Shown: positions 1 to 64,000 of the stretch, piece by piece | How positions within the stretch are numbered: the stretch's first letter is position 1 | Layout: each line of letters begins with the position of its first letter | Origin: Aquitalea magnusonii | GTDB taxonomy: Bacteria > Pseudomonadota > Gammaproteobacteria > Burkholderiales > Chromobacteriaceae | Reading direction: 5' to 3' | Assembly (NCBI RefSeq): GCF_002217795.2 | Contig: NZ_AP018823.1 | Coordinates: 1,364,001 to 1,428,000 of the forward strand | Length of the DNA: 64,000 bases | Position numbers and translations under genes: made by a program | The notes under the pieces: model-generated | The model's database searches: none | What the model saw: only the letters and a program-made list of their open reading frames with translations | What the model was told of the DNA's origin: nothing

Positions 1-284
1 GCAGGGTGGTGCTCATCGGCGACGCCGTACATGCCACTACCCCGCACCTGGCTTCGGGTGCCTGCATCGGCATTGAAGACGCGCTGGTGCTGGCCGAGGA
101 ACTGGCGCGCCATAGTCAGGTGCCGCTGGCCCTGTCGGCCTTCGAAGAGCGCCGCTGGGAGCGTTGCCGCATGGTGGTGGAGAACTCGGCCCGGCTAGGC
201 GAGATCGAGGTCGAAGGCGGCGACAAGGACGAGCACTCCCGCATCATGCGCGAATCACATGCCGCGCTGGCGCTGCCGATCTGA
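1..284 (+). CDS. FAD-dependent monooxygenase, C-terminal part (5' end outside window)
   Basis: Only the last 90 or so residues are present; the reading frame is open from the left edge. The segment VLIGDAVHATTPHLASGA followed by IEDALVLAEEL is the second FAD-binding (GD) motif of group A flavoprotein aromatic hydroxylases such as salicylate or 3-hydroxybenzoate hydroxylase. The substrate cannot be told because the N-terminal Rossmann and substrate regions are missing. It is followed 60 bp later by an MFS permease and a run of translationally coupled catabolic genes, so it is probably the first oxidative step of that pathway. Family assignment is firm, specificity unknown. Confidence 0.85.
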   Translation, partial: RVVLIGDAVHATTPHLASGACIGIEDALVLAEELARHSQVPLALSAFEERRWERCRMVVENSARLGEIEVEGGDKDEHSRIMRESHAALALPI

Positions 285-344
285 ATTTCCGGACGACATG
301 GACGATTGATGTTTCTCAATTTGCGTGCAACGCAAGGAGACAAG

Positions 345-1499
345 ATGATCACGAGCAATTCCAAGCGCGCGCTGGCTGCGCTGATGCTGGCGCATTGCGC
401 CGGCATGATAGACCTGGTCGCGCTGCCGATCTGGGTTGGCACGCTGGTGGCGCATTACCACTTCGACCCCATGCAGGCCGGCTTGCTGGCTTCGCTGTTC
501 CTGGGCGGGGCCGTGCTGGCCAGCGCCGTGCTGGCACCGTACTTCAACCCGGATACGGCGCGCTGGCAGGCCGCCATCGGCTTCAGCCTGTCGGCCCTGC
601 TGTTCGCCGTGGCGGCACAAACCAGTCACTACCTGCTGCTGGCTGCGCTGCATGCGCTATGCGGCATCACCACCGGGATGTCGCTGAGCGTTACGCACGG
701 CACCATCGCCAGGGGCAGCAATCCGCATCGCGGCTTTGCGCTGGTGGGCATTGCGCTGGGTGTGTTCGCCATCCTGTTTCTCGGCGCTGCGCCGCCTGTC
801 GTCGCCAGCCTGGGTGGCCCGGTGCTGTTCTATCTGTTTGCCGGTGTGATGGCTGTGGGTGCGCTGGCCTGCGCCCTGGCCTTTCCGCGTCCCGAGAGCG
901 GCGGTCTACCGCGCGTGACCCAGCCTCGCCAGCCGGTGCCGCGCCAGATCTGGTACGGCATTGTCGGCATCGCCTGCATGGGGCTGGTGCAGTCGATGAC
1001 CTTCAGCTTTCTGGAACGCGTCGGCAGTGATCGTGGCTTCGGCCTGAACGCCGTGACCGGCGTGCTGATTGCACTGGGCTTCGTCAACCTGCTGCCGGCA
1101 CCGCTGGCCGCCTTGCTGGAAAAACGCCTGCCGGCCCGCACCGTGCTGATGGCAGGCCCGCTGGTGCAGGCCCTGCTGGTGGTGGTGATCATGACCTCGG
1201 TTCACTTTGCGCCCTATGCGGCGGCCGCTTCGGTGTTTGCCGCCGTGATGATCTTCACCCACACCTTTGCCTTCGGCCTGATGGCCCGCCTGGACCGCAG
1301 TGGCCGTGCCATGGCCGCCACGCCCGCCATGCTGATGACCGGTGCGGCCATTGGCCCCATCCTCGGTGGCACGCTGGTACAGGGCTGGGGCTATGCCAGC
1401 CTGGGGCCGGTGACACTGGTACTGGGTGTGGCTGCATCGTTCTGTTTCTCGCGGCTGCCGCGCAGCAGCGCTGTTCAAACCCAGGAGGCACTGGCATGA
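345..1499 (+). CDS. MFS transporter of the catabolic operon
   Basis: A 384-residue hydrophobic protein with about 12 predicted membrane helices, the size and pattern of a major facilitator permease. I start it at the ATG at 345 because GGAGA lies just upstream; an in-frame ATG at 306 has no such site and would add 13 non-hydrophobic residues. The stop overlaps the start of the cyclase gene (ATGA), so the two are co-translated. By context it probably imports the aromatic or acid substrate degraded by the operon, but some such permeases export, and nothing in the sequence fixes the substrate. Confidence 0.85.
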   Translation: MITSNSKRALAALMLAHCAGMIDLVALPIWVGTLVAHYHFDPMQAGLLASLFLGGAVLASAVLAPYFNPDTARWQAAIGFSLSALLFAVAAQTSHYLLLAALHALCGITTGMSLSVTHGTIARGSNPHRGFALVGIALGVFAILFLGAAPPVVASLGGPVLFYLFAGVMAVGALACALAFPRPESGGLPRVTQPRQPVPRQIWYGIVGIACMGLVQSMTFSFLERVGSDRGFGLNAVTGVLIALGFVNLLPAPLAALLEKRLPARTVLMAGPLVQALLVVVIMTSVHFAPYAAAASVFAAVMIFTHTFAFGLMARLDRSGRAMAATPAMLMTGAAIGPILGGTLVQGWGYASLGPVTLVLGVAASFCFSRLPRSSAVQTQEALA

Positions 1500-2311
1500 C
1501 CGCATCCTTGCAAGCCCGTCGGCGTCATCGTTTCGTCGATTTGTCCATCTATCTTGAAAACGATGTGCTCTCCGACCCGCCGCCGCTGGCACCGAAGATC
1601 ACCTACCAGACCCATGCCGACACCCTGCCGGAATTCATGGCCATGCTGCCCGGCACCCGGCCCGAGGATTATCCCGACGGCGAGGCCGCCGCTGCCGAGT
1701 GGGTGACGCTGACCACGCACAACGGCACCCATCTGGATGCCCCCTGGCATTTTCATTCCACCCAGGATGCCAAGAACGGCGGTGCGCGCCCCTCCATCAC
1801 CATCGACCAAGTGCCGCTGGAGTGGTGCTTCCAGCCGGGCGTGAAGCTGGACTTCCGCCATTTTCCCGATGGCTATGTTGCTACCGCCGCCGATGTGGAA
1901 GCCGAACTCAGGCGCATCGGCCACGAGCTGCAGCCGCTGGACATCGTGGTGGTCAACACCCGTGCCGGTTCGCGCTACGGTCAGCAGGACTATCTCGGTG
2001 CCGGCTGCGGCATGGGCTACGAAGCCACCATGTATTTGCTGGAACGCGGCGTACGCCTGACCGGCACCGATGCCTGGAGCTGGGACGCGCCGTTTTCCTA
2101 CACCGCCCGGCGCGTGGCCGAAACCGGCAACAAGGCCCTGATCTGGGAAGGCCACAAGGCAGGCCGTGACATCGGCTACTGCCACCTGGAAAAACTGCAC
2201 AACCTGGAAGCCTTGCCCGGCCATGGCTTCACCATCAGCTGCTTCCCGCACAAGATCCGTGGCGCCAGCGCCGGCTGGACGCGGGCGGTGGCGATTTTCG
2301 ACGAACCCTGA
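1496..2311 (+). CDS. Cyclase family protein (kynurenine formamidase-like metal hydrolase)
   Basis: A 271-residue protein with the cyclase-family signature HNGTHLDAPWH at residues 75-85, whose His/Asp residues bind metal in kynurenine formamidase and isatin hydrolase. These enzymes hydrolyse amide or lactam bonds or open rings. Start overlaps the preceding MFS stop by 4 bp. In this operon it may open a ring or lactone formed after hydroxylation. Tryptophan catabolism is less likely because no kynureninase or tryptophan dioxygenase is nearby. Family firm, reaction inferred. Confidence 0.85.
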   Translation: MTASLQARRRHRFVDLSIYLENDVLSDPPPLAPKITYQTHADTLPEFMAMLPGTRPEDYPDGEAAAAEWVTLTTHNGTHLDAPWHFHSTQDAKNGGARPSITIDQVPLEWCFQPGVKLDFRHFPDGYVATAADVEAELRRIGHELQPLDIVVVNTRAGSRYGQQDYLGAGCGMGYEATMYLLERGVRLTGTDAWSWDAPFSYTARRVAETGNKALIWEGHKAGRDIGYCHLEKLHNLEALPGHGFTISCFPHKIRGASAGWTRAVAIFDEP

Positions 2312-2365
2312 ATGCCTGCTTTGCCAACAGCAGACTGACGCCAAGCAAGCCATTTACAGGAGCCC

Positions 2366-2956
2366 ATGATGTCCTTTCCCCCCATTCACCGCGTCGTCAC
2401 CGGTCACGATGCGCAAGGCCGGTCCATCGTCAGCAGCGACGGCCCGCTGCCTACCATTGTTGAAGTGGCGGCCATTCCCGGCACGCTGTTCCATGAGGTA
2501 TGGAGCACCAGCACCACCCCGGTGTGCGTGGACAACGGTGCCGATCCTACCCTGGGTGCGCTGGTGCTCTCGCCGCCGGAGCAAGGCACGCGCATCCGCT
2601 TCGTTGATATTCCGCCCGATACCGCAGAGTTTCTCGCCAGTGCCGACAGCAAGATGCACGAGGCCTTCAGCCAGATCGGTGAAGCCGCCGCCTCCACCGT
2701 GCAGGCCGACTCCCCGCATCCGCTGATGCACCGCACCGAATCGGTGGACTACGGCATCGTCATCGAAGGTGAGATGACGCTGGTGCTGGAGCGGGGCGAA
2801 GTCGCCCTGAAACCCGGCAGCGTGGTAGTGCAGCGTGGCACCAACCATGCCTGGGCCAATCGCTCGGGCAAGCCTTGCCGCATGCTGTTTGTCCTGGTGG
2901 ATGGCCAATACGACCCGGCCATTGCCGCTCAACTCTCCAGGGGGAATGCAGCATGA
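2366..2956 (+). CDS. Cupin-domain protein
   Basis: A 196-residue protein with one recognisable C-terminal cupin barrel, about residues 115-185: an HxxxHRTE segment followed by GEVALKPGSVVVQRGTNHAW, close to cupin motif 2 (PxG...H). CAGGAG precedes the start. It is shorter than gentisate dioxygenase (about 350 residues, two cupins). It may be a small ring-cleavage dioxygenase, an isomerase or an accessory cupin. Its stop overlaps the next start (ATGA-type coupling), so it belongs to the operon. Confidence 0.8.
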   Translation: MMSFPPIHRVVTGHDAQGRSIVSSDGPLPTIVEVAAIPGTLFHEVWSTSTTPVCVDNGADPTLGALVLSPPEQGTRIRFVDIPPDTAEFLASADSKMHEAFSQIGEAAASTVQADSPHPLMHRTESVDYGIVIEGEMTLVLERGEVALKPGSVVVQRGTNHAWANRSGKPCRMLFVLVDGQYDPAIAAQLSRGNAA

Positions 2957-3936
2957 AGTTCGCCACACTGCGTGACGGCAGCCCCGATGGCAGGCTGGTG
3001 CTGGTGTCCCGTGACGCCCGCAGCGCCTTGCCGGTGCCACAGGTGGCCCGCAGCCTGATTGATGCCATGGCGCGCTGGGACGAGGTGCTGGCGGCATTGG
3101 CCGCGCACGATCTGGCACTCAATGCAGGCCGCGCCGAGGGCATCATTGCCTTCGATCCGCAGCAGTGCATGGCACCGCTGCCGCGTGCGCCGCAGTGGCT
3201 GGACGCCTCGGCCTTTCTGAATCATGGCCGCCTGATGGAAGAGGCGTTCAAGACGCCGCCGATTCCGCAGTTCGACACGGTTCCGGTGATGTACCAGGGC
3301 GCCAGCGATGATTTCCTTGGCCCGTATCAGGAGGTGCCGCTGCGCTCGGAGCAGGAGGGCATCGATTTCGAAGGCGAGTTCGGTGTCGTCATCGGCCCGG
3401 TCGCCATGGGGGCGACGCCGGAAGAAGCCTTGCGCGCCGTGCGCCTGGTGGTGCAGCTCAATGACTGGAGCCTGCGCGCACTCGGCCCGCATGAAATGAA
3501 GACCGGCTTCGGCTTTCTGCAAGCCAAGCCGTCCACCTCATTTGCGCCCATCGCCGTCACGCCCGATGAACTGGGCGAGGCCTGGCGCGATGGTCGCGTG
3601 CAGATGCCCTTGCATGTGCAGTGGAATGGCGAGCGTTTTGGTCAGCCGCACGGTGGCGAGATGAATTTCTCCTTCGGCCAGCTGATCGCCCACGCTGCGC
3701 ACAGCCGCCGCCTCACCGCCGGTTGCATCATCGGTTCCGGCACAGTGTCCAATGTGGCGCGCACGGCGGGCTCAGCCTGCATCGCGGAACGGCGCGTGAT
3801 CGAAAAGATCGACCTGGGCGAAATCCGTACCGGCTTCATGCGCTTTGGCGATGAGGTCCGCATGCAAGCCTGCTACGAGGATGGCCGCCCAGGCCCCTTC
3901 GGCGTGGTGCAACAGCGCGTGGTGGAGGCGTCATGA
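2953..3936 (+). CDS. Fumarylacetoacetate hydrolase (FAH) family protein
   Basis: A 327-residue protein of the longer bacterial FAH type, with an N-terminal arm (about 1-75) and a C-terminal FAH domain. The metal ligands appear in DFEGEFGVVIG, and NDWSLRALGPHEMKTGFGFLQAKPSTSFAP is typical of the active-site region. Such enzymes cleave C-C bonds in acylpyruvates such as fumarylacetoacetate or fumarylpyruvate. I start it at ATG 2953, overlapping the cupin stop; an upstream in-frame ATG at 2875 would overlap the cupin by 80 bp. It likely performs the last C-C cleavage of the pathway. Confidence 0.88.
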   Translation: MKFATLRDGSPDGRLVLVSRDARSALPVPQVARSLIDAMARWDEVLAALAAHDLALNAGRAEGIIAFDPQQCMAPLPRAPQWLDASAFLNHGRLMEEAFKTPPIPQFDTVPVMYQGASDDFLGPYQEVPLRSEQEGIDFEGEFGVVIGPVAMGATPEEALRAVRLVVQLNDWSLRALGPHEMKTGFGFLQAKPSTSFAPIAVTPDELGEAWRDGRVQMPLHVQWNGERFGQPHGGEMNFSFGQLIAHAAHSRRLTAGCIIGSGTVSNVARTAGSACIAERRVIEKIDLGEIRTGFMRFGDEVRMQACYEDGRPGPFGVVQQRVVEAS

Positions 3937-4928
3937 AGGTTCTGGTCACTGGCGCAGGCGGCTTCATCGGCACCGTGCTGTTGCAGTTGCTGCAGCAGGC
4001 AGGGCAGGTGGGTAGTCAGCCCATCACTGCTCTGGCGGCGCTGGACCGGCAATTGCCGCCGCTGCCCGGTACGGTTGAGCGCATCGAAGGCGAACTACAG
4101 GATGCGCAGGTGCAGGCGCGCATCGCCAGTTTTGCTGCGGATGTCTGTTTTCACCTCGCTGCCCTGCCTGGGGGCGCGGCCGAGGCCGATCCGGCCTTGA
4201 GCCGCCGCGTCAACCTGGATGCCACGCTGGACCTGTTTGCATCGCTGGTCGCCGAGCGTGCGGCATCGGCCAGGCCACCCGTGGTGGTGTATGCCAGCAC
4301 CATTGCCGTCTATGGCACGCCCTTGTCAGACCCGGTGACGCCGGTCACGCCCACACGACCGGCGCTGATCTATGGCGCGCACAAGCGCGCCTGCGAAATC
4401 CTGCTGGCCGACGCAACGCGCCGTGGACAGCTGGATGGCCGATCGCTACGGCTGCCGGGCATTGTGGCGCGTCCGCGCGTTGCCTCCGGACTGGTTTCGG
4501 CCTTCATGAGCGAACTGATGCATGCCCTGGCCGCCGGCGAAGCAGTAACGCTGCCGGTCGGCCCGCAGGCCACCGCCTGGTGGATGTCAGCCCAGCGCTG
4601 TGCCGAGAATCTGCTGCATGCCGCAACCATGGACCCGGCGCTGGACACCGATGGTCACAGCGAGCGCACCTGGGCGATGCCGGTGCTCAGGCTGTCCATG
4701 CTGCAAATGGTGGAAACCCTCTCTGCCTTGTATGGCGTCGATGGCCGGACACTGGTGCGCTATGCCCGGCAAGAACAGGTGGAAGCCGTCTTTGGCCGCT
4801 ATCCTGTCCTGGATGACGCCATCGCACGCCGCCTTGGGCTGCGCGATGACGGCTCGGCAGAGGAGCTGGTACGGCGCGCATTGTTTCCCTTCTCCTGTGC
4901 TTCCCGGACAAGCAGCTTTGTAGCATGA
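3933..4928 (+). CDS. NAD-dependent epimerase/dehydratase family protein (extended SDR, DenD-like)
   Basis: A 331-residue extended short-chain dehydrogenase. The N-terminal MKVLVTGAGGFIGT is the nucleotide-binding TGxxGxxG motif, and YGAHK supplies the catalytic Tyr and Lys. The segment LRLPGIVARPRVASGLVSAFMSEL resembles D-erythronate dehydrogenase-like proteins, which oxidise sugar acids rather than nucleotide sugars. It overlaps the FAH stop by 4 bp and is the last gene of the operon, followed by a terminator. Its role with an aromatic-type pathway is unclear; it might oxidise a hydroxyacid product. Confidence 0.82.
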   Translation: MKVLVTGAGGFIGTVLLQLLQQAGQVGSQPITALAALDRQLPPLPGTVERIEGELQDAQVQARIASFAADVCFHLAALPGGAAEADPALSRRVNLDATLDLFASLVAERAASARPPVVVYASTIAVYGTPLSDPVTPVTPTRPALIYGAHKRACEILLADATRRGQLDGRSLRLPGIVARPRVASGLVSAFMSELMHALAAGEAVTLPVGPQATAWWMSAQRCAENLLHAATMDPALDTDGHSERTWAMPVLRLSMLQMVETLSALYGVDGRTLVRYARQEQVEAVFGRYPVLDDAIARRLGLRDDGSAEELVRRALFPFSCASRTSSFVA

Positions 4929-4938
4929 CCGGGAAGTT

Positions 4939-4979
4939 GGGGTGGATACGGCATGCTGCCGCATCCGCCCCTCTTTTTA
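4939..4979 (+). terminator. Rho-independent terminator of the catabolic operon
   Basis: A roughly 15-bp stem (GGGGTGGATACGGCA paired with TGCCGCATCCGCCCC, two wobble-type pairs) with a short loop, followed by CTCTTTTT. It begins 10 bp after the last stop codon of the plus-strand operon. Confidence 0.8.
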
Positions 4980-5102
4980 TCTTCACGACAGATAGGGAAT
5001 AAACCAGTGCCGCGCTATTGAGTAGTGCCGGACTTTAACGCCGATTCAGACAGCCATGGAGATTAAACATGAAAGCCGATTCATGGCAGGGCAGAAAAGA
5101 AT

Positions 5103-5143
5103 TGTGGGTTTAATGGCAAGGGTTGCACGCCATTAAACCCACA
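5103..5143 (-). terminator. Perfect 15-bp hairpin downstream of pobA
   Basis: Arms at 5103-5117 and 5129-5143 are exact reverse complements around an 11-nt loop. On the minus strand the hairpin lies 18 bp after the pobA stop and is followed by AATTCTTTTC, a weak T-rich tract. It probably terminates pobA transcription and blocks read-through from the convergent operon. Confidence 0.6.
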
Positions 5144-5160
5144 TTATCAGCTGGCAGGCG

Positions 5161-6333
5161 CTAGAACGGTAATCCGACGTAGTTCTCCGCCAGCGCTCCC
5201 TGAGCCATTTCGGATGAGAACAGGTATTCAAGGTCGGTTTGTTGCAATTTCTGATCGTAAAAATTACTTTCCGGAAAGGTATGCAGCATGGTTGTCATCC
5301 ACCAGGAGAAGCGCTGCGCCTTCCATACCCGTGCCAGTGCTTTCTCGGAGTATGTATCCAGACCGGTATTGTCATTGTTTTGGTAGTGTGCAAGCAGCGC
5401 GTGATACAGGTAATAAATATCTGATGCCGCACTATTAAGGCCGCGCGCACCTGTCGGTGGCACGATATGCGCAGCATCGCCAGCAAGGAACAGGCTGCCA
5501 TAGCGCATGGGTTCCGCCACATAGGAACGTAGCGGAGCGATGGATTTTTCTATCGAGGGGCCGGTAATCAGACGGGCTGCAATATCTTCCGGTAAACGTC
5601 GTTTCAATTCATCCCAGAATTTGTCGTCGGGCCAGTCCTCAATATTGTCGCTCAATGGTACCTGGATGTAGTAACGACTCAGCACCTGCGAACGAAGTGA
5701 ACAGAGCGCAAAGCCTCGCTCATGCTTGGCGTAAACCAATTCCGGCGAAACCGGCTTGGTGCGGGACAGGACGCCCAGCCAGCCGAAGGGATAAACCTTT
5801 TCGTATTCTTTAAGTACTGTTTGGGGAATTGACTTGCGGCTTACACCATGAAAACCGTCTGCACCGATGATGTAGTCACAATCAATACGCCTAGCTTCGT
5901 CACCTATCCGATAAGTAACATGTGGATTGGCGGACAGCAGATCATGCAGTTGAACATCTTCGGCATGATGGATGACGATGCCATTCATACGATCACGTGC
6001 TTCATACAAATCACGGGTCAGCTCCGTTTGGCCATATACAACAACCGAGCTGCCGTGACTGTATTTGTGCAGATCAACACGGCGCTGTTTGCCATTGTGC
6101 GCAATGATAAAGCCATCGTGAATTTCACCTTCCCGGTCCATGCGTTCACCACACTGGGCTTCACGCATCAACTCTGCGAAACCGTGCTCGAGAACCCCGG
6201 CGCGAATGCGGCGCAGCACATATTCCCGGCTTTGCCGCTCAAGGACAACCGTGTCAATTCCTTTTAGATGCAATAGTTGTGAAAGCATAAGGCCGGATGG
6301 GCCGCCACCGATAATGCAAACACTTGTTTTCAC
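5161..6333 (-). CDS. pobA: 4-hydroxybenzoate 3-monooxygenase (p-hydroxybenzoate hydroxylase)
   Basis: An FAD enzyme that hydroxylates 4-hydroxybenzoate to protocatechuate with NADPH. At 390 residues it matches the family length (about 394). GGGPSG near the N-terminus binds FAD, RIRAGVLEHG and SRYYIQVPL are characteristic PobA segments, and FLAGDAAHIVPPTGARGLN is the second FAD motif. I choose a GTG start at 6333: AAGGAGA sits 6 nt upstream and the protein then begins KTSVCIIGGGPSG like known PobA. In-frame upstream starts would add unrelated residues. It is divergent from an AraC regulator, the usual pobA/pobR layout. Confidence 0.95.
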   Translation of the reverse strand: MKTSVCIIGGGPSGLMLSQLLHLKGIDTVVLERQSREYVLRRIRAGVLEHGFAELMREAQCGERMDREGEIHDGFIIAHNGKQRRVDLHKYSHGSSVVVYGQTELTRDLYEARDRMNGIVIHHAEDVQLHDLLSANPHVTYRIGDEARRIDCDYIIGADGFHGVSRKSIPQTVLKEYEKVYPFGWLGVLSRTKPVSPELVYAKHERGFALCSLRSQVLSRYYIQVPLSDNIEDWPDDKFWDELKRRLPEDIAARLITGPSIEKSIAPLRSYVAEPMRYGSLFLAGDAAHIVPPTGARGLNSAASDIYYLYHALLAHYQNNDNTGLDTYSEKALARVWKAQRFSWWMTTMLHTFPESNFYDQKLQQTDLEYLFSSEMAQGALAENYVGLPF

Positions 6334-6360
6334 TTCATGTCTCCTTGTTTGAAATCGCCG

Positions 6361-6388
6361 CATTCCCTGCCCAAATACCCAGGGAATG
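6361..6388. promoter_or_regulatory. Inverted repeat in the pobA-pobR intergenic region (candidate operator)
   Basis: CATTCCCT at 6361-6368 and AGGGAATG at 6381-6388 are exact 8-bp arms around a 12-nt spacer. It lies 28-55 bp upstream of the pobA GTG, where an activator such as PobR would bind. Binding is inferred only from position and symmetry. Confidence 0.4.
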
Positions 6389-6550
6389 ATCACCGGATCA
6401 ATTCATCGTGATGCCAGCTACTGGCTAATGGAGAGACTAGTCTTCATCAGCCCATGCTCCAATGGACAATCAGTGCAAAGACTTGTACTTTTCTTATGTC
6501 AACAAGCTTGATTGTGGCTGTATTCATTCTTTTGCTGGTATTTTTTCAAT

Positions 6551-7426
6551 ATGAACATTCTTGTGCCAACATTTTCCTTATACGGAGAACAACCCACCAG
6601 CATCAGCCGGGAATATCTCCATATAGAAGAAATATCGACACGCAGTGCCGCGCGAAACTGGCAGATAGACACCCATACCCACGAGGGCATGTTGCAATTA
6701 TTATTTGTTTTTTCAGGCAGTGCGCGGGTGCAGCTGGATAGTGATGAACGCGAATATGAATCTGCGATTGCGGTGATTATTCCGCCAGGCGTAATTCATG
6801 CTTTCAAGTTTGCATCACAGACCAGGGGTTATGTTCTGACCCTTGATGCTTCCGGGCTGGCGGCGGAATCCGAGGATGGAACACAGATGTTTTCCATTCT
6901 CAAGGGGAAAGCCGATGTGATGGTGCTGGCAGCTGAAGGCAACTGCAGTGCCGCACGTATCCAGGCCTTGCTGGAACAAATTGCCGCGGAGTTCAATAAC
7001 CCCGGCCCTGCCAGCATCCGCTTGCAAGTATGGCAGGTGAGGGCGCTATTGCTTTTGCTGGTGCGGGTCCAGTTGCAGAGTGAAATGAACAGCGATGAAA
7101 AGACTGTTGGCCTGACGGTAAGGTTTCGCGAACTGGTTGAAACGCACTATGCCCAGCACTGGCCTGTCGAACGTTATGCCGCAGAACTCAATCTGACTGA
7201 AAGCCGGCTTAATCGCCTGAGCCAGAAAAATTTCGGCAAGTCTGCCTTTGGCTTCATCCAGGAACGGCTACTTCTGGAAGCGCGTCGAAAACTGATTTAT
7301 ACCAGTACATCAATATCTCAACTGGCTTATGAACTCGGATTTTCCGACCCCGCCTATTTCTGCCGATTCTTCAAAAAGCAAGTTGGGATGGCACCTGGTA
7401 CATTCCGGATCAGCAGCCTGCGTTAG
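6551..7426 (+). CDS. pobR: AraC-family regulator, probable PobR
   Basis: A 291-residue protein with an N-terminal cupin-like effector domain (QIDTHTHEGMLQLLFVFSG, IIPPGVIHAFKF) and a C-terminal double helix-turn-helix of the AraC type (about residues 190-288, with SISQLAYELGFSDPAYFCRFFKKQVG). This matches PobR activators, which respond to 4-hydroxybenzoate and switch on pobA. I start at ATG 6551; upstream in-frame ATG codons give a hydrophobic extension that the family lacks. It is divergent from pobA with a 217-bp intergenic region. The symbol rests on context plus fold. Confidence 0.85.
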   Translation: MNILVPTFSLYGEQPTSISREYLHIEEISTRSAARNWQIDTHTHEGMLQLLFVFSGSARVQLDSDEREYESAIAVIIPPGVIHAFKFASQTRGYVLTLDASGLAAESEDGTQMFSILKGKADVMVLAAEGNCSAARIQALLEQIAAEFNNPGPASIRLQVWQVRALLLLLVRVQLQSEMNSDEKTVGLTVRFRELVETHYAQHWPVERYAAELNLTESRLNRLSQKNFGKSAFGFIQERLLLEARRKLIYTSTSISQLAYELGFSDPAYFCRFFKKQVGMAPGTFRISSLR

Positions 7427-7674
7427 CGCAATGGATGAATAAGCTTTAACGGCAAGCCTGAATCGTCCCGGCTTCTCTAGATGCATTAACATTTGCGTCA
7501 ATCTGCCTAGCACAAACCAGCAGAGGCCTCCGCATATCCGGTGGCGGGACGGGGCGTTATCTTGATGGCAGCCTGTCTAAGCGGGGCTGCGCGTTTTAAA
7601 TGAACGTTGGCGGCTTGCCAATTAGCAGCGGCCAGCAAAGCAGTTGGCAACGGCGAGGCAGTTTCTGGTCTGTT

Positions 7675-9300
7675 TCATACCTGAAAACGAGCGGTAATTT
7701 CGTGCAAGTTATTCGAGAGGGCACTTAGCTGGGTGGACGTGGTTGCCAGCTCCTCCACGGTGGCGCTGTTTTCCTCCGCCATCTGCGAAACTCGCTCCAT
7801 GTTTTGTGCCAGGCTTTGGCTGGCGATGCGCTGCTCACCCAGTGCATCGGTGATATTGGCAATGCTGCGTTCGATTGCATGGGTGCTGTTGCCAATACGG
7901 GTGATGGTTTGCGAGGCCAGTTCGGTGCTGCTGGTGACAGCCTGCACGCTGTCCAGGCTGGAATCCATGCTGCCCACCACCTGTGACACACCATGCTGGA
8001 TCGCGTTGATCATCTGGGTAATTTCACGCGCGGACGAGGTGGTGCGTTCCGCCAGCTTGCGCACCTCGTCGGCCACCACGGCAAAGCCTCGTCCCATTTC
8101 ACCGGCGCGGGCGGCTTCGATGGCGGCGTTCAGCGCCAGGAGATTGGTCTGGTCGGCAACATCGCGAATCACGGTGACGATGCTGTCAATCTTTTGCACC
8201 TCATTGCTTAGCATATTCATCTGGGTGGAGGTGCCGCTGACCGCCTGGCTGACATCCTTGATACGGGCCACTGAATCAATCACTTCCTTGCCACCGTCAC
8301 GGGCCAGGCTGCCGGTCTGCAAGGACTGGCGTTTGGCCTCGTCGGAATTGTCCGCCACATGATTGATGCTGACGGTCAATTGTTCGATGGTGGCGGCGGC
8401 TTCCGAGGTGGCTTCGGCCTGGTGCTGCGCGCCGCTGGCCACTTGTTCCGCCATGCTGGACAGCTCGCGGGCGGAGTCCGACACATTGCTTGCATTCTGC
8501 TGAATCGACTTCACGATTCCGCGCAGACCGCTGCGCATTTCCTGGATGCCACGGGCAATTTGAATAGCCTCATCACGCGCCGGGGGGTAAGCCTCATCTT
8601 CGCCGGTGAGGTCGCCTTGGCGAATTTTTTCAACTAATTGGGAAGATTTTTTCAGTGGTGTCACAATCAATGCGGAGATAAATAGCGCGCACAAGCTTGC
8701 CATGACCAGTGCAATTCCCCCTATAGTCAACATGCTAAGCATAGACTCCTCATATTCGCGAGAAGTATCTGCTACAGCTTGGCGCATCAGACCTTCCTGA
8801 AAGGTGGCGAACTCATTGAGACTGGCCATAAAGGTATTATTGGCCGGGGCTATTTTTTGCTTGATCAGTTCGGCAGCTTCTGTTGATTGATGGTTACGGA
8901 TTAAGGGGTAGAGTTGTTCTAGCGCCTTGTTTAAGGCTTGGTCTTCTGCTTTTAGTGTCAAAAAAAGTGCTTTGCCTTTTTCTGTGGAAAGAAGGGTGGC
9001 GATTTTTGCCATGTCTTCTTCTTTGGAGCGATTCAGGTTTTCTACTTTTGAAAGATAATCCTCAGTATTGCTGGAGCTGAAAATGACAGCATTTCTAACT
9101 TGCCTGGCAATATCAAGAGATTTGATTGTGATATTTTTTGACAGTTCTATTTGGGGGAATTCACCTTGTGTTACTTCAATTATTTGAGTATTGATGGCCC
9201 GCATATTATAAACCGCAGTGCCCAACAGGATGACTAGCAGCAGAATCACTAAAGTGAATCCACCAATTAACTTTTGCCTGACGGTCAGTTGGCTGAGCAT
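7675..9300 (-). CDS. Methyl-accepting chemotaxis protein (4HB-type sensor)
   Basis: A 541-residue transmembrane chemoreceptor. A first membrane helix ([18 protein letters not shown], about residues 10-28) is followed by a periplasmic four-helix-bundle-like domain to about residue 190, a second membrane helix, a HAMP segment and a long cytoplasmic coiled coil. The hairpin tip matches the family ([37 protein letters not shown]). There is no C-terminal CheR-tethering pentapeptide. I start at [11 protein letters not shown]; upstream codons are non-hydrophobic and would lie over a perfect palindrome. The ligand is unknown. It stands alone as a single-gene unit. Confidence 0.93.
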
Positions 9301-9346
9301 GATCTTTCCCCCTGCGTTAATTTTGACGCTGCTTGGCCTGAGATTG

Positions 9347-9369
9347 TTGATTAATTTTAAATTAATCAA
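9347..9369. promoter_or_regulatory. 23-bp perfect palindrome upstream of the chemoreceptor gene
   Basis: Eleven-bp arms (TTGATTAATTT and its reverse complement) meet at a single central T. It sits 47 bp upstream of the chemoreceptor ATG, in the expected promoter region. It is AT-only except for one G/C pair, so it could also be a regulator or histone-like protein site. No binding protein can be named. Confidence 0.45.
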
Positions 9370-9970
9370 TTGTAAGTCATGCCTGTTTCAATTCTTCATT
9401 TAATAGACCACAAATGCCGTTAGCACAAGTGAGTGCTGTTTTAATTGCACTTTTGGTACTGGAAGGTTGTATTGTCTGCAAGGGATGACGCTTGTTGTCG
9501 CTGAGCGCAGCGATGCTATTGCCAGGTGGCGACATGCTGGAAATGATCAAGCTTGCCTGGCTGTTCCCAGCCATCGGTGATGTTGGGCTGAATGACCGGC
9601 CTACAGCGCTTGCTGCATGCCCAATAGCCTCTCGGCTTGTCCGCTGCTTGTTCGCCAGGATCAACTGCGGTCTGCGCTGTATGCATCCCTGCCTTTATCG
9701 CGCCATTGCATCCGATTGCGCTGGCATACAAACCGCTGCCCAGCGATATTGGTATTGGATGGGAATGGCAATCCGGGGGTGTTTGCTTGAGGTGAGTGGA
9801 TCTTGCATCAGGGCAGGGCTGCCCCGTGTATGGGGATTAAGGTTTATGCGGACCATTGAGCATGCGGCATGCATGTATTGCGGGCCAGCTACCGGATGCT
9901 CCGCCTGGTTTTGTGACACCGATACAGTATTAAGCGATCTGGCCAATTGGCGTACTAATTTACCGACCAT
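9370..9970. other. Long intergenic region with no supported gene
   Basis: About 600 bp between the divergent-side promoter of the chemoreceptor and the 3' end of the solute-binding protein gene. Open frames on both strands have no ribosome site, no recognisable motif and a residue composition unlike the neighbours. I see no tRNA and no clear hairpin. It may be decayed sequence. Confidence 0.5.
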
Positions 9971-10738
9971 TCATGATGCCGGATTCAATCCATATTTGAC
10001 GCGTAAGGCATGCAGATTGCCGGAATCCTCCAATTTTTGCAGCGCTGCTTGCAAGTAACGGATGGTGGAGGAGGGCAGCTTGCGGGATAGCATCAGATGG
10101 ACTCCTGTTTGCATGCCATGCAGTGGAATCACACGTACCCGCTGCTGTAATTGCAGTTGTTTGATATGCCAGTCCAGCTCTTCTTTTGCGTGCAGGACAA
10201 AACGCACGCGGTGGCGTACCAGCTTGCCCAGATTTGCCGCCAGGCTAATCGCGCCATCATCCATTTGCAGTGGTGCCGGATTGCTCAGATGCGCGCCATA
10301 GGCGGAGCCCTGGATGATGGCAATCACTCCGTTCTGGCCCAATCCACTCAGCTTATTTTCCGGTAGCTGGAATAAGGCATCTTCTCTGCGTACCGCCACT
10401 GCAGCCTGCTGCATATAGAGTAAGGGCCTGCTTATCACGATGAAGCGCCGCTGCCGGGAAGCTGAATCTGCCAGACCAACGACCATGTCTATCCTGCCTT
10501 GCTCCAGGTCGCTTTCCAGGCGGCGCAAGGAGCGCATGCTGTCCTGACCTGTAATATGCAACTGAGGATCTGCCTGCAGCAGCCGGATCAATTCAATGCT
10601 GAAACCGGGCAGGGCAGGGTTGTGGGGATTAAAGCGCATCAGGTTTCCTGCCTGGGCACTGCTACGCAGATTGATGGCGTGGGCGCTGCCCGAAAATGCC
10701 AGGTAGATCAGGGCAAGAAACTGGAACAGACGAATCAT
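9971..10738 (-). CDS. Periplasmic solute-binding protein, family 3 type (orphan)
   Basis: A 255-residue protein with a cleavable signal peptide (MIRLFQFLALIYLAFSGSAHA). The bilobal family-3 binding fold is suggested by GFSIELIRLLQADP, LEQGRIDMVVGLADSASRQRRF and the C-terminal LQKLEDSGNLHALRVKYGL. These are common in polar amino acid binders and in periplasmic sensor inputs. No permease or ATPase lies next to it, so it may serve a transporter elsewhere or signal on its own. Its substrate cannot be read from sequence. Confidence 0.75.
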   Translation of the reverse strand: MIRLFQFLALIYLAFSGSAHAINLRSSAQAGNLMRFNPHNPALPGFSIELIRLLQADPQLHITGQDSMRSLRRLESDLEQGRIDMVVGLADSASRQRRFIVISRPLLYMQQAAVAVRREDALFQLPENKLSGLGQNGVIAIIQGSAYGAHLSNPAPLQMDDGAISLAANLGKLVRHRVRFVLHAKEELDWHIKQLQLQQRVRVIPLHGMQTGVHLMLSRKLPSSTIRYLQAALQKLEDSGNLHALRVKYGLNPAS

Positions 10739-10815
10739 TGTTTACCGGATGAACAAGATGGCGAATCAGCAGGGCGCTGACGCCAAGTAACAAAGTCATA
10801 ACCATCGCGCAAATA

Positions 10816-10853
10816 AAAGCCGGGCAGCCTTCCTGTGAAAGGCCCCCGGCTTT
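10816..10853 (-). terminator. Rho-independent terminator of the autotransporter gene
   Basis: AAAGCCGGG at 10816-10824 pairs with CCCGGCTTT at 10845-10853, and an inner GCCTT/AAGGC extends the stem. On the minus strand the run TTTTATTT follows. It lies 25 bp after the autotransporter stop codon. Confidence 0.8.
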
Positions 10854-10877
10854 GACATGGCAACGACTCAGCCTGGC

Positions 10878-13800
10878 TTAGAACGCGATACGCAGGCCGG
10901 CAGAAGCACCGTATTCGCTGCGCCCTTGTGCCAACTCGCCATTCACCCCGCCGTACAGGTAGGACTGCTTGCCAATTTTCAGGGTGCCGTTCAACTGGGT
11001 TTGCACAAACTGGCGGCCACTGTGTGTCGATGTGGTCGTCAGCGCCATGCCGGCAAGCTGGCTATCCAGTTGCGGACGGGACAGTTTGCCGCTGTCTTGG
11101 CCAACTGCCAGCGATAGCTGGTAGGTAAAGGCGGCCTTCAGGGGGTCCTGTTCAAGAGACTTGCCACTGAAACCAACCATGCTGCGGATGCCGCTGGCGG
11201 AATAGCCCTGCAGATTCAGCGCCGCTACCGATGCATTGCCCTCGGTTTGTGCATCCCGGTTGCTATGCTGCCAAATCACCCTGGCAAATGGTTCGATCAC
11301 ACCATTGCTCATGACAATTGGCATGCGCAGGCCAGTGCTCAACAGGCTGTTGCTGCCTGTGGAGCTGGAAGACAATCCACCTTGCGTTTGCAGGGGATCG
11401 CTACGGCCGCTACTCCAGTCTGCGCTGCCGATCGAGGCCATGCCATCCAGGTAGAATTTGCCCAATGCCTGCGACCCATACACAAACACCATGGTTTCAG
11501 TCAGATTGCCCGAGCCAGACTCCTGACCAATTGAAGTTTCGGCATGCGACATACCAAAACCCGCCCGGGTCTGACTGGTGATGTACGCATCAATACCGAC
11601 ACTGAACTGGCTGCGGTTCGTCTTGTAACCCGAGGCATAATCGTCTGCCTTCAGTTGTTGGTGGTTGATGTTGGAGGTTGCCCACAGCACTCTGGCCGGT
11701 GTGCCATCCTGATTTACCCCTGCCGTCGTATCTTGCTGCAGATGGTTGCTGACATCACTTTGCAAGGCGCGCGAAGCCAGCGGTGCGGTTGCGGCCAGTG
11801 CAGCGTGTACTTCACCCGACAATTGTTGTGCTGCCGTTTTCAACTGCTTGGCATTCAAACCGGAAACCGCATACAGCAAATTGCTTTGCGCTGCAGTATC
11901 GGTATTGTTCACCTGGCCAGTAAGCACCTTGTCCAGCACGCCGCCTACATTGCGTGCATTCTGACTGCTCCCCGTCAGATACTTGGCATACGAAGTCGGC
12001 GTCAGGCGCAGATCGATGCTGTTGCTACCCAATTGATTGTAAAAAGCCACCAACTGGGTATCTGCCGCCAGACCGGCGCTGGGCTGGGTCAGGCTGTCAA
12101 AACGACCGACAATGCCACCTGCAGCAGTAATGATGCGGAAGCTGTCTCCAAGCGACGGCGTAAAGTTGTTATTGGCGGTACTGGTGGAGATGGCCGGATC
12201 AGTGGTGATGCCACGCAGCAGCGGGGTCAAGGTGCCAGCAGCAATAAATTGGCTGTTGCTACCGGTAATGATCAAGCGCGAGTAATTGCCCGCCCCGGTG
12301 CCGGTGCCGGTGCCATCAATGTCTTCTTCGAAGGTGCTGCCACTGGTCATGGTGACGGTACCGGTGGAAACCAGTGTGCCAGGGGAGTTACCCGGAGCCA
12401 GCTTGCCGGTTACCGTGGTCTTGCCATTGATTATCCCGGTGCCGCGCAACGTACCACTGTTGTCTACCGTTACATTACTGGTGAGGTCACCATTGGCCCG
12501 CAAGGTGCCTTCCAGAACGCAGGTGCCGTTTGAAAGCGTGGCATTACCGGTCATGTTCAGGGTACCGGCACCAGTCTTGTTAAAGCAGCTGCTGCCGGAA
12601 CCCGTTACCGTACCGGACATGGTGGCGGTGGTACCTGCGTTGGTGTTGACGGAAGAACTGCCGCTGATCACCACTTGCTGGGCATTGCTCAGGGTGCTCA
12701 GCGTCTGCAAGGTACCGCCGTTAAGAAGAATCTGGCCGGTACCCAGCGATGCGCCATCGTCAATCTGTACCACACCGCCATTAATCGTGGTTTGCCCGGA
12801 GAAGGTATTGTGTGCGCCATTCACTTCCAGCGTGCCGCCACCGTTTTTCAGCAGGCTGCCAGAGCCGCTGATCACACCTTCCAGCAGCAGGTTGGTGCCG
12901 CTGTCGGTAGTGATCGCGCTGGTGGAGCCTGCCTGCAAAGTCAGCGCCCGGCTGGTGGCAAAGCTGGCTGTGCTGTGTAGCGTGCCACCATTCAGGGTAA
13001 GCGCTCCGCTACCAAGATTGGCATCAGAGGATACCTGCAAGGTGCCGCCATTGATGCGGGTGCCACCGCTATAGGTATTGGCACCGCTCAAGACTTCAGT
13101 ACCACTATTCAGCACCAGGCCACCGCTACCACCAATAACACCAGAGAAGGTATCACCAGCATTGTTCAGTGTCAGGGTATTGCTGCCCAGATTCACATTA
13201 CCGCTGCCGGACAAGGATTTGGCAGCCGCATTGGCGGTCAGGGTGAGGCTACCTGCATTGGCAATCGTCGAATTGCCCAAGCTGCCGCCGTTGGCCAAGG
13301 TGAGGCCGGCACCACTGGCAACAGTGGTGGCACCGCTATAAGTGTTCTCACCACTCAGGGTCTGGTTGCCGCCGGTAATGGTCAGACCACCGCTGCCGCC
13401 GATTGCGCCGGCAAAGTTGCCGCCATTACCGATGGTGAGGGTGTGGGAGTCCAGTGCCACCGTGCCGCTGCTTGCGCCATTGAGCTGGGCAATGGCTTCA
13501 TCCGCACCGAGGGTGAGTGCGCCATTGGCAGTCAGGTTGGTGGCAGCAGACAGGCCGCTGTTGTTGTCGTTCAGCGTGGCGTTATTGGCAATGCTGACAT
13601 TGGTGCTGGCCAGGCTGCCGTTGCCGGACAAGGTCAGGCTGCCGCCGTTTACCTGGGTGGCTCCGGTGTAGGTATTGGCCCCGCTCAGGGTTTCATTGCC
13701 GCCGGTGATGGTCAGGCCGCCGCTGCCGCCGATCACGCCGGCAAAGTTGCCGCCATTACCGATGGTGAGGGTGTGGGAGTCCAGTGCCACCGTGCCGCTG

Positions 13801-15320
13801 CTTGCGCCATTGAGCTGGGCAATGGCTTCATCCGCACCGAGGGTGAGTGCGCCATTGGCAGTCAGGTTGGTGGCAGCAGACAGGCCGCTGTTGTTGTCGT
13901 TCAGCGTGGCGTTATTGGCAATGCTGACATTGGTGCTGGCCAGGCTGCCGTTGCCGGACAAGGTCAGGCTGCCGCCGTTTACCTGAGTGGCTCCGGTGTA
14001 GGTATTGGCCCCGCTCAGGGTTTCATTGCCGCCGGTGATGGTCAGGCCGCCGCTGCCGGAGATGACGCCAGCAAAAGTATCGTTGGCATTGGTGAGAGTC
14101 AGCGTTTTTCCGCCCAGCGCTACGCTGCCGTTACCCGCCAGGCTGTTGATGCTGGCACCATTATTGGTTGCGGAAATGTCGAACGTGCCATTGTCAATCA
14201 CCGCGCTGGACGCGGAAATACTGCCATCACCCGCCAAGGCCAGCGTTGCATTGCTATCAATGGTTGTACTGCCGGTGTAGGTATTGACTCCGGAGAATGT
14301 AACACTGCCACCGGTACCACTATTACTGATGGTCATGGAGCCGGTTTTGCCGCTGGCGTTAGACAGGACGCCGCTATAGGTACTGTTCATGCCATTCTGG
14401 TCAATGGTGCTGCTTGCCCCATTGGCAGAATCATCAATAGTAAAATTCTGTGCAACAGTAGTTGTATCGCTTTTCAGTGTGCCGCCCACAAAAGCCGGGT
14501 TTACTGTTGAGCCAAGATTGCTGGCCAGATATTGCGCTTGGGCCTTGTTAATATCGGTACTGCTGGTCTGGGTGGATGAGCCTGCAGTGGCGGGAACCGA
14601 GTTGAGTGTTACTGAGCCGGTGTAAATCGTTCCGCCTGCATATAGTACATCACCATTGCCATTGCCATAGATACGTACCGTATCAAAGAAATTGGTGTCA
14701 TTGATGGCACCAATAAACGTATAAGTGCCATTACTATTTTGCTCTGGGACATCCGATCGTTGTGTTGCCGTCCCGATCAGCTGTGCATTTTCCCACGTAT
14801 TGCTGGCCTGATTACCAAACTGGATATATAGCGATGAGTTATAGCAGCACGTTCCCCAGTCGCCCAGTTGGATGCCGAAGGCATTCATCAGCGTGCCAAA
14901 CTTGAAAGTCAGGCCACTACCTGTTGGGTCCGAGCCCGAGGCTGTCATATTGATGCCCTGGCCGGTTGTTCCGCCGGCTGCGGTAAGGCTTGGCGAATTA
15001 CTCAGATAAGTTGCATCTACTGTCCGGCTTGCACCGTTGGTGGCAGAGATGGCGATTCCGCCAACATTCCAGCTGGTGCCATCAGACAAGCCGTTTACCG
15101 TCGTGCTGGTGAAAGTTGAAGAGGCTCCGGATGAATAGGTATTCACTGTATCCTGCAAGCGAGTTTCACCGGCAACAAATGTCTGGAAATACACAACCGG
15201 TGTTGCCATGGCCATATTCACCATGGAGGTGATCACCATTCCCGTGAGCGCGCACATGGCAACAGAAGCCATCTTCCCGCCAACTTTGGTCAAGCGGTAC
15301 CCGATGTCGGATCTTTTCAT
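10878..15320 (-). CDS. Autotransporter (type Va secretion) with tandem passenger repeats
   Basis: A 1480-residue secreted surface protein. Residues 1-40 form a long signal peptide ending AMA. About 40-230 is a distinct domain containing a CC pair. The long middle is a beta-helical passenger built of GGLTITGGNETLSGANTYTG-like repeats typical of autotransporter-associated strands. The last 280 or so residues form an outer-membrane barrel ending LRIAF. Two 110-residue units are almost identical at the DNA level (13412-14058). I start at ATG 15320, just before KRSDIGYRLTKVGGK; an upstream in-frame start adds residues unlike a signal peptide. No protease or lipase motif is apparent, so an adhesin or biofilm role is likely. 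Confidence 0.92.
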   Translation of the reverse strand: MKRSDIGYRLTKVGGKMASVAMCALTGMVITSMVNMAMATPVVYFQTFVAGETRLQDTVNTYSSGASSTFTSTTVNGLSDGTSWNVGGIAISATNGASRTVDATYLSNSPSLTAAGGTTGQGINMTASGSDPTGSGLTFKFGTLMNAFGIQLGDWGTCCYNSSLYIQFGNQASNTWENAQLIGTATQRSDVPEQNSNGTYTFIGAINDTNFFDTVRIYGNGNGDVLYAGGTIYTGSVTLNSVPATAGSSTQTSSTDINKAQAQYLASNLGSTVNPAFVGGTLKSDTTTVAQNFTIDDSANGASSTIDQNGMNSTYSGVLSNASGKTGSMTISNSGTGGSVTFSGVNTYTGSTTIDSNATLALAGDGSISASSAVIDNGTFDISATNNGASINSLAGNGSVALGGKTLTLTNANDTFAGVISGSGGLTITGGNETLSGANTYTGATQVNGGSLTLSGNGSLASTNVSIANNATLNDNNSGLSAATNLTANGALTLGADEAIAQLNGASSGTVALDSHTLTIGNGGNFAGVIGGSGGLTITGGNETLSGANTYTGATQVNGGSLTLSGNGSLASTNVSIANNATLNDNNSGLSAATNLTANGALTLGADEAIAQLNGASSGTVALDSHTLTIGNGGNFAGAIGGSGGLTITGGNQTLSGENTYSGATTVASGAGLTLANGGSLGNSTIANAGSLTLTANAAAKSLSGSGNVNLGSNTLTLNNAGDTFSGVIGGSGGLVLNSGTEVLSGANTYSGGTRINGGTLQVSSDANLGSGALTLNGGTLHSTASFATSRALTLQAGSTSAITTDSGTNLLLEGVISGSGSLLKNGGGTLEVNGAHNTFSGQTTINGGVVQIDDGASLGTGQILLNGGTLQTLSTLSNAQQVVISGSSSVNTNAGTTATMSGTVTGSGSSCFNKTGAGTLNMTGNATLSNGTCVLEGTLRANGDLTSNVTVDNSGTLRGTGIINGKTTVTGKLAPGNSPGTLVSTGTVTMTSGSTFEEDIDGTGTGTGAGNYSRLIITGSNSQFIAAGTLTPLLRGITTDPAISTSTANNNFTPSLGDSFRIITAAGGIVGRFDSLTQPSAGLAADTQLVAFYNQLGSNSIDLRLTPTSYAKYLTGSSQNARNVGGVLDKVLTGQVNNTDTAAQSNLLYAVSGLNAKQLKTAAQQLSGEVHAALAATAPLASRALQSDVSNHLQQDTTAGVNQDGTPARVLWATSNINHQQLKADDYASGYKTNRSQFSVGIDAYITSQTRAGFGMSHAETSIGQESGSGNLTETMVFVYGSQALGKFYLDGMASIGSADWSSGRSDPLQTQGGLSSSSTGSNSLLSTGLRMPIVMSNGVIEPFARVIWQHSNRDAQTEGNASVAALNLQGYSASGIRSMVGFSGKSLEQDPLKAAFTYQLSLAVGQDSGKLSRPQLDSQLAGMALTTTSTHSGRQFVQTQLNGTLKIGKQSYLYGGVNGELAQGRSEYGASAGLRIAF
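13412..14058 (-). repeat. Near-perfect 330-bp tandem duplication inside the autotransporter gene
   Basis: The sequence at 13412-13741 recurs at 13742 onward with a period of exactly 330 bp (110 codons). Over the block shown I find only a single-base difference (G at 13656 against A at 13986) before the copies diverge near 14059. Divergence at the left edge begins just below 13412. The identity at silent sites indicates a recent duplication or ongoing gene conversion. Confidence 0.9.
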
Positions 15321-15629
15321 TTTCTCATTACCCCATAGCCATGTCGCATCAACGAGTGACTGACTCTGGCTTGCCAATTTGTAAATATATTTTTTAAGTA
15401 ACTTCTTCGGTTTAAATCATTTGCAGAAATTGACGTTTTCGGTAGAAAACATCCATCTGAATCGAAGAAAAACCGGGATTGATAATGCCAAGTTCATGGC
15501 ATGTGGACCTTACCGTTGCTTACTAATCCTTACGGTTTCTTACGTGGCGTTTTGTAATGGGAGTAACTGGAAAAAAAGCGAGAAGACGATTAGGATTGGC
15601 CGCTACTTTTACTGCCACTGATTCAACGC
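15321..15629. other. Divergent control region between autotransporter and histidine kinase genes
   Basis: About 310 bp, AT-rich near the autotransporter. No coding frame is supported. It must hold the promoters of both divergent genes and it contains the TTAC direct repeats listed separately at 15510-15543. Confidence 0.6.
15510..15543. promoter_or_regulatory. Four TTAC direct repeats with exact 10-bp period (response-regulator-type box)
   Basis: TTAC starts at 15510, 15520, 15530 and 15540. Read on the other strand this is GTAA repeated every 10 bp, the same geometry as the CpxR box (GTAAA-N5-GTAAA) bound by OmpR-family regulators. It lies 87 bp upstream of the kinase ATG and 190 bp upstream of the autotransporter ATG. 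A two-copy version is present upstream of the response-regulator gene at 18383-18396. Confidence 0.6.
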
Positions 15630-17630
15630 ATGCTTGCACTTTCTTTTCGTCTATCTACCTGGATTTTTACGACGGTATTGCTTGTGTTATTGAATATGCA
15701 TTTTGCATTTTCTGCGCCAAATAATATTACTTTGCAATATTCATGGAAAACCCTGGCTGATCCGACTGGGGAGATGAAGATTGAACAGATTCGTTTGAGT
15801 GATCATCTGTTCAAACCTGTCCATTCCAATGCTTTCGGCTATTTGAAAGGTGCGTTATGGATAAGAATTGAGATGCTGCGCAAGCCGGAGCAAGCTGAAC
15901 AGTGGTGGTTGGAGTTGCAGTCCCCCATGCTGGACTATGCGACGCTATACGAAAAAGATGCCACGGGAAAAGAGTTAATCAGGACGATGGGCGATCATGC
16001 GCCTATGAGTGATCGTGAAATTGATTACCGCAATCCGGTATTTCGACTAAATATCCCGGCGAGTAAGCCATACGTGGTTTATATTCGTCTGAGTAGTCAG
16101 AATACAATGACGGTGACGCCTGCCTTTTACACGTGCAAATCACTGATGAAAAGCATTGCAACGGAGCAGATTTTTTTTGGGGCGCTGGCTGCGATTTATT
16201 TTGCCTTGCTGATAAATGGATTCTGGCTTTGCCGTGCCTCGGGTGACTGGTCTTATGCATGGTTTGGCTTGTATGCATTGTGTAATCTTTTCGTCATGCT
16301 TGGGTCGGAGGGCTATCTGTATCAATATCTGTTCGGGAATGCTCCTGAATGGAATGAGGTGATATTGATTGTCAGTATTTACTTTGGCGTTCCTACTGGT
16401 GGGCAATTACTGCTTTCTTATCTGGAAATAAAAAGCAAATTGTTCAGGATGGTTATCCTGTTGGATTGGCTTGTGTCATTGCTGGCGGTAGTCTTTCTTT
16501 TTCTGGCGGATCAGCAGTGGATTCGACCTGCTTTTCAGGTGTGGATTCTGCTGAACATGTTATTTGGCACCGTATTTATCTTTGTTACGCGACGCCAGAA
16601 CAAAATGGTAATGCGTATTCTGTTGGCCTTATTTCCATTCTGGCTGGCAGTGGCCTTGCGCAGTTTTCGCAATATGGCGCTGTTGCCATCTAATATCCTG
16701 ACAGATAATGCCTACTATATTGGTATGGTATTGTATGTGCTGGCACTTAATTACGCAGTAAGCATGAAGGTGAAGACGCTGAGGCAGGCACATGACCAAG
16801 CCCTGAACGATGCATTAGAGCTGTCCAAAAAGAATGAACATGAGCTGGAAGAGCAGGTTATACAACGCACCATGCAGTTACAGGAGGCGGTGCGCCAGGT
16901 TGAGGCATCCTTGCAGCTTGAGCGGCGGGCGCGTGCGGAGCAACGCGAATTCTTTGCAACGGTCTCGCATGAATTACGCACACCTTTGACGGTGATTGAT
17001 ATGACGGCACAAAATCTGGAACTGGATGCCGTAGAGGGGGATGCGGAAACCCGTACCCGTTATCGCAAGATATTGCAGGCAACTAAGCGGCTAAGCCTGT
17101 TGCTGGACCGATATCTGAATGAAGACAGCTTTACGCTGATGCGGCGTGGTGTGCAGTACAAGCATTGCAATCTGCATATGATGCTGGAGGATGCGGCCCG
17201 TTCCGCCTCCATTCTGTCTTGTTCGCATCAATTCATCTTGCAGCTGGATCCGCTGCCGGAAAACATTGTCTGCGATCCTGACCTGATGTTACTGGTGCTG
17301 CGCAGCCTGGCAGACAATGCGGTGAAATACACGCCACCTGGGTCAACCATCGTGTTTACGGGCAGCATCAATGCTGAGCGCATTGAGGTTCTGATCAGTG
17401 ATAACGGACCTGGCATGAATGCCGAGCTGCTTTCTCGTGCGTTCGAGCCGCATTATCGTGGTGCAAACAGTGCTGGCAAACCAGGTAGCGGGCTGGGTTT
17501 GATGCTGGCTCGCAAGCTGATGGAAAACCAGGGGGGAAGTCTGACAATAGACAGCGTCGAGGGCAAGGGCTGCAAAATCCATCTGTCTTTGCCCATTCAT
17601 GCCGAGGTGTCAGACTTCAGTGTGGCCTAG
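15630..17630 (+). CDS. 7TMR-DISM sensor histidine kinase
   Basis: A 666-residue membrane sensor kinase. A signal-like first helix precedes a periplasmic 7TMR-DISM extracellular domain (about residues 35-170, with GALWIRIEM and WWLELQSPMLDYATLY). About seven membrane helices follow (185-385), then a coiled coil, a HisKA domain with phospho-acceptor His447 in FFATVSHELRTPL, and an HATPase domain (DNAVKYTPPG, DNGPGMNAE, GSGLGLMLARKL). It should phosphorylate the convergent OmpR-type regulator ending 31 bp away. The 5' half is AT-richer than its neighbours. The stimulus is unknown; related sensor domains bind carbohydrates or other small ligands. Confidence 0.92.
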   Translation: MLALSFRLSTWIFTTVLLVLLNMHFAFSAPNNITLQYSWKTLADPTGEMKIEQIRLSDHLFKPVHSNAFGYLKGALWIRIEMLRKPEQAEQWWLELQSPMLDYATLYEKDATGKELIRTMGDHAPMSDREIDYRNPVFRLNIPASKPYVVYIRLSSQNTMTVTPAFYTCKSLMKSIATEQIFFGALAAIYFALLINGFWLCRASGDWSYAWFGLYALCNLFVMLGSEGYLYQYLFGNAPEWNEVILIVSIYFGVPTGGQLLLSYLEIKSKLFRMVILLDWLVSLLAVVFLFLADQQWIRPAFQVWILLNMLFGTVFIFVTRRQNKMVMRILLALFPFWLAVALRSFRNMALLPSNILTDNAYYIGMVLYVLALNYAVSMKVKTLRQAHDQALNDALELSKKNEHELEEQVIQRTMQLQEAVRQVEASLQLERRARAEQREFFATVSHELRTPLTVIDMTAQNLELDAVEGDAETRTRYRKILQATKRLSLLLDRYLNEDSFTLMRRGVQYKHCNLHMMLEDAARSASILSCSHQFILQLDPLPENIVCDPDLMLLVLRSLADNAVKYTPPGSTIVFTGSINAERIEVLISDNGPGMNAELLSRAFEPHYRGANSAGKPGSGLGLMLARKLMENQGGSLTIDSVEGKGCKIHLSLPIHAEVSDFSVA

Positions 17631-17661
17631 GGCCGTGCAGGTTTTTCCTGTGACTTGCGGT

Positions 17662-18324
17662 TCACTGCAATACGGTCATGGTGGCGAGAAAGCTGTAACC
17701 CTTGCCGTGTTCGGTTTTTAACGGCAAGGCGGTGCCGGTTTCATCGGCCCATCTTTTGCGTAAGCGGCTGATCATGGTGTCCAGCCGGCGCATGTCAAAC
17801 TCCAGCCAGTTATAGCCCAGTGCTTCAACCAGATCCCGGCGTGGCAGGATTTGCAAGCCTGCGGCGGAAAGCTGCTGGAACAATATGCGTTCAGTCTGCG
17901 ACAGCGAAATATGCTGGCCCTGCGGAGAGAGTAGTTGATGCGTTCGCAGGTTCAGGCACCAATCTCCACCGATGCGGCGAAAAAGGGCATTGATGATGGC
18001 TTCCAGCTCCAGCAGGTGGAAGGGCTTGACCAGATAATGATCAGCACCACCATTCAAACCGCTGAGCATATCTTGCGTTGAACTGCGTACAGTCAGCATG
18101 ATGATGCCGGTACGGGGGGAGTTGCGGCGGATAAGCTGTGCTACGTCAAGCCCTGTGCCATCCGGTAGACCAATGTCCAGGATGGCAATGTCCACATTGC
18201 TCTGCAGTTGTGCAAACTCGGCCAGTGAACCGGCTTGCAATATCTGATGACCGCTTCGCAGCAGGAATCTGGTGAGTTCCTCGCGCAGCTCGGTCTCATC
18301 TTCTACTAATAATATTTTTGCCAC
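17662..18324 (-). CDS. OmpR/PhoB-family response regulator
   Basis: A 220-residue regulator. The receiver domain has the acidic pocket VEDE (8-10), phospho-acceptor Asp50 in DIAILDIGLPDG, and Lys100 in YLVKPF. The C-terminal winged helix (about 125-215) contains LSQTERILFQQL and RRLDTMISRLRKRW. It faces the kinase tail to tail with a 31-bp gap, an unusual order for a cognate pair, which are more often in one operon. TTAC-N6-TTAC motifs upstream of it and of the kinase suggest autoregulation. Confidence 0.92.
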   Translation of the reverse strand: MAKILLVEDETELREELTRFLLRSGHQILQAGSLAEFAQLQSNVDIAILDIGLPDGTGLDVAQLIRRNSPRTGIIMLTVRSSTQDMLSGLNGGADHYLVKPFHLLELEAIINALFRRIGGDWCLNLRTHQLLSPQGQHISLSQTERILFQQLSAAGLQILPRRDLVEALGYNWLEFDMRRLDTMISRLRKRWADETGTALPLKTEHGKGYSFLATMTVLQ

Positions 18325-18382
18325 GATCTGTTCTGCCTCGTTTGAGGCGCAATATTATAATGGGCCGCGCAGCAGTCATGGC

Positions 18383-18396
18383 TTACAAAAACTTAC
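18383..18396. promoter_or_regulatory. TTAC-N6-TTAC motif upstream of the response regulator
   Basis: TTAC at 18383 and again at 18393, a 10-bp period identical to that of the four-copy array at 15510-15543. It is 59-72 bp upstream of the regulator start codon at 18324, inside the expected promoter. Confidence 0.5.
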
Positions 18397-18524
18397 ATGC
18401 CATTTGGGTGGTCTTGACCATGCTGCCGCCATGGTCAAGGCCACGCCAAGTCCAGGCGCTGCGGCAGATGCAGCTTAAGCAAGCCGGTGTTTAGTGCGCA
18501 AAGAGAAGGTGGCTTCTTCCCTGT

Positions 18525-18833
18525 TTATGAAAATCCATATTCTACGGCCTGGGCAACGTAAAAAATGCTTACCTTTTCTTGCTGCAAGCGTTGAAGCAAG
18601 CGCGCTTTCTCTGCCTGGCTGACAATCATGATGACCTGTAGCGGCTGCTCGGATTGGTCGAACATGGTAATGGCATGAAGACGACCATCGTGTCCCAATC
18701 CCTCTACTGCGCCGTTGAGGGTGGCGCCGCCAATAGCCAGTTCCTGGGCCAGTTCCAGCAGCCATTGCCCCAGCGGTGTGGTGCCGTGATTGCGGTCCTG
18801 TCGGGTATAGAAAGTGATCTGGTAGCCCTGCAT
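18525..18833 (-). CDS. DUF190 family protein
   Basis: A 102-residue protein matching the DUF190 pattern: MQGYQITFYTRQDRNHGTTPLGQWLLELAQELAIGGATLNGAVEG, ending with a hydrophobic strand and VSIFYVAQAVEYG. DUF190 proteins adopt a PII-like ferredoxin fold and are thought to act as small regulatory or binding subunits, often near fluoride or other transporters. It starts 23 bp after the SDR stop, so it is probably the last gene of the efflux operon. Function here is not known. Confidence 0.8.
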   Translation of the reverse strand: MQGYQITFYTRQDRNHGTTPLGQWLLELAQELAIGGATLNGAVEGLGHDGRLHAITMFDQSEQPLQVIMIVSQAEKARLLQRLQQEKVSIFYVAQAVEYGFS

Positions 18834-18856
18834 GGCCTTCTCCTGAGAATGGGTGT

Positions 18857-19585
18857 TTAGTGGCCCAGCATGATGCCGCCATCCACGGCAATATGCTGAC
18901 CGGTGATGAAGTCGTTTTGCAGCAGGAACAGATAGGCAGATGCCAGTTCGTCGATGCTGGCAAGACGCTGCAATGGAATGTCGTGCTCAAAGCGGGTTTT
19001 GATCTGCGTGAGCTGGGCGGCGGGCATGTCACGCCAGAAGGGTGTCAGCGTCCAGGTAGGGGATACCGCATTCACCCTTGCCTGTGGTGCCAGTTCGGCC
19101 GCCAGGCCTTGCACCAGTGCATTAATGCCCAGGTTGCCGACATAGCTGGCGCAGGCATGCTGGGCGCGTCCGCCGGTGCCGGATGTAAACACCATGCTGC
19201 CACCCTGGTTCAGCTTGCTTGCCGCCAGTTGGCCGATGCGCACATTGGTGAAAAATTTTGATTCCATCACCCTGCGTATTTCGGCCATCTCTGCCTGCAG
19301 GAAGCCGCCGCCCATGACATCCCCCACCATGGAAACCAGATGGTGGAAGTCCGGCAGGGCGTTAAACCATGTGGCCAGGGCGGCGTGGTCGTGGGCGTCG
19401 AGTTGATGGCTGTCCACGTCTGCTCCCAGGGCCTTGAGTCTGCTGCTGGCTGCGGCCAGCCGTGCGGGATTGCGCCCGGCGATGATCAAGCGGGCTCCGG
19501 CCTGGGCGGCCAGCTCTGCCACGCGCAGGCCGATGCCGGAACTGCCGCCGATGATGACCACGGTCTGGTCTGCGATCTTGCTCAT
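18857..19585 (-). CDS. SDR-family oxidoreductase lacking the catalytic lysine
   Basis: A 242-residue Rossmann protein. VVIIGGSSGIG is the NAD(P)-binding TGxxxGIG-like motif, and TSGTGGRAQHACASYVGNLG contains the active-site Ser and Tyr. The usual YxxxK is YVGNL here, so the conserved lysine is replaced by leucine. Such divergent SDRs exist with other residues at this position. The start overlaps the stop of the HbpS-like gene (ATGA), which couples translation. Together with the efflux genes it may modify the pumped compound, although the missing Lys makes normal hydride-transfer chemistry uncertain. Confidence 0.82.
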   Translation of the reverse strand: MSKIADQTVVIIGGSSGIGLRVAELAAQAGARLIIAGRNPARLAAASSRLKALGADVDSHQLDAHDHAALATWFNALPDFHHLVSMVGDVMGGGFLQAEMAEIRRVMESKFFTNVRIGQLAASKLNQGGSMVFTSGTGGRAQHACASYVGNLGINALVQGLAAELAPQARVNAVSPTWTLTPFWRDMPAAQLTQIKTRFEHDIPLQRLASIDELASAYLFLLQNDFITGQHIAVDGGIMLGH

Positions 19586-20043
19586 CCGTTGCTCCTTGCG
19601 TCAGCGTCAGTGGGTGCGTCCAGGCCCAGTGCCCGTGCCGCCTGTAATGCGATAGCGGTGTCATTCGCGCCATGCGCGCCACTCACGCCAATGGCACCGA
19701 TAAACTGCGCCTGCCATTGCAGTGGAATCCCGCCTTCCAGCGGCGTGGTGCCGGGCGTAGCCAGGAAACTGGGCTGACCTTGATTGATGAAACGTTCAAA
19801 CATGCCCGATGGCGCCTGCAGCAGTGCGGCGGTGCGGGCTTTGCCAATGGCCACCTCCGGGCTGATGCCGATGGCGTGGTCGTGTTTCTCGAAGGCGACC
19901 AGCGTGCCAGAAGGGTCGACCACGGCAACGCTGATGGCCCAGCCGGCACGGTGTGCCAACTGCTGTGCCGCGGCCAGTAGCTGGCGTGCGCTGTCCAGGC
20001 TGATGGTGAGACGTGGAAAACCGTGGGCAGTGGGGTGTGTCAT
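19582..20043 (-). CDS. GlcG/HbpS-family (heme-binding-like) protein
   Basis: A 153-residue protein of the GlcG/HbpS fold: LTISLDSARQLLAAAQQLAHRAGWAISVAVVDPSGTLVAFEKHDHAIG, then AIGKARTAALLQAPSG and GGIPLQWQAQFIGAIGVSGA. HbpS binds heme and senses redox stress in streptomycetes, while GlcG sits in the glycolate operon of enterobacteria without an assigned activity. It lies 23 bp after the HlyD-type gene and overlaps the SDR gene, so it belongs to the same transcription unit. Confidence 0.85.
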   Translation of the reverse strand: MTHPTAHGFPRLTISLDSARQLLAAAQQLAHRAGWAISVAVVDPSGTLVAFEKHDHAIGISPEVAIGKARTAALLQAPSGMFERFINQGQPSFLATPGTTPLEGGIPLQWQAQFIGAIGVSGAHGANDTAIALQAARALGLDAPTDADARSNG

Positions 20044-20066
20044 GTGAATGCCGCTCCTGCTGGTGC

Positions 20067-21119
20067 TTATGAGTGGGTCTGGATTTCCGGATGTACCGAC
20101 ATGCCAACGCGCAAAGCCTGCAGTTGCGGCTGTCCGGCATCCAGTGCGATGCGTACTGGCAAGCGCTGCACGATCTTGGTGAAGTTGCCGGTGGCATTGT
20201 GGGCCGGCAGCGGTGACAGGCTGGCACCGCTGGCCGGTGCAATGCTGGCAATGTGGCCGCGCAGCTTGCTGTGCGGCAGGGCATCCACCTGCAGCGAAAC
20301 CGGCTGACCCACGCGCAGATTGGCCAACTGGGTTTCGCGGAAGTTGGCTTCCACATATAGCGATTGCAGCGGTACCACCACCATCAGCGGTTTGCCAATG
20401 CTGGCCAGCGCTCCTGTACGGGCTTCGCGCTGGGTAATCACGCCGGCTACCGGGGCGCTAATGTGGGTGCGGGCCAAATTGAGTGCGGCGCTATCTTGCA
20501 GGGTGCGGGCCTTGGCCAGTCCCGCCTTTGCTTTGTCCAGCTCGGCTTGCAGCACGCGGGTTTGTTGCCTTACCGCTTGTAGCGTGGCCTGGTCACGCTG
20601 GTGATTGGCCTGTTGGATGCTTAATTGCGCGGCAGCTTGCTGCTGTGCCTGTACCGAGCCGGAGCCGTCTGCTGCCAGATGGGCAAAACGGCTGCTCTCC
20701 GCTTGCGCCAGTTGCAGGCTGGCACTGCTGGCCTGCAGTGCTGCGCTGGCTTGGGCCAGGCTGCTGCTTTGCTTGTCGAGCTGGGCTTGCAGGTTGGCAA
20801 CATCGGCGCTGGCCGCCGCCACGCCGGCCTGTGCCTGCGCCAGCGCAATGCGGAAATCACGATCATCGATTTCCACCAGTGGCGTTCCGGGGCTGACCGG
20901 CTGATTGTCTTCCACCAGTACCCGGCTGATCTGGCCTTGTACTTGCGGCGCAATCAGCGTCATGTCTGCGGCGACATAGGCGTCGTCGGTGGCCTGGGTG
21001 GCGGCGGAGGCTTCGTCGCGGTTCAGATAATAAAAAGCGCTGGCCAGCACGGCCAGGGTGATTCCCCCCAGCGCGATGCGGGGTGCAGTGATGTTGTTGA
21101 CTGGCATGGTGTCATCCAT
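20067..21119 (-). CDS. HlyD/EmrA-type membrane fusion protein
   Basis: A 350-residue periplasmic adaptor. One N-terminal membrane anchor (IALGGITLAVLASAFYYL) is followed by a biotinyl-lipoyl-like half motif (VEDNQPVSPGTPLVEIDDRDF), a long alpha-helical hairpin rich in Ala and Gln (about 95-200), and a closing barrel (ISAPVAGVITQREARTGALASIGKPLMVVVPLQSLYVEANFRE). It joins the inner-membrane MFS pump to the outer-membrane channel. Its start overlaps the MFS stop by 8 bp. Confidence 0.93.
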   Translation of the reverse strand: MDDTMPVNNITAPRIALGGITLAVLASAFYYLNRDEASAATQATDDAYVAADMTLIAPQVQGQISRVLVEDNQPVSPGTPLVEIDDRDFRIALAQAQAGVAAASADVANLQAQLDKQSSSLAQASAALQASSASLQLAQAESSRFAHLAADGSGSVQAQQQAAAQLSIQQANHQRDQATLQAVRQQTRVLQAELDKAKAGLAKARTLQDSAALNLARTHISAPVAGVITQREARTGALASIGKPLMVVVPLQSLYVEANFRETQLANLRVGQPVSLQVDALPHSKLRGHIASIAPASGASLSPLPAHNATGNFTKIVQRLPVRIALDAGQPQLQALRVGMSVHPEIQTHS

Positions 21120-22647
21120 GGTTTGGTGGGCGTGAAGGAATAAGCGGAGCCGGGATGTATTGCATCAGCAGCACACCGGGAATCAGCAGCAGGGCCAGCA
21201 TGCCCAGCAGCAGATAGACATCGGCAATGGCCAGGGTGCTGGCTTGTGCGCTGAGCTGGCCTGCCAGTTGGGTCAGCGACATGCTGCTGCCTTGCCAACT
21301 GAACTGGTCTTGCAGCACCTCGTGGTGGAAGTCGCTGCGCAGGGTCAGCAGACGGCCTAGCACGGTGCTGCCAAACAGGGTGGCAAAGGCGCGCAGGGTA
21401 TTGACGATGCCGGATACATAGGCACCTTCCATCGGCTGCACTACGCTGGTGGCCAGAAACAGCAAGGCAATCACTGCCATGGGTTGGCCGATGGCCTGCA
21501 GCCACTGTGCCAGGCGGAATTCATTGCCCATCCAGGCTGAGGTCAGGCCGCTACCCAAGCAGCAGGCGGCAGCCATGCAGAGCAATCCCACCACGAAGAC
21601 ATGGCGTGCATCGATTCTGCGCTGGTACAGCAGCAGCGCAAGCAGCGGGCCGAGCAGCAACTGCGGCAGGCCAATGCGCATGCCGATGCCTTCCATTTGC
21701 AGTACACGAAAGCCCTGTAGCTGGCCCAGCGCCATGCTGGGCAGCGTAGTGCCGGCCAGCATCACGATCAGCAGGCAGAAAAACAGCGTAAAGCCCAGCC
21801 CCAGATTGCGCCGTTGCAGCAGTTGCAGCTTCATGAAAGGAGCAGGGTGGAACCATTCGCTCAGCAGAAAAGCCGTGGTCAGCACCCCGCCGCCAAACAG
21901 CATCAGCCGGATGGCGCGGGAGTGAAACCAATCCAGCCGGTTTGCCTGGTCCAGGCCCAGTGCCAGCAGTGTCAGGCCAGCCATTCCCAATAGCAGTCCG
22001 GGCCAGTTGGCCTGGCGCAGCCGCTGCAGCATGGGCGGCATGACTGGTATGCCCCAGGCAATCAGCGCCATGGACAGCAGGCTGAGCGGCACGGTTTGCC
22101 AGTACAGCCAGCGCCAGTCTTCCAGCCGGTCCAGCCAACTGGCGGCCAGCGCCAGCGACATATTGGGGGCGAAGGTGGCGGTCATCGCATACAGCGCCAG
22201 GCCGTGCAGACGGATGGATAACGGCAGAAAGCGCAAGGCGCCCATCATCAGCAGGGGAATCTGGCTGCCGCAGCACAGCCCTTGTACCGCGCGCAGCGCC
22301 AGCATCAGCGGCAGGCTGTGTACGGCGGGGAGCAGCAGGGCAATCAGCAATACCAGGGTCAGCATGATCAGTTGGAAGAGCCGCATGGAGAAGGTGACGG
22401 CGCACCAGGTGGCAAATGGCATGGCCACCAGCTCACCGGCACTGTAGGCGCTGCCAAGCCAGGAGGCCTGGTCGCCATCCCAGCCTAGCTGGCCGTAGAG
22501 GTCGGGCAGGCCCAGGGCCACCACCCGGTTGTTAAAGCCCGCCATCATGGCTGCCAGCAGTACGCCAAGCAGTCCGGTGGCCAGACGCAGGCCAAATGTC
22601 GGCGCGGCTGGCGGGCTGGCCGACTGGGCGGCGGCGTGCTCAGTCAT
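21112..22647 (-). CDS. DHA2-type MFS multidrug efflux pump (EmrB-like)
   Basis: A 511-residue permease with about 14 predicted membrane helices, the DHA2 pattern. I start at MTEHAAAQSASPPAAPTFGLRLATGLLGVLL (22647); the longer frame reaches back into the OMF gene and adds a non-hydrophobic tail. Its start overlaps the end of the outer-membrane factor gene by 8 bp and its end overlaps the HlyD gene. The tripartite EmrAB-TolC-like assembly exports amphipathic compounds. The substrate is unknown. Confidence 0.92.
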   Translation of the reverse strand: MTEHAAAQSASPPAAPTFGLRLATGLLGVLLAAMMAGFNNRVVALGLPDLYGQLGWDGDQASWLGSAYSAGELVAMPFATWCAVTFSMRLFQLIMLTLVLLIALLLPAVHSLPLMLALRAVQGLCCGSQIPLLMMGALRFLPLSIRLHGLALYAMTATFAPNMSLALAASWLDRLEDWRWLYWQTVPLSLLSMALIAWGIPVMPPMLQRLRQANWPGLLLGMAGLTLLALGLDQANRLDWFHSRAIRLMLFGGGVLTTAFLLSEWFHPAPFMKLQLLQRRNLGLGFTLFFCLLIVMLAGTTLPSMALGQLQGFRVLQMEGIGMRIGLPQLLLGPLLALLLYQRRIDARHVFVVGLLCMAAACCLGSGLTSAWMGNEFRLAQWLQAIGQPMAVIALLFLATSVVQPMEGAYVSGIVNTLRAFATLFGSTVLGRLLTLRSDFHHEVLQDQFSWQGSSMSLTQLAGQLSAQASTLAIADVYLLLGMLALLLIPGVLLMQYIPAPLIPSRPPNHG

Positions 22648-24097
22648 GGGCCGCCTCCGCCTTATCCTCTGGCCAGTTGCCCCCCAGTGAGCGATACAGC
22701 GCCACCATGGACTGGCTGACGGCGGCACGCGCGTCATTCAGCGCCAACTGTCGTTCGGTGGTGGCGGCTTGGGCTTCCAGCCATTCCAGCCGGCTGCTCA
22801 GGCCTTCGGCATAAGCATGGCGGGCATGCTGCTCGGCCTGTTGGTACTGAGCCAGCGCGGCTTGTTGCTGCTGCAGGCTGGCCCGGGTGCTGTGCAAGGC
22901 CTGGGCGGCATCGTCCACCTCATGCCAGGCTTGCAGAACGGTTTGGCGGTAGCGGATGGCAGCTTCCTGCTGCCGGGCCTGGGTCAGTGCCAGGGTTTGT
23001 TGCAGGCGTCCTCCATTGAACAAGGGCAGGTAGAGCGCGGGGCCAAAGGAAAACTGCCGTGCATTCCACATGCCCAGGTCGTGGCCGTTAAAAGCCAGGC
23101 TTTCCAGGCCGGCATTCAGGGTGAGGCGCGGGTAGAAGTCGGCTTCGGCGGCGGCCACATTGGCCAGTGCCGCATGCAGGCTGGCTTCGGCTTGCAGGAT
23201 GTCTGGCCTGTTGTGGGCCAGGCTGGAAGGCAGCCCGACCGCTAGCCGGTCAGGCGGCAGGGGCAGGCTGCTGGCTGCGCCCAGTTGCTGATCCAGCTCA
23301 CCCGGATTGCGGCCCAGCAGGAGCGCCAGCGCATTGCACAAGCGCGCGGTTTGCAGCGTCAGCGCCTGTTGTTTGGCCTGCAGTTGGGCAGTAAGCGCCT
23401 GGGCCCGTTCCAGCGGCGCAGCACCAATCAGGCCCTGTGCTTGCCGGCTTTGCAGCAGCTTGCTTTGCTGCTGGCTCAGTTGCAGTAGCTGGCTGTTCAG
23501 GGTGGCCGCACGCTGGCTGTGGCGTAGCAGCAGGTAGTGTTGTGCCACATTGGCCAGCACCGCCACCTGGGTGGCTTGTGCGCCAAAGTAGGCCGCCTGG
23601 GCATTGGCTTGTGCGGCACGTTGCTGCTGTTGTAGATAGCCCCATAAATCCAGCTCCCAACTGCTTTGCAGCCCCACTTGCCACAGGTCGTAGGGGCGGG
23701 TGGGCGCTCCCAGGCGAACCAGTGGCGAGTGCGCGCTGTTGGCGTTGCGGTTGTAGCCGGCTTGCGCGCCCAGTTGTATTTGGCTGGCGGCATCGGCCAG
23801 GCCGGCCTGGGCCCGGCTGGCGGCCACCCGGCTGGCGGCCAGTTGCAGGTCCAGATTACCTGCCATGGCCTGCTCCATCAGGGCATCGAGCTGCGGGTCC
23901 TGCAGTAGCTGCCACCACTTGGCGGGCAAGGGCTGGCTGGGCAGGGTGGGGTCGTCTTGCAGGTGCGTGCGTGGCGTGTCCGGCAGCACGGACGGGATGC
24001 GCGCTTGATGCGCGCAGGCACTCAGGCAACTGGCGAGTGCGAGTAGCAGCAGTCTGCCGGACAGCCTGCCGGGCAGAGGGAATGGTGAGCTTGGCAT
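22640..24097 (-). CDS. Outer-membrane efflux lipoprotein, NodT/OprM type
   Basis: A 485-residue outer-membrane factor. The signal peptide ends in the lipobox LSAC (LLLLALASCLSAC), so Cys is probably acylated. Two OEP repeats follow, rich in long amphipathic helices (LQLAASRVAASRAQAG and SSRLEWLEAQAATTERQLALNDARAAVSQS). It provides the outer-membrane channel for the MFS/HlyD pump. An in-frame TTG five codons upstream (about 24112) is an alternative start; neither has a strong ribosome site. A perfect palindrome 28 bp upstream is the likely TetR operator. Confidence 0.93.
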   Translation of the reverse strand: MPSSPFPLPGRLSGRLLLLALASCLSACAHQARIPSVLPDTPRTHLQDDPTLPSQPLPAKWWQLLQDPQLDALMEQAMAGNLDLQLAASRVAASRAQAGLADAASQIQLGAQAGYNRNANSAHSPLVRLGAPTRPYDLWQVGLQSSWELDLWGYLQQQQRAAQANAQAAYFGAQATQVAVLANVAQHYLLLRHSQRAATLNSQLLQLSQQQSKLLQSRQAQGLIGAAPLERAQALTAQLQAKQQALTLQTARLCNALALLLGRNPGELDQQLGAASSLPLPPDRLAVGLPSSLAHNRPDILQAEASLHAALANVAAAEADFYPRLTLNAGLESLAFNGHDLGMWNARQFSFGPALYLPLFNGGRLQQTLALTQARQQEAAIRYRQTVLQAWHEVDDAAQALHSTRASLQQQQAALAQYQQAEQHARHAYAEGLSSRLEWLEAQAATTERQLALNDARAAVSQSMVALYRSLGGNWPEDKAEAAHD

Positions 24098-24125
24098 GGT
24101 GTGTTGGCGCAATCAGTCATTGTGA

Positions 24126-24143
24126 CTGTACCGATCGGTACAG
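24126..24143. promoter_or_regulatory. TetR-type operator, perfect 18-bp palindrome (CTGTACCGATCGGTACAG)
   Basis: A perfect 18-bp palindrome 28 bp upstream of the efflux operon start. The core TGTACCGATCGGT recurs at 24275, directly in front of the divergent TetR gene, which points to one regulator acting on both. Confidence 0.75.
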
Positions 24144-24274
24144 CTCTTTTTTTAAACTAGGCAACTGGCCGGTGGCTGTCAAGCACCATGCACAGCATGG
24201 TCTTCTTTGCGGCATGCTGCTGGCGTTTGCTGGACAGCAGTTCCGCCGTCGGCGGATAATGCAAGGGTTAAAAT

Positions 24275-24290
24275 TGTACCGATCGGTTTG
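24275..24290. promoter_or_regulatory. Second TetR-type operator next to the tetR start
   Basis: TGTACCGATCGGT repeats 13 bases of the perfect palindrome at 24126 and then degrades. It ends 2 bp before the ATG at 24293, so a bound repressor would block both initiation of transcription and the ribosome site, consistent with autorepression. Confidence 0.65.
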
Positions 24291-24292
24291 AA

Positions 24293-24928
24293 ATGAAGGA
24301 TGAAGCCGCCAGCAGTGCCGGTTCGGCTGTGGCTTGTGACAAAGCCAGTGTGGTATTGCAAGCAGCAACGACGGTGTTTTTACAGCATGGTTTCAGCGCA
24401 GCCACCACCGACATGATCCAGCGTGAAGCCGGGGTGTCCAAGGCCACGGTCTATGCGCGCTTTGCCAACAAGGAGGCGCTGTTTGCCGCGGTCATCCAGC
24501 AAGAGTGCGCCAAGCTGATGAGTACCATCCGCAGCATAGATGCAAGATCACATGGCTTGCGTGCCACACTTTCGGATATCGGTACCGATTATCTGAACAT
24601 CATCCTGTCACCCACCGGCATTGCCTTGTACCGGGTCATCGTGGCGGAAGCACCACGGTTTCCTGACTTGGCGCGCCAGTTTTATCTGGCAGGCCCCAAG
24701 GTGGTGGCTGATTTGCTTGCACAGCAGATTGCGGTTTTTGTGGAGGAAGGTCAGCTACAACTCAAGGGCATGGGCTTGGCGGATGTCACCAAGCTATTTG
24801 TCAGCTTGCTGCGGCATGAGGCGCAGTTTGAACTGCTCACGCATCCGGCATCACGACCATCGGCAGCGCAAGTCGACCATTGGGTGGGGCTGGCGGTCAC
24901 TACGTTCTTATTGGCTTTCCAAAGCTGA
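24293..24928 (+). CDS. TetR-family repressor of the efflux operon
   Basis: A 211-residue regulator. The N-terminal helix-turn-helix (about residues 25-70, TTDMIQREAGVSKATVYARFANKEALF) is classic TetR, and the C-terminal ligand domain resembles AefR/AcrR-type efflux regulators. It is divergent from the OMF-MFS-HlyD operon, and matching palindromes lie at both starts. It most likely represses the pump and itself until a pump substrate binds. Confidence 0.92.
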   Translation: MKDEAASSAGSAVACDKASVVLQAATTVFLQHGFSAATTDMIQREAGVSKATVYARFANKEALFAAVIQQECAKLMSTIRSIDARSHGLRATLSDIGTDYLNIILSPTGIALYRVIVAEAPRFPDLARQFYLAGPKVVADLLAQQIAVFVEEGQLQLKGMGLADVTKLFVSLLRHEAQFELLTHPASRPSAAQVDHWVGLAVTTFLLAFQS

Positions 24929-25234
24929 ATCCCATGGGTATTGCCTGCGTCTTGCCCGCCAGCGGGGGATTGATCCGCGCATGCCCTCGCTGCGCCAGCC
25001 CAATTACGCTTGCTCCATCGTCCAGAGCGCCTGCGTAGCCGAGCATCACTCCCCTGGCCGGGCCGGCGGCGGGCAATGGCTGCCTGCTTCGCCCTCTGGC
25101 GATGCGCGCATCACCTAGGAGGCTGCCGGGATGCGTGCCGGCACGGAGGCTGCTGCACCAGCTTGCGCCATGCCCTGCTTGTCAGCGCAGTCAATTCTCC
25201 CGGCATGTGTTTATCCGGCAGGGATAACCGCTCC
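24929..25234. other. Intergenic region with no supported gene
   Basis: About 300 bp between the 3' ends of the convergent tetR and GlxA-type genes. The open frames are short, GC-rich and motif-free. No clear T-tailed terminator hairpin is visible. Confidence 0.5.
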
Positions 25235-26239
25235 TTACTGCTGATGGCTTTGTATCCTGCGGCGGTAATCCACCGGGGTCAGGCACATGGCCTGTATGAA
25301 GGCGCGGCGGAAGGCGGTTTCATCGCCATAACCACACTGGCCGGCCACCTGCTTGATGCTGATGCCCGGCGTAGCCAGCAACACGCAGGCTGTTTCGATA
25401 CGCACACGGGTGATGAAGGCCTTGGGTGACTCACCGGTCAGTTGCTTCAGGCGGCGGTGCAAGGTGCGCTCGCTCAGGTGCAAGGCCTGGGCCAGTGCCT
25501 CCGCCGTCATTCCGGGGTGGGCATGGCGGATGATTTGCTCTGCCTGCAACAGCAGCGGGTTGGCCGTGTTGACGAAGCCACGCGGGGCATACAGCAATTG
25601 CGGCAGCGGCAGGCTGTCGGCCACCGAAATGTCCGCTGCCAGCCTGGCCAGCTCCGGGCCGGCCAGTCGCCGGATGACATGCAGTGCCAGGTCCACCCAG
25701 GACAGCGGCCCTCCGGTGGTAATGATGCCGTCTTGCTCCTCCAGGGCGCTGCCCCATACATGGCAGGCAGCCGGAAAACGCTGCTTGAACACATGGTGTA
25801 ACCACCAGGTGGTGGTGCAACGGCGCCGGTCGAGCAAACCAGCCTGTCCCAGCACAAAGGTCCCGGCACACGCGCCGCCAATCAGCACGCCAGTCTGATG
25901 GCGGGATGACAGCCAGCGGGCCGCCTGCGCGTGGGCCGCGCTATGCGGCGGCTGGCCGTCAGGCCCCAGCGCCATGCCGGCAATCAGGATGGCATCGTAG
26001 GCTGTTTCTGCGTCAAACGCGCCATCCACCGGGATCCACCGTCCTTGTGTGTCGCGCAGCGGCTGGGCATCGGCACTGACAATCCGGGTGTGAAACAGCG
26101 GGCCGGGACTGCCTGCCAGGGCTGTTACCACCCCCGGTGGCGGATTGCGGCTGGCCTGATTGCAGATCCAGAACATGTCCGCCAGGCCGCTGATGGCGGA
26201 TAACAAACTGCCTTCCAGTGCCACGATGGCGATCTGCAT
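25235..26239 (-). CDS. GlxA-family transcriptional regulator (DJ-1/PfpI plus AraC HTH)
   Basis: A 334-residue protein with an N-terminal class-I glutamine-amidotransferase-like domain (about 1-190). It contains LIGGACAGTFVLGQAGLLDRR, including the conserved GACAG nucleophile-elbow region. A C-terminal AraC double helix-turn-helix (about 230-325) contains LAQALHLSERTLHRRLKQLTGESPKAFI. GlxA-type regulators control catabolic or stress genes and their ligand is usually unknown. It is divergent from the hydrolase-azoR-yciI operon, which it probably controls. Confidence 0.9.
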   Translation of the reverse strand: MQIAIVALEGSLLSAISGLADMFWICNQASRNPPPGVVTALAGSPGPLFHTRIVSADAQPLRDTQGRWIPVDGAFDAETAYDAILIAGMALGPDGQPPHSAAHAQAARWLSSRHQTGVLIGGACAGTFVLGQAGLLDRRRCTTTWWLHHVFKQRFPAACHVWGSALEEQDGIITTGGPLSWVDLALHVIRRLAGPELARLAADISVADSLPLPQLLYAPRGFVNTANPLLLQAEQIIRHAHPGMTAEALAQALHLSERTLHRRLKQLTGESPKAFITRVRIETACVLLATPGISIKQVAGQCGYGDETAFRRAFIQAMCLTPVDYRRRIQSHQQ

Positions 26240-26258
26240 GATCTTCCCCTTGTCTGTT

Positions 26259-26293
26259 TGGCGAATTTTGCATGAACAATGTCCAGTTCGCCA
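26259..26293. promoter_or_regulatory. Inverted repeat between the GlxA-type regulator and the hydrolase operon
   Basis: TGGCGAA at 26259-26265 and TTCGCCA at 26287-26293 are exact 7-bp arms 21 nt apart, lying between the divergent genes. A candidate regulator site, supported by symmetry and position only. Confidence 0.35.
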
Positions 26294-26344
26294 TCTTATT
26301 TGCCTTCATCCACCCGGCTACACTGCATGACATTGACTCACCGG

Positions 26345-27175
26345 ATGGAAAAAATGTCACAAGTAAATGATGCAACAGGCTTTTCAAGCCAGAATGCCAA
26401 CGCACGGCAAGCCCGCAACTGGAAGCAGCAACTGCTGGCCCTCGCCGGTGTGATGCTGACACTGGCCAGCACGCCTGGCCAGGCCGCGCCTGCCATTCGC
26501 AATATCGTGCTGGTACATGGCGCATTTGCTGATGGCTCCAGTTGGGCACCAGTCATCAGCCGGCTGCAGCGGCTGGGTTATCACGTTACGGCGGTGCAAA
26601 ACCCGCTGACTTCATTGGCGGACGATGTTGCCGCCACCGAAAAGGTACTGCAGCGCCAGACGGGAGATGTGCTGCTGGTTGGCCACTCCTGGGCCGGGGC
26701 CGTCATCACCCAGGCGGGCAATGCTGCCAATGTGAAAGGCCTGGTCTACCTGTCCGCCCTGGTGCCGGATAACGATGAATCGGTCAGTGATTTGCTGACC
26801 CGCCTGCAGGCCCCGATGGCAGGGCTGGCTGCCGATGCGCACGGCATGCTGTGGCTGGACCAGCCGGCCCGGTTCCGCCAGGTGATGGCTGCCGATGTGC
26901 CTCTCAAACAGGCGCGGCTGTTGGCCGCCGTGCAGCAGCCCATTGCCAGCGCCAGCTTTGGCGGCAAGGTGGGACATGCGGCCTGGCACGACAAGCCCAG
27001 TTGGTATGTGCATACCACGCAAGACCAGGCCTTGCCGCCCGCGGTTCAGCTACGCATGGCCGGGCAAATCGGTGCCACCGTGTGGTCGGTGCCTGCCAGC
27101 CATCTTTCGATGATTTCCCGCCCGGCGACCATCGCCCGCCTGCTAGACCGGGCAGCCCAGGCTGCCAGTCGTTAA
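26345..27175 (+). CDS. Exported alpha/beta-hydrolase
   Basis: A 276-residue alpha/beta-hydrolase fold protein. A basic N-terminus and hydrophobic stretch ending STPGQAAPA suggest export. HGAFADGSSW is the oxyanion-hole region, GHSWAG carries the nucleophilic Ser, and a late His in PASHLSM completes the triad; this resembles EstC/pyrethroid-hydrolase-like esterases. Two in-frame ATG codons (26345 and 26354) are both plausible starts. It heads an operon with an azoreductase and a YciI protein, so it may hydrolyse a xenobiotic ester. Confidence 0.85.
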   Translation: MEKMSQVNDATGFSSQNANARQARNWKQQLLALAGVMLTLASTPGQAAPAIRNIVLVHGAFADGSSWAPVISRLQRLGYHVTAVQNPLTSLADDVAATEKVLQRQTGDVLLVGHSWAGAVITQAGNAANVKGLVYLSALVPDNDESVSDLLTRLQAPMAGLAADAHGMLWLDQPARFRQVMAADVPLKQARLLAAVQQPIASASFGGKVGHAAWHDKPSWYVHTTQDQALPPAVQLRMAGQIGATVWSVPASHLSMISRPATIARLLDRAAQAASR

Positions 27176-27200
27176 CACCTCACCCAGCAAAGAGATACCC

Positions 27201-27806
27201 ATGAATATTCTGCATATTGATGCCAGCATTCTTGGCGCACAGTCCATCACCCGTGACTTGTCTGCCGCCATCGTGCAGCAGTTGCAAGCCACACACCCGG
27301 ACGCCCGCGTGGTCTACCGCGATGTGGTGCAGCAGGAAATCCGTCACCTTACCGCTGCCATTGCCGGCGGATTCCGACCCAGCGGCGTAAGCACGTTTGA
27401 CGCAGCCACGCAGCAGGAACATCAGCTATCGGAATTGTTGCTGCAGGAATTCATGGCCAGCGATGTCATTGTCGTGGGCACCCCGATGTACAACTTTTCC
27501 GTTCCCACCCAGCTCAAGGCATGGCTGGATCGTCTGGCCCAGGCTGGGCGTACCTTCCAGTACACCGAGCGCGGCCCGGTTGGTCTGGCCGGTGGCAAGC
27601 GCGTGATTGTCGCCTCGGCCCGTGGTGGCTTCTATGCCGAAGGCCCGCTGGCACACATGGACTTCCAGGAAGGCTATCTGCGGGCATTCTTCGGCTTTCT
27701 GGGCATAGACGATGTGCAGTTCGTTCGCGCGGAAGGTGCATCCAAAGCTGCTGAAATCCGTCAGGCAGGCATTGCCAAAGCCAAAAGCGCCATTGCCAGC
27801 CTGTAA
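27201..27806 (+). CDS. azoR: FMN-dependent NADH:quinone/azo reductase
   Basis: A 201-residue flavodoxin-fold protein matching AzoR: MNILHIDASILGAQSITRDLSAAIV at the FMN phosphate site and GTPMYNFSVPTQLKAWLDRLAQAGRTFQYTERG through the active site. AzoR reduces quinones and azo dyes by two-electron transfer and limits electrophile stress. GAGATACCC precedes the start. It follows the hydrolase by 25 bp and precedes yciI by 26 bp, so all three form one unit. Confidence 0.93.
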   Translation: MNILHIDASILGAQSITRDLSAAIVQQLQATHPDARVVYRDVVQQEIRHLTAAIAGGFRPSGVSTFDAATQQEHQLSELLLQEFMASDVIVVGTPMYNFSVPTQLKAWLDRLAQAGRTFQYTERGPVGLAGGKRVIVASARGGFYAEGPLAHMDFQEGYLRAFFGFLGIDDVQFVRAEGASKAAEIRQAGIAKAKSAIASL

Positions 27807-27832
27807 CTCACCTTCCATACCGGAGAACAAAC

Positions 27833-28144
27833 ATGCTATTTGCCATTACCCTCCACTATCTGCGCCCGGAGCAGGAAGTCCAGGCACAACTGGAAGGCCA
27901 CAAGACATGGCTGGTCGACAATATCCGCCAAGGCCGCATCCTGTTTGCCGGCCCGCTGCTGGGCGGCACCGGCGGATACATCCTGGCATATGCTGAGCAG
28001 GAGGCAGAAATACAGCAGATGATTGCAGCCGACCCCTTTGCCATTCACCAACTGGCCGGCTTCAGCACGCAGGCCATTGCACCGGCCATTCGCGCCGGGC
28101 AATTCCCGCAGGCATGGGCAAACCAGGCCAAGGCCGTGGCTTGA
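27833..28144 (+). CDS. YciI family protein
   Basis: A 103-residue small alpha/beta barrel of the YciI/YCII type: HYLRPEQEVQAQLEGHKTWLVDNIRQGRILFAGPLLGGTGGYILAYA. Members act as small hydrolases or dehydrochlorinase-like enzymes; the cellular role is rarely known. GGAGAACAA precedes the ATG. It is the last gene of the azoR operon. Confidence 0.85.
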   Translation: MLFAITLHYLRPEQEVQAQLEGHKTWLVDNIRQGRILFAGPLLGGTGGYILAYAEQEAEIQQMIAADPFAIHQLAGFSTQAIAPAIRAGQFPQAWANQAKAVA

Positions 28145-28750
28145 CACTGCTGCGCGTGGCCGGGGCCGAACCGGCCATGCCGCATGTGCGTGGCGGAATT
28201 GATTGCCAGGCATGAGAACCACATGGCCGCTTTCCTGGTGAAAGTGGCCGTCTTTATCTGTAGCAAGCGGTGAGGCTTGCCTGCCCATGCCCATTCCACC
28301 TGGCGTCCTGTCCTTAGCGCGCGGGTGGCAATCCTGCATTGCCGACCTGCGCAATATCAAGCTGATGCACCTTCTGGGCAGGACATATAACGGGCTTGTT
28401 AAGTCGCTTTTGCTTGGTCGGACGCCTGCAGGCAAGGCCGGGCAATATTTAAATCTCAGGGCGCGCTTGTCATGCGATGGGGCAAGCCGGCGCGAGCAGC
28501 GCATGCTGGGTTATTGCTTACTTGATGTGTCCGGATGCAGAAGGTTTAGCTGGCTGGGATGGCAGCTTGAGTGGTGACATCTGCGCGCATGCAGGCCGGA
28601 GATGTGGTGCCTGGCTTTGTAAATGGCATAGTAAAAATGGTGTGATAGCATCACTTGCAAAGTACAGGGCAGGAGATGAACTGACACCCTGACTTGTAAT
28701 CATGTCAAATTCCGGAGTGCTTCGTCTTATGCAATTCAGCAGCAAAGTAA
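28145..28750. other. Intergenic region with one hairpin and no supported gene
   Basis: About 600 bp. Just after yciI a short stem (TGGCCGG at 28157, CCGGCCA at 28171) could slow transcription but lacks a T tract. The remaining open frames have no ribosome site or recognisable domain. The part nearest the diguanylate cyclase is AT-rich and probably holds its promoter. Confidence 0.5.
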
Positions 28751-29908
28751 ATGCCCATGCTCACCCTTGATTTACCAACGGTGCTGTTTTTATATTCAAG
28801 CTCGCTGCTGGCCGGTACCTTGGCCATGCTTTATGTATGGCACCATAACCGGAATAGGATGGGCCTTGGTTTTATTGCATTGGCGTTTGCCATGCTGGCA
28901 ACTGGTGGTGCGCTGGCCAGCGTGACGGAAAATAATCTGCTGCCCTGGCCAGGTTTTTGGCTGTATATTCATTTTTCTCTTGGCATTGGCGGCTATGCCA
29001 TCTTGTGGCTGGGATTGGCCGCGTTAAGCAGCCATTCATGGCGACGCTACCGGATTATTGCCTTTATCATTCCGATCTTATGGTTGCTAAGCGGCATATG
29101 GTCCGGGTTTGTCATGCAGAATACATTGCGTGCGGCAGCGTTTCATTTCAATTCATTTTTCTTTCTGCTGGCGGCGTCATTCTGCATTTGGCAGGATAGA
29201 CATATAGAACCGCTTTGTTCCAGATGGCTGCTTAGCCTGATTCTGCTAGGCAGTGCGCTGCTATATGGTGGTGAGTGTTATTGGATTCTCGCCGGGGCGT
29301 GGACAGTGCAGGAAATAGCCTGGGCGTTTTTTGCGCAAATCATTTGTAATTTCTCCCTGGTGCTGTTTGTGCTGACGATGTTGTCCGAACGTGCCGCCTT
29401 CCAGCTCAAGCAGGCCAGTGAGCGTGATGAGCTTACCGGCATCGGTAATCGGCGCTTCCTGTTTGCCCGTCTGCCGCCGCTGGCGCAGCCCGGCAGTGCC
29501 ATCATCATGATTGATGTTGACCATTTCAAACGGGCTAACGATACCTTTGGGCATCTGGGTGGGGACCGGTTACTGGCGGTGACGGCGCAAACCCTGCAGC
29601 GCGTGCTGCGCGCGGTGGATGTGATGGCGCGCTTTGGTGGTGAGGAATTTGTTGTCTTCCTGCCGGATATCAGCACACAAGACGCGCGTGAGATGGCGGA
29701 ACGCCTGCGCTGCGAGGCCGCGGCCCAGGAAATCGATCTGGGTGATGCCCGTTACAAGGTCACGATCAGCATCGGTCTGGTCTGCCTCGACCAGCCAGGC
29801 TGCAGTTGGGATGAGTGGATCAAGCTGGCCGACGCCGCCTGCTACCAGGCCAAGCAGCAGGGGCGTAACCGGGTCTGCCAACACCAGGCCGCTACGGTTG
29901 CGCCTTGA
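28751..29908 (+). CDS. Membrane diguanylate cyclase (GGDEF)
   Basis: A 385-residue protein with about seven N-terminal membrane helices (residues 5-205) and a C-terminal GGDEF domain. The active loop is GGEEF at 296-300. Five residues before it is an RxxD inhibitory site (RAVD, 287-290), so product inhibition by cyclic di-GMP is expected. It should make cyclic di-GMP and act on biofilm or motility; the autotransporter and chemoreceptors nearby are possible targets but no link is shown. A second in-frame ATG at 28757 is an alternative start. Confidence 0.92.
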   Translation: MPMLTLDLPTVLFLYSSSLLAGTLAMLYVWHHNRNRMGLGFIALAFAMLATGGALASVTENNLLPWPGFWLYIHFSLGIGGYAILWLGLAALSSHSWRRYRIIAFIIPILWLLSGIWSGFVMQNTLRAAAFHFNSFFFLLAASFCIWQDRHIEPLCSRWLLSLILLGSALLYGGECYWILAGAWTVQEIAWAFFAQIICNFSLVLFVLTMLSERAAFQLKQASERDELTGIGNRRFLFARLPPLAQPGSAIIMIDVDHFKRANDTFGHLGGDRLLAVTAQTLQRVLRAVDVMARFGGEEFVVFLPDISTQDAREMAERLRCEAAAQEIDLGDARYKVTISIGLVCLDQPGCSWDEWIKLADAACYQAKQQGRNRVCQHQAATVAP

Positions 29909-29987
29909 GGGTAAGTGCCGTGTGGTGCATGGCAGCTCCGGTCTTGTCTGCCCGCTTGGAGCAGGCAGCGCTCCAGGCGGCAGTGTT

Positions 29988-30335
29988 TCAGGGCTGATGG
30001 TAGCTCAGACTGTCTGGCGGAGCCTGCTTGCGGTCGTGCAAACCGTAATCCCTCTCCACCGTGGCCACGCGCAAGCGGTAAGCCGCAAAGATGCCTGCGC
30101 GTCCCTGTTGCTGTGCCGCGCGGTGATGCTCCAGGCGGCGCCATTGCTCAACTGCGGCGGCATCTCGCCAAAAAGACAAGGACAGCAGTTTTCCTGGCTG
30201 ACTGAGGCTGGCAAAGCGTTCGATGGAGATGAATCCTTCGATATCCTGCAACAGCGGCCTGAGTGCTGCCGCCATGTCCAGATAGGTTTGCTGCGCACCG
30301 GCAGCCGCTTCCACTTCGAAAATGACAGCGATCAT
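29988..30335 (-). CDS. Antibiotic biosynthesis monooxygenase (ABM) domain protein
   Basis: A 115-residue protein of the dimeric ferredoxin-like ABM fold: MIAVIFEVEAAAGAQQTYLDMAAALRPLLQDIEGFISIERFASL, then LSLSFWRDAAAVEQWRRLEHHRAAQQQGRAGIFAAYRLRVA. ABM proteins are cofactor-free monooxygenases or heme-related enzymes. I start at ATG 30335, with GAGG upstream. The gene begins 11 bp after the P450 stop, so the two are co-transcribed and may act on the same molecule. Confidence 0.85.
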   Translation of the reverse strand: MIAVIFEVEAAAGAQQTYLDMAAALRPLLQDIEGFISIERFASLSQPGKLLSLSFWRDAAAVEQWRRLEHHRAAQQQGRAGIFAAYRLRVATVERDYGLHDRKQAPPDSLSYHQP

Positions 30336-30345
30336 CTCATGCACC

Positions 30346-31446
30346 TCATGCAGTGAATTCGGGAAGGCGGACATTGGCTGAGCGGCGCCAGGTGTGCCGT
30401 GGCAGGGGCTGGTCACTCAGCCCGTGCGCCAACAGATGTTCGATACCCGTCATGGCAATCAGCCGGGCCCACGTCGCACCGGGGCAGGCATGCGCGCCCG
30501 CGCCAAAGGCCAGATTCTGTGCCGCGTCGGCCGCCGGGCCTGCCAGCAGGAGTAATACCGGATCACCAGCCTGCAGCGCATAGCCAGCCAGACTGATCGG
30601 GCAGGACGCAAAGCGGCGCGTATTCTGGATGGGGGGCAAATCGCCCAGCACATGGCTAATCCATGCCGCAGCACTGCCTTGCCATCCGCCGGCCTGTCCT
30701 TGCAGTAATCCCTGTCCGATCAGCCCGGTTGTTCCTTCCGCCGCTTGAAACCACAGGCCAATGGCATTGGCTACCGTCCACTGCCTGGCCGTGTCAGGCA
30801 AGTCCTGCTTAGCCATGGCCTGGCACAGGGCCTGCAACAGCGGGCCGGGGGCATCCAGTTGACACTGCATGCGGCTGCTCAGCCGGGCGGCGGCAGCCAT
30901 GCCGACGGATATTTCTTCTGCACTGCCGCCGGGGGCCACGCAACGCACAAAGGCCAGCACATCATCAATGAGTTCCGCCCAGTGCGGTGCCGCAATGCCG
31001 AACAGCTTGGCCAGCACCAGGATGGGCAGCCCATCGTTAAAGCGGGTGAGCGATGCGCCATCCAGCGGCTGGGGCAGGGCAAACCAGCCGGCAATGTCCC
31101 GGCTTGCCTGGTAAACCGTCGCTTGCGGAATACTATCCAGGGCCTGCTGCACGGCTGTTTTGAGCGCCAGATGCACTGGGCCATCATTCATGCGGACCAG
31201 CCTGGCAAAAATTTCCCCAGCAACAGTCGCGGACAAGGCTGCGGGAACCGGCTCATGTGGCGGGCGGACCATCAGCGCGGGGCAGTGCAGTGCGCTGCGG
31301 ACGATGGCATTGGCGGCGGCGACCCAGCAGCGCCGCTCCTGATCAAAAACCATACCCTGGACGGACAAGGTCTGGTAATCGGCGCGTGGATCGTCCTTGG
31401 TTGCAGCCGCAATGGCATCTGGCAGGGTGGGGGGGGTGGTAAGCAA
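30346..31446 (-). CDS. Divergent cytochrome P450 lacking ExxR
   Basis: A 366-residue protein. The heme-ligand loop FGAGAHACPG places Cys321 correctly, and AAEGTTGLIG matches the I-helix. Two conserved features are missing. Where P450s carry ExxR before PP..TRRFA, this one reads WISHVLGDLPPIQNTRRFA. The 25 or so residues of the meander between the K-prime region and the heme loop are also deleted. I choose a TTG start at 31446, with AAGGAG 6 nt upstream, over a GTG ten codons earlier. It is upstream of the ABM gene and divergent from an ArsR regulator. Confidence 0.83.
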   Translation of the reverse strand: MLTTPPTLPDAIAAATKDDPRADYQTLSVQGMVFDQERRCWVAAANAIVRSALHCPALMVRPPHEPVPAALSATVAGEIFARLVRMNDGPVHLALKTAVQQALDSIPQATVYQASRDIAGWFALPQPLDGASLTRFNDGLPILVLAKLFGIAAPHWAELIDDVLAFVRCVAPGGSAEEISVGMAAAARLSSRMQCQLDAPGPLLQALCQAMAKQDLPDTARQWTVANAIGLWFQAAEGTTGLIGQGLLQGQAGGWQGSAAAWISHVLGDLPPIQNTRRFASCPISLAGYALQAGDPVLLLLAGPAADAAQNLAFGAGAHACPGATWARLIAMTGIEHLLAHGLSDQPLPRHTWRRSANVRLPEFTA

Positions 31447-31519
31447 GCGTCTCTCCTTGGTAACAAGCAGCGTCACGATAAGGCTGGTTGCGCGGTGATG
31501 CTTCGCTTACCATCGAAAT

Positions 31520-32203
31520 ATGGATGAAGCGCATTTTGAAACCCAACTGGCCGCCTTGGCTGCCGCCATTGGCGAACGCACGCGGGTGCGCATATTGTGC
31601 GCACTGATGGATGGCCGCGCCTATACCGCAACCGAATTGAGCACGGTGGCCGATGTCACTGCCTCAACGGCGAGCAGCCACCTGGCGCGGCTGCAGCAGC
31701 AGCGCCTGATCGACTGTGTGCCGCAGGGCAGGCATCGTTACTTCCGGCTGGCCAGCGTGCAGGTGGCCGAAGCGCTGGAAAAGCTGATGGGGCTGGCGGG
31801 GAGCGAGCCGATCACCCCGCGCAGCAAGACCCCGCAACGCTTGCGTTTTGCCCGTACCTGCTATGACCACATGGCCGGGGAGCTTGCCGTGGCCCTGCAT
31901 GACCGACTGTGCCGCCAGGGCTGGCTGGATGCGCAACATTACACCCTGAGTGCCGCCGGTTTGCAGGCCCTGCAAGGCATCGGCTTATCGCTGGAAGCCA
32001 TACCTGCACAGCGCAAGTTTGCCTGTGCCTGTCTGGACTGGAGTGAGCGCCGCCCGCATCTTGGTGGCCACTTGGGCGCAGTGTTGCTGCAGGCATTTGA
32101 GAAACAGCGGTGGGTGGTGCGCCAACTGGATAGCCGCGCCTTGCAACTGACAGCCAGTGGCAAGAGGGCCTTGCAGGCGCATTTTGATTTGCTTCTCCCG
32201 TAA
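31520..32203 (+). CDS. ArsR-family regulator (divergent from the P450-ABM pair)
   Basis: A 227-residue protein. The winged helix lies at about residues 10-85 (RVRILCALMDGRAYTATELSTVADVTASTASSHLARLQQQRLI). A C-terminal extension of about 130 residues is longer than the minimal ArsR core and resembles the larger ArsR-like regulators that sense organic ligands. No metal-binding ELCVCDL-type cysteine motif is present. It starts very close to CCATCGAA at 31510, a motif also found near the other ArsR gene. Probably a repressor of the divergent P450. Confidence 0.88.
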   Translation: MDEAHFETQLAALAAAIGERTRVRILCALMDGRAYTATELSTVADVTASTASSHLARLQQQRLIDCVPQGRHRYFRLASVQVAEALEKLMGLAGSEPITPRSKTPQRLRFARTCYDHMAGELAVALHDRLCRQGWLDAQHYTLSAAGLQALQGIGLSLEAIPAQRKFACACLDWSERRPHLGGHLGAVLLQAFEKQRWVVRQLDSRALQLTASGKRALQAHFDLLLP

Positions 32204-32470
32204 AGGGCGGCCGGGCCGGGCTGCTGTCGGGCATGGCCTCCACACAGGATGGACGGCTGTGTACGGGCGGGATTGCCCGCGGCGCTGCGCGCCAGCAGGG
32301 CAAGCACAATCGTGTCGGTAAACCTCGCTGGTGTTGCTGCTCAGGCCGGGCATCCAGGCTGTTGGCAATGCCTGTCACATGGCAGCCTCAGTCGCAGACA
32401 ATACGCGCAGCCCCCGGTAGTCGTCCCCGCGGTACACCGCACGCGCGCGTTTGCAGCGCCGGTCGCGATG

Positions 32471-32794
32471 TCATGGCTGGGTATCTTTTTCCTGCAGAAT
32501 CAGCCCAAGCAAGCCGGGAAAGCGTTGCTCAATATCCTGGCGGCGCAACTGGGCCATGCGGCTGTTGCCACGATCCACCTGACGGATCAGGCCGGCTTCG
32601 CGCAGGATGCGAAAATGGTGTGAGCGCGTGGCCTTGCTTAACTGCAAGCCGAACGAAGTGCAATGCCGCTCGGCATCTTCCACATCTTCCAGCAGTGCCT
32701 TGACCACCCGGCGGCGTGTCGGGTCCGCCAGTGCCATCAATACTTTACCCAGTTCAATTTCATCCCGGTCAGGGTGGCCTTGCTCATCTGGCAT
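32471..32794 (-). CDS. ArsR-family regulator (divergent from afsA)
   Basis: A 107-residue winged-helix protein: VLMALADPTRRRVVKALLEDVEDAERHC and LQLSKATRSHHFRILREAGLIRQVDRGNSRMAQLRRQDIEQRFPGLL. It has the ArsR size and fold without the metal cysteine pair. The gene is divergent from the AfsA operon with a 159-bp intergenic region that holds a perfect palindrome at the predicted afsA transcription start, so it is the best candidate repressor or signal sensor of that operon. Confidence 0.88.
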   Translation of the reverse strand: MPDEQGHPDRDEIELGKVLMALADPTRRRVVKALLEDVEDAERHCTSFGLQLSKATRSHHFRILREAGLIRQVDRGNSRMAQLRRQDIEQRFPGLLGLILQEKDTQP

Positions 32795-32817
32795 TCATTC
32801 CTCTCCAAAAAATTCAT

Positions 32818-32847
32818 TTGACATATTGTATGGCGCTGTTCTATAAA
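32818..32847 (+). promoter_or_regulatory. Predicted sigma-70 promoter of the afsA operon
   Basis: TTGACA at 32818-32823 and TATAAA at 32842-32847 are separated by 18 bp, a near-consensus promoter. Transcription would begin near 32854, at the left arm of the palindrome at 32853-32872 and about 100 bp before the afsA ATG. Confidence 0.6.
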
Positions 32848-32852
32848 GCACT

Positions 32853-32872
32853 GGTTCGAAGATATTCGAACC
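32853..32872. promoter_or_regulatory. Perfect palindrome GGTTCGAA-GATA-TTCGAACC (candidate ArsR operator)
   Basis: Eight-bp arms around a 4-bp spacer, covering the predicted afsA start site. It lies 81 bp before afsA and 59 bp before the divergent ArsR gene. Overlap with +1 fits repression. A related TTCGATGG element follows at 32873-32880. Confidence 0.6.
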
Positions 32873-32953
32873 TTCGATGGGTGTCAAACCATACGCGCAT
32901 GATGATAGTGCGAGTTGCGAAATCTTGTGCACTTTAAGAACAGGAGTTGATCG

Positions 32954-34003
32954 ATGAAGATTGATCTTGGCTACGCCTCGCCGGGTCTGGCTTACGAAAG
33001 CACCGTTCCGCGACATATGGTGCACCGCGCAGCAGTCAGCGAAGTGTTTCTGACCGGCGGGCTGCCCTGCAGTGATCTGCACTTTCAGTGCAGCGCGCAA
33101 TTACCGCGTGCGCATCGCTATTTTAGTGATCACACCCACCCGCAGTCACACTATGACATGCTGCTGTTGCTGGAGGTATTCCGTCAGGCTTCGATTTATA
33201 TTGCCCACGCCTTTCTGAAGGTCAGCATGCAGGACAAATTCATCTATCTGGATAGCGATACCCGGCTGCTGCAACGCTCCGCGCTGTTGATGCGCGATTG
33301 CCCCGCCACCGCGCTGGTGGATGTGAAAGTGGTGGATGAATATGTGCGCAACGGCGTGCGCGCCGGGGTGACGCTGGACATGAGCTTGCTGATCCAGGGG
33401 GAGGCCGCCGCACACAAGCGCATGGGCATCCGCTGGATGGATGAGGCCAGTTGGAAGCGCATGCGGGCCAAGGCCATGCATAAAGTCATCGTCAATGCCG
33501 ACCCGCAGATTCAGCGCCCGGCACCGGCCCAACCCTCGCTGGTGGGGCGGGCCTATGCCGGTAATGTGGTGGTGGGGGCGCATATCCAGGAGCAGGATGG
33601 CGCGTTGACCGTTCCGGTGATTGTCGATCAGGGCAATGCCGGCATTTTCGACCATCCGCTCGATCACATTCCCGGCATGTTGCTGCTGGAAGCCTTCCGC
33701 CAGACCGCGCTGATTGCCGCCAACCGTTACCAGGGCATCAATCCGGAAGAGGTGCTGCTGTCGCGCTGCCAGGTGCGCTTCACCCGCTTTGGCGAATTCG
33801 GCCTTGCCACCAGTTGCCGCCTGACCAGCGATGCAGTCTGCCTGGCTGACGATCATGAAACGGTGCTGATGTCCTTGTTGATCGAGCAGGAAGGCCAGGT
33901 GATTGCCACCGCTTCGCTGGAGCTTGCTGCGCTGGCCGCTGCTGCCGATGTGCGCCTGACCGCGCCGCTGTCGCTGACACAAACGCAGCCAGCAGGGGTG
34001 TGA
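32954..34003 (+). CDS. AfsA-family double-hotdog protein (A-factor/gamma-butyrolactone synthase-like)
   Basis: A 349-residue protein with two copies of the AfsA hotdog domain. Copy 1 (about 15-180) has the HMVHRAAVSEVFLT entry and LLLLEVFRQ at 70-78; copy 2 (about 199-345) has HPLDHIPGMLLLEAFRQ at 234-250. AfsA/ScbA/BarX enzymes join a beta-ketoacyl chain to dihydroxyacetone phosphate, the first step toward gamma-butyrolactone signals in Streptomyces; MmfL makes furan signals. AGGAG precedes the start. It heads an operon with a HAD phosphatase, P450 and exporter. Family match is strong; the product in this organism is unknown. Confidence 0.88.
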   Translation: MKIDLGYASPGLAYESTVPRHMVHRAAVSEVFLTGGLPCSDLHFQCSAQLPRAHRYFSDHTHPQSHYDMLLLLEVFRQASIYIAHAFLKVSMQDKFIYLDSDTRLLQRSALLMRDCPATALVDVKVVDEYVRNGVRAGVTLDMSLLIQGEAAAHKRMGIRWMDEASWKRMRAKAMHKVIVNADPQIQRPAPAQPSLVGRAYAGNVVVGAHIQEQDGALTVPVIVDQGNAGIFDHPLDHIPGMLLLEAFRQTALIAANRYQGINPEEVLLSRCQVRFTRFGEFGLATSCRLTSDAVCLADDHETVLMSLLIEQEGQVIATASLELAALAAAADVRLTAPLSLTQTQPAGV

Positions 34004-34004
34004 G

Positions 34005-34685
34005 ATGCGTACTCCGAAGATGATCTGGTTTGATTTTGGCGGCGTGCTGTCTCCGCCCATTCCCGCCTTGTTCCAGCAATACCAACAAAAGACCGGCCTG
34101 GCCCCGGCGCAATTGCAGCAAGCCATGCGCGATGTGGCCGCCCAGATGGCACTGCCGATGCTGGCCCCGGTGGAAAATGCCGTCATCAGTGAGGCGGAGT
34201 GGGGCCGGCGGCTGGAAAACGCCTTGCGCATGCGTCATCCCGAAATTGACCTGTCCCGCGCCCGGCTGCGCGAATTTGGCGCGCAGTGGTTTGCCGGGGT
34301 CAGCCCGAACCGGACCATGCTGCAGGCGGTGCGCCAGTTGAAAGCCGCTGGCTATCAGGTGGGCATTCTCACCAACAATGTGCTGGAGTGGGAGCCACAC
34401 TGGCGAGCCATGTTGCAACTGGACAGCGTGGTGGAGCTGGTGGTGGATTCATGCAAGGAAGGCTGCCGCAAACCCGATGCCCGCTTTTTTGCCATTGCGG
34501 CGCAACGGGCGGCGGTTCAGCCCGCTGACTGCCTGCTGATCGACGATGTGCAAGAGAATATCGAAGCGGCGGCCAGCCTGGGCTGGCACACCCTGTGGTT
34601 CCAGGATAATGCCCAGACACTGCTGGAGCTGGAAAACATCACCAGGGTGGCCCTGCGTGAGCACATGGAGCTGGCCGCAATATGA
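34005..34685 (+). CDS. HAD-IA family hydrolase (phosphatase-like)
   Basis: A 226-residue haloacid-dehalogenase-fold protein. Motif I is IWFDFGGVLS with nucleophile Asp10; the usual second Asp is Gly, as in several HAD-IA phosphatases. GILTNN is motif II, DSCKEGCRKPDARFF gives the Lys of motif III, and LLIDDVQENIEAA is motif IV. Its start is 1 bp after the afsA stop. A phosphatase is just what an AfsA pathway needs to remove the phosphate left by dihydroxyacetone phosphate, the role of MmfP in methylenomycin furan synthesis. Confidence 0.88.
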   Translation: MRTPKMIWFDFGGVLSPPIPALFQQYQQKTGLAPAQLQQAMRDVAAQMALPMLAPVENAVISEAEWGRRLENALRMRHPEIDLSRARLREFGAQWFAGVSPNRTMLQAVRQLKAAGYQVGILTNNVLEWEPHWRAMLQLDSVVELVVDSCKEGCRKPDARFFAIAAQRAAVQPADCLLIDDVQENIEAAASLGWHTLWFQDNAQTLLELENITRVALREHMELAAI

Positions 34686-35899
34686 ACGCTCCTGTCTCTG
34701 CCTTGGCACCGGTATGGGTTGGCGACATCCCGCAACTGGATGCCGCCGCGGTATACCACGCCACCAGCCCGGCCAACGGCATGGCCCGCATCATCTTGCC
34801 CAGCGGCCATGTGGCATATCACCTGACCCGCTATCACGAAGTGCTGCAAGTGCTGACCGATGCCCGCTTTGTGCGGCGGCCCTGCAATACCGAGGATGGG
34901 CCAAGCTTTCTGCCCACCATCACGCCCAATGAGCTGTTACTGAACAATGATGGTGCCAGCCATGCGCGCTTGCGCAAGGTGGTGGCGAAGGATTTCAGCG
35001 CCGCCGGGGTGGCGACACTGCGCGATACGGTGATACAGGCCACCCATGCCAGGCTGGATGCGCTGTCGTCGCAGACGGGCGTGATTGATTTGCTGGACCT
35101 GGTGCTGGAATGCATTCCAGCAGAAGTGGATTGCCATTTGCTGGGCATCCCGCTGGCGGATCGCAGTTATTACCGGCCATTGACCCATACCGTGCAGATT
35201 GCCGATCCGCGTGATGTACCCGAGTTGTTGCGCCAGTTCTGGCTGGTATATGACTACCTGATGGATCTGGTGACCGGCCGCCGTACCACCGCCCCCCACG
35301 GGCTGATTCGCCGCTTTGTCGCCGCCCGGCACGAAAGTGTGCCGCCGCTGAACGATGAAGAACTGGTGGGGATTCTGCTGGGCATTCTGATCGGCGGCGA
35401 TCAGAACATCCTGACCGTGCTGTGCAAGGTGGTTTATACCCTGCTGGCGGCACCAGCCTTATGGCAGTCGCTGCGCGCGCAGCCGGCAACCCTCCCCGCC
35501 ATGGTGGAAGAACTGCTGCGGCTGATTCCGCTGGGGACCACCTCCACCTTTCCCCGCATCGCCAGTGAAGGTGTCCATGGCAGCTTTGGTTTCATTCCGG
35601 CAGGCAGCGTGGTGTATGCCGATGTGTTTGCCGCCAATCGGGATCCCGCAGTATTTGCCGATCCCTTGCGGATTGATCCACAACGCAATGCCAGCAAGCA
35701 TTTGCAGTTTGGTTACGGCATGCATCACTGCATGGGTGCCGCACTGGCGCGCATGGAAATCACCACCGTGCTGGAGATCCTGCTGCAGCGCATGCCGGAC
35801 TTGCAACTGGCGCAGCCCGCCGCCAGCGTGCCATGGACCCACGGCACCATTCTGCGCAGACCCGCATCCCTGCCGGTCTGCGGATTAACCCTTCGCTAA
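34682..35899 (+). CDS. Cytochrome P450 of the AfsA operon
   Basis: A 405-residue soluble class I P450. ExxR is present as E277-R280 in VEELLRLIP, and the heme loop FGYGMHHCMG places Cys350. The I-helix reads LIGGDQNILTVL; the conserved acid-alcohol pair (usually E/D-T) is Q-N, which may alter oxygen activation. The start overlaps the HAD stop by 4 bp. It probably hydroxylates or desaturates the AfsA-derived product, as Cyp17 does in avenolide synthesis; it needs ferredoxin partners from elsewhere. Confidence 0.92.
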   Translation: MNAPVSALAPVWVGDIPQLDAAAVYHATSPANGMARIILPSGHVAYHLTRYHEVLQVLTDARFVRRPCNTEDGPSFLPTITPNELLLNNDGASHARLRKVVAKDFSAAGVATLRDTVIQATHARLDALSSQTGVIDLLDLVLECIPAEVDCHLLGIPLADRSYYRPLTHTVQIADPRDVPELLRQFWLVYDYLMDLVTGRRTTAPHGLIRRFVAARHESVPPLNDEELVGILLGILIGGDQNILTVLCKVVYTLLAAPALWQSLRAQPATLPAMVEELLRLIPLGTTSTFPRIASEGVHGSFGFIPAGSVVYADVFAANRDPAVFADPLRIDPQRNASKHLQFGYGMHHCMGAALARMEITTVLEILLQRMPDLQLAQPAASVPWTHGTILRRPASLPVCGLTLR

Positions 35900-35918
35900 T
35901 CAGGAAACGAGAATTATC

Positions 35919-37448
35919 ATGCAGCAATCCATTGCAGACAAAGGACTGCTGGCCATCATTTTGCTGGCCATCTTTGTCGTGCCCAGTTCCATTTCCGGTA
36001 CTGCCGTTGCACTGCCTGCCATTGGTCTGGACATCCATGCTCCGTTGACCAGCCTGCAGTGGGTGGTGAATGCCTTCAACCTGACCTTTGCCTGCTTCAC
36101 CCTGTCCTGGGGGGCCGTGGCGGATAATTTTGGCCGCAAGACCTGCTTCAGCCTGGGTGCGGTGTTGTATGCGCTGGCGTCCCTGTTGTCGGCGCTGGCC
36201 GACAGCCCCATGCTGCTGGATTTGTCGCGGGCGCTGGCAGGCATTGGCGCGGCTGCGGTGTTTTCCTGCGGCATTGCCATTCTGTCCACCCGCTTCGAAG
36301 GGGCCGCCCGCTTGCGGGCCTTTGCCCTGTTTGGCACGGTGGCCGGTCTGGGGGTAAGCCTGGGGCCCACCCTGTCCGGGGTGATTCTGGAGCATTTCAG
36401 CTGGCGCGCCATCTTCTGGTGCCACACTCTTGCCTTGCTGCTGGTCTTGCTGGGCAGCGCCATCATTCCGCGCGATCTTCCCGCGATCGGGCAGCGGCTG
36501 CAGTTTGATACCGTGGGGGCCAGCCTGTTCATTCTGCTGCTGCTGGCGCTGATGACCGCCATCGTACAAAGCTCGCAATGGGGCTGGAACAGTCAGGGCA
36601 TCCTGCTGCTGCTGGCGCTGGCCGTGGCCACGCTGGCGTTGTTTATCTGGCAGGAAAAGCGCCACCCCAATCCCATGCTGGATCTGTCCTTGCTCACCAA
36701 TCAGCGTTTTGTCGGCATGGCACTGGTGACGGTGGCGGCATCCTTCGGCTTTGTCACCTTGCTTACCTATCTGCCCAGCTATCTTGGCGGTGTGCTGCAA
36801 CTGGCCCCCACCCGCACCGGGCTGACCATGCTGCTGCTCACCCTGCCCATGCTGATCTGCCCGCTGCTGGCAGGCAAGCTGGTGGCCCATGGCGTATCTG
36901 CCAACCGTGTGCTCAATGCCAGCCTGCTCAGCCTGTTGTTGGGCATCATCTTGCTGGCCGCTTTCAGCAATCCGTCCAGCACTTGGTGGCAACTGGCCTT
37001 GCCCATGCTGCTGTTGGGCTGCGGCATGGGCCTGTCAGCAGGGCTGGTGGATGGGATGGCGCTGAAGATGGTGCCGGCGGAAAAAGCCGGCATGGCTGCC
37101 GGCTTGCTCAATACCTTCCGCCTGGGCAGCGAGGCGGTGGCCGTGGCGCTGTACGGTTCCTTGCTGGCTACGCTGCTGGGCGATGCGGCACATGGAGCGC
37201 TGACCACCTTGAGCAGCAATGCAGAGCAAATACATGGTTGGATCAATGCCGCGGCGGCCGGCAATCTGGCAGCGCCCGCGCCGATGGCGCTGGCCAGTCA
37301 GTTGCAGAGCATTCTGATCAAGGGCTATGACCAGGCTTTTCATGGCGTGTTGTGGCTCTTGGCCGCCATCATCCTGCTACTTACCGGGCTGATTGCCTGG
37401 CTGATCCGCCCGGCCATGCCGGCCACCGAGGCCAGCCAGCCTTTGTAG
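35919..37448 (+). CDS. DHA2-type MFS exporter of the AfsA operon
   Basis: A 509-residue permease with about 14 membrane helices. LSWGAVADNFGRKTCFSLGAV is the MFS loop 2-3 signature and a DHA2 drug:proton antiporter pattern follows. It starts 20 bp after the P450 stop with AGGAAACGAG upstream and is likely the last gene of the operon. Placing an exporter with synthesis genes suggests the product is secreted. An export role for a drug-like compound is also possible. Confidence 0.9.
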   Translation: MQQSIADKGLLAIILLAIFVVPSSISGTAVALPAIGLDIHAPLTSLQWVVNAFNLTFACFTLSWGAVADNFGRKTCFSLGAVLYALASLLSALADSPMLLDLSRALAGIGAAAVFSCGIAILSTRFEGAARLRAFALFGTVAGLGVSLGPTLSGVILEHFSWRAIFWCHTLALLLVLLGSAIIPRDLPAIGQRLQFDTVGASLFILLLLALMTAIVQSSQWGWNSQGILLLLALAVATLALFIWQEKRHPNPMLDLSLLTNQRFVGMALVTVAASFGFVTLLTYLPSYLGGVLQLAPTRTGLTMLLLTLPMLICPLLAGKLVAHGVSANRVLNASLLSLLLGIILLAAFSNPSSTWWQLALPMLLLGCGMGLSAGLVDGMALKMVPAEKAGMAAGLLNTFRLGSEAVAVALYGSLLATLLGDAAHGALTTLSSNAEQIHGWINAAAAGNLAAPAPMALASQLQSILIKGYDQAFHGVLWLLAAIILLLTGLIAWLIRPAMPATEASQPL

Positions 37449-37574
37449 ACTGGTGAACCGGACCAGGCGTGTCATGTGGATTGGCACTGCCTGGTTGTGC
37501 CGTGTAACAAGACTGATCCTGCCATGTGGTAGCAGCATGCTGTGCTATCTGGCCACATAACTGTCGGGGGCTGC

Positions 37575-37820
37575 ATGTCCAAGTTAGTCATTGATGATGG
37601 AAAAGTGTTGCTTGATCCGCTGCGGCTGAAAAAATTGCGCAAAAGCAAATGCTTCAGTCAGGACGACCTGGCCAGGCATGCCCGCAACAGCCGCTGTCCG
37701 GTTTCCTCCGCCTCGATCAAACGTGCCGAACTGGGCTCGCCGGTACGCTACCGCACTGCCAAGAACCTGGCCTTGGCGCTGGAGGTGGAAGTGGACAGCC
37801 TGTTTGCCTGCGTGGAGTAG
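37575..37820 (+). CDS. Small XRE-type helix-turn-helix protein
   Basis: An 81-residue protein: LDPLRLKKLRKSKCFSQDDLARHARNSRCPVSSASIKRAELGSPVRYRTAKNLALALEVEVDSLF, a lambda-repressor-like DNA-binding domain with no extra domain. I start at ATG 37575; upstream codons to 37542 are in a poor context. It sits between the AfsA operon and the unrecognised 355-residue gene and could regulate either. Confidence 0.78.
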   Translation: MSKLVIDDGKVLLDPLRLKKLRKSKCFSQDDLARHARNSRCPVSSASIKRAELGSPVRYRTAKNLALALEVEVDSLFACVE

Positions 37821-37923
37821 TCAGCCTGCTGCCGTTATCTGCTACCGCTTTGATATTTATCTGATACCAAAATGATGCGGATCTGATGCTGCAAATAATT
37901 TCGCCATTTTTTATATTTAATAG

Positions 37924-37937
37924 GCTGATGACTCAGC
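37924..37937. promoter_or_regulatory. Short dyad GCTGA-TGAC-TCAGC in front of the 355-residue gene
   Basis: Five-bp arms with a 4-bp spacer, 28 bp upstream of the start at 37965, in AT-rich promoter-like sequence. It is a possible site for the adjacent XRE-type regulator; evidence is symmetry and position only. Confidence 0.35.
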
Positions 37938-37964
37938 ATATTATTCATTTTGGAGAAATTTGAA

Positions 37965-39032
37965 ATGGCACAGACTTACAATATCTATGTAATCAATAAA
38001 TCGGCAGATACTCAGAATTTCTGGTTGTTCCTGAAGCCACCGCAAGCCCTGGAGGCTGATCCGGCGGTATTCGCCAATTCCAGCGCTTGCCTGACCATCG
38101 ATAGTAATTCACAAAGCTTGAATAATTTTGGCGTGCCGCTGCAATACCGGGTGGGCGCTGGTGCCAGCAATCAGGCCGTGGGCCTGGATGTGCAGATTTC
38201 TTCCAATGTCTCGCTGAATGCCGAGATTAACCAGGCCTTCCTGGCCAATTATCAGCAAACGGTGCCGCCCAAAAAAGGGCCAACCATGAAACAAACCGGT
38301 GCTGCCACCAAGGATGGCACCATTCAGATTACCAGCAATAATTTTGATAAACCCGGCAACGAAGAAAATAGCTGGTTTTCCAATATGAGTTTCGGTATTC
38401 AATCGGCTGCCGGCTTTATTGGCATGACTTGGTCGCCGGCACCGGGCGTAACCCGTACCCTGGAGCCAAAGTTTTCTTTTTATATCAGCACCGGCTCCTT
38501 CGATTACAACGCCCTGGCGCAATGGACGGATGTCGCCAGCCAGGCGGCTACCGTGCAACTGTCTGACTTCAAGCAATTCAATTGCACGGTGACGCTGCTG
38601 CCCAATGGCACATGGACCGTCACCCCCGGCCGTCCGCCGCAGCAAGTTTCTGCCCAGGCTTATCAGGCACTGGTTAGCAGCCATCAGGCACTGTGCAATT
38701 CCCATGCCGAACTGATCAGCCTGGCGAATGTGGTGGCTCCGCAGACGGACGAACCGCTTGCCACTGCGCAACTGGATCTGATTACCGAAGTGGACTGGAG
38801 TGATCAGCTCAAAGCCGCCGATGGCCTGCTTACCTTCTTGTCCGGCCGTCTGCGAGTGGGTACTGCCTTGGCGGCTGGTTTTGGCTTTTTCATCCTCAGC
38901 GGGGTGCGCTTTACCATCAAGAACGGTGGCGCGGGCGGCACGCAATTCGACTTTGAATACAACGGCACCAAGAGTGCCCAAAACATCAAGGAGCTGCTGC
39001 ACGCCGGCGTAGAGGCGGAGTTTCATAAATAA
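37965..39032 (+). CDS. Unrecognised 355-residue protein, own transcription unit
   Basis: I do not recognise the family with certainty. The protein has no signal peptide or lipobox. It is rich in Asn, Ser, Thr and Gln with beta-strand patterns, for example TYNIYVINKSADTQNFWLFLKPP and GVTRTLEPKFSFYISTG. A Gly- and Ala-rich hydrophobic stretch (LAAGFGFFILSGVRF, about residues 302-316) lies near the C-terminus. TGGAGAAATT precedes ATG 37965. A strong terminator follows and the upstream region is AT-rich, so it is a monocistronic gene. A structural, lectin-like or insect/host-interaction role is possible, but this is only a guess. Confidence 0.7.
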   Translation: MAQTYNIYVINKSADTQNFWLFLKPPQALEADPAVFANSSACLTIDSNSQSLNNFGVPLQYRVGAGASNQAVGLDVQISSNVSLNAEINQAFLANYQQTVPPKKGPTMKQTGAATKDGTIQITSNNFDKPGNEENSWFSNMSFGIQSAAGFIGMTWSPAPGVTRTLEPKFSFYISTGSFDYNALAQWTDVASQAATVQLSDFKQFNCTVTLLPNGTWTVTPGRPPQQVSAQAYQALVSSHQALCNSHAELISLANVVAPQTDEPLATAQLDLITEVDWSDQLKAADGLLTFLSGRLRVGTALAAGFGFFILSGVRFTIKNGGAGGTQFDFEYNGTKSAQNIKELLHAGVEAEFHK

Positions 39033-39088
39033 ACCTGCCCATCACTGATTGATCTGCCCGGCTTGATGGCAGCTTAATCGCGATCAGC

Positions 39089-39126
39089 AAAAGCAAAGTT
39101 CTTACATAAAGGACTTTGCTTTTTTC
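39089..39126 (+). terminator. Rho-independent terminator after the 355-residue gene
   Basis: AAAAGCAAAGT at 39089-39099 pairs with ACTTTGCTTTT at 39113-39123, 13-nt loop, followed by a T run. It closes the 355-residue gene. Confidence 0.8.
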
Positions 39127-39465
39127 TTATGTCTTGCCTGTGTACGCGCCAAGCGCTGAAAGCGCTGCTTGCCTGGGCGTGGTGGGATGTCGCTGCTGCC
39201 GTAACCGGGCGGTGTTTTTCCAGCCGCAAGAGCCGGATCGCTGTGCTGCCTGCATGGCTGGCATTTTTGCGGTGCGTGGCGGTGCAGGCGCTTGCTGTCA
39301 AGCACCCGTCAGCGGCGGTGCCAAGGTGCCTGGCATCGCCACAACTGCCCGCCATTTGCTTGGGCCTTGGCCCCACAACCGGGCCACCGCGGTTGGCCGC
39401 GATAGCTGCCCCATGCCTATCTGGCCGTGGTGTGAGCTGCCTCTCTCACGCCTGGCGGGTAAACG
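39127..39465. other. Intergenic region with no supported gene
   Basis: About 340 GC-rich bp between the terminator and the 3' end of the LysR gene. Overlapping frames on both strands are Cys-, Arg- and Trp-rich with no ribosome site or domain, as expected from non-coding GC-rich DNA. Confidence 0.5.
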
Positions 39466-40380
39466 CTATGCGGTGCTGGTGTCTGCTTTTTTAGCGTTGG
39501 CACCCAGTTGCCACAGCAGTGTTTGACGCGCGTGCGCAACGCGCGGCTTGCGTAATTTACTTGGCAACCAGATCAGGTAATAGCGGATTTCGGTGTGGCC
39601 CAGCGGGGGGGGAATTTCTTCCAGTTCACCGCTGTGCAGCTGGGATTGGCACAGATAGTGCGGCAGCAGCGTCCAGCCAAAGCCTTGGCTCAGCAGGCTG
39701 CGCAAGCCTCGCAGATCCTGGCCGGTAAGTGCGGGAATCAGACCGGGCGCATGAATACGGTTTTTTTCCAGCCAGTGGTCAATCAGGGAGCGCTCCAGAT
39801 TGTAAGCCAGCAAGGGTTCAGCCTGCAGCGCCTGTCCCAGATCCTGGGCAGTTCTCAGTCGTCGGGCAACTTCGGGCGCAGCCACCAGCAGAATCCGGTC
39901 ACTCAGGATCAGTTCTCCCTTCAGCCGGGCATCCGTGACTGGGTGAGCGGAGAAGCCCAGGTCGTAGTGTTCCTCCAGCAACATCTGCGTCACCATCGGC
40001 CCATCGCCAGCATGCAGTCGAACGCGGATGTCCTCTTTGAGCAAGGGGACGAGGGCAGGCGCCAGCTTTTCCGCCAGGAAGTCGGCATGACCGATGATGT
40101 GCAGATTGCCGGCGATATCCGCCGAACGTGCTCGCGCCGTGGACAGCGCCGCCTCTGCCGCATCCAGCTTGTCGCCGATATCCGCAGCCAGTTCATCTGC
40201 CGCAGCAGTCGGTAGCACGCCCTGGCTTTGCCTTTCGAACAAGGGCCGCCCGATGGCCACTTCCAGACCGGCTATATGCTGCGACACCGCCGGCTGGGTC
40301 AGGTTAAGGCTTCTGGCGGCACCACTGATTGAGTGCTGTCGGTATACCTCGACAAAAGTTCTGAGACGAACGAGTGACAT
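39466..40380 (-). CDS. LysR-family regulator of the ohr operon
   Basis: A 304-residue LTTR. The N-terminal winged helix (SLVRLRTFVEVYRQHSISGAARSLNLTQPAVSQHIAGLEVAIGRPLFER) is followed by a periplasmic-binding-like effector domain (about 90-295). I start at ATG 40380; an upstream extension lacks the LTTR pattern. It is divergent from ohr with 115 bp between. Most ohr genes are controlled by MarR-type OhrR, so LysR control here is uncommon. It may sense an aldehyde or peroxide. Confidence 0.92.
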   Translation of the reverse strand: MSLVRLRTFVEVYRQHSISGAARSLNLTQPAVSQHIAGLEVAIGRPLFERQSQGVLPTAAADELAADIGDKLDAAEAALSTARARSADIAGNLHIIGHADFLAEKLAPALVPLLKEDIRVRLHAGDGPMVTQMLLEEHYDLGFSAHPVTDARLKGELILSDRILLVAAPEVARRLRTAQDLGQALQAEPLLAYNLERSLIDHWLEKNRIHAPGLIPALTGQDLRGLRSLLSQGFGWTLLPHYLCQSQLHSGELEEIPPPLGHTEIRYYLIWLPSKLRKPRVAHARQTLLWQLGANAKKADTSTA

Positions 40381-40407
40381 GGCTTGCCCATAAAAAAAAT
40401 TATACCC

Positions 40408-40431
40408 CCGCCAAAATACCCTTGTTGGCGG
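40408..40431. promoter_or_regulatory. Inverted repeat between lysR and ohr (candidate LTTR site)
   Basis: CCGCCAA at 40408-40414 and TTGGCGG at 40425-40431 are exact 7-bp arms around 10 nt. Position between the divergent genes and size fit a LysR-type recognition site. Confidence 0.5.
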
Positions 40432-40495
40432 CCAGATACCAGTCTCCCCTATGATTTCCCCATCGCAGAAATGCACACCAATCAAGGGGATAACC

Positions 40496-40927
40496 ATGTT
40501 GACTAATATTCTGTATCAAACTGAAGCCACTGCAACCGGCGGCCGTGATGGCTATGCCCGCACCCGCGATGGCTCGCTGAATATCTGGCTGGGCCTGCCG
40601 CGCGAACTGGGCGGCAAGGATGTTGGCAATAACCCGGAACAATTGTTTGCAGCCGGCTATGCCGCCTGCTTTCTGAGTGCCATGAAGACAGTGTCCGCCC
40701 TGAGCAAGGGCGCGCATCCCAAGGTGCCGGACAATGCCCGCGTCACCGCCCAGGTGGGGATTGGTCTGCGCAGCGAAGGCGGCTATGGCCTGGCCATCAG
40801 CCTGAGCATTGAATTGCCTGGTGTTGCGCGGGAGCAGGCGGAGGCGCTGGTAGCCACCGCCCATGCCACCTGCCCATATTCGAATGCAGTACGCGGCAAT
40901 ATCGACGTTGCACTGCAGGTAATCTGA
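40496..40927 (+). CDS. ohr: Organic hydroperoxide resistance protein (Ohr/OsmC family)
   Basis: A 143-residue Ohr: TGGRDGYARTRDGSLNIWLGLPRELGG at the N-terminus, Cys58 in AAGYAACFLSAM and Cys126 in ATCPYSNA are the two redox-active cysteines that reduce organic and fatty-acid hydroperoxides. AAGGGGATAACC precedes ATG 40496; an earlier in-frame ATG lacks a ribosome site. It starts the operon with aldehyde dehydrogenase and DJ-1/PfpI, which clear aldehydes made by lipid peroxidation. Confidence 0.95.
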   Translation: MLTNILYQTEATATGGRDGYARTRDGSLNIWLGLPRELGGKDVGNNPEQLFAAGYAACFLSAMKTVSALSKGAHPKVPDNARVTAQVGIGLRSEGGYGLAISLSIELPGVAREQAEALVATAHATCPYSNAVRGNIDVALQVI

Positions 40928-40966
40928 TTCCCCGCTCCAACTGGCCCAACTCAAGAGAAACCGTAT

Positions 40967-42385
40967 ATGGACACCCAAACTCCACAAGACTTGCACCACA
41001 TCCTGCAGGCAATGAAGAAAGCGCAACTGGCCGCAGGCCCGGCCAGCCTGGAGCTGCGGCGTGATCGCCTGCAGCGTAGCGTACGGCTGATCCAGGAAAA
41101 CCATCAGGCACTGGCGGATGCCATCAGCGCCGACTTTGCCCACCGCAGCCAGTATCAAACACTGCTGGTCGACATGGTGACTACCATCAAGGGTTTGCAA
41201 TATGCCGCCGCGCATGTTGGTGAGTGGATGCGCCCGCAAGTGGTGGAAGCGGGCACCCCTGGCATGCAGGCCCGCATCGAACAACAAGCCCTGGGGGTGG
41301 TGGGGGTCATCAGCCCGTGGAATTTCCCCATCAACCTGGCATTCGGTCCGCTGGCCGGGGTGTTTGCCGCCGGTAATACCGCCATGCTCAAACCATCGGA
41401 ACTGACACCGCGCACCTCGGACTTGCTGGCCGAACTGGTGGGGCAGTACTTTGCCCCGGATGAACTGGTGGTGGTGCAAGGCGATGCCGATATTGGCCGC
41501 GCATTCAGTGCCTTGCCGTTCGATCATCTGGTGTTTACCGGCAGCACGGCAGTGGGCAAGCATGTGATGCGGGCTGCGGCTGAAAATCTGGTGCCAGTCA
41601 CCCTGGAGCTGGGTGGCAAATCCCCGGTAGTGATAGATGAGGATGCGGATCTGCAGACCGCCATCGCCCGCACGCTCACCATCAAAGCCTTCAATGCCGG
41701 CCAAATCTGCCTGTCACCGGATTACCTGCTGCTCACCCCAGCACACCGTCCCGGTTTGGTAGATGCTGCACGCAGATTTGTTGCCAACAGCTACCGCAGT
41801 TTTCAGGATAATCCGGACTATACGGCCATCATCAGCCCGCAGCATTTCGCACGGCTGCAAGGCTTGCTGGACGATGCGCGGGCAAAAGGCGCCACCGTCA
41901 TCAGCCTGGCTGCGCCAGGGGAGGCAGATGCTGACCCCCATGGCAGAAAGATGGCTCCGCACCTGGTGCTGGATGTCACCGACGACATGGCCATCATGCA
42001 AGAAGAGATTTTTGGCCCGCTGCTGCCGGTGATGAGCATTCCCAGCTTTGATGCCGCGCTGCAATACATCAATGCACACCCGCGCCCACTCGCGGCCTAC
42101 TACTTTGGCCATCAGCAGGACAAACAGCAACGCTTTAGCCTGCAGACGACATCCGGTGCCGTGGTGATCAATGATGTGATGACACATGCCGCCATCGACA
42201 GTCTGCCCTTCGGCGGCGTGGGTGCCTCCGGCATGGGGGCCTATCACGGTATTCACGGCTTCAAACGCTTTAGCCACGCCAAGGCTGTGGTGGTGCAAAG
42301 CGAGGATGGCGCATCGAATCTGCGTCTGCGCGCTCCGCATCAAGACGGTTTGGCAGCAATCAAAGCCTTCTTGCAAACCGCATGA
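40967..42385 (+). CDS. NAD(P)-dependent aldehyde dehydrogenase (coniferyl-aldehyde-dehydrogenase-like)
   Basis: A 472-residue enzyme. VVGVISPWNFPINLAFGPLAGVFAAGN and FTGSTAVGKHVM form the cofactor region, Glu214 lies in TLELGGKSP, and the catalytic Cys248 lies in GQICLSPDYLL. CalB-type enzymes with this short form oxidise coniferyl or other aromatic and medium-chain aldehydes. Within the ohr operon it more probably detoxifies aldehydes from lipid peroxidation. It starts 39 bp after ohr. Confidence 0.9.
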   Translation: MDTQTPQDLHHILQAMKKAQLAAGPASLELRRDRLQRSVRLIQENHQALADAISADFAHRSQYQTLLVDMVTTIKGLQYAAAHVGEWMRPQVVEAGTPGMQARIEQQALGVVGVISPWNFPINLAFGPLAGVFAAGNTAMLKPSELTPRTSDLLAELVGQYFAPDELVVVQGDADIGRAFSALPFDHLVFTGSTAVGKHVMRAAAENLVPVTLELGGKSPVVIDEDADLQTAIARTLTIKAFNAGQICLSPDYLLLTPAHRPGLVDAARRFVANSYRSFQDNPDYTAIISPQHFARLQGLLDDARAKGATVISLAAPGEADADPHGRKMAPHLVLDVTDDMAIMQEEIFGPLLPVMSIPSFDAALQYINAHPRPLAAYYFGHQQDKQQRFSLQTTSGAVVINDVMTHAAIDSLPFGGVGASGMGAYHGIHGFKRFSHAKAVVVQSEDGASNLRLRAPHQDGLAAIKAFLQTA

Positions 42386-42433
42386 CACTGCAATCCGGCC
42401 GCAAACTGGCCGCACAATAAAGGATACCCGAGC

Positions 42434-43111
42434 ATGAAAGTATTGATGGTGCTGACTTCACACGATCAACTGGGCAATACCGGCAAGAAAACCGGCTTCT
42501 GGCTGGAGGAATTTGCCGCACCTTACTATGTCTTCAGAGACGCAGGGATGGAGCTGGTGCTGGCATCACCGCTGGGCGGCCAGCCACCGCTGGACCCCAA
42601 GAGTGATCTGCCAGAATTCCAGACCGAACTGACCCACCGTTTCAAGGCCGACGCGGAGGCCCAGCAGGCGCTGGCCCATACCGTGCGCCTGGCTGAGGTA
42701 ACACAGGAAGATTTCGACGCGGTGTTTTACCCCGGCGGTCACGGCCCCTTGTGGGACCTGGCCGAATCAGCGCAGTCAATTGCACTGATCGAATCATTTG
42801 AGCGCGCCGGCAAGCCGATTGGTTTTGTTTGCCATGCCCCTGGTGTACTGCGTCACGTCAAAGCCCGCGATGGCAAGCCGCTGGTGGCCGGTCGCAAGGT
42901 AACTGGCTTTACCAATAGCGAAGAAGAGGCGGTTGAGCTGACAGATGTTGTGCCTTTCCTGATCGAGGACGAGTTCAAGCGTCTGCAGGCCATTTATCTG
43001 AAAGGAGCCGACTGGGCACCGTTCATCGTGGAAGATGGCACCCTGATCACCGGCCAGAATCCGGCCAGCTCCGAAGGCGTAGCGCAAGCGCTGTTGAAAA
43101 AGCTGGGCTAA
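42434..43111 (+). CDS. DJ-1/PfpI-family (Hsp31-like) protein
   Basis: A 225-residue class I glutamine-amidotransferase-like protein. The nucleophile elbow is Cys133-His134 in GFVCHAPGVL. YPGGHGPLWDL and an early Glu (ASPLGGQPPLDP region) match glyoxalase III/Hsp31-like family members, which detoxify methylglyoxal or act on glycated proteins. It starts 48 bp after the aldehyde dehydrogenase and is followed by a terminator, so it ends the stress operon. Confidence 0.9.
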   Translation: MKVLMVLTSHDQLGNTGKKTGFWLEEFAAPYYVFRDAGMELVLASPLGGQPPLDPKSDLPEFQTELTHRFKADAEAQQALAHTVRLAEVTQEDFDAVFYPGGHGPLWDLAESAQSIALIESFERAGKPIGFVCHAPGVLRHVKARDGKPLVAGRKVTGFTNSEEEAVELTDVVPFLIEDEFKRLQAIYLKGADWAPFIVEDGTLITGQNPASSEGVAQALLKKLG

Positions 43112-43122
43112 CAGGCAGCAAT

Positions 43123-43151
43123 AAAAAGCGCTACCGATGTAGCGCTTTTTT
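43123..43151 (+). terminator. Rho-independent terminator of the ohr operon
   Basis: AAAAAGCGCTAC and GTAGCGCTTTTTT form a perfect stem with loop CGAT and a strong T tract. The symmetrical A and T runs could stop transcription in both directions, including from the convergent ABC operon. Confidence 0.9.
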
Positions 43152-43210
43152 CATGGTGCGGCTCGCTTCAGCATCGGGCCAATTGGGTGAAGATTGCACT
43201 ATGCCAGAAA

Positions 43211-43993
43211 CTAATAGGCCAGCGCATGGCTTATGCTGACGGGAAAGATTAAATTCAATCCTGAAGTTGACAGAATTTCACACTGCACCCCATATACTTG
43301 AGAGATATTGTCATTGTTTAATACCTCGGCAGTATTTCCCTCCGCAAAAACACCGCCATTGTGCAGTAAGATGGAGCGGTCTGCATATTGGCTTGCCAGA
43401 TTAAGATCGTGCAGAACCGCAATGGTGATGATGTTTTTCTCACGGGTGTAATTGGCAACAACCGAAAGCAGATGAATTTGGTTTGCGATGTCAAGAGCAG
43501 AGGTAGGCTCATCCAGAAGTAGGATTTCAGGCGCGCTGATCAACGCCAATGCCAGTGAAACCAACTGACGTTGCCCACCTGACATTTTCTCCGGATATTG
43601 ATGAGCCAGGTCTTCAATACCCAACATGGACAGCATGGCTATTGCCGATTGCAAACATTCATCCTGCACGCTCCAGCCTGCAAACCTGCCTTGCTGGGCC
43701 AGTAGCAGTAACTCGAATGTGGTTAGTTTTACATTATTGAAATGATCTGTCTGTCCTGCGTAACCAATATACTTGCTACGTGCAACCGGGTTGTGGCTTG
43801 TTATATCCTTGTTGTCTAATCGCAGCGTGCAGTTGCAGTTAATTAAGCCGGCAATTGATTTTATAATGGTCGATTTGCCCGCCCCGTTTCTGCCCAGAAT
43901 GGCAAGCGTCTCACCACGGTGTGCATTGAAATCCACCTGGTTCAGAATATTCAAGCTGCCAAATTTTACATTTAAGTTATTCACTGCAAGCAC
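43211..43993 (-). CDS. FecE-type ABC transporter ATPase (iron-siderophore)
   Basis: A 260-residue ATPase. GRNGAGKST is Walker A, MSGGQRQLVSLA the signature, and ILLLDEPTSALD Walker B; the protein matches BtuD/FecE-type ATPases of metal-chelate importers. It follows the FecCD permease by 2 bp. It powers uptake of ferric siderophore or a similar chelate. The operon is AT-richer than its surroundings. Confidence 0.92.
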   Translation of the reverse strand: MLAVNNLNVKFGSLNILNQVDFNAHRGETLAILGRNGAGKSTIIKSIAGLINCNCTLRLDNKDITSHNPVARSKYIGYAGQTDHFNNVKLTTFELLLLAQQGRFAGWSVQDECLQSAIAMLSMLGIEDLAHQYPEKMSGGQRQLVSLALALISAPEILLLDEPTSALDIANQIHLLSVVANYTREKNIITIAVLHDLNLASQYADRSILLHNGGVFAEGNTAEVLNNDNISQVYGVQCEILSTSGLNLIFPVSISHALAY

Positions 43994-43995
43994 AA

Positions 43996-45087
43996 TCAGA
44001 TTCCTCGTCTTTTATTGATGACTAGCCACAGGAAAAATGGAACACCAATTAATGATGTCACCATGCCGATGGGAAGTATCACGCCAGGGAAAATGACCTT
44101 GCTCAGTATGGATGCCATGGTCATCATCACTGATCCGGTGAGGGCAGTAATAATCAAGGCAAATCGCTGATCTTCACCAACTAATATTTTGGTTACATGG
44201 GGCGCAACCAGGCCAATAAATCCAACGATGCCAATGGTTGAGGTAATGCAGCCGGCGATCAGTGCTGAGAGCAGTAACAGTAGCATCCTGATTCTTTTTA
44301 CCGGAATGCCAAATGTAATTGCATTGTCACCAAAGGCGCGGAGTGCGGAAATCTTCCAGGAATGAAAAAATATTATAGGCAGGGATAAAAATACCACGGC
44401 GCAATTGATATACACTTTGGTCCAGTTTGTTTTTGCTAATGAGCCCATGCTCCAAAAAATCAAAGATTGCAACTGGTCGGCGTCGGCAATGTATTGCGTA
44501 ATACCAAGAAGCGAGCTGAAGATGAAATGAATTGCTATTCCAAGCATAACAATCATTTCAATACTGAAATCTCTTCTGGTGGCAAAAAACGCTATCATCA
44601 GCACCGTCATCAGTGAAAATGAAAATGCGTTAAGCATGATCACATATTCAATCGGTATTCCGATCAGGCCGATAATCGAGGTTTGAAATACAATAGCGAT
44701 CGCCGCACCAAATCCTGCTGCGGCAGAAATTCCTAGGGTGAATGGCTCCGCCAACTGGTTGGCAAGCGCAGTTTGCATAAGTGATCCGGATATGGCCAAG
44801 CCCAAACCGGCAACAACCGCTGTCAATGTTATGGGCATCCGGATTTCCCACAGCACAACTTGTATCGCAGGGCTCACCTGGGACGGGTGAATAAGCCCAT
44901 TGCATACTTGGCTTATGTCCAATGTACCTGAGCCAATGGCAATGTCGGCAACTGCGCAGACTAGTAAAAGTACAGCCAGCACAACAAATACGAGTATTTT
45001 TTTTCTGATGCTGGCTTGGTAGCGTTTATGTATTGCGCGCTCTGGTGCTTGACTTGTTTCTAGCGAAACACACACATTTGAATTCAT
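43996..45087 (-). CDS. FecCD-family ABC permease (iron-siderophore)
   Basis: A 363-residue permease with about ten membrane helices, typical of the BtuC/FecCD family: ISGSLMQTALANQLAEPFTLGISAAAGFGAAIAIVF and GFIGLVAPHVTKILVG carry its conserved loops. It forms the inner-membrane channel with the FecE-type ATPase. Only one permease gene is seen, so it probably works as a homodimer, as BtuC does. It is separated from the binding protein by 139 bp containing a hairpin. Confidence 0.92.
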   Translation of the reverse strand: MNSNVCVSLETSQAPERAIHKRYQASIRKKILVFVVLAVLLLVCAVADIAIGSGTLDISQVCNGLIHPSQVSPAIQVVLWEIRMPITLTAVVAGLGLAISGSLMQTALANQLAEPFTLGISAAAGFGAAIAIVFQTSIIGLIGIPIEYVIMLNAFSFSLMTVLMIAFFATRRDFSIEMIVMLGIAIHFIFSSLLGITQYIADADQLQSLIFWSMGSLAKTNWTKVYINCAVVFLSLPIIFFHSWKISALRAFGDNAITFGIPVKRIRMLLLLLSALIAGCITSTIGIVGFIGLVAPHVTKILVGEDQRFALIITALTGSVMMTMASILSKVIFPGVILPIGMVTSLIGVPFFLWLVINKRRGI

Positions 45088-45188
45088 CTTGTCTCAAAAT
45101 TGTTCATGCCATGCAAGAATTGCAATATATGCAGTGAATATGCATGAGAATATATTGCACGCTTGACATGGCATCCGGGTAGGTGAGT

Positions 45189-45218
45189 GGCCTGTATTGT
45201 TTGCTAATCATACAGGCC
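45189..45218 (-). other. Intercistronic hairpin after the iron-binding-protein gene
   Basis: GGCCTGTAT at 45189-45197 and ATACAGGCC at 45210-45218 form an exact 9-bp stem, 8 bp downstream of the binding-protein stop. It lacks a T tract, so it is more like an mRNA-stabilising or partial stop structure that gives the binding protein more mRNA than the permease. Confidence 0.6.
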
Positions 45219-45226
45219 GGAATGAT

Positions 45227-46366
45227 TTAATGCTTGCCGGCTGGCATTTTAGACCCGGTGATAATCGGTAAGTCAGGAATTTGTGTGAATCTGGCAATGA
45301 TTTCGCTGTATGTTTTTTCCGGATTTAGCGTGGTAAATGATTCTGGGTAAAAGTCCTTGGCAAGATATTCAAGCGCAACAATATTGTACGGATGGTTGTA
45401 AAATTGATGGTAGATTCCGTATATTTTATCTTTTTTAAATGCATTCAAAGATGAAAAACCAGTACGGTTGAGCAGGTTTGAAAATGCAGTATCAATCTTT
45501 TTCTCGTTGGCACCATAGCCATAGGGTATGGAAGCAGACCCCTTGCTAGTCCATTGCGAACTTGTCATCACATAGATGTCAGGTTGTATGGCAAGTAACT
45601 TCTCGACCGAGACCGTGCCAGTGGCACCTGGTAATAGCTTGCTGCCAACATTAACGCCGCCTGCTGCTTCTACCAGCTTTCCCCATCCCTTATTGCCATG
45701 TGTAAAACAACAAGAATCCAGACCTGCTTTTCCGGCGAGTGCCTCAACAAATACCGATGGATGATTTTTTTGTTTTCTGATTGTTTTTTCCAGGCTTTCC
45801 AGGTGTGTATTGTAGAAGTTGATATACTGCGCAGACTCTTCTTCCCGGTTTAATATCTTGCCGAGCAATGCAATGCTTTTGATTGAGTTTTTAACAGGTT
45901 CAACTTCGGTATCGACAAATACAATGGGAATATTCAGACGGGAAAGTTTGTCAAAAACACCTGATTGCTGCAGGACGGTTTTTGATCGTAACTGAGCGAT
46001 AAGCAGGTCCGGCATTTTTGCTATAAGCTCTTCCAGATTTACCTGACCATCATCGTTGAAGTTCATGTCTGGTATATCATTGCCAACTGGCCATTTTTTT
46101 ACAATGGTGGCCCAGGAGGAGGGGTCGTTTTTCTTGAGGATATTATTCCACAGGACAATGCGTTTGAATGGATTGTCCCTATCTAGCAGTGCAAATGCAA
46201 GAATATCCCTGCCGTCTTGTATAACAATCTTGGTAGGCTCGTGCTTGAGCGTTACGCTTCTATCTGCCGCATCCAGAACAGTCAGTGGGAATTTGGATGC
46301 AAAAATTGATGAAGATAGCAATAATGTCGCGCAGGCGAAAATTACTTTTCTTACATTTAAAGTCAC
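45227..46366 (-). CDS. Iron-siderophore-type ABC substrate-binding protein
   Basis: A 379-residue periplasmic binding protein of the FhuD/BtuF-like class III fold. A signal peptide (MTLNVRKVIFACATLLLSSSIFASK) is followed by two lobes joined by a long helix; KMPDLLIAQLRSKT, AAGGVNVGSKLLPG and LLAIQPDIYVMT are typical. A Fur box lies upstream. No TonB-dependent receptor, esterase or siderophore synthesis gene is in the window, so the ligand cannot be assigned. Confidence 0.9.
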   Translation of the reverse strand: MTLNVRKVIFACATLLLSSSIFASKFPLTVLDAADRSVTLKHEPTKIVIQDGRDILAFALLDRDNPFKRIVLWNNILKKNDPSSWATIVKKWPVGNDIPDMNFNDDGQVNLEELIAKMPDLLIAQLRSKTVLQQSGVFDKLSRLNIPIVFVDTEVEPVKNSIKSIALLGKILNREEESAQYINFYNTHLESLEKTIRKQKNHPSVFVEALAGKAGLDSCCFTHGNKGWGKLVEAAGGVNVGSKLLPGATGTVSVEKLLAIQPDIYVMTSSQWTSKGSASIPYGYGANEKKIDTAFSNLLNRTGFSSLNAFKKDKIYGIYHQFYNHPYNIVALEYLAKDFYPESFTTLNPEKTYSEIIARFTQIPDLPIITGSKMPAGKH

Positions 46367-46475
46367 GGTGTCACCTTGATACCCACCATACTGTGCAATA
46401 TGGTGATTGGGTAAATGTATATTGAGTCAAACATCCGCCTTTACCGTGGATGCCCCTTGAATGGGACATATTCTA

Positions 46476-46494
46476 GATAATAATAGTTATCATT
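46476..46494. promoter_or_regulatory. Fur box upstream of the iron ABC operon
   Basis: GATAATAATAGTTATCATT agrees closely with the Fur consensus GATAATGATAATCATTATC. It lies about 110 bp upstream of the binding-protein start, consistent with iron repression. Confidence 0.75.
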
Positions 46495-46510
46495 CCAAAT
46501 TAGAATTTGG
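46495..46510. promoter_or_regulatory. Palindrome adjoining the Fur box (CCAAAT-TAGA-ATTTGG)
   Basis: Six-bp arms and 4-bp spacer, starting exactly where the Fur box ends. It could be a second regulator site of the iron operon or a chance AT-rich dyad. Confidence 0.35.
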
Positions 46511-47262
46511 TATGAATTCATCAGGAATTGTAATGGATGTCAAAGCGTGAAAATGACATTGGATTATTCGGCAGGGCTTTGTATCTTGCGAAATAACGAT
46601 GTGAAACGCCACGGCTGCTCCAGAGGCTTCAGCCCTGGCAAAGATGGCTGCACAGGCTTTACGGCGCGAGCGCATATCCCTGTGTTGGGCATGGCCCGCG
46701 CCCCTGTGCTGCCAGGGCGCGTGCTTTGCCGCAGCACGCCTTGATCCCCCCAGCTCTGTGCCGTGTGCCATGGCTATCCAGGCGTGCTCGCCACTGGGCT
46801 GTGCCGACCCCGGCCTGAGTTAGCACTGGGCGACGCATGGGCCGGGATGAGGGCATGTCCGGTCCACACTCTTTGGCAAAGAGTGTGGTGTTTGGCGTGG
46901 TTAACAAAATAGCGCAGCATCCCTGGCGCCAGTTGCACCGCCGCAGACAGTACAAGCAGTGCGGTAGGGTGGCGCTAGGCCACGACAGGGTTTTTATTGA
47001 CGGCGCTTCGGCTGCCGCGCTCCTTGGCCGTGGGTTTTCCTGCTGCCTTCGAGCAAAAGATTTGGGCTGGCTGTGCGGTAGGTGCGGCTGGCTGGTGCGC
47101 TGATATAAGAGCTGCGCTGGGTAAGCTGTTGGATGCTGCTGCGGTCTTGAACGCTTTGTGCAAGGTGGCTGGCAGAGAGCAGCTTCTGATACCACTGGTG
47201 GCAGAGTGTCGAGTAGTCTGGGCAAAGTGGGGCGGTGCAAGCAATACATATCGCCAGCACTG
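46511..47262. other. Long GC-rich intergenic region with a strong hairpin and no supported gene
   Basis: About 750 bp between the iron operon promoter and the second chemoreceptor terminator. Frames on both strands are Arg-, Pro- and Ser-rich and have no ribosome site or known domain. An exact 12-bp stem (CCACACTCTTTG at 46864-46875 and its reverse complement at 46877-46888) is the only clear structure. It may be decayed coding or mobile DNA. Confidence 0.5.
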
Positions 47263-47298
47263 AAAAAATGCCTTCGCTAGCGTGTAGAGAAGGCATTT
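47263..47298 (-). terminator. Rho-independent terminator of the second chemoreceptor gene
   Basis: AAATGCCTTC at 47266-47275 pairs with GAAGGCATTT at 47289-47298; on the minus strand a run of six Ts follows. It lies 53 bp after the chemoreceptor stop. Confidence 0.85.
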
Positions 47299-47350
47299 GT
47301 GAAATTAACGAATACACCAGCCAATAAAGTCTGTGCGGTCGCAAAAAAAC

Positions 47351-48967
47351 TTATGTTTTGTACACGCTGGACGACTTAAGCAGTACATCACTGGTTTCTT
47401 TCATTTTCGTGGCGAGCTGCAAGCCTTTTTGTGCTTCTGCATTGGATTCTTCTGCCATTTGAGCAATGTGTTCGATATTTTGTGCAATTTGATTGCTGGC
47501 AGCGCTTTGCTCCTGAATGGCTGCTGCGATATCACTCACCATTGACATTGATTGATGTGACTCATGGCTGATCTTTTCCATTGCAGTTGATGCATTACCT
47601 GCCATTTCCACGCCACTGAGAACCTGTAAACGTGTTTCGTCCATGGAAACAATACTGGCTTGCGAGGTTCTTTCAATGTCTTTTGTCAGCCCATCAATCT
47701 CGCTAGTAAGGTGAGCGGTACGTTCAGCCAGTTTACGCACTTCGTCGGCCACTACGGCAAAACCACGTCCTTGTTCCCCGGCCCGTGCCGCCTCAATGGC
47801 TGCATTCAGTGCCAGTAAATTGGTTTGATCTGCTATATCCTTGATCAGGCCAACTGTTGTGGTAATTGTATTGGTGCTGCGTGCCAGATCTTGCAAGGCC
47901 AGACTTGTTTTCTGTGTGGTGTCCGCGATTGCTTGAATACTATCTACGGTCTTTTCGATGATCATGCTGCCGTTTTCTGCTTCGGCATAAGCATTCTTCC
48001 CTGTTTCCCTCAGTGTTGATGTCTGGTTGCTGATGTGGTTAATGCTGACAGTTAACTGCTCGATGGCTGCCGCTATGCTTGATGCGTAACTGCTTTGCTG
48101 GCTGGCCATCGCTGATGCATTGCCGGCGGCGGCTGCAAGATTGCTGGAAAGACCCGCCAGTTCACCACCTTGATACGAAACGGTATGGATGCTGTCTTTA
48201 AGGCGCTGTATTAATGCATTAAACCTTGAAATTGTTTTGGCAACTTCATCATTGCTATTGATTTCAGGAATTTTTTGGGTGAGATCAAGTTTCTCTTCAA
48301 TATGCAGCATGCCATCAGTCAGTTGATTCAATGGTTTTGTGATTGATCTGCTAATCAGCAGCCCAGTGATAATCAACGATAGAATGCTGATGACTGCAAG
48401 TGCTATTGATATTATCTGGCTGGTGGTATTTTCACTTTTGCTGTTATCTATTTGTGCCTGGATTTGTATTTTTTGATATTTGATATGCTCTAGCAGCGAT
48501 TCTCTTAATTTTTCTCCGGTCTCTTTTAGCGGAATGCCGATGCTTGTGACTGCCTGGTAGTCTCCGCTGTCAAATTTTGCCATCTGTTTTAATGCGATAT
48601 CATGGTATTCGGTAGCATACTTTGACTCATTTTCCCAATACTTCTGATCTTTATCATCGCCATTGATAAGCGGCTTGAATTCTGATAGTGCTCGCTGCAA
48701 ATCAGAATATGCATCTTCAAATTGGCTTTTATTGGCGATATGTCCTGTTTCGTATTTGCTAAGACGATAATCACTGGTTGCCTTTCGCATTTTCCACATT
48801 GCAGCTCTGGCATCTGCCAATATGATGGTGCTAGGGTAGCCATCTTCTACGAAGCTACGCTGAATGGCTTCGGCTCGCTTCATGTCGGAAAAATTAAATC
48901 CAAGAACAATCAAAAGAACTAAGATCGGGATGAGAATCAGTATTAATAGTTTTCTTGAAATAGTCAT
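47351..48967 (-). CDS. Methyl-accepting chemotaxis protein (second receptor)
   Basis: A 538-residue chemoreceptor. Membrane helix 1 ([18 protein letters not shown]) is followed by a helical periplasmic domain (30-185), membrane helix 2 ([21 protein letters not shown]), HAMP, and the signalling hairpin with [37 protein letters not shown]. It shares the tip with the receptor at 7675 but has an unrelated sensor domain, so it senses another cue. No C-terminal pentapeptide. The sensor region is AT-rich. Its ligand is unknown. Confidence 0.93.
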
Positions 48968-50248
48968 GCATTACTCCCTGATTTTGTTGATGTTGCTTAT
49001 GGTTGATGCGCAAGCACTTGTAAGTTTGAAGCAATTGACATGGTAATTATCTCTGTTTGCATCAATCCCTGGTTTGGTAATTTATTATGAGATTTTTGCT
49101 TATATTCATGCTCGACGTAACGTTTTGTGAGTATGGATAGGCGTGAGGTAAGTTTAAATGTCTCCAGCGGGTGTGTTTGTTATGCTAGTTATCGCTAAGA
49201 TGGGGTGGGGCAGCTTATTTGAGAGTGCGCATGGATTTGGACGAGTCCCGTATTGAAATGAATGGCCAGTGCTGCGGCCAGGTATGTTGACTGCGAAGGT
49301 ATACCGATGAATGCCGTATCGATCATAGGAATGATGGCTATCGTATCAACCATTCTGCTGGAATTGGCAGGGTGCTTGCGTGATAGTCTGGCAGTGCTTG
49401 CTGATGTTTCGGCACGCATTACTAAATGTCATCGATAGGAAATGAGAACCAATGATTTTCGCTGTGGATGCCTGTTTGGGCTTGTTCTTATGCATGCTTT
49501 TTTATATCGGATTCTATGGTCAATATAGTGTTCCAACTCACTGCCATTGTCGCTAATGAGTGATTTATGCTTCTTGCGATGGATAGGGCATTACCCATCG
49601 TAATATATGCGTTTGTATATTGAGCGCTTGATCCCCCCTTGGCTGGCGCTGCTTATGGTAATAGCGCTTGATGTAAATCATGGTAAATGCCGTTGACATT
49701 TTCGGCAAGCAATGTCTTGCGCATATGATTCCAGCGTAACTGCGGATTGGTAGTCCAAATGGTTATGATTATTTTATTAATTGTCAAATATAAATATGTG
49801 ATATGAGAAATAAAAAAATCATATATTACATTGGCATTATGTGCTGTGCTTGATATCAGCCTTTATATTGCATCCAATTCCGGGGCATTGTTCAATTTCG
49901 CCATGATGGTCTTGCACACATCAGGGCTGGTCTTGGTCTGGTGGCATGGCGGTACGCACATGGGCTGTCCCGCTGGCCATGCCCACTCAGCGACGGTGGA
50001 TACACCCCGCTAATCGGCTGACTAGAGCCTGCGCCTTTGGGCTAGGGCAGGCTGAGGCAGCTAGTGCAAGAAGGAGGGGGAGAGGCTGTGCGGCAAGGCG
50101 ATTTAGCGCGGCAGCAGCGGCGGTGCGCCAGCAGGAAGTGGATGGGCTGGCGGCACCGCTGGGGGGCGGGCGTTTGCCTCTGGCACGGCAAGGTGGGGAG
50201 AGGAAGTGCCGGCGTGGCATCTTTAGCGATGGTGCCAGGATGGCCGTA
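48968..50248. other. 1.3-kb region without recognisable genes, AT-rich then GC-rich
   Basis: From 48968 to about 49900 the DNA is AT-rich with short frames. From about 49950 to 50248 it is GC-rich with no plausible coding start. One small frame at 49307-49438 is listed separately. No tRNA, integrase, transposase fragment or convincing hairpin was found. It may be a remnant of acquired DNA. Confidence 0.5.
49307..49438 (+). CDS. Possible 43-residue hydrophobic small protein
   Basis: An in-frame ATG preceded by GAAGG encodes MNAVSIIGMMAIVSTILLE followed by LAGCLRDSLAVLADVSARITKCHR. The first half could form one membrane helix. No homologue is recognised and the surrounding region is otherwise empty, so this may be chance. 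Confidence 0.2.
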   Translation: MNAVSIIGMMAIVSTILLELAGCLRDSLAVLADVSARITKCHR

Positions 50249-50746
50249 TCAAAGACTGAGCATGACCTTGTGCTGTAGTTGTATTTCGTCACAGTTGGGG
50301 CCACTGCCCATCCGGTCCAGCACCAGAAAATCGCAGGCTTGGTGCAAGGCCAGCAAGGGGTGGTGCCACACCCCTGCCGCATAGTTGACCCCTTGCTGCG
50401 GGCTGGCAAGAAAGGCGCGCAGTGTGTCCACTCCGGGTGGCGGGCCGGGCGGGGCCACCACCACCAGATAAGGCTGTCCGGAGAGCGGCATGAACGCCTG
50501 GCTGCCTTTGGGGTGGCGTTCCAGCATGCTCACCGCAAAGGGTAGCTGACGTGGCTGGCCGCGAAAAATGCTGACCATCATGCGCCCGTCGGGGCCGGCG
50601 TCCAGCCGGGCCAGGTCATGAAAGCGCAGGGTATTGCCGCCATTGATGGCAAAGTGCTGCGCCGTCGGGCTGGCTTCTATCACCTCACCAAAAGGCTGGA
50701 AGGCGGCCGCAGTCAGCGCTTCGATGCGCAGGAGGGGCGTGCTCAT
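50249..50746 (-). CDS. allA: Ureidoglycolate lyase
   Basis: A 165-residue cupin-fold enzyme that splits ureidoglycolate into glyoxylate and urea. Matching segments are LTAAAFQPFGEVIE, FHDLARLDAG, SIFRGQPRQLPFAVSMLERHPKGSQAFMPLSGQPYLVVVAPPG and NYAAGVWHHPLLAL, where the His residues bind metal. It overlaps the allantoicase stop by 4 bp and is the last gene of the ureide operon; its urea product feeds the divergent urt/ure genes. Confidence 0.95.
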   Translation of the reverse strand: MSTPLLRIEALTAAAFQPFGEVIEASPTAQHFAINGGNTLRFHDLARLDAGPDGRMMVSIFRGQPRQLPFAVSMLERHPKGSQAFMPLSGQPYLVVVAPPGPPPGVDTLRAFLASPQQGVNYAAGVWHHPLLALHQACDFLVLDRMGSGPNCDEIQLQHKVMLSL

Positions 50747-51771
50747 CGCGCCACCTGGCCGAACAGGCGCAAGCGCGAAATACCGCCGTCCGGGTGGATA
50801 TTCAGCCTGACATGGCTGACCGGCCCCAACTTGGCCACGCTATCGGCAAAAGTGTGGATGGCATCCATGCTGAGCGGGGTTTCCGGCAGCAGCACCGGCC
50901 AGAACTGGCTTTCGGCAATCAGCGCGGCCGGCATGCTGCTGAGGGCCGTGGCGGCCTGCAGCGAACAGCGATCGGCAAAATTGCCCTTGAAATGGGCGGT
51001 GTCCACTTCGATGCGCTCGATGATGCCAGGCACGCCCAGTGCCAGAATGCACCAGTCGTGGCCCGGTTCGCGCCGCCGCCGGGTTTCCCAGCCTTCCCCC
51101 ATATTGCTGCCGCGTCCTGGTAACAGCAGGTTGGAAGGATGGCCGAAGTGGGCATCGTTCCAGGTAATCGGGCGGCCGCCGTTTTCCATTGCCACCAGGT
51201 CAATCGGCTCTGCCACCGCTTGTAGTGCGGATGCGGTATCCGGCTGGCCATACACGCGCAGGCGGGCAATGCCGCCATCCGGGTAAATGCGCAGGCGCAA
51301 GTGGCTCCAGACACCGTCATTGCTGATTTGCAGCAGGTGATGCTGGTTGCCGCCCAGTGCGCAGGACGGGAGGATTTCCTGCCACACGGCTTGCTCCAGC
51401 GCCTGCAGGCTGTCGTCGGCGCAGTGGGTGGCTTCTATCGAGATGGCTGGCGCGTAGTTGCCGGTGAAATGGCTGGTGTCGATATCAAAACCGGCAATCC
51501 GCCCCGGCCTGGCCAGGCGGATGATGCTCCAGTCGTGACCGTGATGGCGCTTGCGGCGGGTTTCCCAGCCATCCATCCACTTGCCGTTTTCGTCGTATTT
51601 GCCGGGTACGAAAATGGCGGCTTCCGGCTTGAGCATGCGTGCCAGCGGGGCAAAGAATTCATCACTGGCATACAGGCCGCGGGCGCCAATGCGCGGGTCG
51701 GCCAGATTGATGGCCTGGCTGGCCCAGTCCGGCAGCACGGCCGGGGAGGCAGTCAAAACAGGGTGGTTCAT
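50743..51771 (-). CDS. alc: Allantoicase
   Basis: A 342-residue enzyme made of two tandem allantoicase jelly-roll repeats (about 20-170 and 185-338), each with an MGxGWETRRRR/HHGHDWxIxxL-like segment and NxHPDGGIxRLRLxG. It hydrolyses allantoate to ureidoglycolate plus urea. It sits between the transporter ATPase (28 bp) and allA (overlap). No allantoinase is in the window, so allantoate itself may be the imported compound, or allantoinase lies elsewhere. Confidence 0.95.
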   Translation of the reverse strand: MNHPVLTASPAVLPDWASQAINLADPRIGARGLYASDEFFAPLARMLKPEAAIFVPGKYDENGKWMDGWETRRKRHHGHDWSIIRLARPGRIAGFDIDTSHFTGNYAPAISIEATHCADDSLQALEQAVWQEILPSCALGGNQHHLLQISNDGVWSHLRLRIYPDGGIARLRVYGQPDTASALQAVAEPIDLVAMENGGRPITWNDAHFGHPSNLLLPGRGSNMGEGWETRRRREPGHDWCILALGVPGIIERIEVDTAHFKGNFADRCSLQAATALSSMPAALIAESQFWPVLLPETPLSMDAIHTFADSVAKLGPVSHVRLNIHPDGGISRLRLFGQVAR

Positions 51772-51799
51772 GGTGTTTCCTTGGCTGGATAGGGTAGTG

Positions 51800-52531
51800 T
51801 CACATCACGGCGCTGACGAAGTTTTGCAGCTCCGGGGTTTGCGGCCGGGAGAACAAATCGGCCGGGTGGCCTGCTTCGTGAATCTTGCCCTGATGCATGA
51901 ACACCACGTGGTTGCTGACATCGCGGGCAAAGCGCATTTCATGGGTGACCATGATCAGCGTCATGCCTTCCTGCGCCAGTTGCCGCACCACGGCCAGCAC
52001 TTCGTTGACCAGTTCCGGGTCCAGTGCCGAGGTGATTTCGTCGCACAGCAGCACCTGGGGTTTCATCGCCAGCGCCCGGGCAATGGCCACGCGCTGTTGC
52101 TGGCCACCGGAGAGCTGGTCCGGCCAGGCGTCAAACTTGTCGGCCAGGCCCACCTTGCTCAGCAGGGCGTGGGCCTCTTCGCGCAGGACATGGGGCGATT
52201 CGCCCTTGACCACGCGCGGCGACATCATGATGTTTTCGCCCACGGTGAGATGCGGAAACAGATTGAACTGCTGGAACACCATGCCCACTTGCAGACGCAA
52301 TTGCTGCAAGGCCTTGGCATCGCGGCTGCCAATGGTCTGGCCGGCCAGGGAGATGCTGCCCTGGTCAAAGCTTTCCAGGCCGTTGATGGTGCGTAGCAAG
52401 GTGCTCTTGCCCGAGCCGCTGCGGCCGATGAGGGTGACCACATCGCCTTGCCTTACCGTCAGGTCCACGCCTTTCAGTACATGGTTGGGGCCGTAATGCT
52501 TGTGCAGGCCGGTAATGTTAACGAGCGACAT
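51800..52531 (-). CDS. Polar-amino-acid-type ABC transporter ATPase (ureide operon)
   Basis: A 243-residue ATPase of the GlnQ/HisP family. GRSGSGKST is Walker [16 protein letters not shown] the signature and [14 protein letters not shown]alker B (the usual DEPTSALD has Ile for Pro). It overlaps the upstream permease by 14 bp and is followed by allantoicase. It likely energises uptake of allantoate or a related ureide, an inference from the operon. Confidence 0.92.
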
Positions 52532-53168
52532 GGAGTGTCCTTTCCAGGTGACGCGAATACAGCGAAAGCGGGTAGCACAGCAGGAAGTAGCCTGCGGCCA
52601 CCAGTCCGTAAATCAGGAAGGGTTCAAAGGTGGCATTGGCCAGCATGCCGCCGGTTTTGGTGAGTTCGACAAAGCCGATGATGGAGGCAACGGAAGTGCC
52701 CTTCACCACCTGCACCAGGAAACCCACGGTGGGCGCAATGGCCATGCGCAGCGCTTGCGGCAGGATGACATGGCGCATTTGCTGGTAGCGGTTGAGCGCC
52801 AGCGCGGCCGACCCTTCCCATTGGGCGTTGGGAATGGCATTGACGCAGCCGCGCCAGATTTCGGCCAGGTAGGCGCTGGTGTACAGGGTGAGCCCCAGTG
52901 CCGCAGCCAGCCAGGGCGGAATTTCCACCCCGCCCAGCGACAGGCCGAAAAACACGATGAACAGCTGCATCAACAGCGGCGTGCCCTGGAATACCTCGAT
53001 AAAGGTTTTGGCCAGCCACACCAGTGCCGGACGATGCGCCAGGCGTAATGCCAGAATGATCAGCCCGCCTAAGCTGCCCAGCACGAAAGCCGTCAGCGAC
53101 AGGATGGCCGTCCACTGCAGGCCATGGAGCAGGGCCAGCAGGATGTCGCCCAGAGTGAAATCGTTCAT
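52518..53168 (-). CDS. Polar-amino-acid-type ABC permease 2
   Basis: A 216-residue HisM/GlnP-type permease with about five membrane helices and the cytoplasmic EAA-like loop AALALNRYQQMRHVILPQALRMAIAPTVGFLVQ. It overlaps its partner permease by 4 bp, and the two form the heterodimeric channel. Confidence 0.92.
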   Translation of the reverse strand: MNDFTLGDILLALLHGLQWTAILSLTAFVLGSLGGLIILALRLAHRPALVWLAKTFIEVFQGTPLLMQLFIVFFGLSLGGVEIPPWLAAALGLTLYTSAYLAEIWRGCVNAIPNAQWEGSAALALNRYQQMRHVILPQALRMAIAPTVGFLVQVVKGTSVASIIGFVELTKTGGMLANATFEPFLIYGLVAAGYFLLCYPLSLYSRHLERTLHVAR

Positions 53169-53833
53169 GGTCGTCCCCGTTTCAACAGCCGTCCGCCACC
53201 GCGCAGCAGGGTCTGGCGCAGCAGTAGCGCCAGCGCCAGATACAGCCCGGCAGTGACAAAATAGGTTTCAAAGGCGCGGAAATTGCGCGACTGGATCAGG
53301 CTGGCGGCATAGCTCAACTCTTCGGTGGAAATCTGCGCGCACACCGCCGAGCCCAGCATCACGATCACTACCTGGCTGGTCATGGCCGGCCACACCCGCA
53401 ACAGCGCCGGGCGCAGCACCACGTGCAGGAAAATCTGCCAGCGCTTGAGGGCCAGCGCCTGGGCGGCTTCGATCTGCCCCTTGGGCGTGGCCTCGATGCC
53501 GGAGCGGATGATTTCCACCGCATAGGCACCCAGATTGATCACCATGGCCAGCATGGCCGCACTGTCCGGCGCAATGTCGATGCCGAGGGTGGGCAGGCCG
53601 AAGAACAGGAAAAACAACTGCACCAGAAACGGCGTGTTGCGGAACATTTCCACATACACGGCAAACAGGGTGTTGAACGGGCGTAACTGCCAGGCGCGGC
53701 ACACTGCGCCAACAATGCCGATCAGCAAGCCGGCAACACAGGCCACTGCGGTCAGCTCCACGGTGCGGGCCAGGCCTGCGGCCAGTTCCGGCGCCTCTCT
53801 GGCCACGGCCAGAAAGTCAAACTGATAACTCAT
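53165..53833 (-). CDS. Polar-amino-acid-type ABC permease 1
   Basis: A 222-residue permease with about five membrane helices. Its EAA loop is EAAQALALKRWQIFLHVVLRPALLRVWPAM, and RNTPFLVQLFFLFFGLP is a family signature. I start at MSYQFDF (53833), 7 nt after GGGAG; the upstream in-frame ATG at 53839 is too close to that site. A strong hairpin separates it from the binding-protein gene. Confidence 0.92.
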   Translation of the reverse strand: MSYQFDFLAVAREAPELAAGLARTVELTAVACVAGLLIGIVGAVCRAWQLRPFNTLFAVYVEMFRNTPFLVQLFFLFFGLPTLGIDIAPDSAAMLAMVINLGAYAVEIIRSGIEATPKGQIEAAQALALKRWQIFLHVVLRPALLRVWPAMTSQVVIVMLGSAVCAQISTEELSYAASLIQSRNFRAFETYFVTAGLYLALALLLRQTLLRGGGRLLKRGRP

Positions 53834-53869
53834 CACCATTCTCCCGAGTGGGCAGGAAGGGGGCAGCCC

Positions 53870-53911
53870 GCCAGCCACATGCTGTGGCGCGGCCTGCTGC
53901 CACAGGCTGGC
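53870..53911 (-). other. Intercistronic hairpin after the ureide-operon binding-protein gene
   Basis: A two-part stem: CTGTGGC at 53882-53888 with GCCACAG at 53899-53905, extended by GCCAGC at 53870-53875 with GCTGGC at 53906-53911. It abuts the binding-protein stop codon, has no T tract and probably protects that transcript from 3' decay. Confidence 0.6.
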
Positions 53912-54706
53912 TTACAGCAGTGCGCTGGCCAGCGGTGTCTTCAGCCATTTGAGCGAGATGCGGTTCAGCTCGCCATCCTTCTTGGCCTTGTTGATGATCT
54001 GGTTCACCTGTTCCAGCAGTTGCGGATCGTCCTTGTTCACCCCCACGTAACATGGCGAGTTCTTGATCAGGAATTTCTGCTCCAGCCGGCGCGGGCGCTT
54101 GCTTTGTGCATTGATGGTGGCAGCTACCACATTGCCGGTGGCCACTACTTGCACCTGGCCGGCCAGATAGGCGGCAATGGTGGCGTTATTGTCTTCAAAG
54201 CGCTTGAGGTTGGCGCTGGCCGGAATCACCTTGCTCAGTTCCAGGTCCTCGATAGAGCCGCGCGTCACACCCACTGTCTTGCCAGCCAGCCCTTCGGGCT
54301 TGTCCAGCGTCATATCCTTAGGGCCGAACACGCCATTGAAGAAAGGCGCGTAGGCAACGGAAAAACTGATGACCTTTTCCCGCTCCGGGTTCTTGCCCAG
54401 GCTGGAAATCAGCAGGTCCGCCTTGCCGGTGGTGAGGTAGGCAATGCGGTTGGCACTGCTGACCGGCACCAGCTCCACTTTCACTTTCAGCTCGCGGCCA
54501 ATCAGTTCGGCCGTGTCGATGTCGTAGCCTTGCGGTTTCATGTCCGGGCCGGTGGAACCAAACGGCGGGAAGTCCGCCGGAATGGCAATCTTGATGATGC
54601 CTGCCTGTTTGATGCTGGCCAGGCGTTCGGCTTTGGCCGGCAAGGCCCACAGGCTGCCCAGCAGGCTGGCGGCCAACAGGCCGCGGATGAAGGTGCGACG
54701 ATGCAT
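53912..54706 (-). CDS. ABC substrate-binding protein (family 3) of the ureide operon
   Basis: A 264-residue periplasmic protein with an RR-type signal (MHRRTFIRGLLAASLLGSLWALPAKAE), suggesting Tat export. The family-3 fold shows IKIAIPADFPPFGSTGPDMKPQGYDIDTAELIG and GKADLLISSLGKNPEREKVISFS. It is the first gene of the operon that ends with alc and allA, so its ligand is probably allantoate, allantoin or another ureide rather than an ordinary amino acid. This is inferred, not read from the pocket. Confidence 0.9.
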   Translation of the reverse strand: MHRRTFIRGLLAASLLGSLWALPAKAERLASIKQAGIIKIAIPADFPPFGSTGPDMKPQGYDIDTAELIGRELKVKVELVPVSSANRIAYLTTGKADLLISSLGKNPEREKVISFSVAYAPFFNGVFGPKDMTLDKPEGLAGKTVGVTRGSIEDLELSKVIPASANLKRFEDNNATIAAYLAGQVQVVATGNVVAATINAQSKRPRRLEQKFLIKNSPCYVGVNKDDPQLLEQVNQIINKAKKDGELNRISLKWLKTPLASALL

Positions 54707-54745
54707 GATGATTTCTCCAGGGAATAGACGGGGTGTTGGCGTGGC

Positions 54746-55420
54746 TTACAGCGAGTCCATCTGCAGTCCCACTCTGGCGGCGGCATTGCGCAAATGGTTG
54801 AGCATTCCCAGGTGGGCTTCTGCTGGATTGCCCTGGGTAATGGCGTTGGTGATCACTTGATGCTCGTGGGCGGTTTCCCAGATATGCAGGTGGTCGGCAA
54901 AGGGCAGCCGCAGGCTGTGGCCGATGGGGGCCGACAGCGAACGCGCCACCTGGTGGAACAGGGCATTGCCGGACAGGCGGGCCACTTGCAGATGAAATTC
55001 CAGGTCGGCTTCTGCGGCGGCGATCAGGTCCTGGTTTTTCAGCGCGTCTTCCAGCGTGGACTGGATCTGCCACAGCAAGGCCTTGCCCTCCGGCGTGATA
55101 TGGCGCGCCGCCAGCGCTGCCGCCGCCGGTTCCAGCACCATGCGGAACTCGAAAGTGGCTTGCGGGCTGGCCGCAAACGGCCCTGCCGGAATGTCCTTGT
55201 GCTGGCGCACCTGGCCGGTAGTCACCAGCACGCCCTTGCCCGGCTGCGATTTCACCAGTCCCAGTGCTTCCAGCATGGAAATGGCCTCACGCAGCGAGGC
55301 GCGGCTCACGCCCATGGCTTCGGCCAGTTCACGCTGGCCCGGCAGGTTTTCCCCGGCGCGGTAGTGGCCATCCTGCAGTTTTCTTTGCAAGGCCTGGGCA
55401 ATTTGTTGTGGGACGTTCAT
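54746..55420 (-). CDS. GntR/FadR-family regulator (FCD) of the ureide operon
   Basis: A 224-residue regulator. Winged helix: IAQALQRKLQDGHYRAGENLPGQRELAEAMGVSRASLREAISMLEALGLV (about 5-65). FCD effector domain (85-215) with EFRMVLEPAAAALAARH and LEFHLQVARLSGN supplies the metal-binding Asp/His. I start at ATG 55420; a longer frame adds residues unlike GntR. It is transcribed with the operon and has a TGGTCTG/CAGACCA palindrome just upstream. Probably controls ureide use and possibly urt. Confidence 0.92.
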   Translation of the reverse strand: MNVPQQIAQALQRKLQDGHYRAGENLPGQRELAEAMGVSRASLREAISMLEALGLVKSQPGKGVLVTTGQVRQHKDIPAGPFAASPQATFEFRMVLEPAAAALAARHITPEGKALLWQIQSTLEDALKNQDLIAAAEADLEFHLQVARLSGNALFHQVARSLSAPIGHSLRLPFADHLHIWETAHEHQVITNAITQGNPAEAHLGMLNHLRNAAARVGLQMDSL

Positions 55421-55442
55421 GTTGTGCTCTCTGGTGGTCCGT

Positions 55443-55464
55443 CTGGTCTGTCCGGTCAGACCAG
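55443..55464. promoter_or_regulatory. Palindrome CTGGTCTG...CAGACCAG, candidate GntR operator
   Basis: Exact 8-bp arms around TCCGGT. The TGGT...ACCA outline matches FadR-subfamily sites, and it lies 23 bp upstream of the GntR start, consistent with autoregulation. Confidence 0.65.
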
Positions 55465-55686
55465 TTGCTGAGCCAGTTAACGCAAAGACTGTGCCAGCCG
55501 GTTTATTTGTCGGTAAAAGCCAGTAATGGCGGGCTATGGCGGTATATGGCCGGGAATGTGCGCGGCCAGATGTCCATGGTGTTGCACCGAAGCGAGGCAG
55601 TGCTGCACTGAAATGGATACGCACCGGCTTTCGGCCTGCCGCGGAGGCCAGCGGGCCGCTGCGCTGCCTTCACCGCACGGCTCAGT

Positions 55687-55702
55687 TACGTCAAGTGACG
55701 TA
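55687..55702. promoter_or_regulatory. Palindrome TACGTCA-AG-TGACGTA upstream of urtA
   Basis: Exact 7-bp arms with 2-bp spacer, 74 bp before the urtA start. It differs from the GntR-type site, so a second regulator of urea uptake is likely. No sigma-54 -24/-12 element was recognised. Confidence 0.55.
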
Positions 55703-55775
55703 TTTGGGGGGTGTCGGATTGCAGTTATCTTGATGACGCAGCGCAACATCAATAGCACATCATCAGGGGAATCTC

Positions 55776-57044
55776 ATGGCATCTACTCGTCGCACTTTTC
55801 TGAAGTCCGCTCCGCTGGTTCTGGCCGCCGCCGGCCTGCTGTCCATGCCGGCCTTTGCCGCCGACACCATCAAGGTGGGGGTGTTGCACTCCCTGTCCGG
55901 CACCATGGCCATTTCGGAAACTTCGCTCAAGGACATGGCGCTGTTTGCCATCGACCAGATCAATGCCAAGGGCGGCGTGCTGGGCAAGAAGCTGGAACCG
56001 GTGGTGGTGGACCCGGCCTCCAATTGGCCGCTGTTTGCCGAAAAGGCGCGTCAGCTCTTGAGCAAGGACAAGGTGGCGGTGACCTTCGGCTGTTGGACTT
56101 CGGTATCACGCAAATCGGTGCTGCCGGTGTACGAGGAGCTGAACGGCCTGCTGTTCTACCCGGTGCAGTACGAGGGTGAGGAAATGTCGCCCAATGTGTT
56201 CTACACCGGTGCTGCGCCCAACCAGCAGGCCATTCCGGCGGTGGAATACCTGATGAGCAAGGAGGGCGGCGCTGCCAAGCGCTTCTTCCTGCTGGGGACC
56301 GACTATGTCTACCCGCGCACCACCAACAAGATCCTGCGGGCCTTCCTGCACAGCAAGGGCGTGAAGGACGAGAACATCCAGGAGATGTACACCCCCTTCG
56401 GCCATAGCGATTACCAGACCATCGTCGGCAACATCAAGAAATTCGCTGCCGGTGGCAAGACGGCGGTCATCTCCACCATCAATGGCGACTCCAACGTGCC
56501 CTTCTACAAGGAACTGGGCAATCAGGGCCTGAAAGCCACCGACGTGCCGGTGGTGGCCTTCTCGGTGGGTGAGGAAGAACTCAAGGGCATCGACACCAAG
56601 CCGCTGGTGGGCCATCTGGCCGCCTGGAACTACTTCATGAGCGTGAAGAACCCGGTGAACAGCAAGTGGATTGCCGACTACCGCGCCTGGGCCAAGAAGA
56701 AGGGCCTGGCCAATGCCGACAAGCTGGTGACCAACGACCCGATGGAAGCCACTTATGTGGGCATCAATATGTGGGCCGAGGCGGTGAAGAAAGCCGGCAC
56801 CACCGATGTCGCTGCCGTCACCAAGGCCATGGCCGGCATCAAGTTTGCCGCCCCGTCCGGTTTCACGCTGGAAATGGACCCGAAAAACCATCACCTGCAC
56901 AAGCCGGTGATGATTGGCGAAATCCAGCCCAACGGTCAGTTCTCGGTGGTGTGGAAAACCAAGACCCCGATCCGCGCCCAGCCGTGGAGCCCCTTCATTC
57001 CGGGCAATGACAAGAAGCCCGACACCCCGGTGAAGAGCAAGTAA
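55776..57044 (+). CDS. urtA: Urea ABC transporter substrate-binding protein
   Basis: A 422-residue periplasmic urea-binding protein. The Tat-type signal MASTRRTFLKSAPLVLAAAGLLSMPAFA is followed by DTIKVGVLHSLSGTMAISETSLKDMALFAIDQINAKGGVLGK and AEKARQLLSKDKVAVTFGCWTSVSRKSVLPV, hallmark UrtA segments. It heads urtABCDE-ureDABC and is the abundant component of the importer. A hairpin follows its stop, which would favour urtA mRNA over downstream genes. Confidence 0.96.
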   Translation: MASTRRTFLKSAPLVLAAAGLLSMPAFAADTIKVGVLHSLSGTMAISETSLKDMALFAIDQINAKGGVLGKKLEPVVVDPASNWPLFAEKARQLLSKDKVAVTFGCWTSVSRKSVLPVYEELNGLLFYPVQYEGEEMSPNVFYTGAAPNQQAIPAVEYLMSKEGGAAKRFFLLGTDYVYPRTTNKILRAFLHSKGVKDENIQEMYTPFGHSDYQTIVGNIKKFAAGGKTAVISTINGDSNVPFYKELGNQGLKATDVPVVAFSVGEEELKGIDTKPLVGHLAAWNYFMSVKNPVNSKWIADYRAWAKKKGLANADKLVTNDPMEATYVGINMWAEAVKKAGTTDVAAVTKAMAGIKFAAPSGFTLEMDPKNHHLHKPVMIGEIQPNGQFSVVWKTKTPIRAQPWSPFIPGNDKKPDTPVKSK

Positions 57045-57045
57045 C

Positions 57046-57087
57046 AGCGGCTGACAACATCCCTGCTGCGCCTGTTTCTCAGCCGCT
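57046..57087 (+). other. Intercistronic hairpin between urtA and urtB
   Basis: AGCGGCTGA at 57046-57054 and TCAGCCGCT at 57079-57087 are exact 9-bp arms, starting 1 bp after the urtA stop. No T tract follows. It matches the hairpins after the other two binding-protein genes in this window. Confidence 0.6.
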
Positions 57088-57185
57088 CTGGTTGCTTGTT
57101 TCAGGCACAGCACGGGACGACGCACGCCCTTGCCCGCTGCTGCCCTGTCCGGGTGGTGGCGGGCATATCCTGTAAGGAAAGCACC

Positions 57186-58784
57186 ATGCAATTGTTCAAA
57201 CCCCTGTTCCTGCGGCTGTCCCTGCTCTTGCTAATGTCATTGTGCAGTGGTCTGGTGGCCGCCAGCCCGCTGTCCGAGCTGGCACATGCCGACCCGGCCG
57301 ACCGTGCCGGGCTGATCACCCAGTGGACGGTGCAGGCCGACGGCCCGCGCCGTCAGGCGGTTGCCGCACTGGAAGAGGGCAGGCTGTTTACCAGTGCCGA
57401 TGGCAATCATGTGTTGTTGCAAGGCGCTGACGGCAAGCTCAGCGATGTGGACAGCGGCCAGCCGGTGGCTGGCGATGCCGCCAGTCTGGATGCACTGCCG
57501 GTCAACAACAGCGTGCGCAGCGCGCTGGAGGCGTTTCATGCCGCTGGTGATCTGGCCGACCCGGACCGCAGCAAGCGCCTTAGCGCCATTCAGGCCTTGC
57601 AGGACAGTGCCAACCCCGGCCTGCTGCCCTTGCTGCTGAGCCGGCAGCAACAGGAACAGGACAGCCAGGTCAGACAGGCCCTGCACATGGCCAGCGCCCG
57701 CCTGCAACTGGCCAGCCCGGATGCCGCACAGCGGCTGAGTGCCATCCACACCCTGGCCGACAGTGCCGACCCGGCCACCCTCAGCCTGCTGGCCCCGCTG
57801 ACGGTTGCCGCCAGCGAGCCGGAAGCCAGCGTGCGCGCCGCCGCCAGCCAGGCCATGGCCGACATCAAGGCCAGCCAGTGGCGTTACAACATGCTGGGTT
57901 ATGCCTTCAGCGGCATCAGCCTGGGCTCGGTACTGCTGCTGGCCGCCCTGGGGCTGGCCATTACCTATGGCCTGTTGGGCGTCATCAATATGGCGCATGG
58001 CGAAATGCTGATGATTGGCGCCTATGCCAGCTATGTGGTGCAGAACCTGTTCCGCAGCTGGTGGCCGGGCGCTTTCGATGCCTATCTGCTGGCCGCGCTG
58101 CCGGTGGCCTTTGCTGTCACCTTTGTCATCGGCATGGCGCTGGAGCGGCTGATCATCCGCCATCTGTATGGCCGTCCGCTGGAAACCCTGCTGGCCACCT
58201 GGGGCATCAGCCTGATGCTGATCCAGGCGGTGCGCATGCTGTTTGGCGCGCAGAACGTGGAAGTGGCCAACCCGTCCTGGCTGTCCGGTGGCTGGGAAAT
58301 CACCCCGGCGCTCACCCTGCCGTACAACCGGCTGGCCATCATTGCCTTTGTCGCGGGCGTGTTGCTGCTGACCTGGCTGCTGCTCAACAAGACGCGGCTG
58401 GGCCTGTTCGTGCGTGCCGTCACGCAAAACCGCCGCATGGCCGACAGCGTGGGGGTGCCCACCGGCAAGGTGGACATGCTGGCCTTCGGTCTGGGTTCCG
58501 GCATTGCCGGGCTGGGCGGCGTGGCCTTGAGCCAGATCGGCAACGTCGGCCCGGAGCTGGGCCAGGGCTATATCGTGGACAGCTTCATGGTGGTGGTGCT
58601 GGGCGGGGTAGGCCAACTGGCCGGGACCGTCACCGGGGCCATGGGCCTTGGCATCGTCAACAAGATTCTGGAACCGTCGCTGGGGGCGGTGCTGGGCAAG
58701 ATCCTCATCCTCGGCTTCATCATCCTGTTCATCCAGAAACGTCCACAAGGCCTGTTTGCCCTCAAGGGCCGGGTACTGGACTAG
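57186..58784 (+). CDS. urtB: Urea ABC transporter permease UrtB
   Basis: A 532-residue protein. A signal-like helix and a periplasmic helical-repeat region (about 20-225, Ala- and Leu-rich with LSAIQALQDSANPGLLPLLL and LSAIHTLADSADPATLSLLA) precede a LivH-type permease domain (about 230-530, with ITYGLLGVINMAHGEMLMIGAY). The extra N-terminal domain is normal for UrtB. I start at ATG 57186, after TAAGGAAAG. It pairs with UrtC as the channel. Confidence 0.95.
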   Translation: MQLFKPLFLRLSLLLLMSLCSGLVAASPLSELAHADPADRAGLITQWTVQADGPRRQAVAALEEGRLFTSADGNHVLLQGADGKLSDVDSGQPVAGDAASLDALPVNNSVRSALEAFHAAGDLADPDRSKRLSAIQALQDSANPGLLPLLLSRQQQEQDSQVRQALHMASARLQLASPDAAQRLSAIHTLADSADPATLSLLAPLTVAASEPEASVRAAASQAMADIKASQWRYNMLGYAFSGISLGSVLLLAALGLAITYGLLGVINMAHGEMLMIGAYASYVVQNLFRSWWPGAFDAYLLAALPVAFAVTFVIGMALERLIIRHLYGRPLETLLATWGISLMLIQAVRMLFGAQNVEVANPSWLSGGWEITPALTLPYNRLAIIAFVAGVLLLTWLLLNKTRLGLFVRAVTQNRRMADSVGVPTGKVDMLAFGLGSGIAGLGGVALSQIGNVGPELGQGYIVDSFMVVVLGGVGQLAGTVTGAMGLGIVNKILEPSLGAVLGKILILGFIILFIQKRPQGLFALKGRVLD

Positions 58785-58795
58785 GAGAGACCATC

Positions 58796-59896
58796 ATGCA
58801 AACCGCACTTTCCCTGCGGCTGGCCACCCGTCTGGGGCCGCAGCCGCTGAAACTGGCAGCTGCCGCGGCACTGGCCGTGCTGCTGGCCATGCCGGCCCTG
58901 CATTTATGGACGGACCCGGCCAGCAGCCTGCATGTATCGGCCTATACCCTCACCCTGGTGGGCAAGATCCTGTGCTATGCCATCGTGGCGCTGGCCATGG
59001 ACCTGGTGTGGGGCTATACCGGTCTGCTCAGCCTGGGCCACGGCCTGTTCTTTGCCCTGGGTGGCTACGGCATGGGCATGTACCTGATGCGTGCCATCGG
59101 CCATGACGGCAATTACCAGAGCGACCTGCCGGACTTCATGGTGTTTCTGGACTGGAAAACCCTGCCCTGGTTCTGGCAGGGCAGCGAGCATCTGGCCTGG
59201 GCGCTGTGTCTGGCGGTGGGTGTGCCGGGGCTGCTGGCGCTGGTATTCGGCTGGCTGGCTTTCCGTTCGCGCATCAAGGGCGTGTACTTTTCCATCATGA
59301 CCCAGGCGCTCACCTATGCTGCCATGTTGCTGTTTTTCCGCAATGAAACCGGCTTTGGCGGCAATAACGGCTTTACCGACTTCAAGCGCATCCTCGGCTA
59401 CGGCATGGCCGCGCCCGGCACGCGCGCCACGCTGTTCCTGCTGACTGTGCTGTTGTTGATCGCTGCGCTGGCCGCCGGTTTCTGGCTGGTCAACAGCAAG
59501 TTCGGCCGCATCCTCACCGCCATTCGCGATGCCGAGTCGCGGCTGATGTTCTGCGGCTACAACCCGCTGTATTACAAGCTGTTCATCTGGGTGGCGTCCG
59601 CCATGTTGTGCGGCCTGGCCGGGGCGCTGTATGTGCCGCAGGTGGGCATCATCAATCCGGGGGAAATGTCACCGGCCAACTCCATCGAAATTGCCATCTG
59701 GGTGGCAGTGGGCGGGCGTGGCAGCCTGATCGGCCCGGTGCTGGGCGCTGGTTTCATCAATGCGGCCAAGAGCTGGTTTACCGTGGCCTTTCCCGAATAC
59801 TGGCTGTTTTTCCTGGGTGGGCTGTTCATTGCCACCACGCTGTTTCTGCCGCGCGGCCTGCTGGGCCTCTTGCGCCGTCACAAGGAGAAGGCATGA
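58796..59896 (+). CDS. urtC: Urea ABC transporter permease UrtC
   Basis: A 366-residue LivM-type permease with about ten membrane helices; DLVWGYTGLLSLGHGLFFALGGYGMGMYL and ETGFGGNNGFTDF are characteristic UrtC segments. It begins at ATG 58796, 11 bp after urtB with GGAGAGACC upstream, and its stop overlaps the urtD start. Confidence 0.95.
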   Translation: MQTALSLRLATRLGPQPLKLAAAAALAVLLAMPALHLWTDPASSLHVSAYTLTLVGKILCYAIVALAMDLVWGYTGLLSLGHGLFFALGGYGMGMYLMRAIGHDGNYQSDLPDFMVFLDWKTLPWFWQGSEHLAWALCLAVGVPGLLALVFGWLAFRSRIKGVYFSIMTQALTYAAMLLFFRNETGFGGNNGFTDFKRILGYGMAAPGTRATLFLLTVLLLIAALAAGFWLVNSKFGRILTAIRDAESRLMFCGYNPLYYKLFIWVASAMLCGLAGALYVPQVGIINPGEMSPANSIEIAIWVAVGGRGSLIGPVLGAGFINAAKSWFTVAFPEYWLFFLGGLFIATTLFLPRGLLGLLRRHKEKA

Positions 59897-60729
59897 TGCC
59901 CGTCACTACTTCGCAAGCGCTACAGCGGGAAAGCTGGGATGGCGATACCCCGGCCAGCGGCCGCCTGTTGCAGCCGGGGGTGGATGTCACCCACGGCCAG
60001 ATTCTGTATCTGGATGACATCAGCGTCAGCTTTGACGGTTTCCGTGCGCTCAACCGCTTATCACTGTCCATTGCCGTGGGCGAGCTGCGCTGCATCATCG
60101 GCCCCAACGGCGCAGGCAAGACCACCATGATGGACGTGATTACCGGCAAGACCCGTGCCGACAGCGGTTCGGCCTTTTTCGGTCAGACCATCAATCTGGC
60201 CCAGCATTCCGAGGCGGAAATCGCCCAGCTCGGTATAGGACGCAAGTTCCAGAAACCCACGGTGTTCGAGGCGATGACGGTGCAGGAAAACCTGGAACTG
60301 GCGCTGGCCGGGCCGCGCTCGGTATGGGCCAGTCTGCGCGCCCGCCTCTCCGGGCAGCAGCGGGACCGGATCGACGAATTGCTGACGCTGATTCGCCTGG
60401 GTGAGCAGCGGGCGCGGCTGGCCGGTCTGCTGTCGCATGGCCAGAAGCAGTGGCTGGAAATCGGCATGCTGCTGGCGCAGGAACCGCAGCTATTGCTGCT
60501 GGACGAGCCGGTAGCCGGCATGACCGATGCCGAAACCGAAAAGACCGCCGAGCTGCTGCTCACCCTCAAGGGCCGCCATTCGCTGATGGTGGTGGAACAC
60601 GATATGGATTTCATCGCCAGCATTGCCGGCAAGGTGACGGTGCTGGCCGAGGGGGCGGTTCTGGCCGAGGGCAGCCTGCAGCAAGTGCAGGCGGATGAAC
60701 GGGTGATCGAAGTGTATCTGGGGCGCTGA
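59893..60729 (+). CDS. urtD: Urea ABC transporter ATPase UrtD
   Basis: A 278-residue LivG-type ATPase. GPNGAGKTT is Walker A and LLLLDEPVAGM Walker B. HGQKQWLEIGMLLAQ is the modified signature region of LivG types. About 30 N-terminal residues precede the domain start (LYLDDISVSFDGFRALN). ATG 59893 follows AAGGAGAAGGC and overlaps the urtC stop; an ATG one codon later is also possible. Confidence 0.95.
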   Translation: MMPVTTSQALQRESWDGDTPASGRLLQPGVDVTHGQILYLDDISVSFDGFRALNRLSLSIAVGELRCIIGPNGAGKTTMMDVITGKTRADSGSAFFGQTINLAQHSEAEIAQLGIGRKFQKPTVFEAMTVQENLELALAGPRSVWASLRARLSGQQRDRIDELLTLIRLGEQRARLAGLLSHGQKQWLEIGMLLAQEPQLLLLDEPVAGMTDAETEKTAELLLTLKGRHSLMVVEHDMDFIASIAGKVTVLAEGAVLAEGSLQQVQADERVIEVYLGR

Positions 60730-60730
60730 C

Positions 60731-61429
60731 ATGCTGGACATACAAGAACTGGACCAATACTACGGCGGCAGCCACATTCTGCGCCGCGTCAGCCTGCAAG
60801 CCGAAATCGGCCAGGTGACCTGTCTGCTCGGCCGCAATGGCGTGGGCAAATCCACCTTGCTGCGCTGCCTGATGGGGCAGCTGCCGGCCAAAAGCGGCAG
60901 CATACGCTGGCAGGGTGAGGACATCAGCCGCTGCGCGCCGCACCAGCGCGTGGCGCGTGGCATTGCCTATGTGCCGCAAGGGCGGGAAATCTTTGGCCGG
61001 CTGACGGTGGAAGAAAACCTGCGCATGGGGCTGGCCCGCTTTGGCGGCAAGGCCGGGCGCGAGATTCCGGCCTCGGTGTACGAGATGTTCCCGGTGCTGT
61101 ACGACATGCGCCAGCGCCGCGGCGGCGACCTGTCCGGCGGCCAGCAGCAGCAACTGGCCATTGGCCGGGCGCTGGTCAGCCAGCCATCGCTGCTGGTGCT
61201 GGACGAACCCACCGAGGGCATCCAGCCCTCCATCATCAAGCAGATTGGCGAAGTCATCCGCAATCTGGCGGCGCGGCGCGACATGGCCATCCTGCTGGTG
61301 GAACAGTACTACGACTTTGCCGAAGCACTGGCCGATCGCTATCTGGTGATGTCACGCGGCGAGGTGATCCGCAGCGGGCAGGGCAGCCAGATGGCCAGCG
61401 ATGGCGTGCGCGAACTGCTGGCCATATAA
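60731..61429 (+). CDS. urtE: Urea ABC transporter ATPase UrtE
   Basis: A 232-residue LivF-type ATPase: MLDIQELDQYYGGSHILRRVSLQAEIGQVTCLLGRNGVGKSTLL gives Walker A, LSGGQQQQLAIGRALVSQPSLLVLDEPTEGIQPSII gives signature and Walker B. It begins 1 bp after urtD and completes the high-affinity urea importer. It is followed 61 bp later by ureD. Confidence 0.95.
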   Translation: MLDIQELDQYYGGSHILRRVSLQAEIGQVTCLLGRNGVGKSTLLRCLMGQLPAKSGSIRWQGEDISRCAPHQRVARGIAYVPQGREIFGRLTVEENLRMGLARFGGKAGREIPASVYEMFPVLYDMRQRRGGDLSGGQQQQLAIGRALVSQPSLLVLDEPTEGIQPSIIKQIGEVIRNLAARRDMAILLVEQYYDFAEALADRYLVMSRGEVIRSGQGSQMASDGVRELLAI

Positions 61430-61490
61430 GGACAGAGCCCGGCACGCAAATTGCTGGTTCACCCCCATTCGCATAGCCGGTTGACTGCTG

Positions 61491-62351
61491 ATGAACATGA
61501 ACGAGCTGGTATCTGCCAGCCCCTTGCCGAGCGGACTGATGGCCGGTTGGCCGGCTGCACTGGAATTGGGCTATGCCGTGGTGCAAGGCCGCACCGTGCC
61601 GGTGCATCGACGTCACCAGGGGCCGCTGCGGGTGCAGAAACACTTTATCGATGGCCACGGCCAGTGCCAGCACATTGTGGTGCATCCGCCCGGCGGCATG
61701 GCCGGCGGGGACAGATTGACGCTGGATATCGATCTGGCCGCCGGCAGCCAGGTACTGCTCACCAGCCCCGGCGCGGCCAAGTGGTATGACGGTTTTGGCC
61801 GTGCCTCCTCCCAGCAGCTACGGGTGGAGCAGCAGCCGGGCAGCCTGCTGGAATGGCTGCCGCAGGAAACCATTCTGTATGCCGGCAGCGTGGTGGCGCT
61901 GGACAACCGCTTTCAGTTGCAGGGCGATGCCCGCCTGCTGAGCGGCGAGGTGATGTGCCTGGGCCGACCGGCCAGTGCCGAGCGCTTTGATCGCGGCTGT
62001 TGGCAGCAAGGCAGCGAGGTATGGCGCGACGACAAACTGCTGTGGTGTGAACACAGCCATGTACCCGGAGACAGCCCCTTGCTGGCGTCGCCGGTGGGCA
62101 TGGGCGGCCACAGCGTGCTGGCCAGCTTGCTGTGGGCCGGCCCGGCACTACCACCCGAACTGCATCAGGCCTGTCTGGCGCTGCCCTGCGCCGGACGTGC
62201 CGCCGCCAGCCAGTTGCCCGGCCTCTGGCTGGCCCGCTTCATTGGCGACAGTGCCGAAGCCGCCCATCACTGGCTGCGTGCCTGTCGCGACCTGATCTAT
62301 CCCTTCAGCCACGGACGCGCAGCCAGCCAGCCGCGCATCTGGGCAAGCTGA
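61491..62351 (+). CDS. ureD: Urease accessory protein UreD
   Basis: A 286-residue chaperone that helps load nickel into the urease apoenzyme with UreF and UreG. Matching features are VHRRHQGPLRVQKHFIDGHGQCQHIVVHPPGGMAGGDRLTLDI, GAAKWYDGFGRASSQQ and WLPQETILYAGS. A second in-frame ATG at 61497 is an alternative start. ureD upstream of ureA is the usual order. UreE, UreF and UreG are expected beyond the right edge. Confidence 0.95.
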   Translation: MNMNELVSASPLPSGLMAGWPAALELGYAVVQGRTVPVHRRHQGPLRVQKHFIDGHGQCQHIVVHPPGGMAGGDRLTLDIDLAAGSQVLLTSPGAAKWYDGFGRASSQQLRVEQQPGSLLEWLPQETILYAGSVVALDNRFQLQGDARLLSGEVMCLGRPASAERFDRGCWQQGSEVWRDDKLLWCEHSHVPGDSPLLASPVGMGGHSVLASLLWAGPALPPELHQACLALPCAGRAAASQLPGLWLARFIGDSAEAAHHWLRACRDLIYPFSHGRAASQPRIWAS

Positions 62352-62366
62352 CAAGAAAGCGCATTC

Positions 62367-62669
62367 ATGGAACTGACCCCCCGCGAAAAAGACAAGCTGC
62401 TGATCTTCACCGCCGGACTGGTGGCCGAACGCCGTCTGGCGCGCGGCCTGCAGCTGAATTACCCCGAGGCCGTGGCCTATATCAGCGCCGCCATTCTGGA
62501 AGGCGCGCGCGATGGCCGCAGCGTGGCGGAGCTGATGCACTACGGCACCACGCTGCTTAGCCGCGAGCAGGTGATGGACGGCGTGCCGGAGATGATTCCG
62601 GACATCCAGGTGGAGGCCACCTTTCCCGATGGCACCAAGCTGGTCACTGTGCACCAGCCCATTGTCTGA
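62367..62669 (+). CDS. ureA: Urease gamma subunit
   Basis: A 100-residue subunit: [57 protein letters not shown] with [42 protein letters not shown]. Full length for the family, 15 bp after ureD. It forms the (UreABC)3 enzyme. Confidence 0.97.
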
Positions 62670-62696
62670 ACCTCATTCTGCCCACAGGAGACGCAG

Positions 62697-63002
62697 ATGA
62701 TTCCAGGAGAAATCCGCGTGCGGGACGGCGAGATCACACTCAATGCCGACCGCGACACCATCAGCCTGGTGGTGGCCAATCGCGGCGATAGGCCGATACA
62801 GGTCGGCTCGCATTACCACTTTGCCGAAGCCAACGACGCACTGCGGTTCGACCGCGCTGCCGCACGTGGTTTCCGGCTGAATATCGCCCCCGGTACGGCG
62901 GTGCGTTTCGAGCCGGGCCAGACCCGGACGGTAGAACTGGTGGCGCTGGATGGCGCACGCCGCGTATTCGGCTTTCAGGGCCGGGTGATGGGGGACTTAT
63001 GA
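62697..63002 (+). CDS. ureB: Urease beta subunit
   Basis: A 101-residue subunit: [53 protein letters not shown], then [37 protein letters not shown] precedes the start. Its stop overlaps the ureC start (ATGA), coupling the two. Confidence 0.97.
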
Positions 63003-64000
63003 AAATCAGCAGACAGGCCTATGCCGAAATGTTCGGCCCCACCACGGGCGATGCAGTGCGACTGGCCGATACCGGCCTGTGGGCACAGGTGGAGCGTGAC
63101 TTCACCGTTTATGGCGAAGAAGTGAAGTTTGGCGGTGGCAAGGTAATCCGCGACGGCATGGGCCAGGGTCAGTGCGTGGCTGCCGAGGTGGCGGATACCG
63201 TGATTACCAATGCGCTGATCATCGACCACTGGGGCATCGTCAAGGCTGATATCGGCCTGAAAGCGGGCCGCATCGCCGCCATCGGCAAGGCGGGCAACCC
63301 GGACATCCAGCCCGGTGTGGACATCCTGATCGGTGCGGCCACCGAAATCATTGCCGGTGAAGGCATGCTGGTGACAGCGGGCGGCATCGACAGCCATATC
63401 CATTTCATCTGCCCGCAGCAGATTGAAGAAGCACTGGCCGCGGGCATCACCACCATGATTGGTGGCGGCACCGGCCCGGCCACCGGCACCAATGCCACCA
63501 CCTGCACGCCGGGGCCGTGGCATATGGCCAGCATGCTCAAGGCGGCAGAAGGCTTTGCCATGAACCTGGGTTTTACCGGCAAGGGCAATGCCAGCCTGCC
63601 GGAAGCACTGCGCGAACAGGTGCGCGCCGGGGCCATCGGCCTGAAGCTGCATGAGGACTGGGGCAGCACCCCGGCCGCCATCGACAACTGCCTGAGCGTG
63701 GCGGACGAGATGGATGTGCAGGTGGCCATACACACCGACACGCTGAACGAATCCGGCTTTGTCGAAGCCACGCTGGCGGCGTTCAAGGGCCGCACCATCC
63801 ACACCTATCACACCGAGGGTGCCGGTGGCGGCCACGCGCCGGACATCATCAAGGCCTGCGGCTTTGCCAATGTGCTGCCCAGCTCCACCAATCCCACGCG
63901 GCCCTTCACCGTCAATACCATCGACGAGCACCTGGACATGCTGATGGTGTGCCATCACCTGGACCCGGCCATTGCCGAGGATGTGGCTTTTGCCGAAAGC
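62999..64000 (+). CDS. ureC: Urease alpha subunit, N-terminal 334 residues (runs off window)
   Basis: Only the first 334 of about 570 residues are present. The reading frame is open to the right edge. Matching segments are [36 protein letters not shown] with the HxH nickel ligands, and [12 protein letters not shown] containing the lysine that is carbamylated to bridge the two nickel ions. It hydrolyses urea to ammonia and carbamate. The catalytic C-terminal flap lies outside the window. Confidence 0.97.

Follow-up and report, generated by a model that had tools for sequence, protein, structure and literature searches.

An AfsA-type operon in Aquitalea with a small lactone as its probable exported product

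Described AfsA systems and the Aquitalea locus

The A-factor system of Streptomyces consists of AfsA, BprA and ArpA, and the MMF system of MmfLHP, with a phosphatase. The locus described here lies in a 64,000-nucleotide stretch of Aquitalea magnusonii DNA (the window); it shares the AfsA-family first step with both systems and the phosphatase with MMF but, unlike them, has neither a reductase nor a TetR-family receptor. Its closest analogue in gene content, absent from an earlier sequence-only reading of the window, is srrX-srrP-srrO on Streptomyces rochei pSLA2-L. In both, an AfsA homologue, a P450 and a phosphatase are contiguous, a likeness judged by gene content, and the S. rochei product SRB is an unsaturated butenolide, as we propose for Aquitalea (PMC7564063, PMC12301235; these and the other papers compared here are represented by excerpts). 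The genes srrP, srrO and srrX correspond to orf83, orf84 and orf85, and SrrO oxidizes the butenolide side chain (PMC7564063). S. rochei differs in having the SrrG dehydrogenase, the SrrH thioesterase and the receptor SrrA linked, which the Aquitalea block lacks, and a dehydrogenase or ketoreductase, SrrG or SabD, is presumed necessary as well in the known SRB and SAB pathways (PMC7564063, PMC7756379).

Gram-negative counterparts have also been described. An "A-factor-like" set of Pseudomonas Ps664, reported in 2021, consists of AfsA, a hydrolase, a P450 and an MFS transporter, with no reductase listed in the excerpt (PMC8719888). Judged by that description, these are the same four gene kinds as in the window, and they recur in nine complete Pseudomonadaceae loci analyzed below; such an operon is thus no novelty for Gram-negatives. 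For gladiofungin and gladiostatin of Burkholderia gladioli, a Gram-negative AfsA (PBS) domain with in vitro DHAP condensation is accompanied by cluster phosphatase genes, but that domain off-loads a modular polyketide synthase, whereas the Aquitalea AfsA is a stand-alone two-domain protein without a PKS (PMC7756420, PMC7756379). In vitro, an AfsA-like domain converted 3-ketooctanoyl-NAC and DHAP to a phosphorylated butenolide, and the same paper gives ions at m/z 213.11 and 235.09 for the dephosphorylated 2-acyl-3-hydroxymethylbutenolide (PMC7756379). The QS-induced cluster of Chromobacterium subtsugae resembles the Aquitalea locus in its AfsA-domain gene, HAD gene and DHA2 pump but differs in the HAD-IB type and in DUF2165, MarR and CdeAB-OprM (PMC12114271); the AfsA gene of locus G026/L013, a frame of 269 aa with one domain match, is perhaps of this type. 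AfsA genes in putative metabolite clusters are also found in Ruegeria pomeroyi DSS-3, where a megaplasmid carries them, and in the integrative ICEPan elements of Pantoea ananatis; as described their neighbors differ from those in the Aquitalea block (PMC7426152, PMC4458695).

The operon, its proteins and the surrounding block

The features of the locus, in window coordinates, are:

32471-32794, minus strand: ArsR-family regulator, divergent from the operon (PF01022, 34.9 bits, cut-off 22)
32818-32823 and 32842-32847, plus strand: sigma-70-like promoter facing afsA, read by eye (TTGACA, 18-bp spacer, TATAAA)
32853-32872, no strand assigned: palindrome GGTTCGAA-GATA-TTCGAACC immediately past the -10 hexamer, a candidate operator for ArsR
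32954-37448, plus strand: afsA-HAD-P450-MFS operon, four open frames
32954-34003, plus strand: AfsA/ScbA-family protein, 349 aa (Pfam AfsA, NCBIfam)
about 33017-33424 and 33539-33922, plus strand: two AfsA domains (two Pfam AfsA stretches)
34005-34685, plus strand: HAD-superfamily phosphatase, 226 aa (HAD PF00702, 56.5 bits, above cut-off)
34682-35899, plus strand: cytochrome P450, 405 aa (Pfam P450, 69.9 bits, above cut-off)
35919-37448, plus strand: MFS exporter, DHA2-like, 509 aa (Pfam MFS_1, 149.3 bits, above cut-off)
37575-37820, plus strand: putative HTH protein, 81 aa (sub-threshold HTH_31/HTH_3 and RstR matches only)
37965-39032, plus strand: 355-aa protein of the block

The sequence-only reading had described four tightly packed genes, the first with a double AfsA hotdog and the others for a phosphatase, a P450 and an exporter, and the analysis bears this out: the Pfam matches all exceed their cut-offs, and the junctions between the four frames measure +1, -4 and +19 bp. 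In the profile check then suggested, the 349-aa protein scored 144.3 bits against Pfam AfsA (cut-off 24), in two stretches, and it scored 210.2 bits against NCBIfam ScbA_BarX_GamBu (cut-off 200). Its predicted structure consists of two hotdogs (pLDDT 82, pTM 0.83), and a Foldseek comparison of the model with the PDB gave a putative acyl thioesterase as top match (E 1e-11), followed by hits that include acyl-ACP thioesterases. An ExxRQ motif is present in both halves, as in 12/12 operon loci, and its residues, which we take to be catalytic (E74, R77, Q78, E246, R249 and Q250), are invariant in 17/17 aligned proteins, the window protein and 16 chosen by hand from 92 hits. The protein is a member of the AfsA/ScbA family and is predicted to condense DHAP with a beta-ketoacyl thioester.

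The HAD protein, whose nearest PDB structure is the phosphatase half of soluble epoxide hydrolase, conserves D10, T123, K156 and D180; its motif DFGGVL has Gly at D+2 and lacks the second motif-I aspartate. AfsA and HAD form a single fused chain in three proteins (P0019, P0042 and P0050) and their genes adjoin in two Streptomyces plasmid loci (L017 and L018), which ties the phosphatase to AfsA chemistry. The P450 has the heme Cys350 and ExxR, and its I helix reads GGDQN, without the usual acid-alcohol residues, so simple hydroxylation is not assured. Against the DHA2/EmrB model TIGR00711, the MFS protein scored 166.6 bits, under the cut-off of 230.2.

The four-gene operon does occupy 32954-37448, the extent first given for it, but the unit common to the Aquitalea relatives is a longer block of seven genes (6.55 kb, 32489-39038): ArsR, the four operon genes, the small HTH gene and the 355-aa protein. 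By blastn this block is 87.5-89% identical to two other Aquitalea genomes, and outside it the 64-kb window has no DNA-level match to the two 20-kb Aquitalea loci (E 1e-5). The block was found in 3/10 Aquitalea genomes, with flanks and sites that differ between genomes, and it seems to have moved in one piece. As dN/dS is 0.05-0.22 for all seven genes (window vs. the two other loci), the frames are under purifying selection. Neither a BprA-type reductase nor an ArpA/ScbR-type TetR receptor is among the profile matches of the seven block genes, as had been noted before, and the block regulators are ArsR and the putative small HTH protein; there is likewise no dehydrogenase or ketoreductase of the SrrG or SabD kind among the seven and no ketosynthase or ACP in the block.

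The ArsR protein is 97% identical over 104/107 residues in two other Aquitalea loci (tblastn). The arms of the palindrome match perfectly over 8 bp in both the window and L012 and are 7 bp long in L011; this is by itself modest evidence, because base-shuffling the same 159 bp produced arms of at least 8 in 41 of 2000 cases. The 355-aa protein occurs in the same 3/10 Aquitalea genomes as AfsA and has no Pfam match over threshold; its model (pLDDT 83, pTM 0.59) gave a best Foldseek E of 4e-3 over 104 alignment columns, and the named ones among its 60 homologues come from other phyla, including Leptolyngbya, Sphingomonas and Nannocystis.

Distribution and the Pseudomonadaceae loci

The comparison across Chromobacteriaceae that had been suggested shows the operon kept in 3/10 Aquitalea genomes but rare in the family, with a different AfsA gene in 1/51 other family genomes. 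A class-wide draw matched 2/369 genomes, our own and one with a 22-bit partial match, and a plasmid search matched 156 of 72,556 records, 144 of them Streptomyces. One of the 156 is a Klebsiella record. Whether relatives preserve the operon as one unit had been set beforehand as a test, and the outcome is positive: the order AfsA-HAD-P450-MFS is common to the window, two other Aquitalea (L011 and L012, the latter on the same contig as L003) and nine complete Pseudomonadaceae loci. AfsA of these nine is 57-61% identical to that of the window, and in three of the loci the identities are 64-67% for HAD, 67-68% for P450 and 66-67% for MFS.

A recent transfer from Streptomyces is not supported by the AfsA tree (92 proteins), since one 35-row clade (98/95) holds all nine Gram-negative-labelled rows, including the window, and none of the 34 actinobacterial-labelled ones. 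Its members had been collected for their similarity to the window, the labels were assigned by us and 49 rows are unlabelled; the fragment P0028 was dropped and three fusions were trimmed to 340 residues. The program gave a long-branch warning that included the Cedecea fusion P0050, whose placement in the clade has support of 85/64.

Next to the operon, the Pseudomonadaceae loci carry a different neighborhood. Of the 11 loci fetched, nine are complete, from two genera with 7/9 from one genus, and all nine have FecR-FecI and a signalling TonB-dependent receptor of STN-plug-barrel architecture beside the operon (called by Pfam on the genes of L053, L054 and L055, with FecR of L055 by tblastn only, and by tblastn on L100-L105). 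This pairing is new here. The receptor is followed in the same nine loci by class II aldolase, SBP_bac_3 and permease genes (ABC importer), and in the truncated locus L106 afsA and the receptor adjoin. Aquitalea, by contrast, has ArsR, the HTH gene and the 355-aa protein. The earlier proposal of ArsR- rather than TetR-family sensing thus fits Aquitalea but does not extend to the nine loci with FecI-FecR and a TonB-dependent transducer. In a draw of 398 genomes, a receptor of at least 67% identity was found in three, exactly those with the four-gene operon, the next best being 48%; only the two best first-look candidates were scored per genome, so an orthologue may have escaped notice. The search gave no receptor orthologue in the 10 Aquitalea genomes (best 47.5 bits over part of the protein, and 23.7 bits in our own genome) or, at E 1e-100, in G431, which has an AfsA-HAD fusion.

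Proposed product and its sensing

Judged from its genes, the operon probably makes and exports a small lactone of the type known mainly from soil actinomycetes. We consider it rather probable that this is a small butenolide, made behind ArsR by a phosphorylated-butenolide route like that of SrrX-SrrP-SrrO, and we infer the following reaction steps. AfsA would join DHAP to a beta-ketoacyl thioester, presumably from primary fatty-acid synthesis (neither a ketosynthase nor an ACP is encoded in the block), and ring closure of the adduct would give a phosphorylated 2-acyl-3-hydroxymethylbutenolide. The HAD enzyme would take off the phosphate, the P450 would oxidize the ring or the side chain, and the MFS transporter would export the product. 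As there is no linked reductase, the ring would stay unsaturated, as in the S. rochei (SRB) and gladiostatin butenolides, and among the butyrolactone, butenolide and furan products named by the sequence-only reading the saturated butyrolactone is the least likely. In Aquitalea, the divergent ArsR repressor, probably acting on the 32853-32872 palindrome as operator, would control expression, and either the product or an intermediate may lift its repression. The product may serve as a signal, an antibiotic or both. Three features fit the butenolide scheme poorly, namely the lack of an SrrG/SabD counterpart in the block, the HAD protein without the second motif-I aspartate and the atypical P450 I helix. 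The HTH and 355-aa proteins are left over by it.

According to a paper on the SRB system, one can hardly tell from an AfsA homologue's sequence which type of signalling molecule it yields (PMC12301235), and sequence does not separate a butenolide from a 2-alkyl-4-hydroxymethylfuran-3-carboxylic acid of the methylenomycin-furan type, formed by rearrangement of the same phosphorylated butenolide. The core of MmfL/MmfP is likewise an AfsA protein together with a phosphatase, but our block, with a P450 and without a reductase, is unlike the MMF set, whose third enzyme is MmfH and which is not known to include a P450; a furan seems quite unlikely. MmfL does make the same intermediate (PMC7756379). 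Classical gamma-butyrolactone signalling, with reductase and TetR receptor unlinked and elsewhere in the genome, would agree with the NCBIfam gamma-butyrolactone equivalog in which the 349-aa protein falls, and the search for a reductase or ArpA-type receptor covered the block only; we nevertheless hold it to be most improbable, with neither gene among the seven of the block or, on visual inspection, flanking the operon in L053, L054 and L055. A role as antibiotic or interference compound, with the MFS pump also giving self-protection, as may hold for the afsA cluster of R. pomeroyi DSS-3, overlaps with the butenolide reading, which leaves the role open. Resistance loci often pair a regulator with an exporter, as the block does. 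The butenolides gladiofungin and gladiostatin are bioactive (PMC7756379), and R. pomeroyi DSS-3 needs its afsA to kill competitors, but the afsA neighbors described there are of other kinds, namely additional biosynthetic proteins, three regulators, one transporter and two hypothetical proteins (PMC7426152), and we judge this role somewhat unlikely for the Aquitalea product.

As to sensing, the outer-membrane sensor of the Pseudomonas relatives could be the receptor for the operon product. That the product, once exported, is perceived or taken back at the cell surface, in Pseudomonas by the linked TonB-dependent transducer via FecR-FecI, Aquitalea having lost or replaced it and using ArsR instead, is a serious possibility, though short of an even chance. 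It is favored by the 9/9 pairing across two genera, the adjoining genes of L106, the restriction of the receptor to the three operon genomes of 398 and the aldolase and importer genes that follow it. Adjacency is not binding, however, and the two-candidate scoring, the predominance of one genus and the lack of an orthologue in the 10 Aquitalea genomes and G431 weaken the case; the genes could simply be a transport locus inherited along with the operon. Synthesis, MFS export, FecI-FecR and a TonB receptor side by side are also the layout of many metallophore loci, which the Pseudomonadaceae loci resemble, and the product could then be an iron siderophore or other metallophore, exported by the MFS transporter and regained through the receptor. 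Such surface signalling has been described for iron carriers (PMC9249621). Against this, a Fur-consensus scan of 18 intergenic regions in the nine loci, aimed at the FecI and afsA/receptor promoters, gave no clear box in 17, where the best match was equalled by at least 54/200 shuffles, and a marginal one in L105 (12/19 matches, met by 10/200 shuffles); the scan is a crude consensus-match count with base shuffles, and its power is unproven because six related FecI genes also gave no clear site (best 12/19 in L092, met by 16/200 shuffles). Related receptor cassettes (45-48% identical; four loci, by eye) adjoin betaine- and/or sulfonate-type binding-protein-like genes, an acyl butenolide would have no obvious chelating group and Aquitalea has no linked receptor, and we regard a metallophore as very unlikely. 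The fuller picture, of a Gram-negative AfsA-made butenolide that leaves through the MFS transporter, binds at the cell surface to its own dedicated TonB-dependent transducer and is read out by FecR-FecI, with Aquitalea as a branch with ArsR sensing, we put forward tentatively.

Small molecules of the AfsA type are classic hormones of Streptomyces, and the wider question is to what extent Gram-negatives produce and perceive them. Because the operon comprises a minimal set of four genes, lacks a reductase and a TetR receptor and keeps its order in two distant Gram-negative families, its chemistry can be rebuilt in one vector. With a surface-signalling receptor beside the operon in complete Pseudomonas loci, the question of Gram-negative perception becomes directly testable. 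If the proposed pairing is true, the TonB-dependent transducer would be a class of receptor for AfsA-made molecules with no relation to the TetR (ArpA) proteins that serve Streptomyces as cytoplasmic receptors.

The operon and the block shared among Aquitalea

The sequence-only reading had described four tightly packed genes, the first with a double AfsA domain, and the gene calls bear this out: all four frames lie on the plus strand, with junctions of +1, -4 and +19 bp.

32954-34003, + strand: AfsA/ScbA-family protein gene with two AfsA domains (open frame, Pfam, NCBIfam)
34005-34685, + strand: HAD hydrolase gene
34682-35899, + strand: P450 gene
35919-37448, + strand: DHA2-like MFS exporter gene
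32471-32794: ArsR gene, divergent from the operon
32818-32823 and 32842-32847: promoter-like TTGACA and TATAAA with an 18-bp spacer, before afsA (read from sequence)
32853-32872: palindrome GGTTCGAA-GATA-TTCGAACC, 3' of TATAAA

In the HMM check that the reading had proposed, the AfsA protein scored 144.3 bits against a domain cut-off of 24 and 210.2 bits against the NCBIfam ScbA/BarX cut-off of 200. A search of the whole genome for AfsA domains gave two matches, both inside this gene. The palindrome before afsA recurs in the other Aquitalea loci with 8- and 7-bp arms; we regard it only as a candidate operator, and not as proof of one, because 41 of 2000 base shuffles gave arms of at least 8 bp and conservation is good across the entire intergenic region.

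At the DNA level, the 64-kb window matched the 20-kb loci of two other Aquitalea over 32489-39038 only (87.5-89% identity). The shared unit is therefore seven genes, namely ArsR, AfsA, HAD, P450, MFS, an 81-aa putative HTH protein and a 355-aa protein; the four-gene operon at 32954-37448 stands, but the unit extends beyond it. All seven genes show dN/dS of 0.05-0.22 between the window and the two other loci. AfsA was found in 4 of 61 family genomes, that is, 3 of 10 Aquitalea, the same three that hold the 355-aa protein, and 1 of 51 others, where it is a different AfsA gene. The family's second AfsA type (locus L013, genome G026) is encoded in a 269-aa frame that gave a single domain match and has, by eye, a MarR-like gene nearby; the locus may resemble the quorum-induced cluster of Chromobacterium subtsugae.

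By eye, the surroundings of the block differ between the window's genome and the other two Aquitalea, which resemble each other. The left flank (30400-32300) had no full match in the nine other Aquitalea genomes, and 29988-32203 had partial DNA matches only, in G009 (69% over 594 bases plus two short matches) and G006 (72 bases). This flank holds, on the minus strand, an ABM-family monooxygenase gene (29988-30416) beside a P450-like gene (30346-31476; heme-type motif FGAGAHACPG by eye, Pfam p450 15.6 bits, below cut-off), and a second ArsR gene on the plus strand (31520-32203). To the right, 39466-42385 contains a LysR gene and, by eye, OsmC-like and aldehyde dehydrogenase genes; the stretch occurs once more in the window's own genome at 90% identity (G000:C1:1275891-1278790), and G005 holds a copy at 86%. 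Farther on, three open frames at 43211-46366 read by eye as an iron-siderophore-type ABC importer (ATPase, permease, binding protein); neither of the other two 20-kb Aquitalea loci matched them at the DNA level.

Active sites and the putative product

AfsA residues E74, R77, Q78, E246, R249 and Q250 were invariant in all 17 aligned proteins (the window's and 16 chosen out of 92 homologues), and ExxRQ was present in both halves in all 12 operon loci, which comprise the window, two other Aquitalea and nine complete Pseudomonadaceae loci. AlphaFold models the protein as a double hotdog, and the best PDB matches of this model are mostly acyl thioesterases. HAD residues D10, T123, K156 and D180 were likewise kept in 12 of 12 loci, and the residue at nucleophile +2 is Gly in all of them and in two Streptomyces proteins; Gly also stands there in YihX, an active phosphatase that was a weak PDB match. 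The P450 has the heme Cys350 and ExxR, and its I-helix reads GGDQN in all 12 loci where the best PDB match, MycG, has AGYES. This stretch holds the acid-alcohol pair; both residues of the pair are therefore replaced, which may point to an unusual oxidation.

An AfsA-like domain has been shown to convert DHAP and a beta-ketothioester into a phosphorylated butenolide (PMC7756379), and S. rochei orf83-85 are srrP (phosphatase), srrO (P450) and srrX (AfsA) (PMC7564063), SrrX being the SRB synthase, SrrO oxidising the side chain and SrrP having a role that is only proposed (PMC7564063, PMC12301235). The AfsA/HAD/P450 trio of the window is alike in gene content. Known butenolide pathways, the SRB type included, are thought also to involve a ketoreductase or dehydrogenase, whereas the block is without one. 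The product had been proposed to be butyrolactone-, butenolide- or furan-like; of these we consider a butenolide most likely, a furan next and a saturated butyrolactone least likely.

Relatives of AfsA and of the operon

Some of the 92 homologues carry names from Pseudomonas, Paraburkholderia and Burkholderia, and three are AfsA-HAD fusions (P0019, P0042, P0050). In a tree of 92 rows gathered by similarity to the window (49 without label, fragment P0028 dropped, the fusions cut to 340 residues, with a long-branch warning), the nine Gram-negative-labelled rows grouped in a single supported clade, which contains no row labelled actinobacterial. P0007 is named from Pantoea sp. Tr-811, and P0028, named from a microsporidian genome, is probably bacterial contamination.

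Among 398 Pseudomonadaceae genomes, AfsA matched 19 at a threshold of E 1e-3. Four of these matches were strong (below 1e-100), and the remaining 15 were short (20-38 bits), mostly in frames of about 1150 residues. Searching the genera of G477 and G740 gave 1 of 25 genomes (G477 itself) and 8 of 337 at E 1e-30 (one counted already). All eleven strong loci were retrieved, and the nine complete ones hold AfsA-HAD-P450-MFS in the window's order, confirming the expectation that the operon is conserved as a unit in relatives; eight belong to genus g295 (L055 included) and one, L054, to g289. In L106, where a contig end cuts afsA, the gene, a receptor and an aldolase are retained. L056 carries a 619-aa AfsA-HAD fusion (8772-10631; ScbA 225.4 bits, above cut-off; HAD-1A3 100.5 bits, below the cut-off of 125.4) among genes reading by eye like conjugation genes, with no P450 or MFS match nearby. 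Weak AfsA matches in Pseudomonadaceae frames of about 1140-1190 residues (L038-L048, L051) may mark an AfsA domain inside a multi-domain (PKS-type) protein, by analogy with those listed for Pseudomonas Ps664 in part of PMC8719888.

A FecI-FecR-TonB receptor beside the operon in Pseudomonadaceae

In all nine complete loci, with neighbours called by Pfam in L053-L055 and by tblastn across the nine, FecI and FecR genes come after the operon, a divergent STN-plug-barrel receptor faces it, and beyond the receptor lie a class II aldolase, a family-3 solute-binding protein and a permease. A receptor search of the same 398 genomes at E 1e-100, in which just two candidates per genome, the best of a first look, were scored, matched at least 107 genomes; among the matches listed, only G747, G740 and G477 reached at least 67% identity (the next being 48%), precisely the three that carry the four-gene operon. 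The fusion genome G431 had no receptor orthologue among the matches listed at that threshold, and none was found in 10 Aquitalea genomes, the window's included. Six of the next-best receptors were examined and all sit in FecI-FecR-receptor cassettes, around which AfsA, HAD, P450 and MFS gave no match. Given this co-occurrence, receptor and operon are linked in the Pseudomonadaceae sampled; binding of the product by the receptor is only putative. A crude consensus scan of the nine loci gave no clear Fur-box-like site and one marginal region, related FecI genes also being without a clear site. Four Pseudomonadaceae FecI-FecR-TonB receptor cassettes (L087, L088, L091, L092) adjoin, by eye, betaine- and/or sulfonate-type binding-protein-like genes, and may serve surface signalling for organic nutrients, not iron.

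The four-gene set without reductase has been published for Ps664, in the accessible part as an annotation without product (PMC8719888), and Pseudomonas ABC1 is reported to have a butyrolactone cluster and numerous FecI genes, with no link drawn between them in the corresponding part (PMC8085936). Among the matches listed, the open-licence literature did not yield an AfsA operon paired with a FecI-FecR-TonB receptor. The four-gene set itself is known; what appears new here is its pairing with this receptor system in Pseudomonadaceae.
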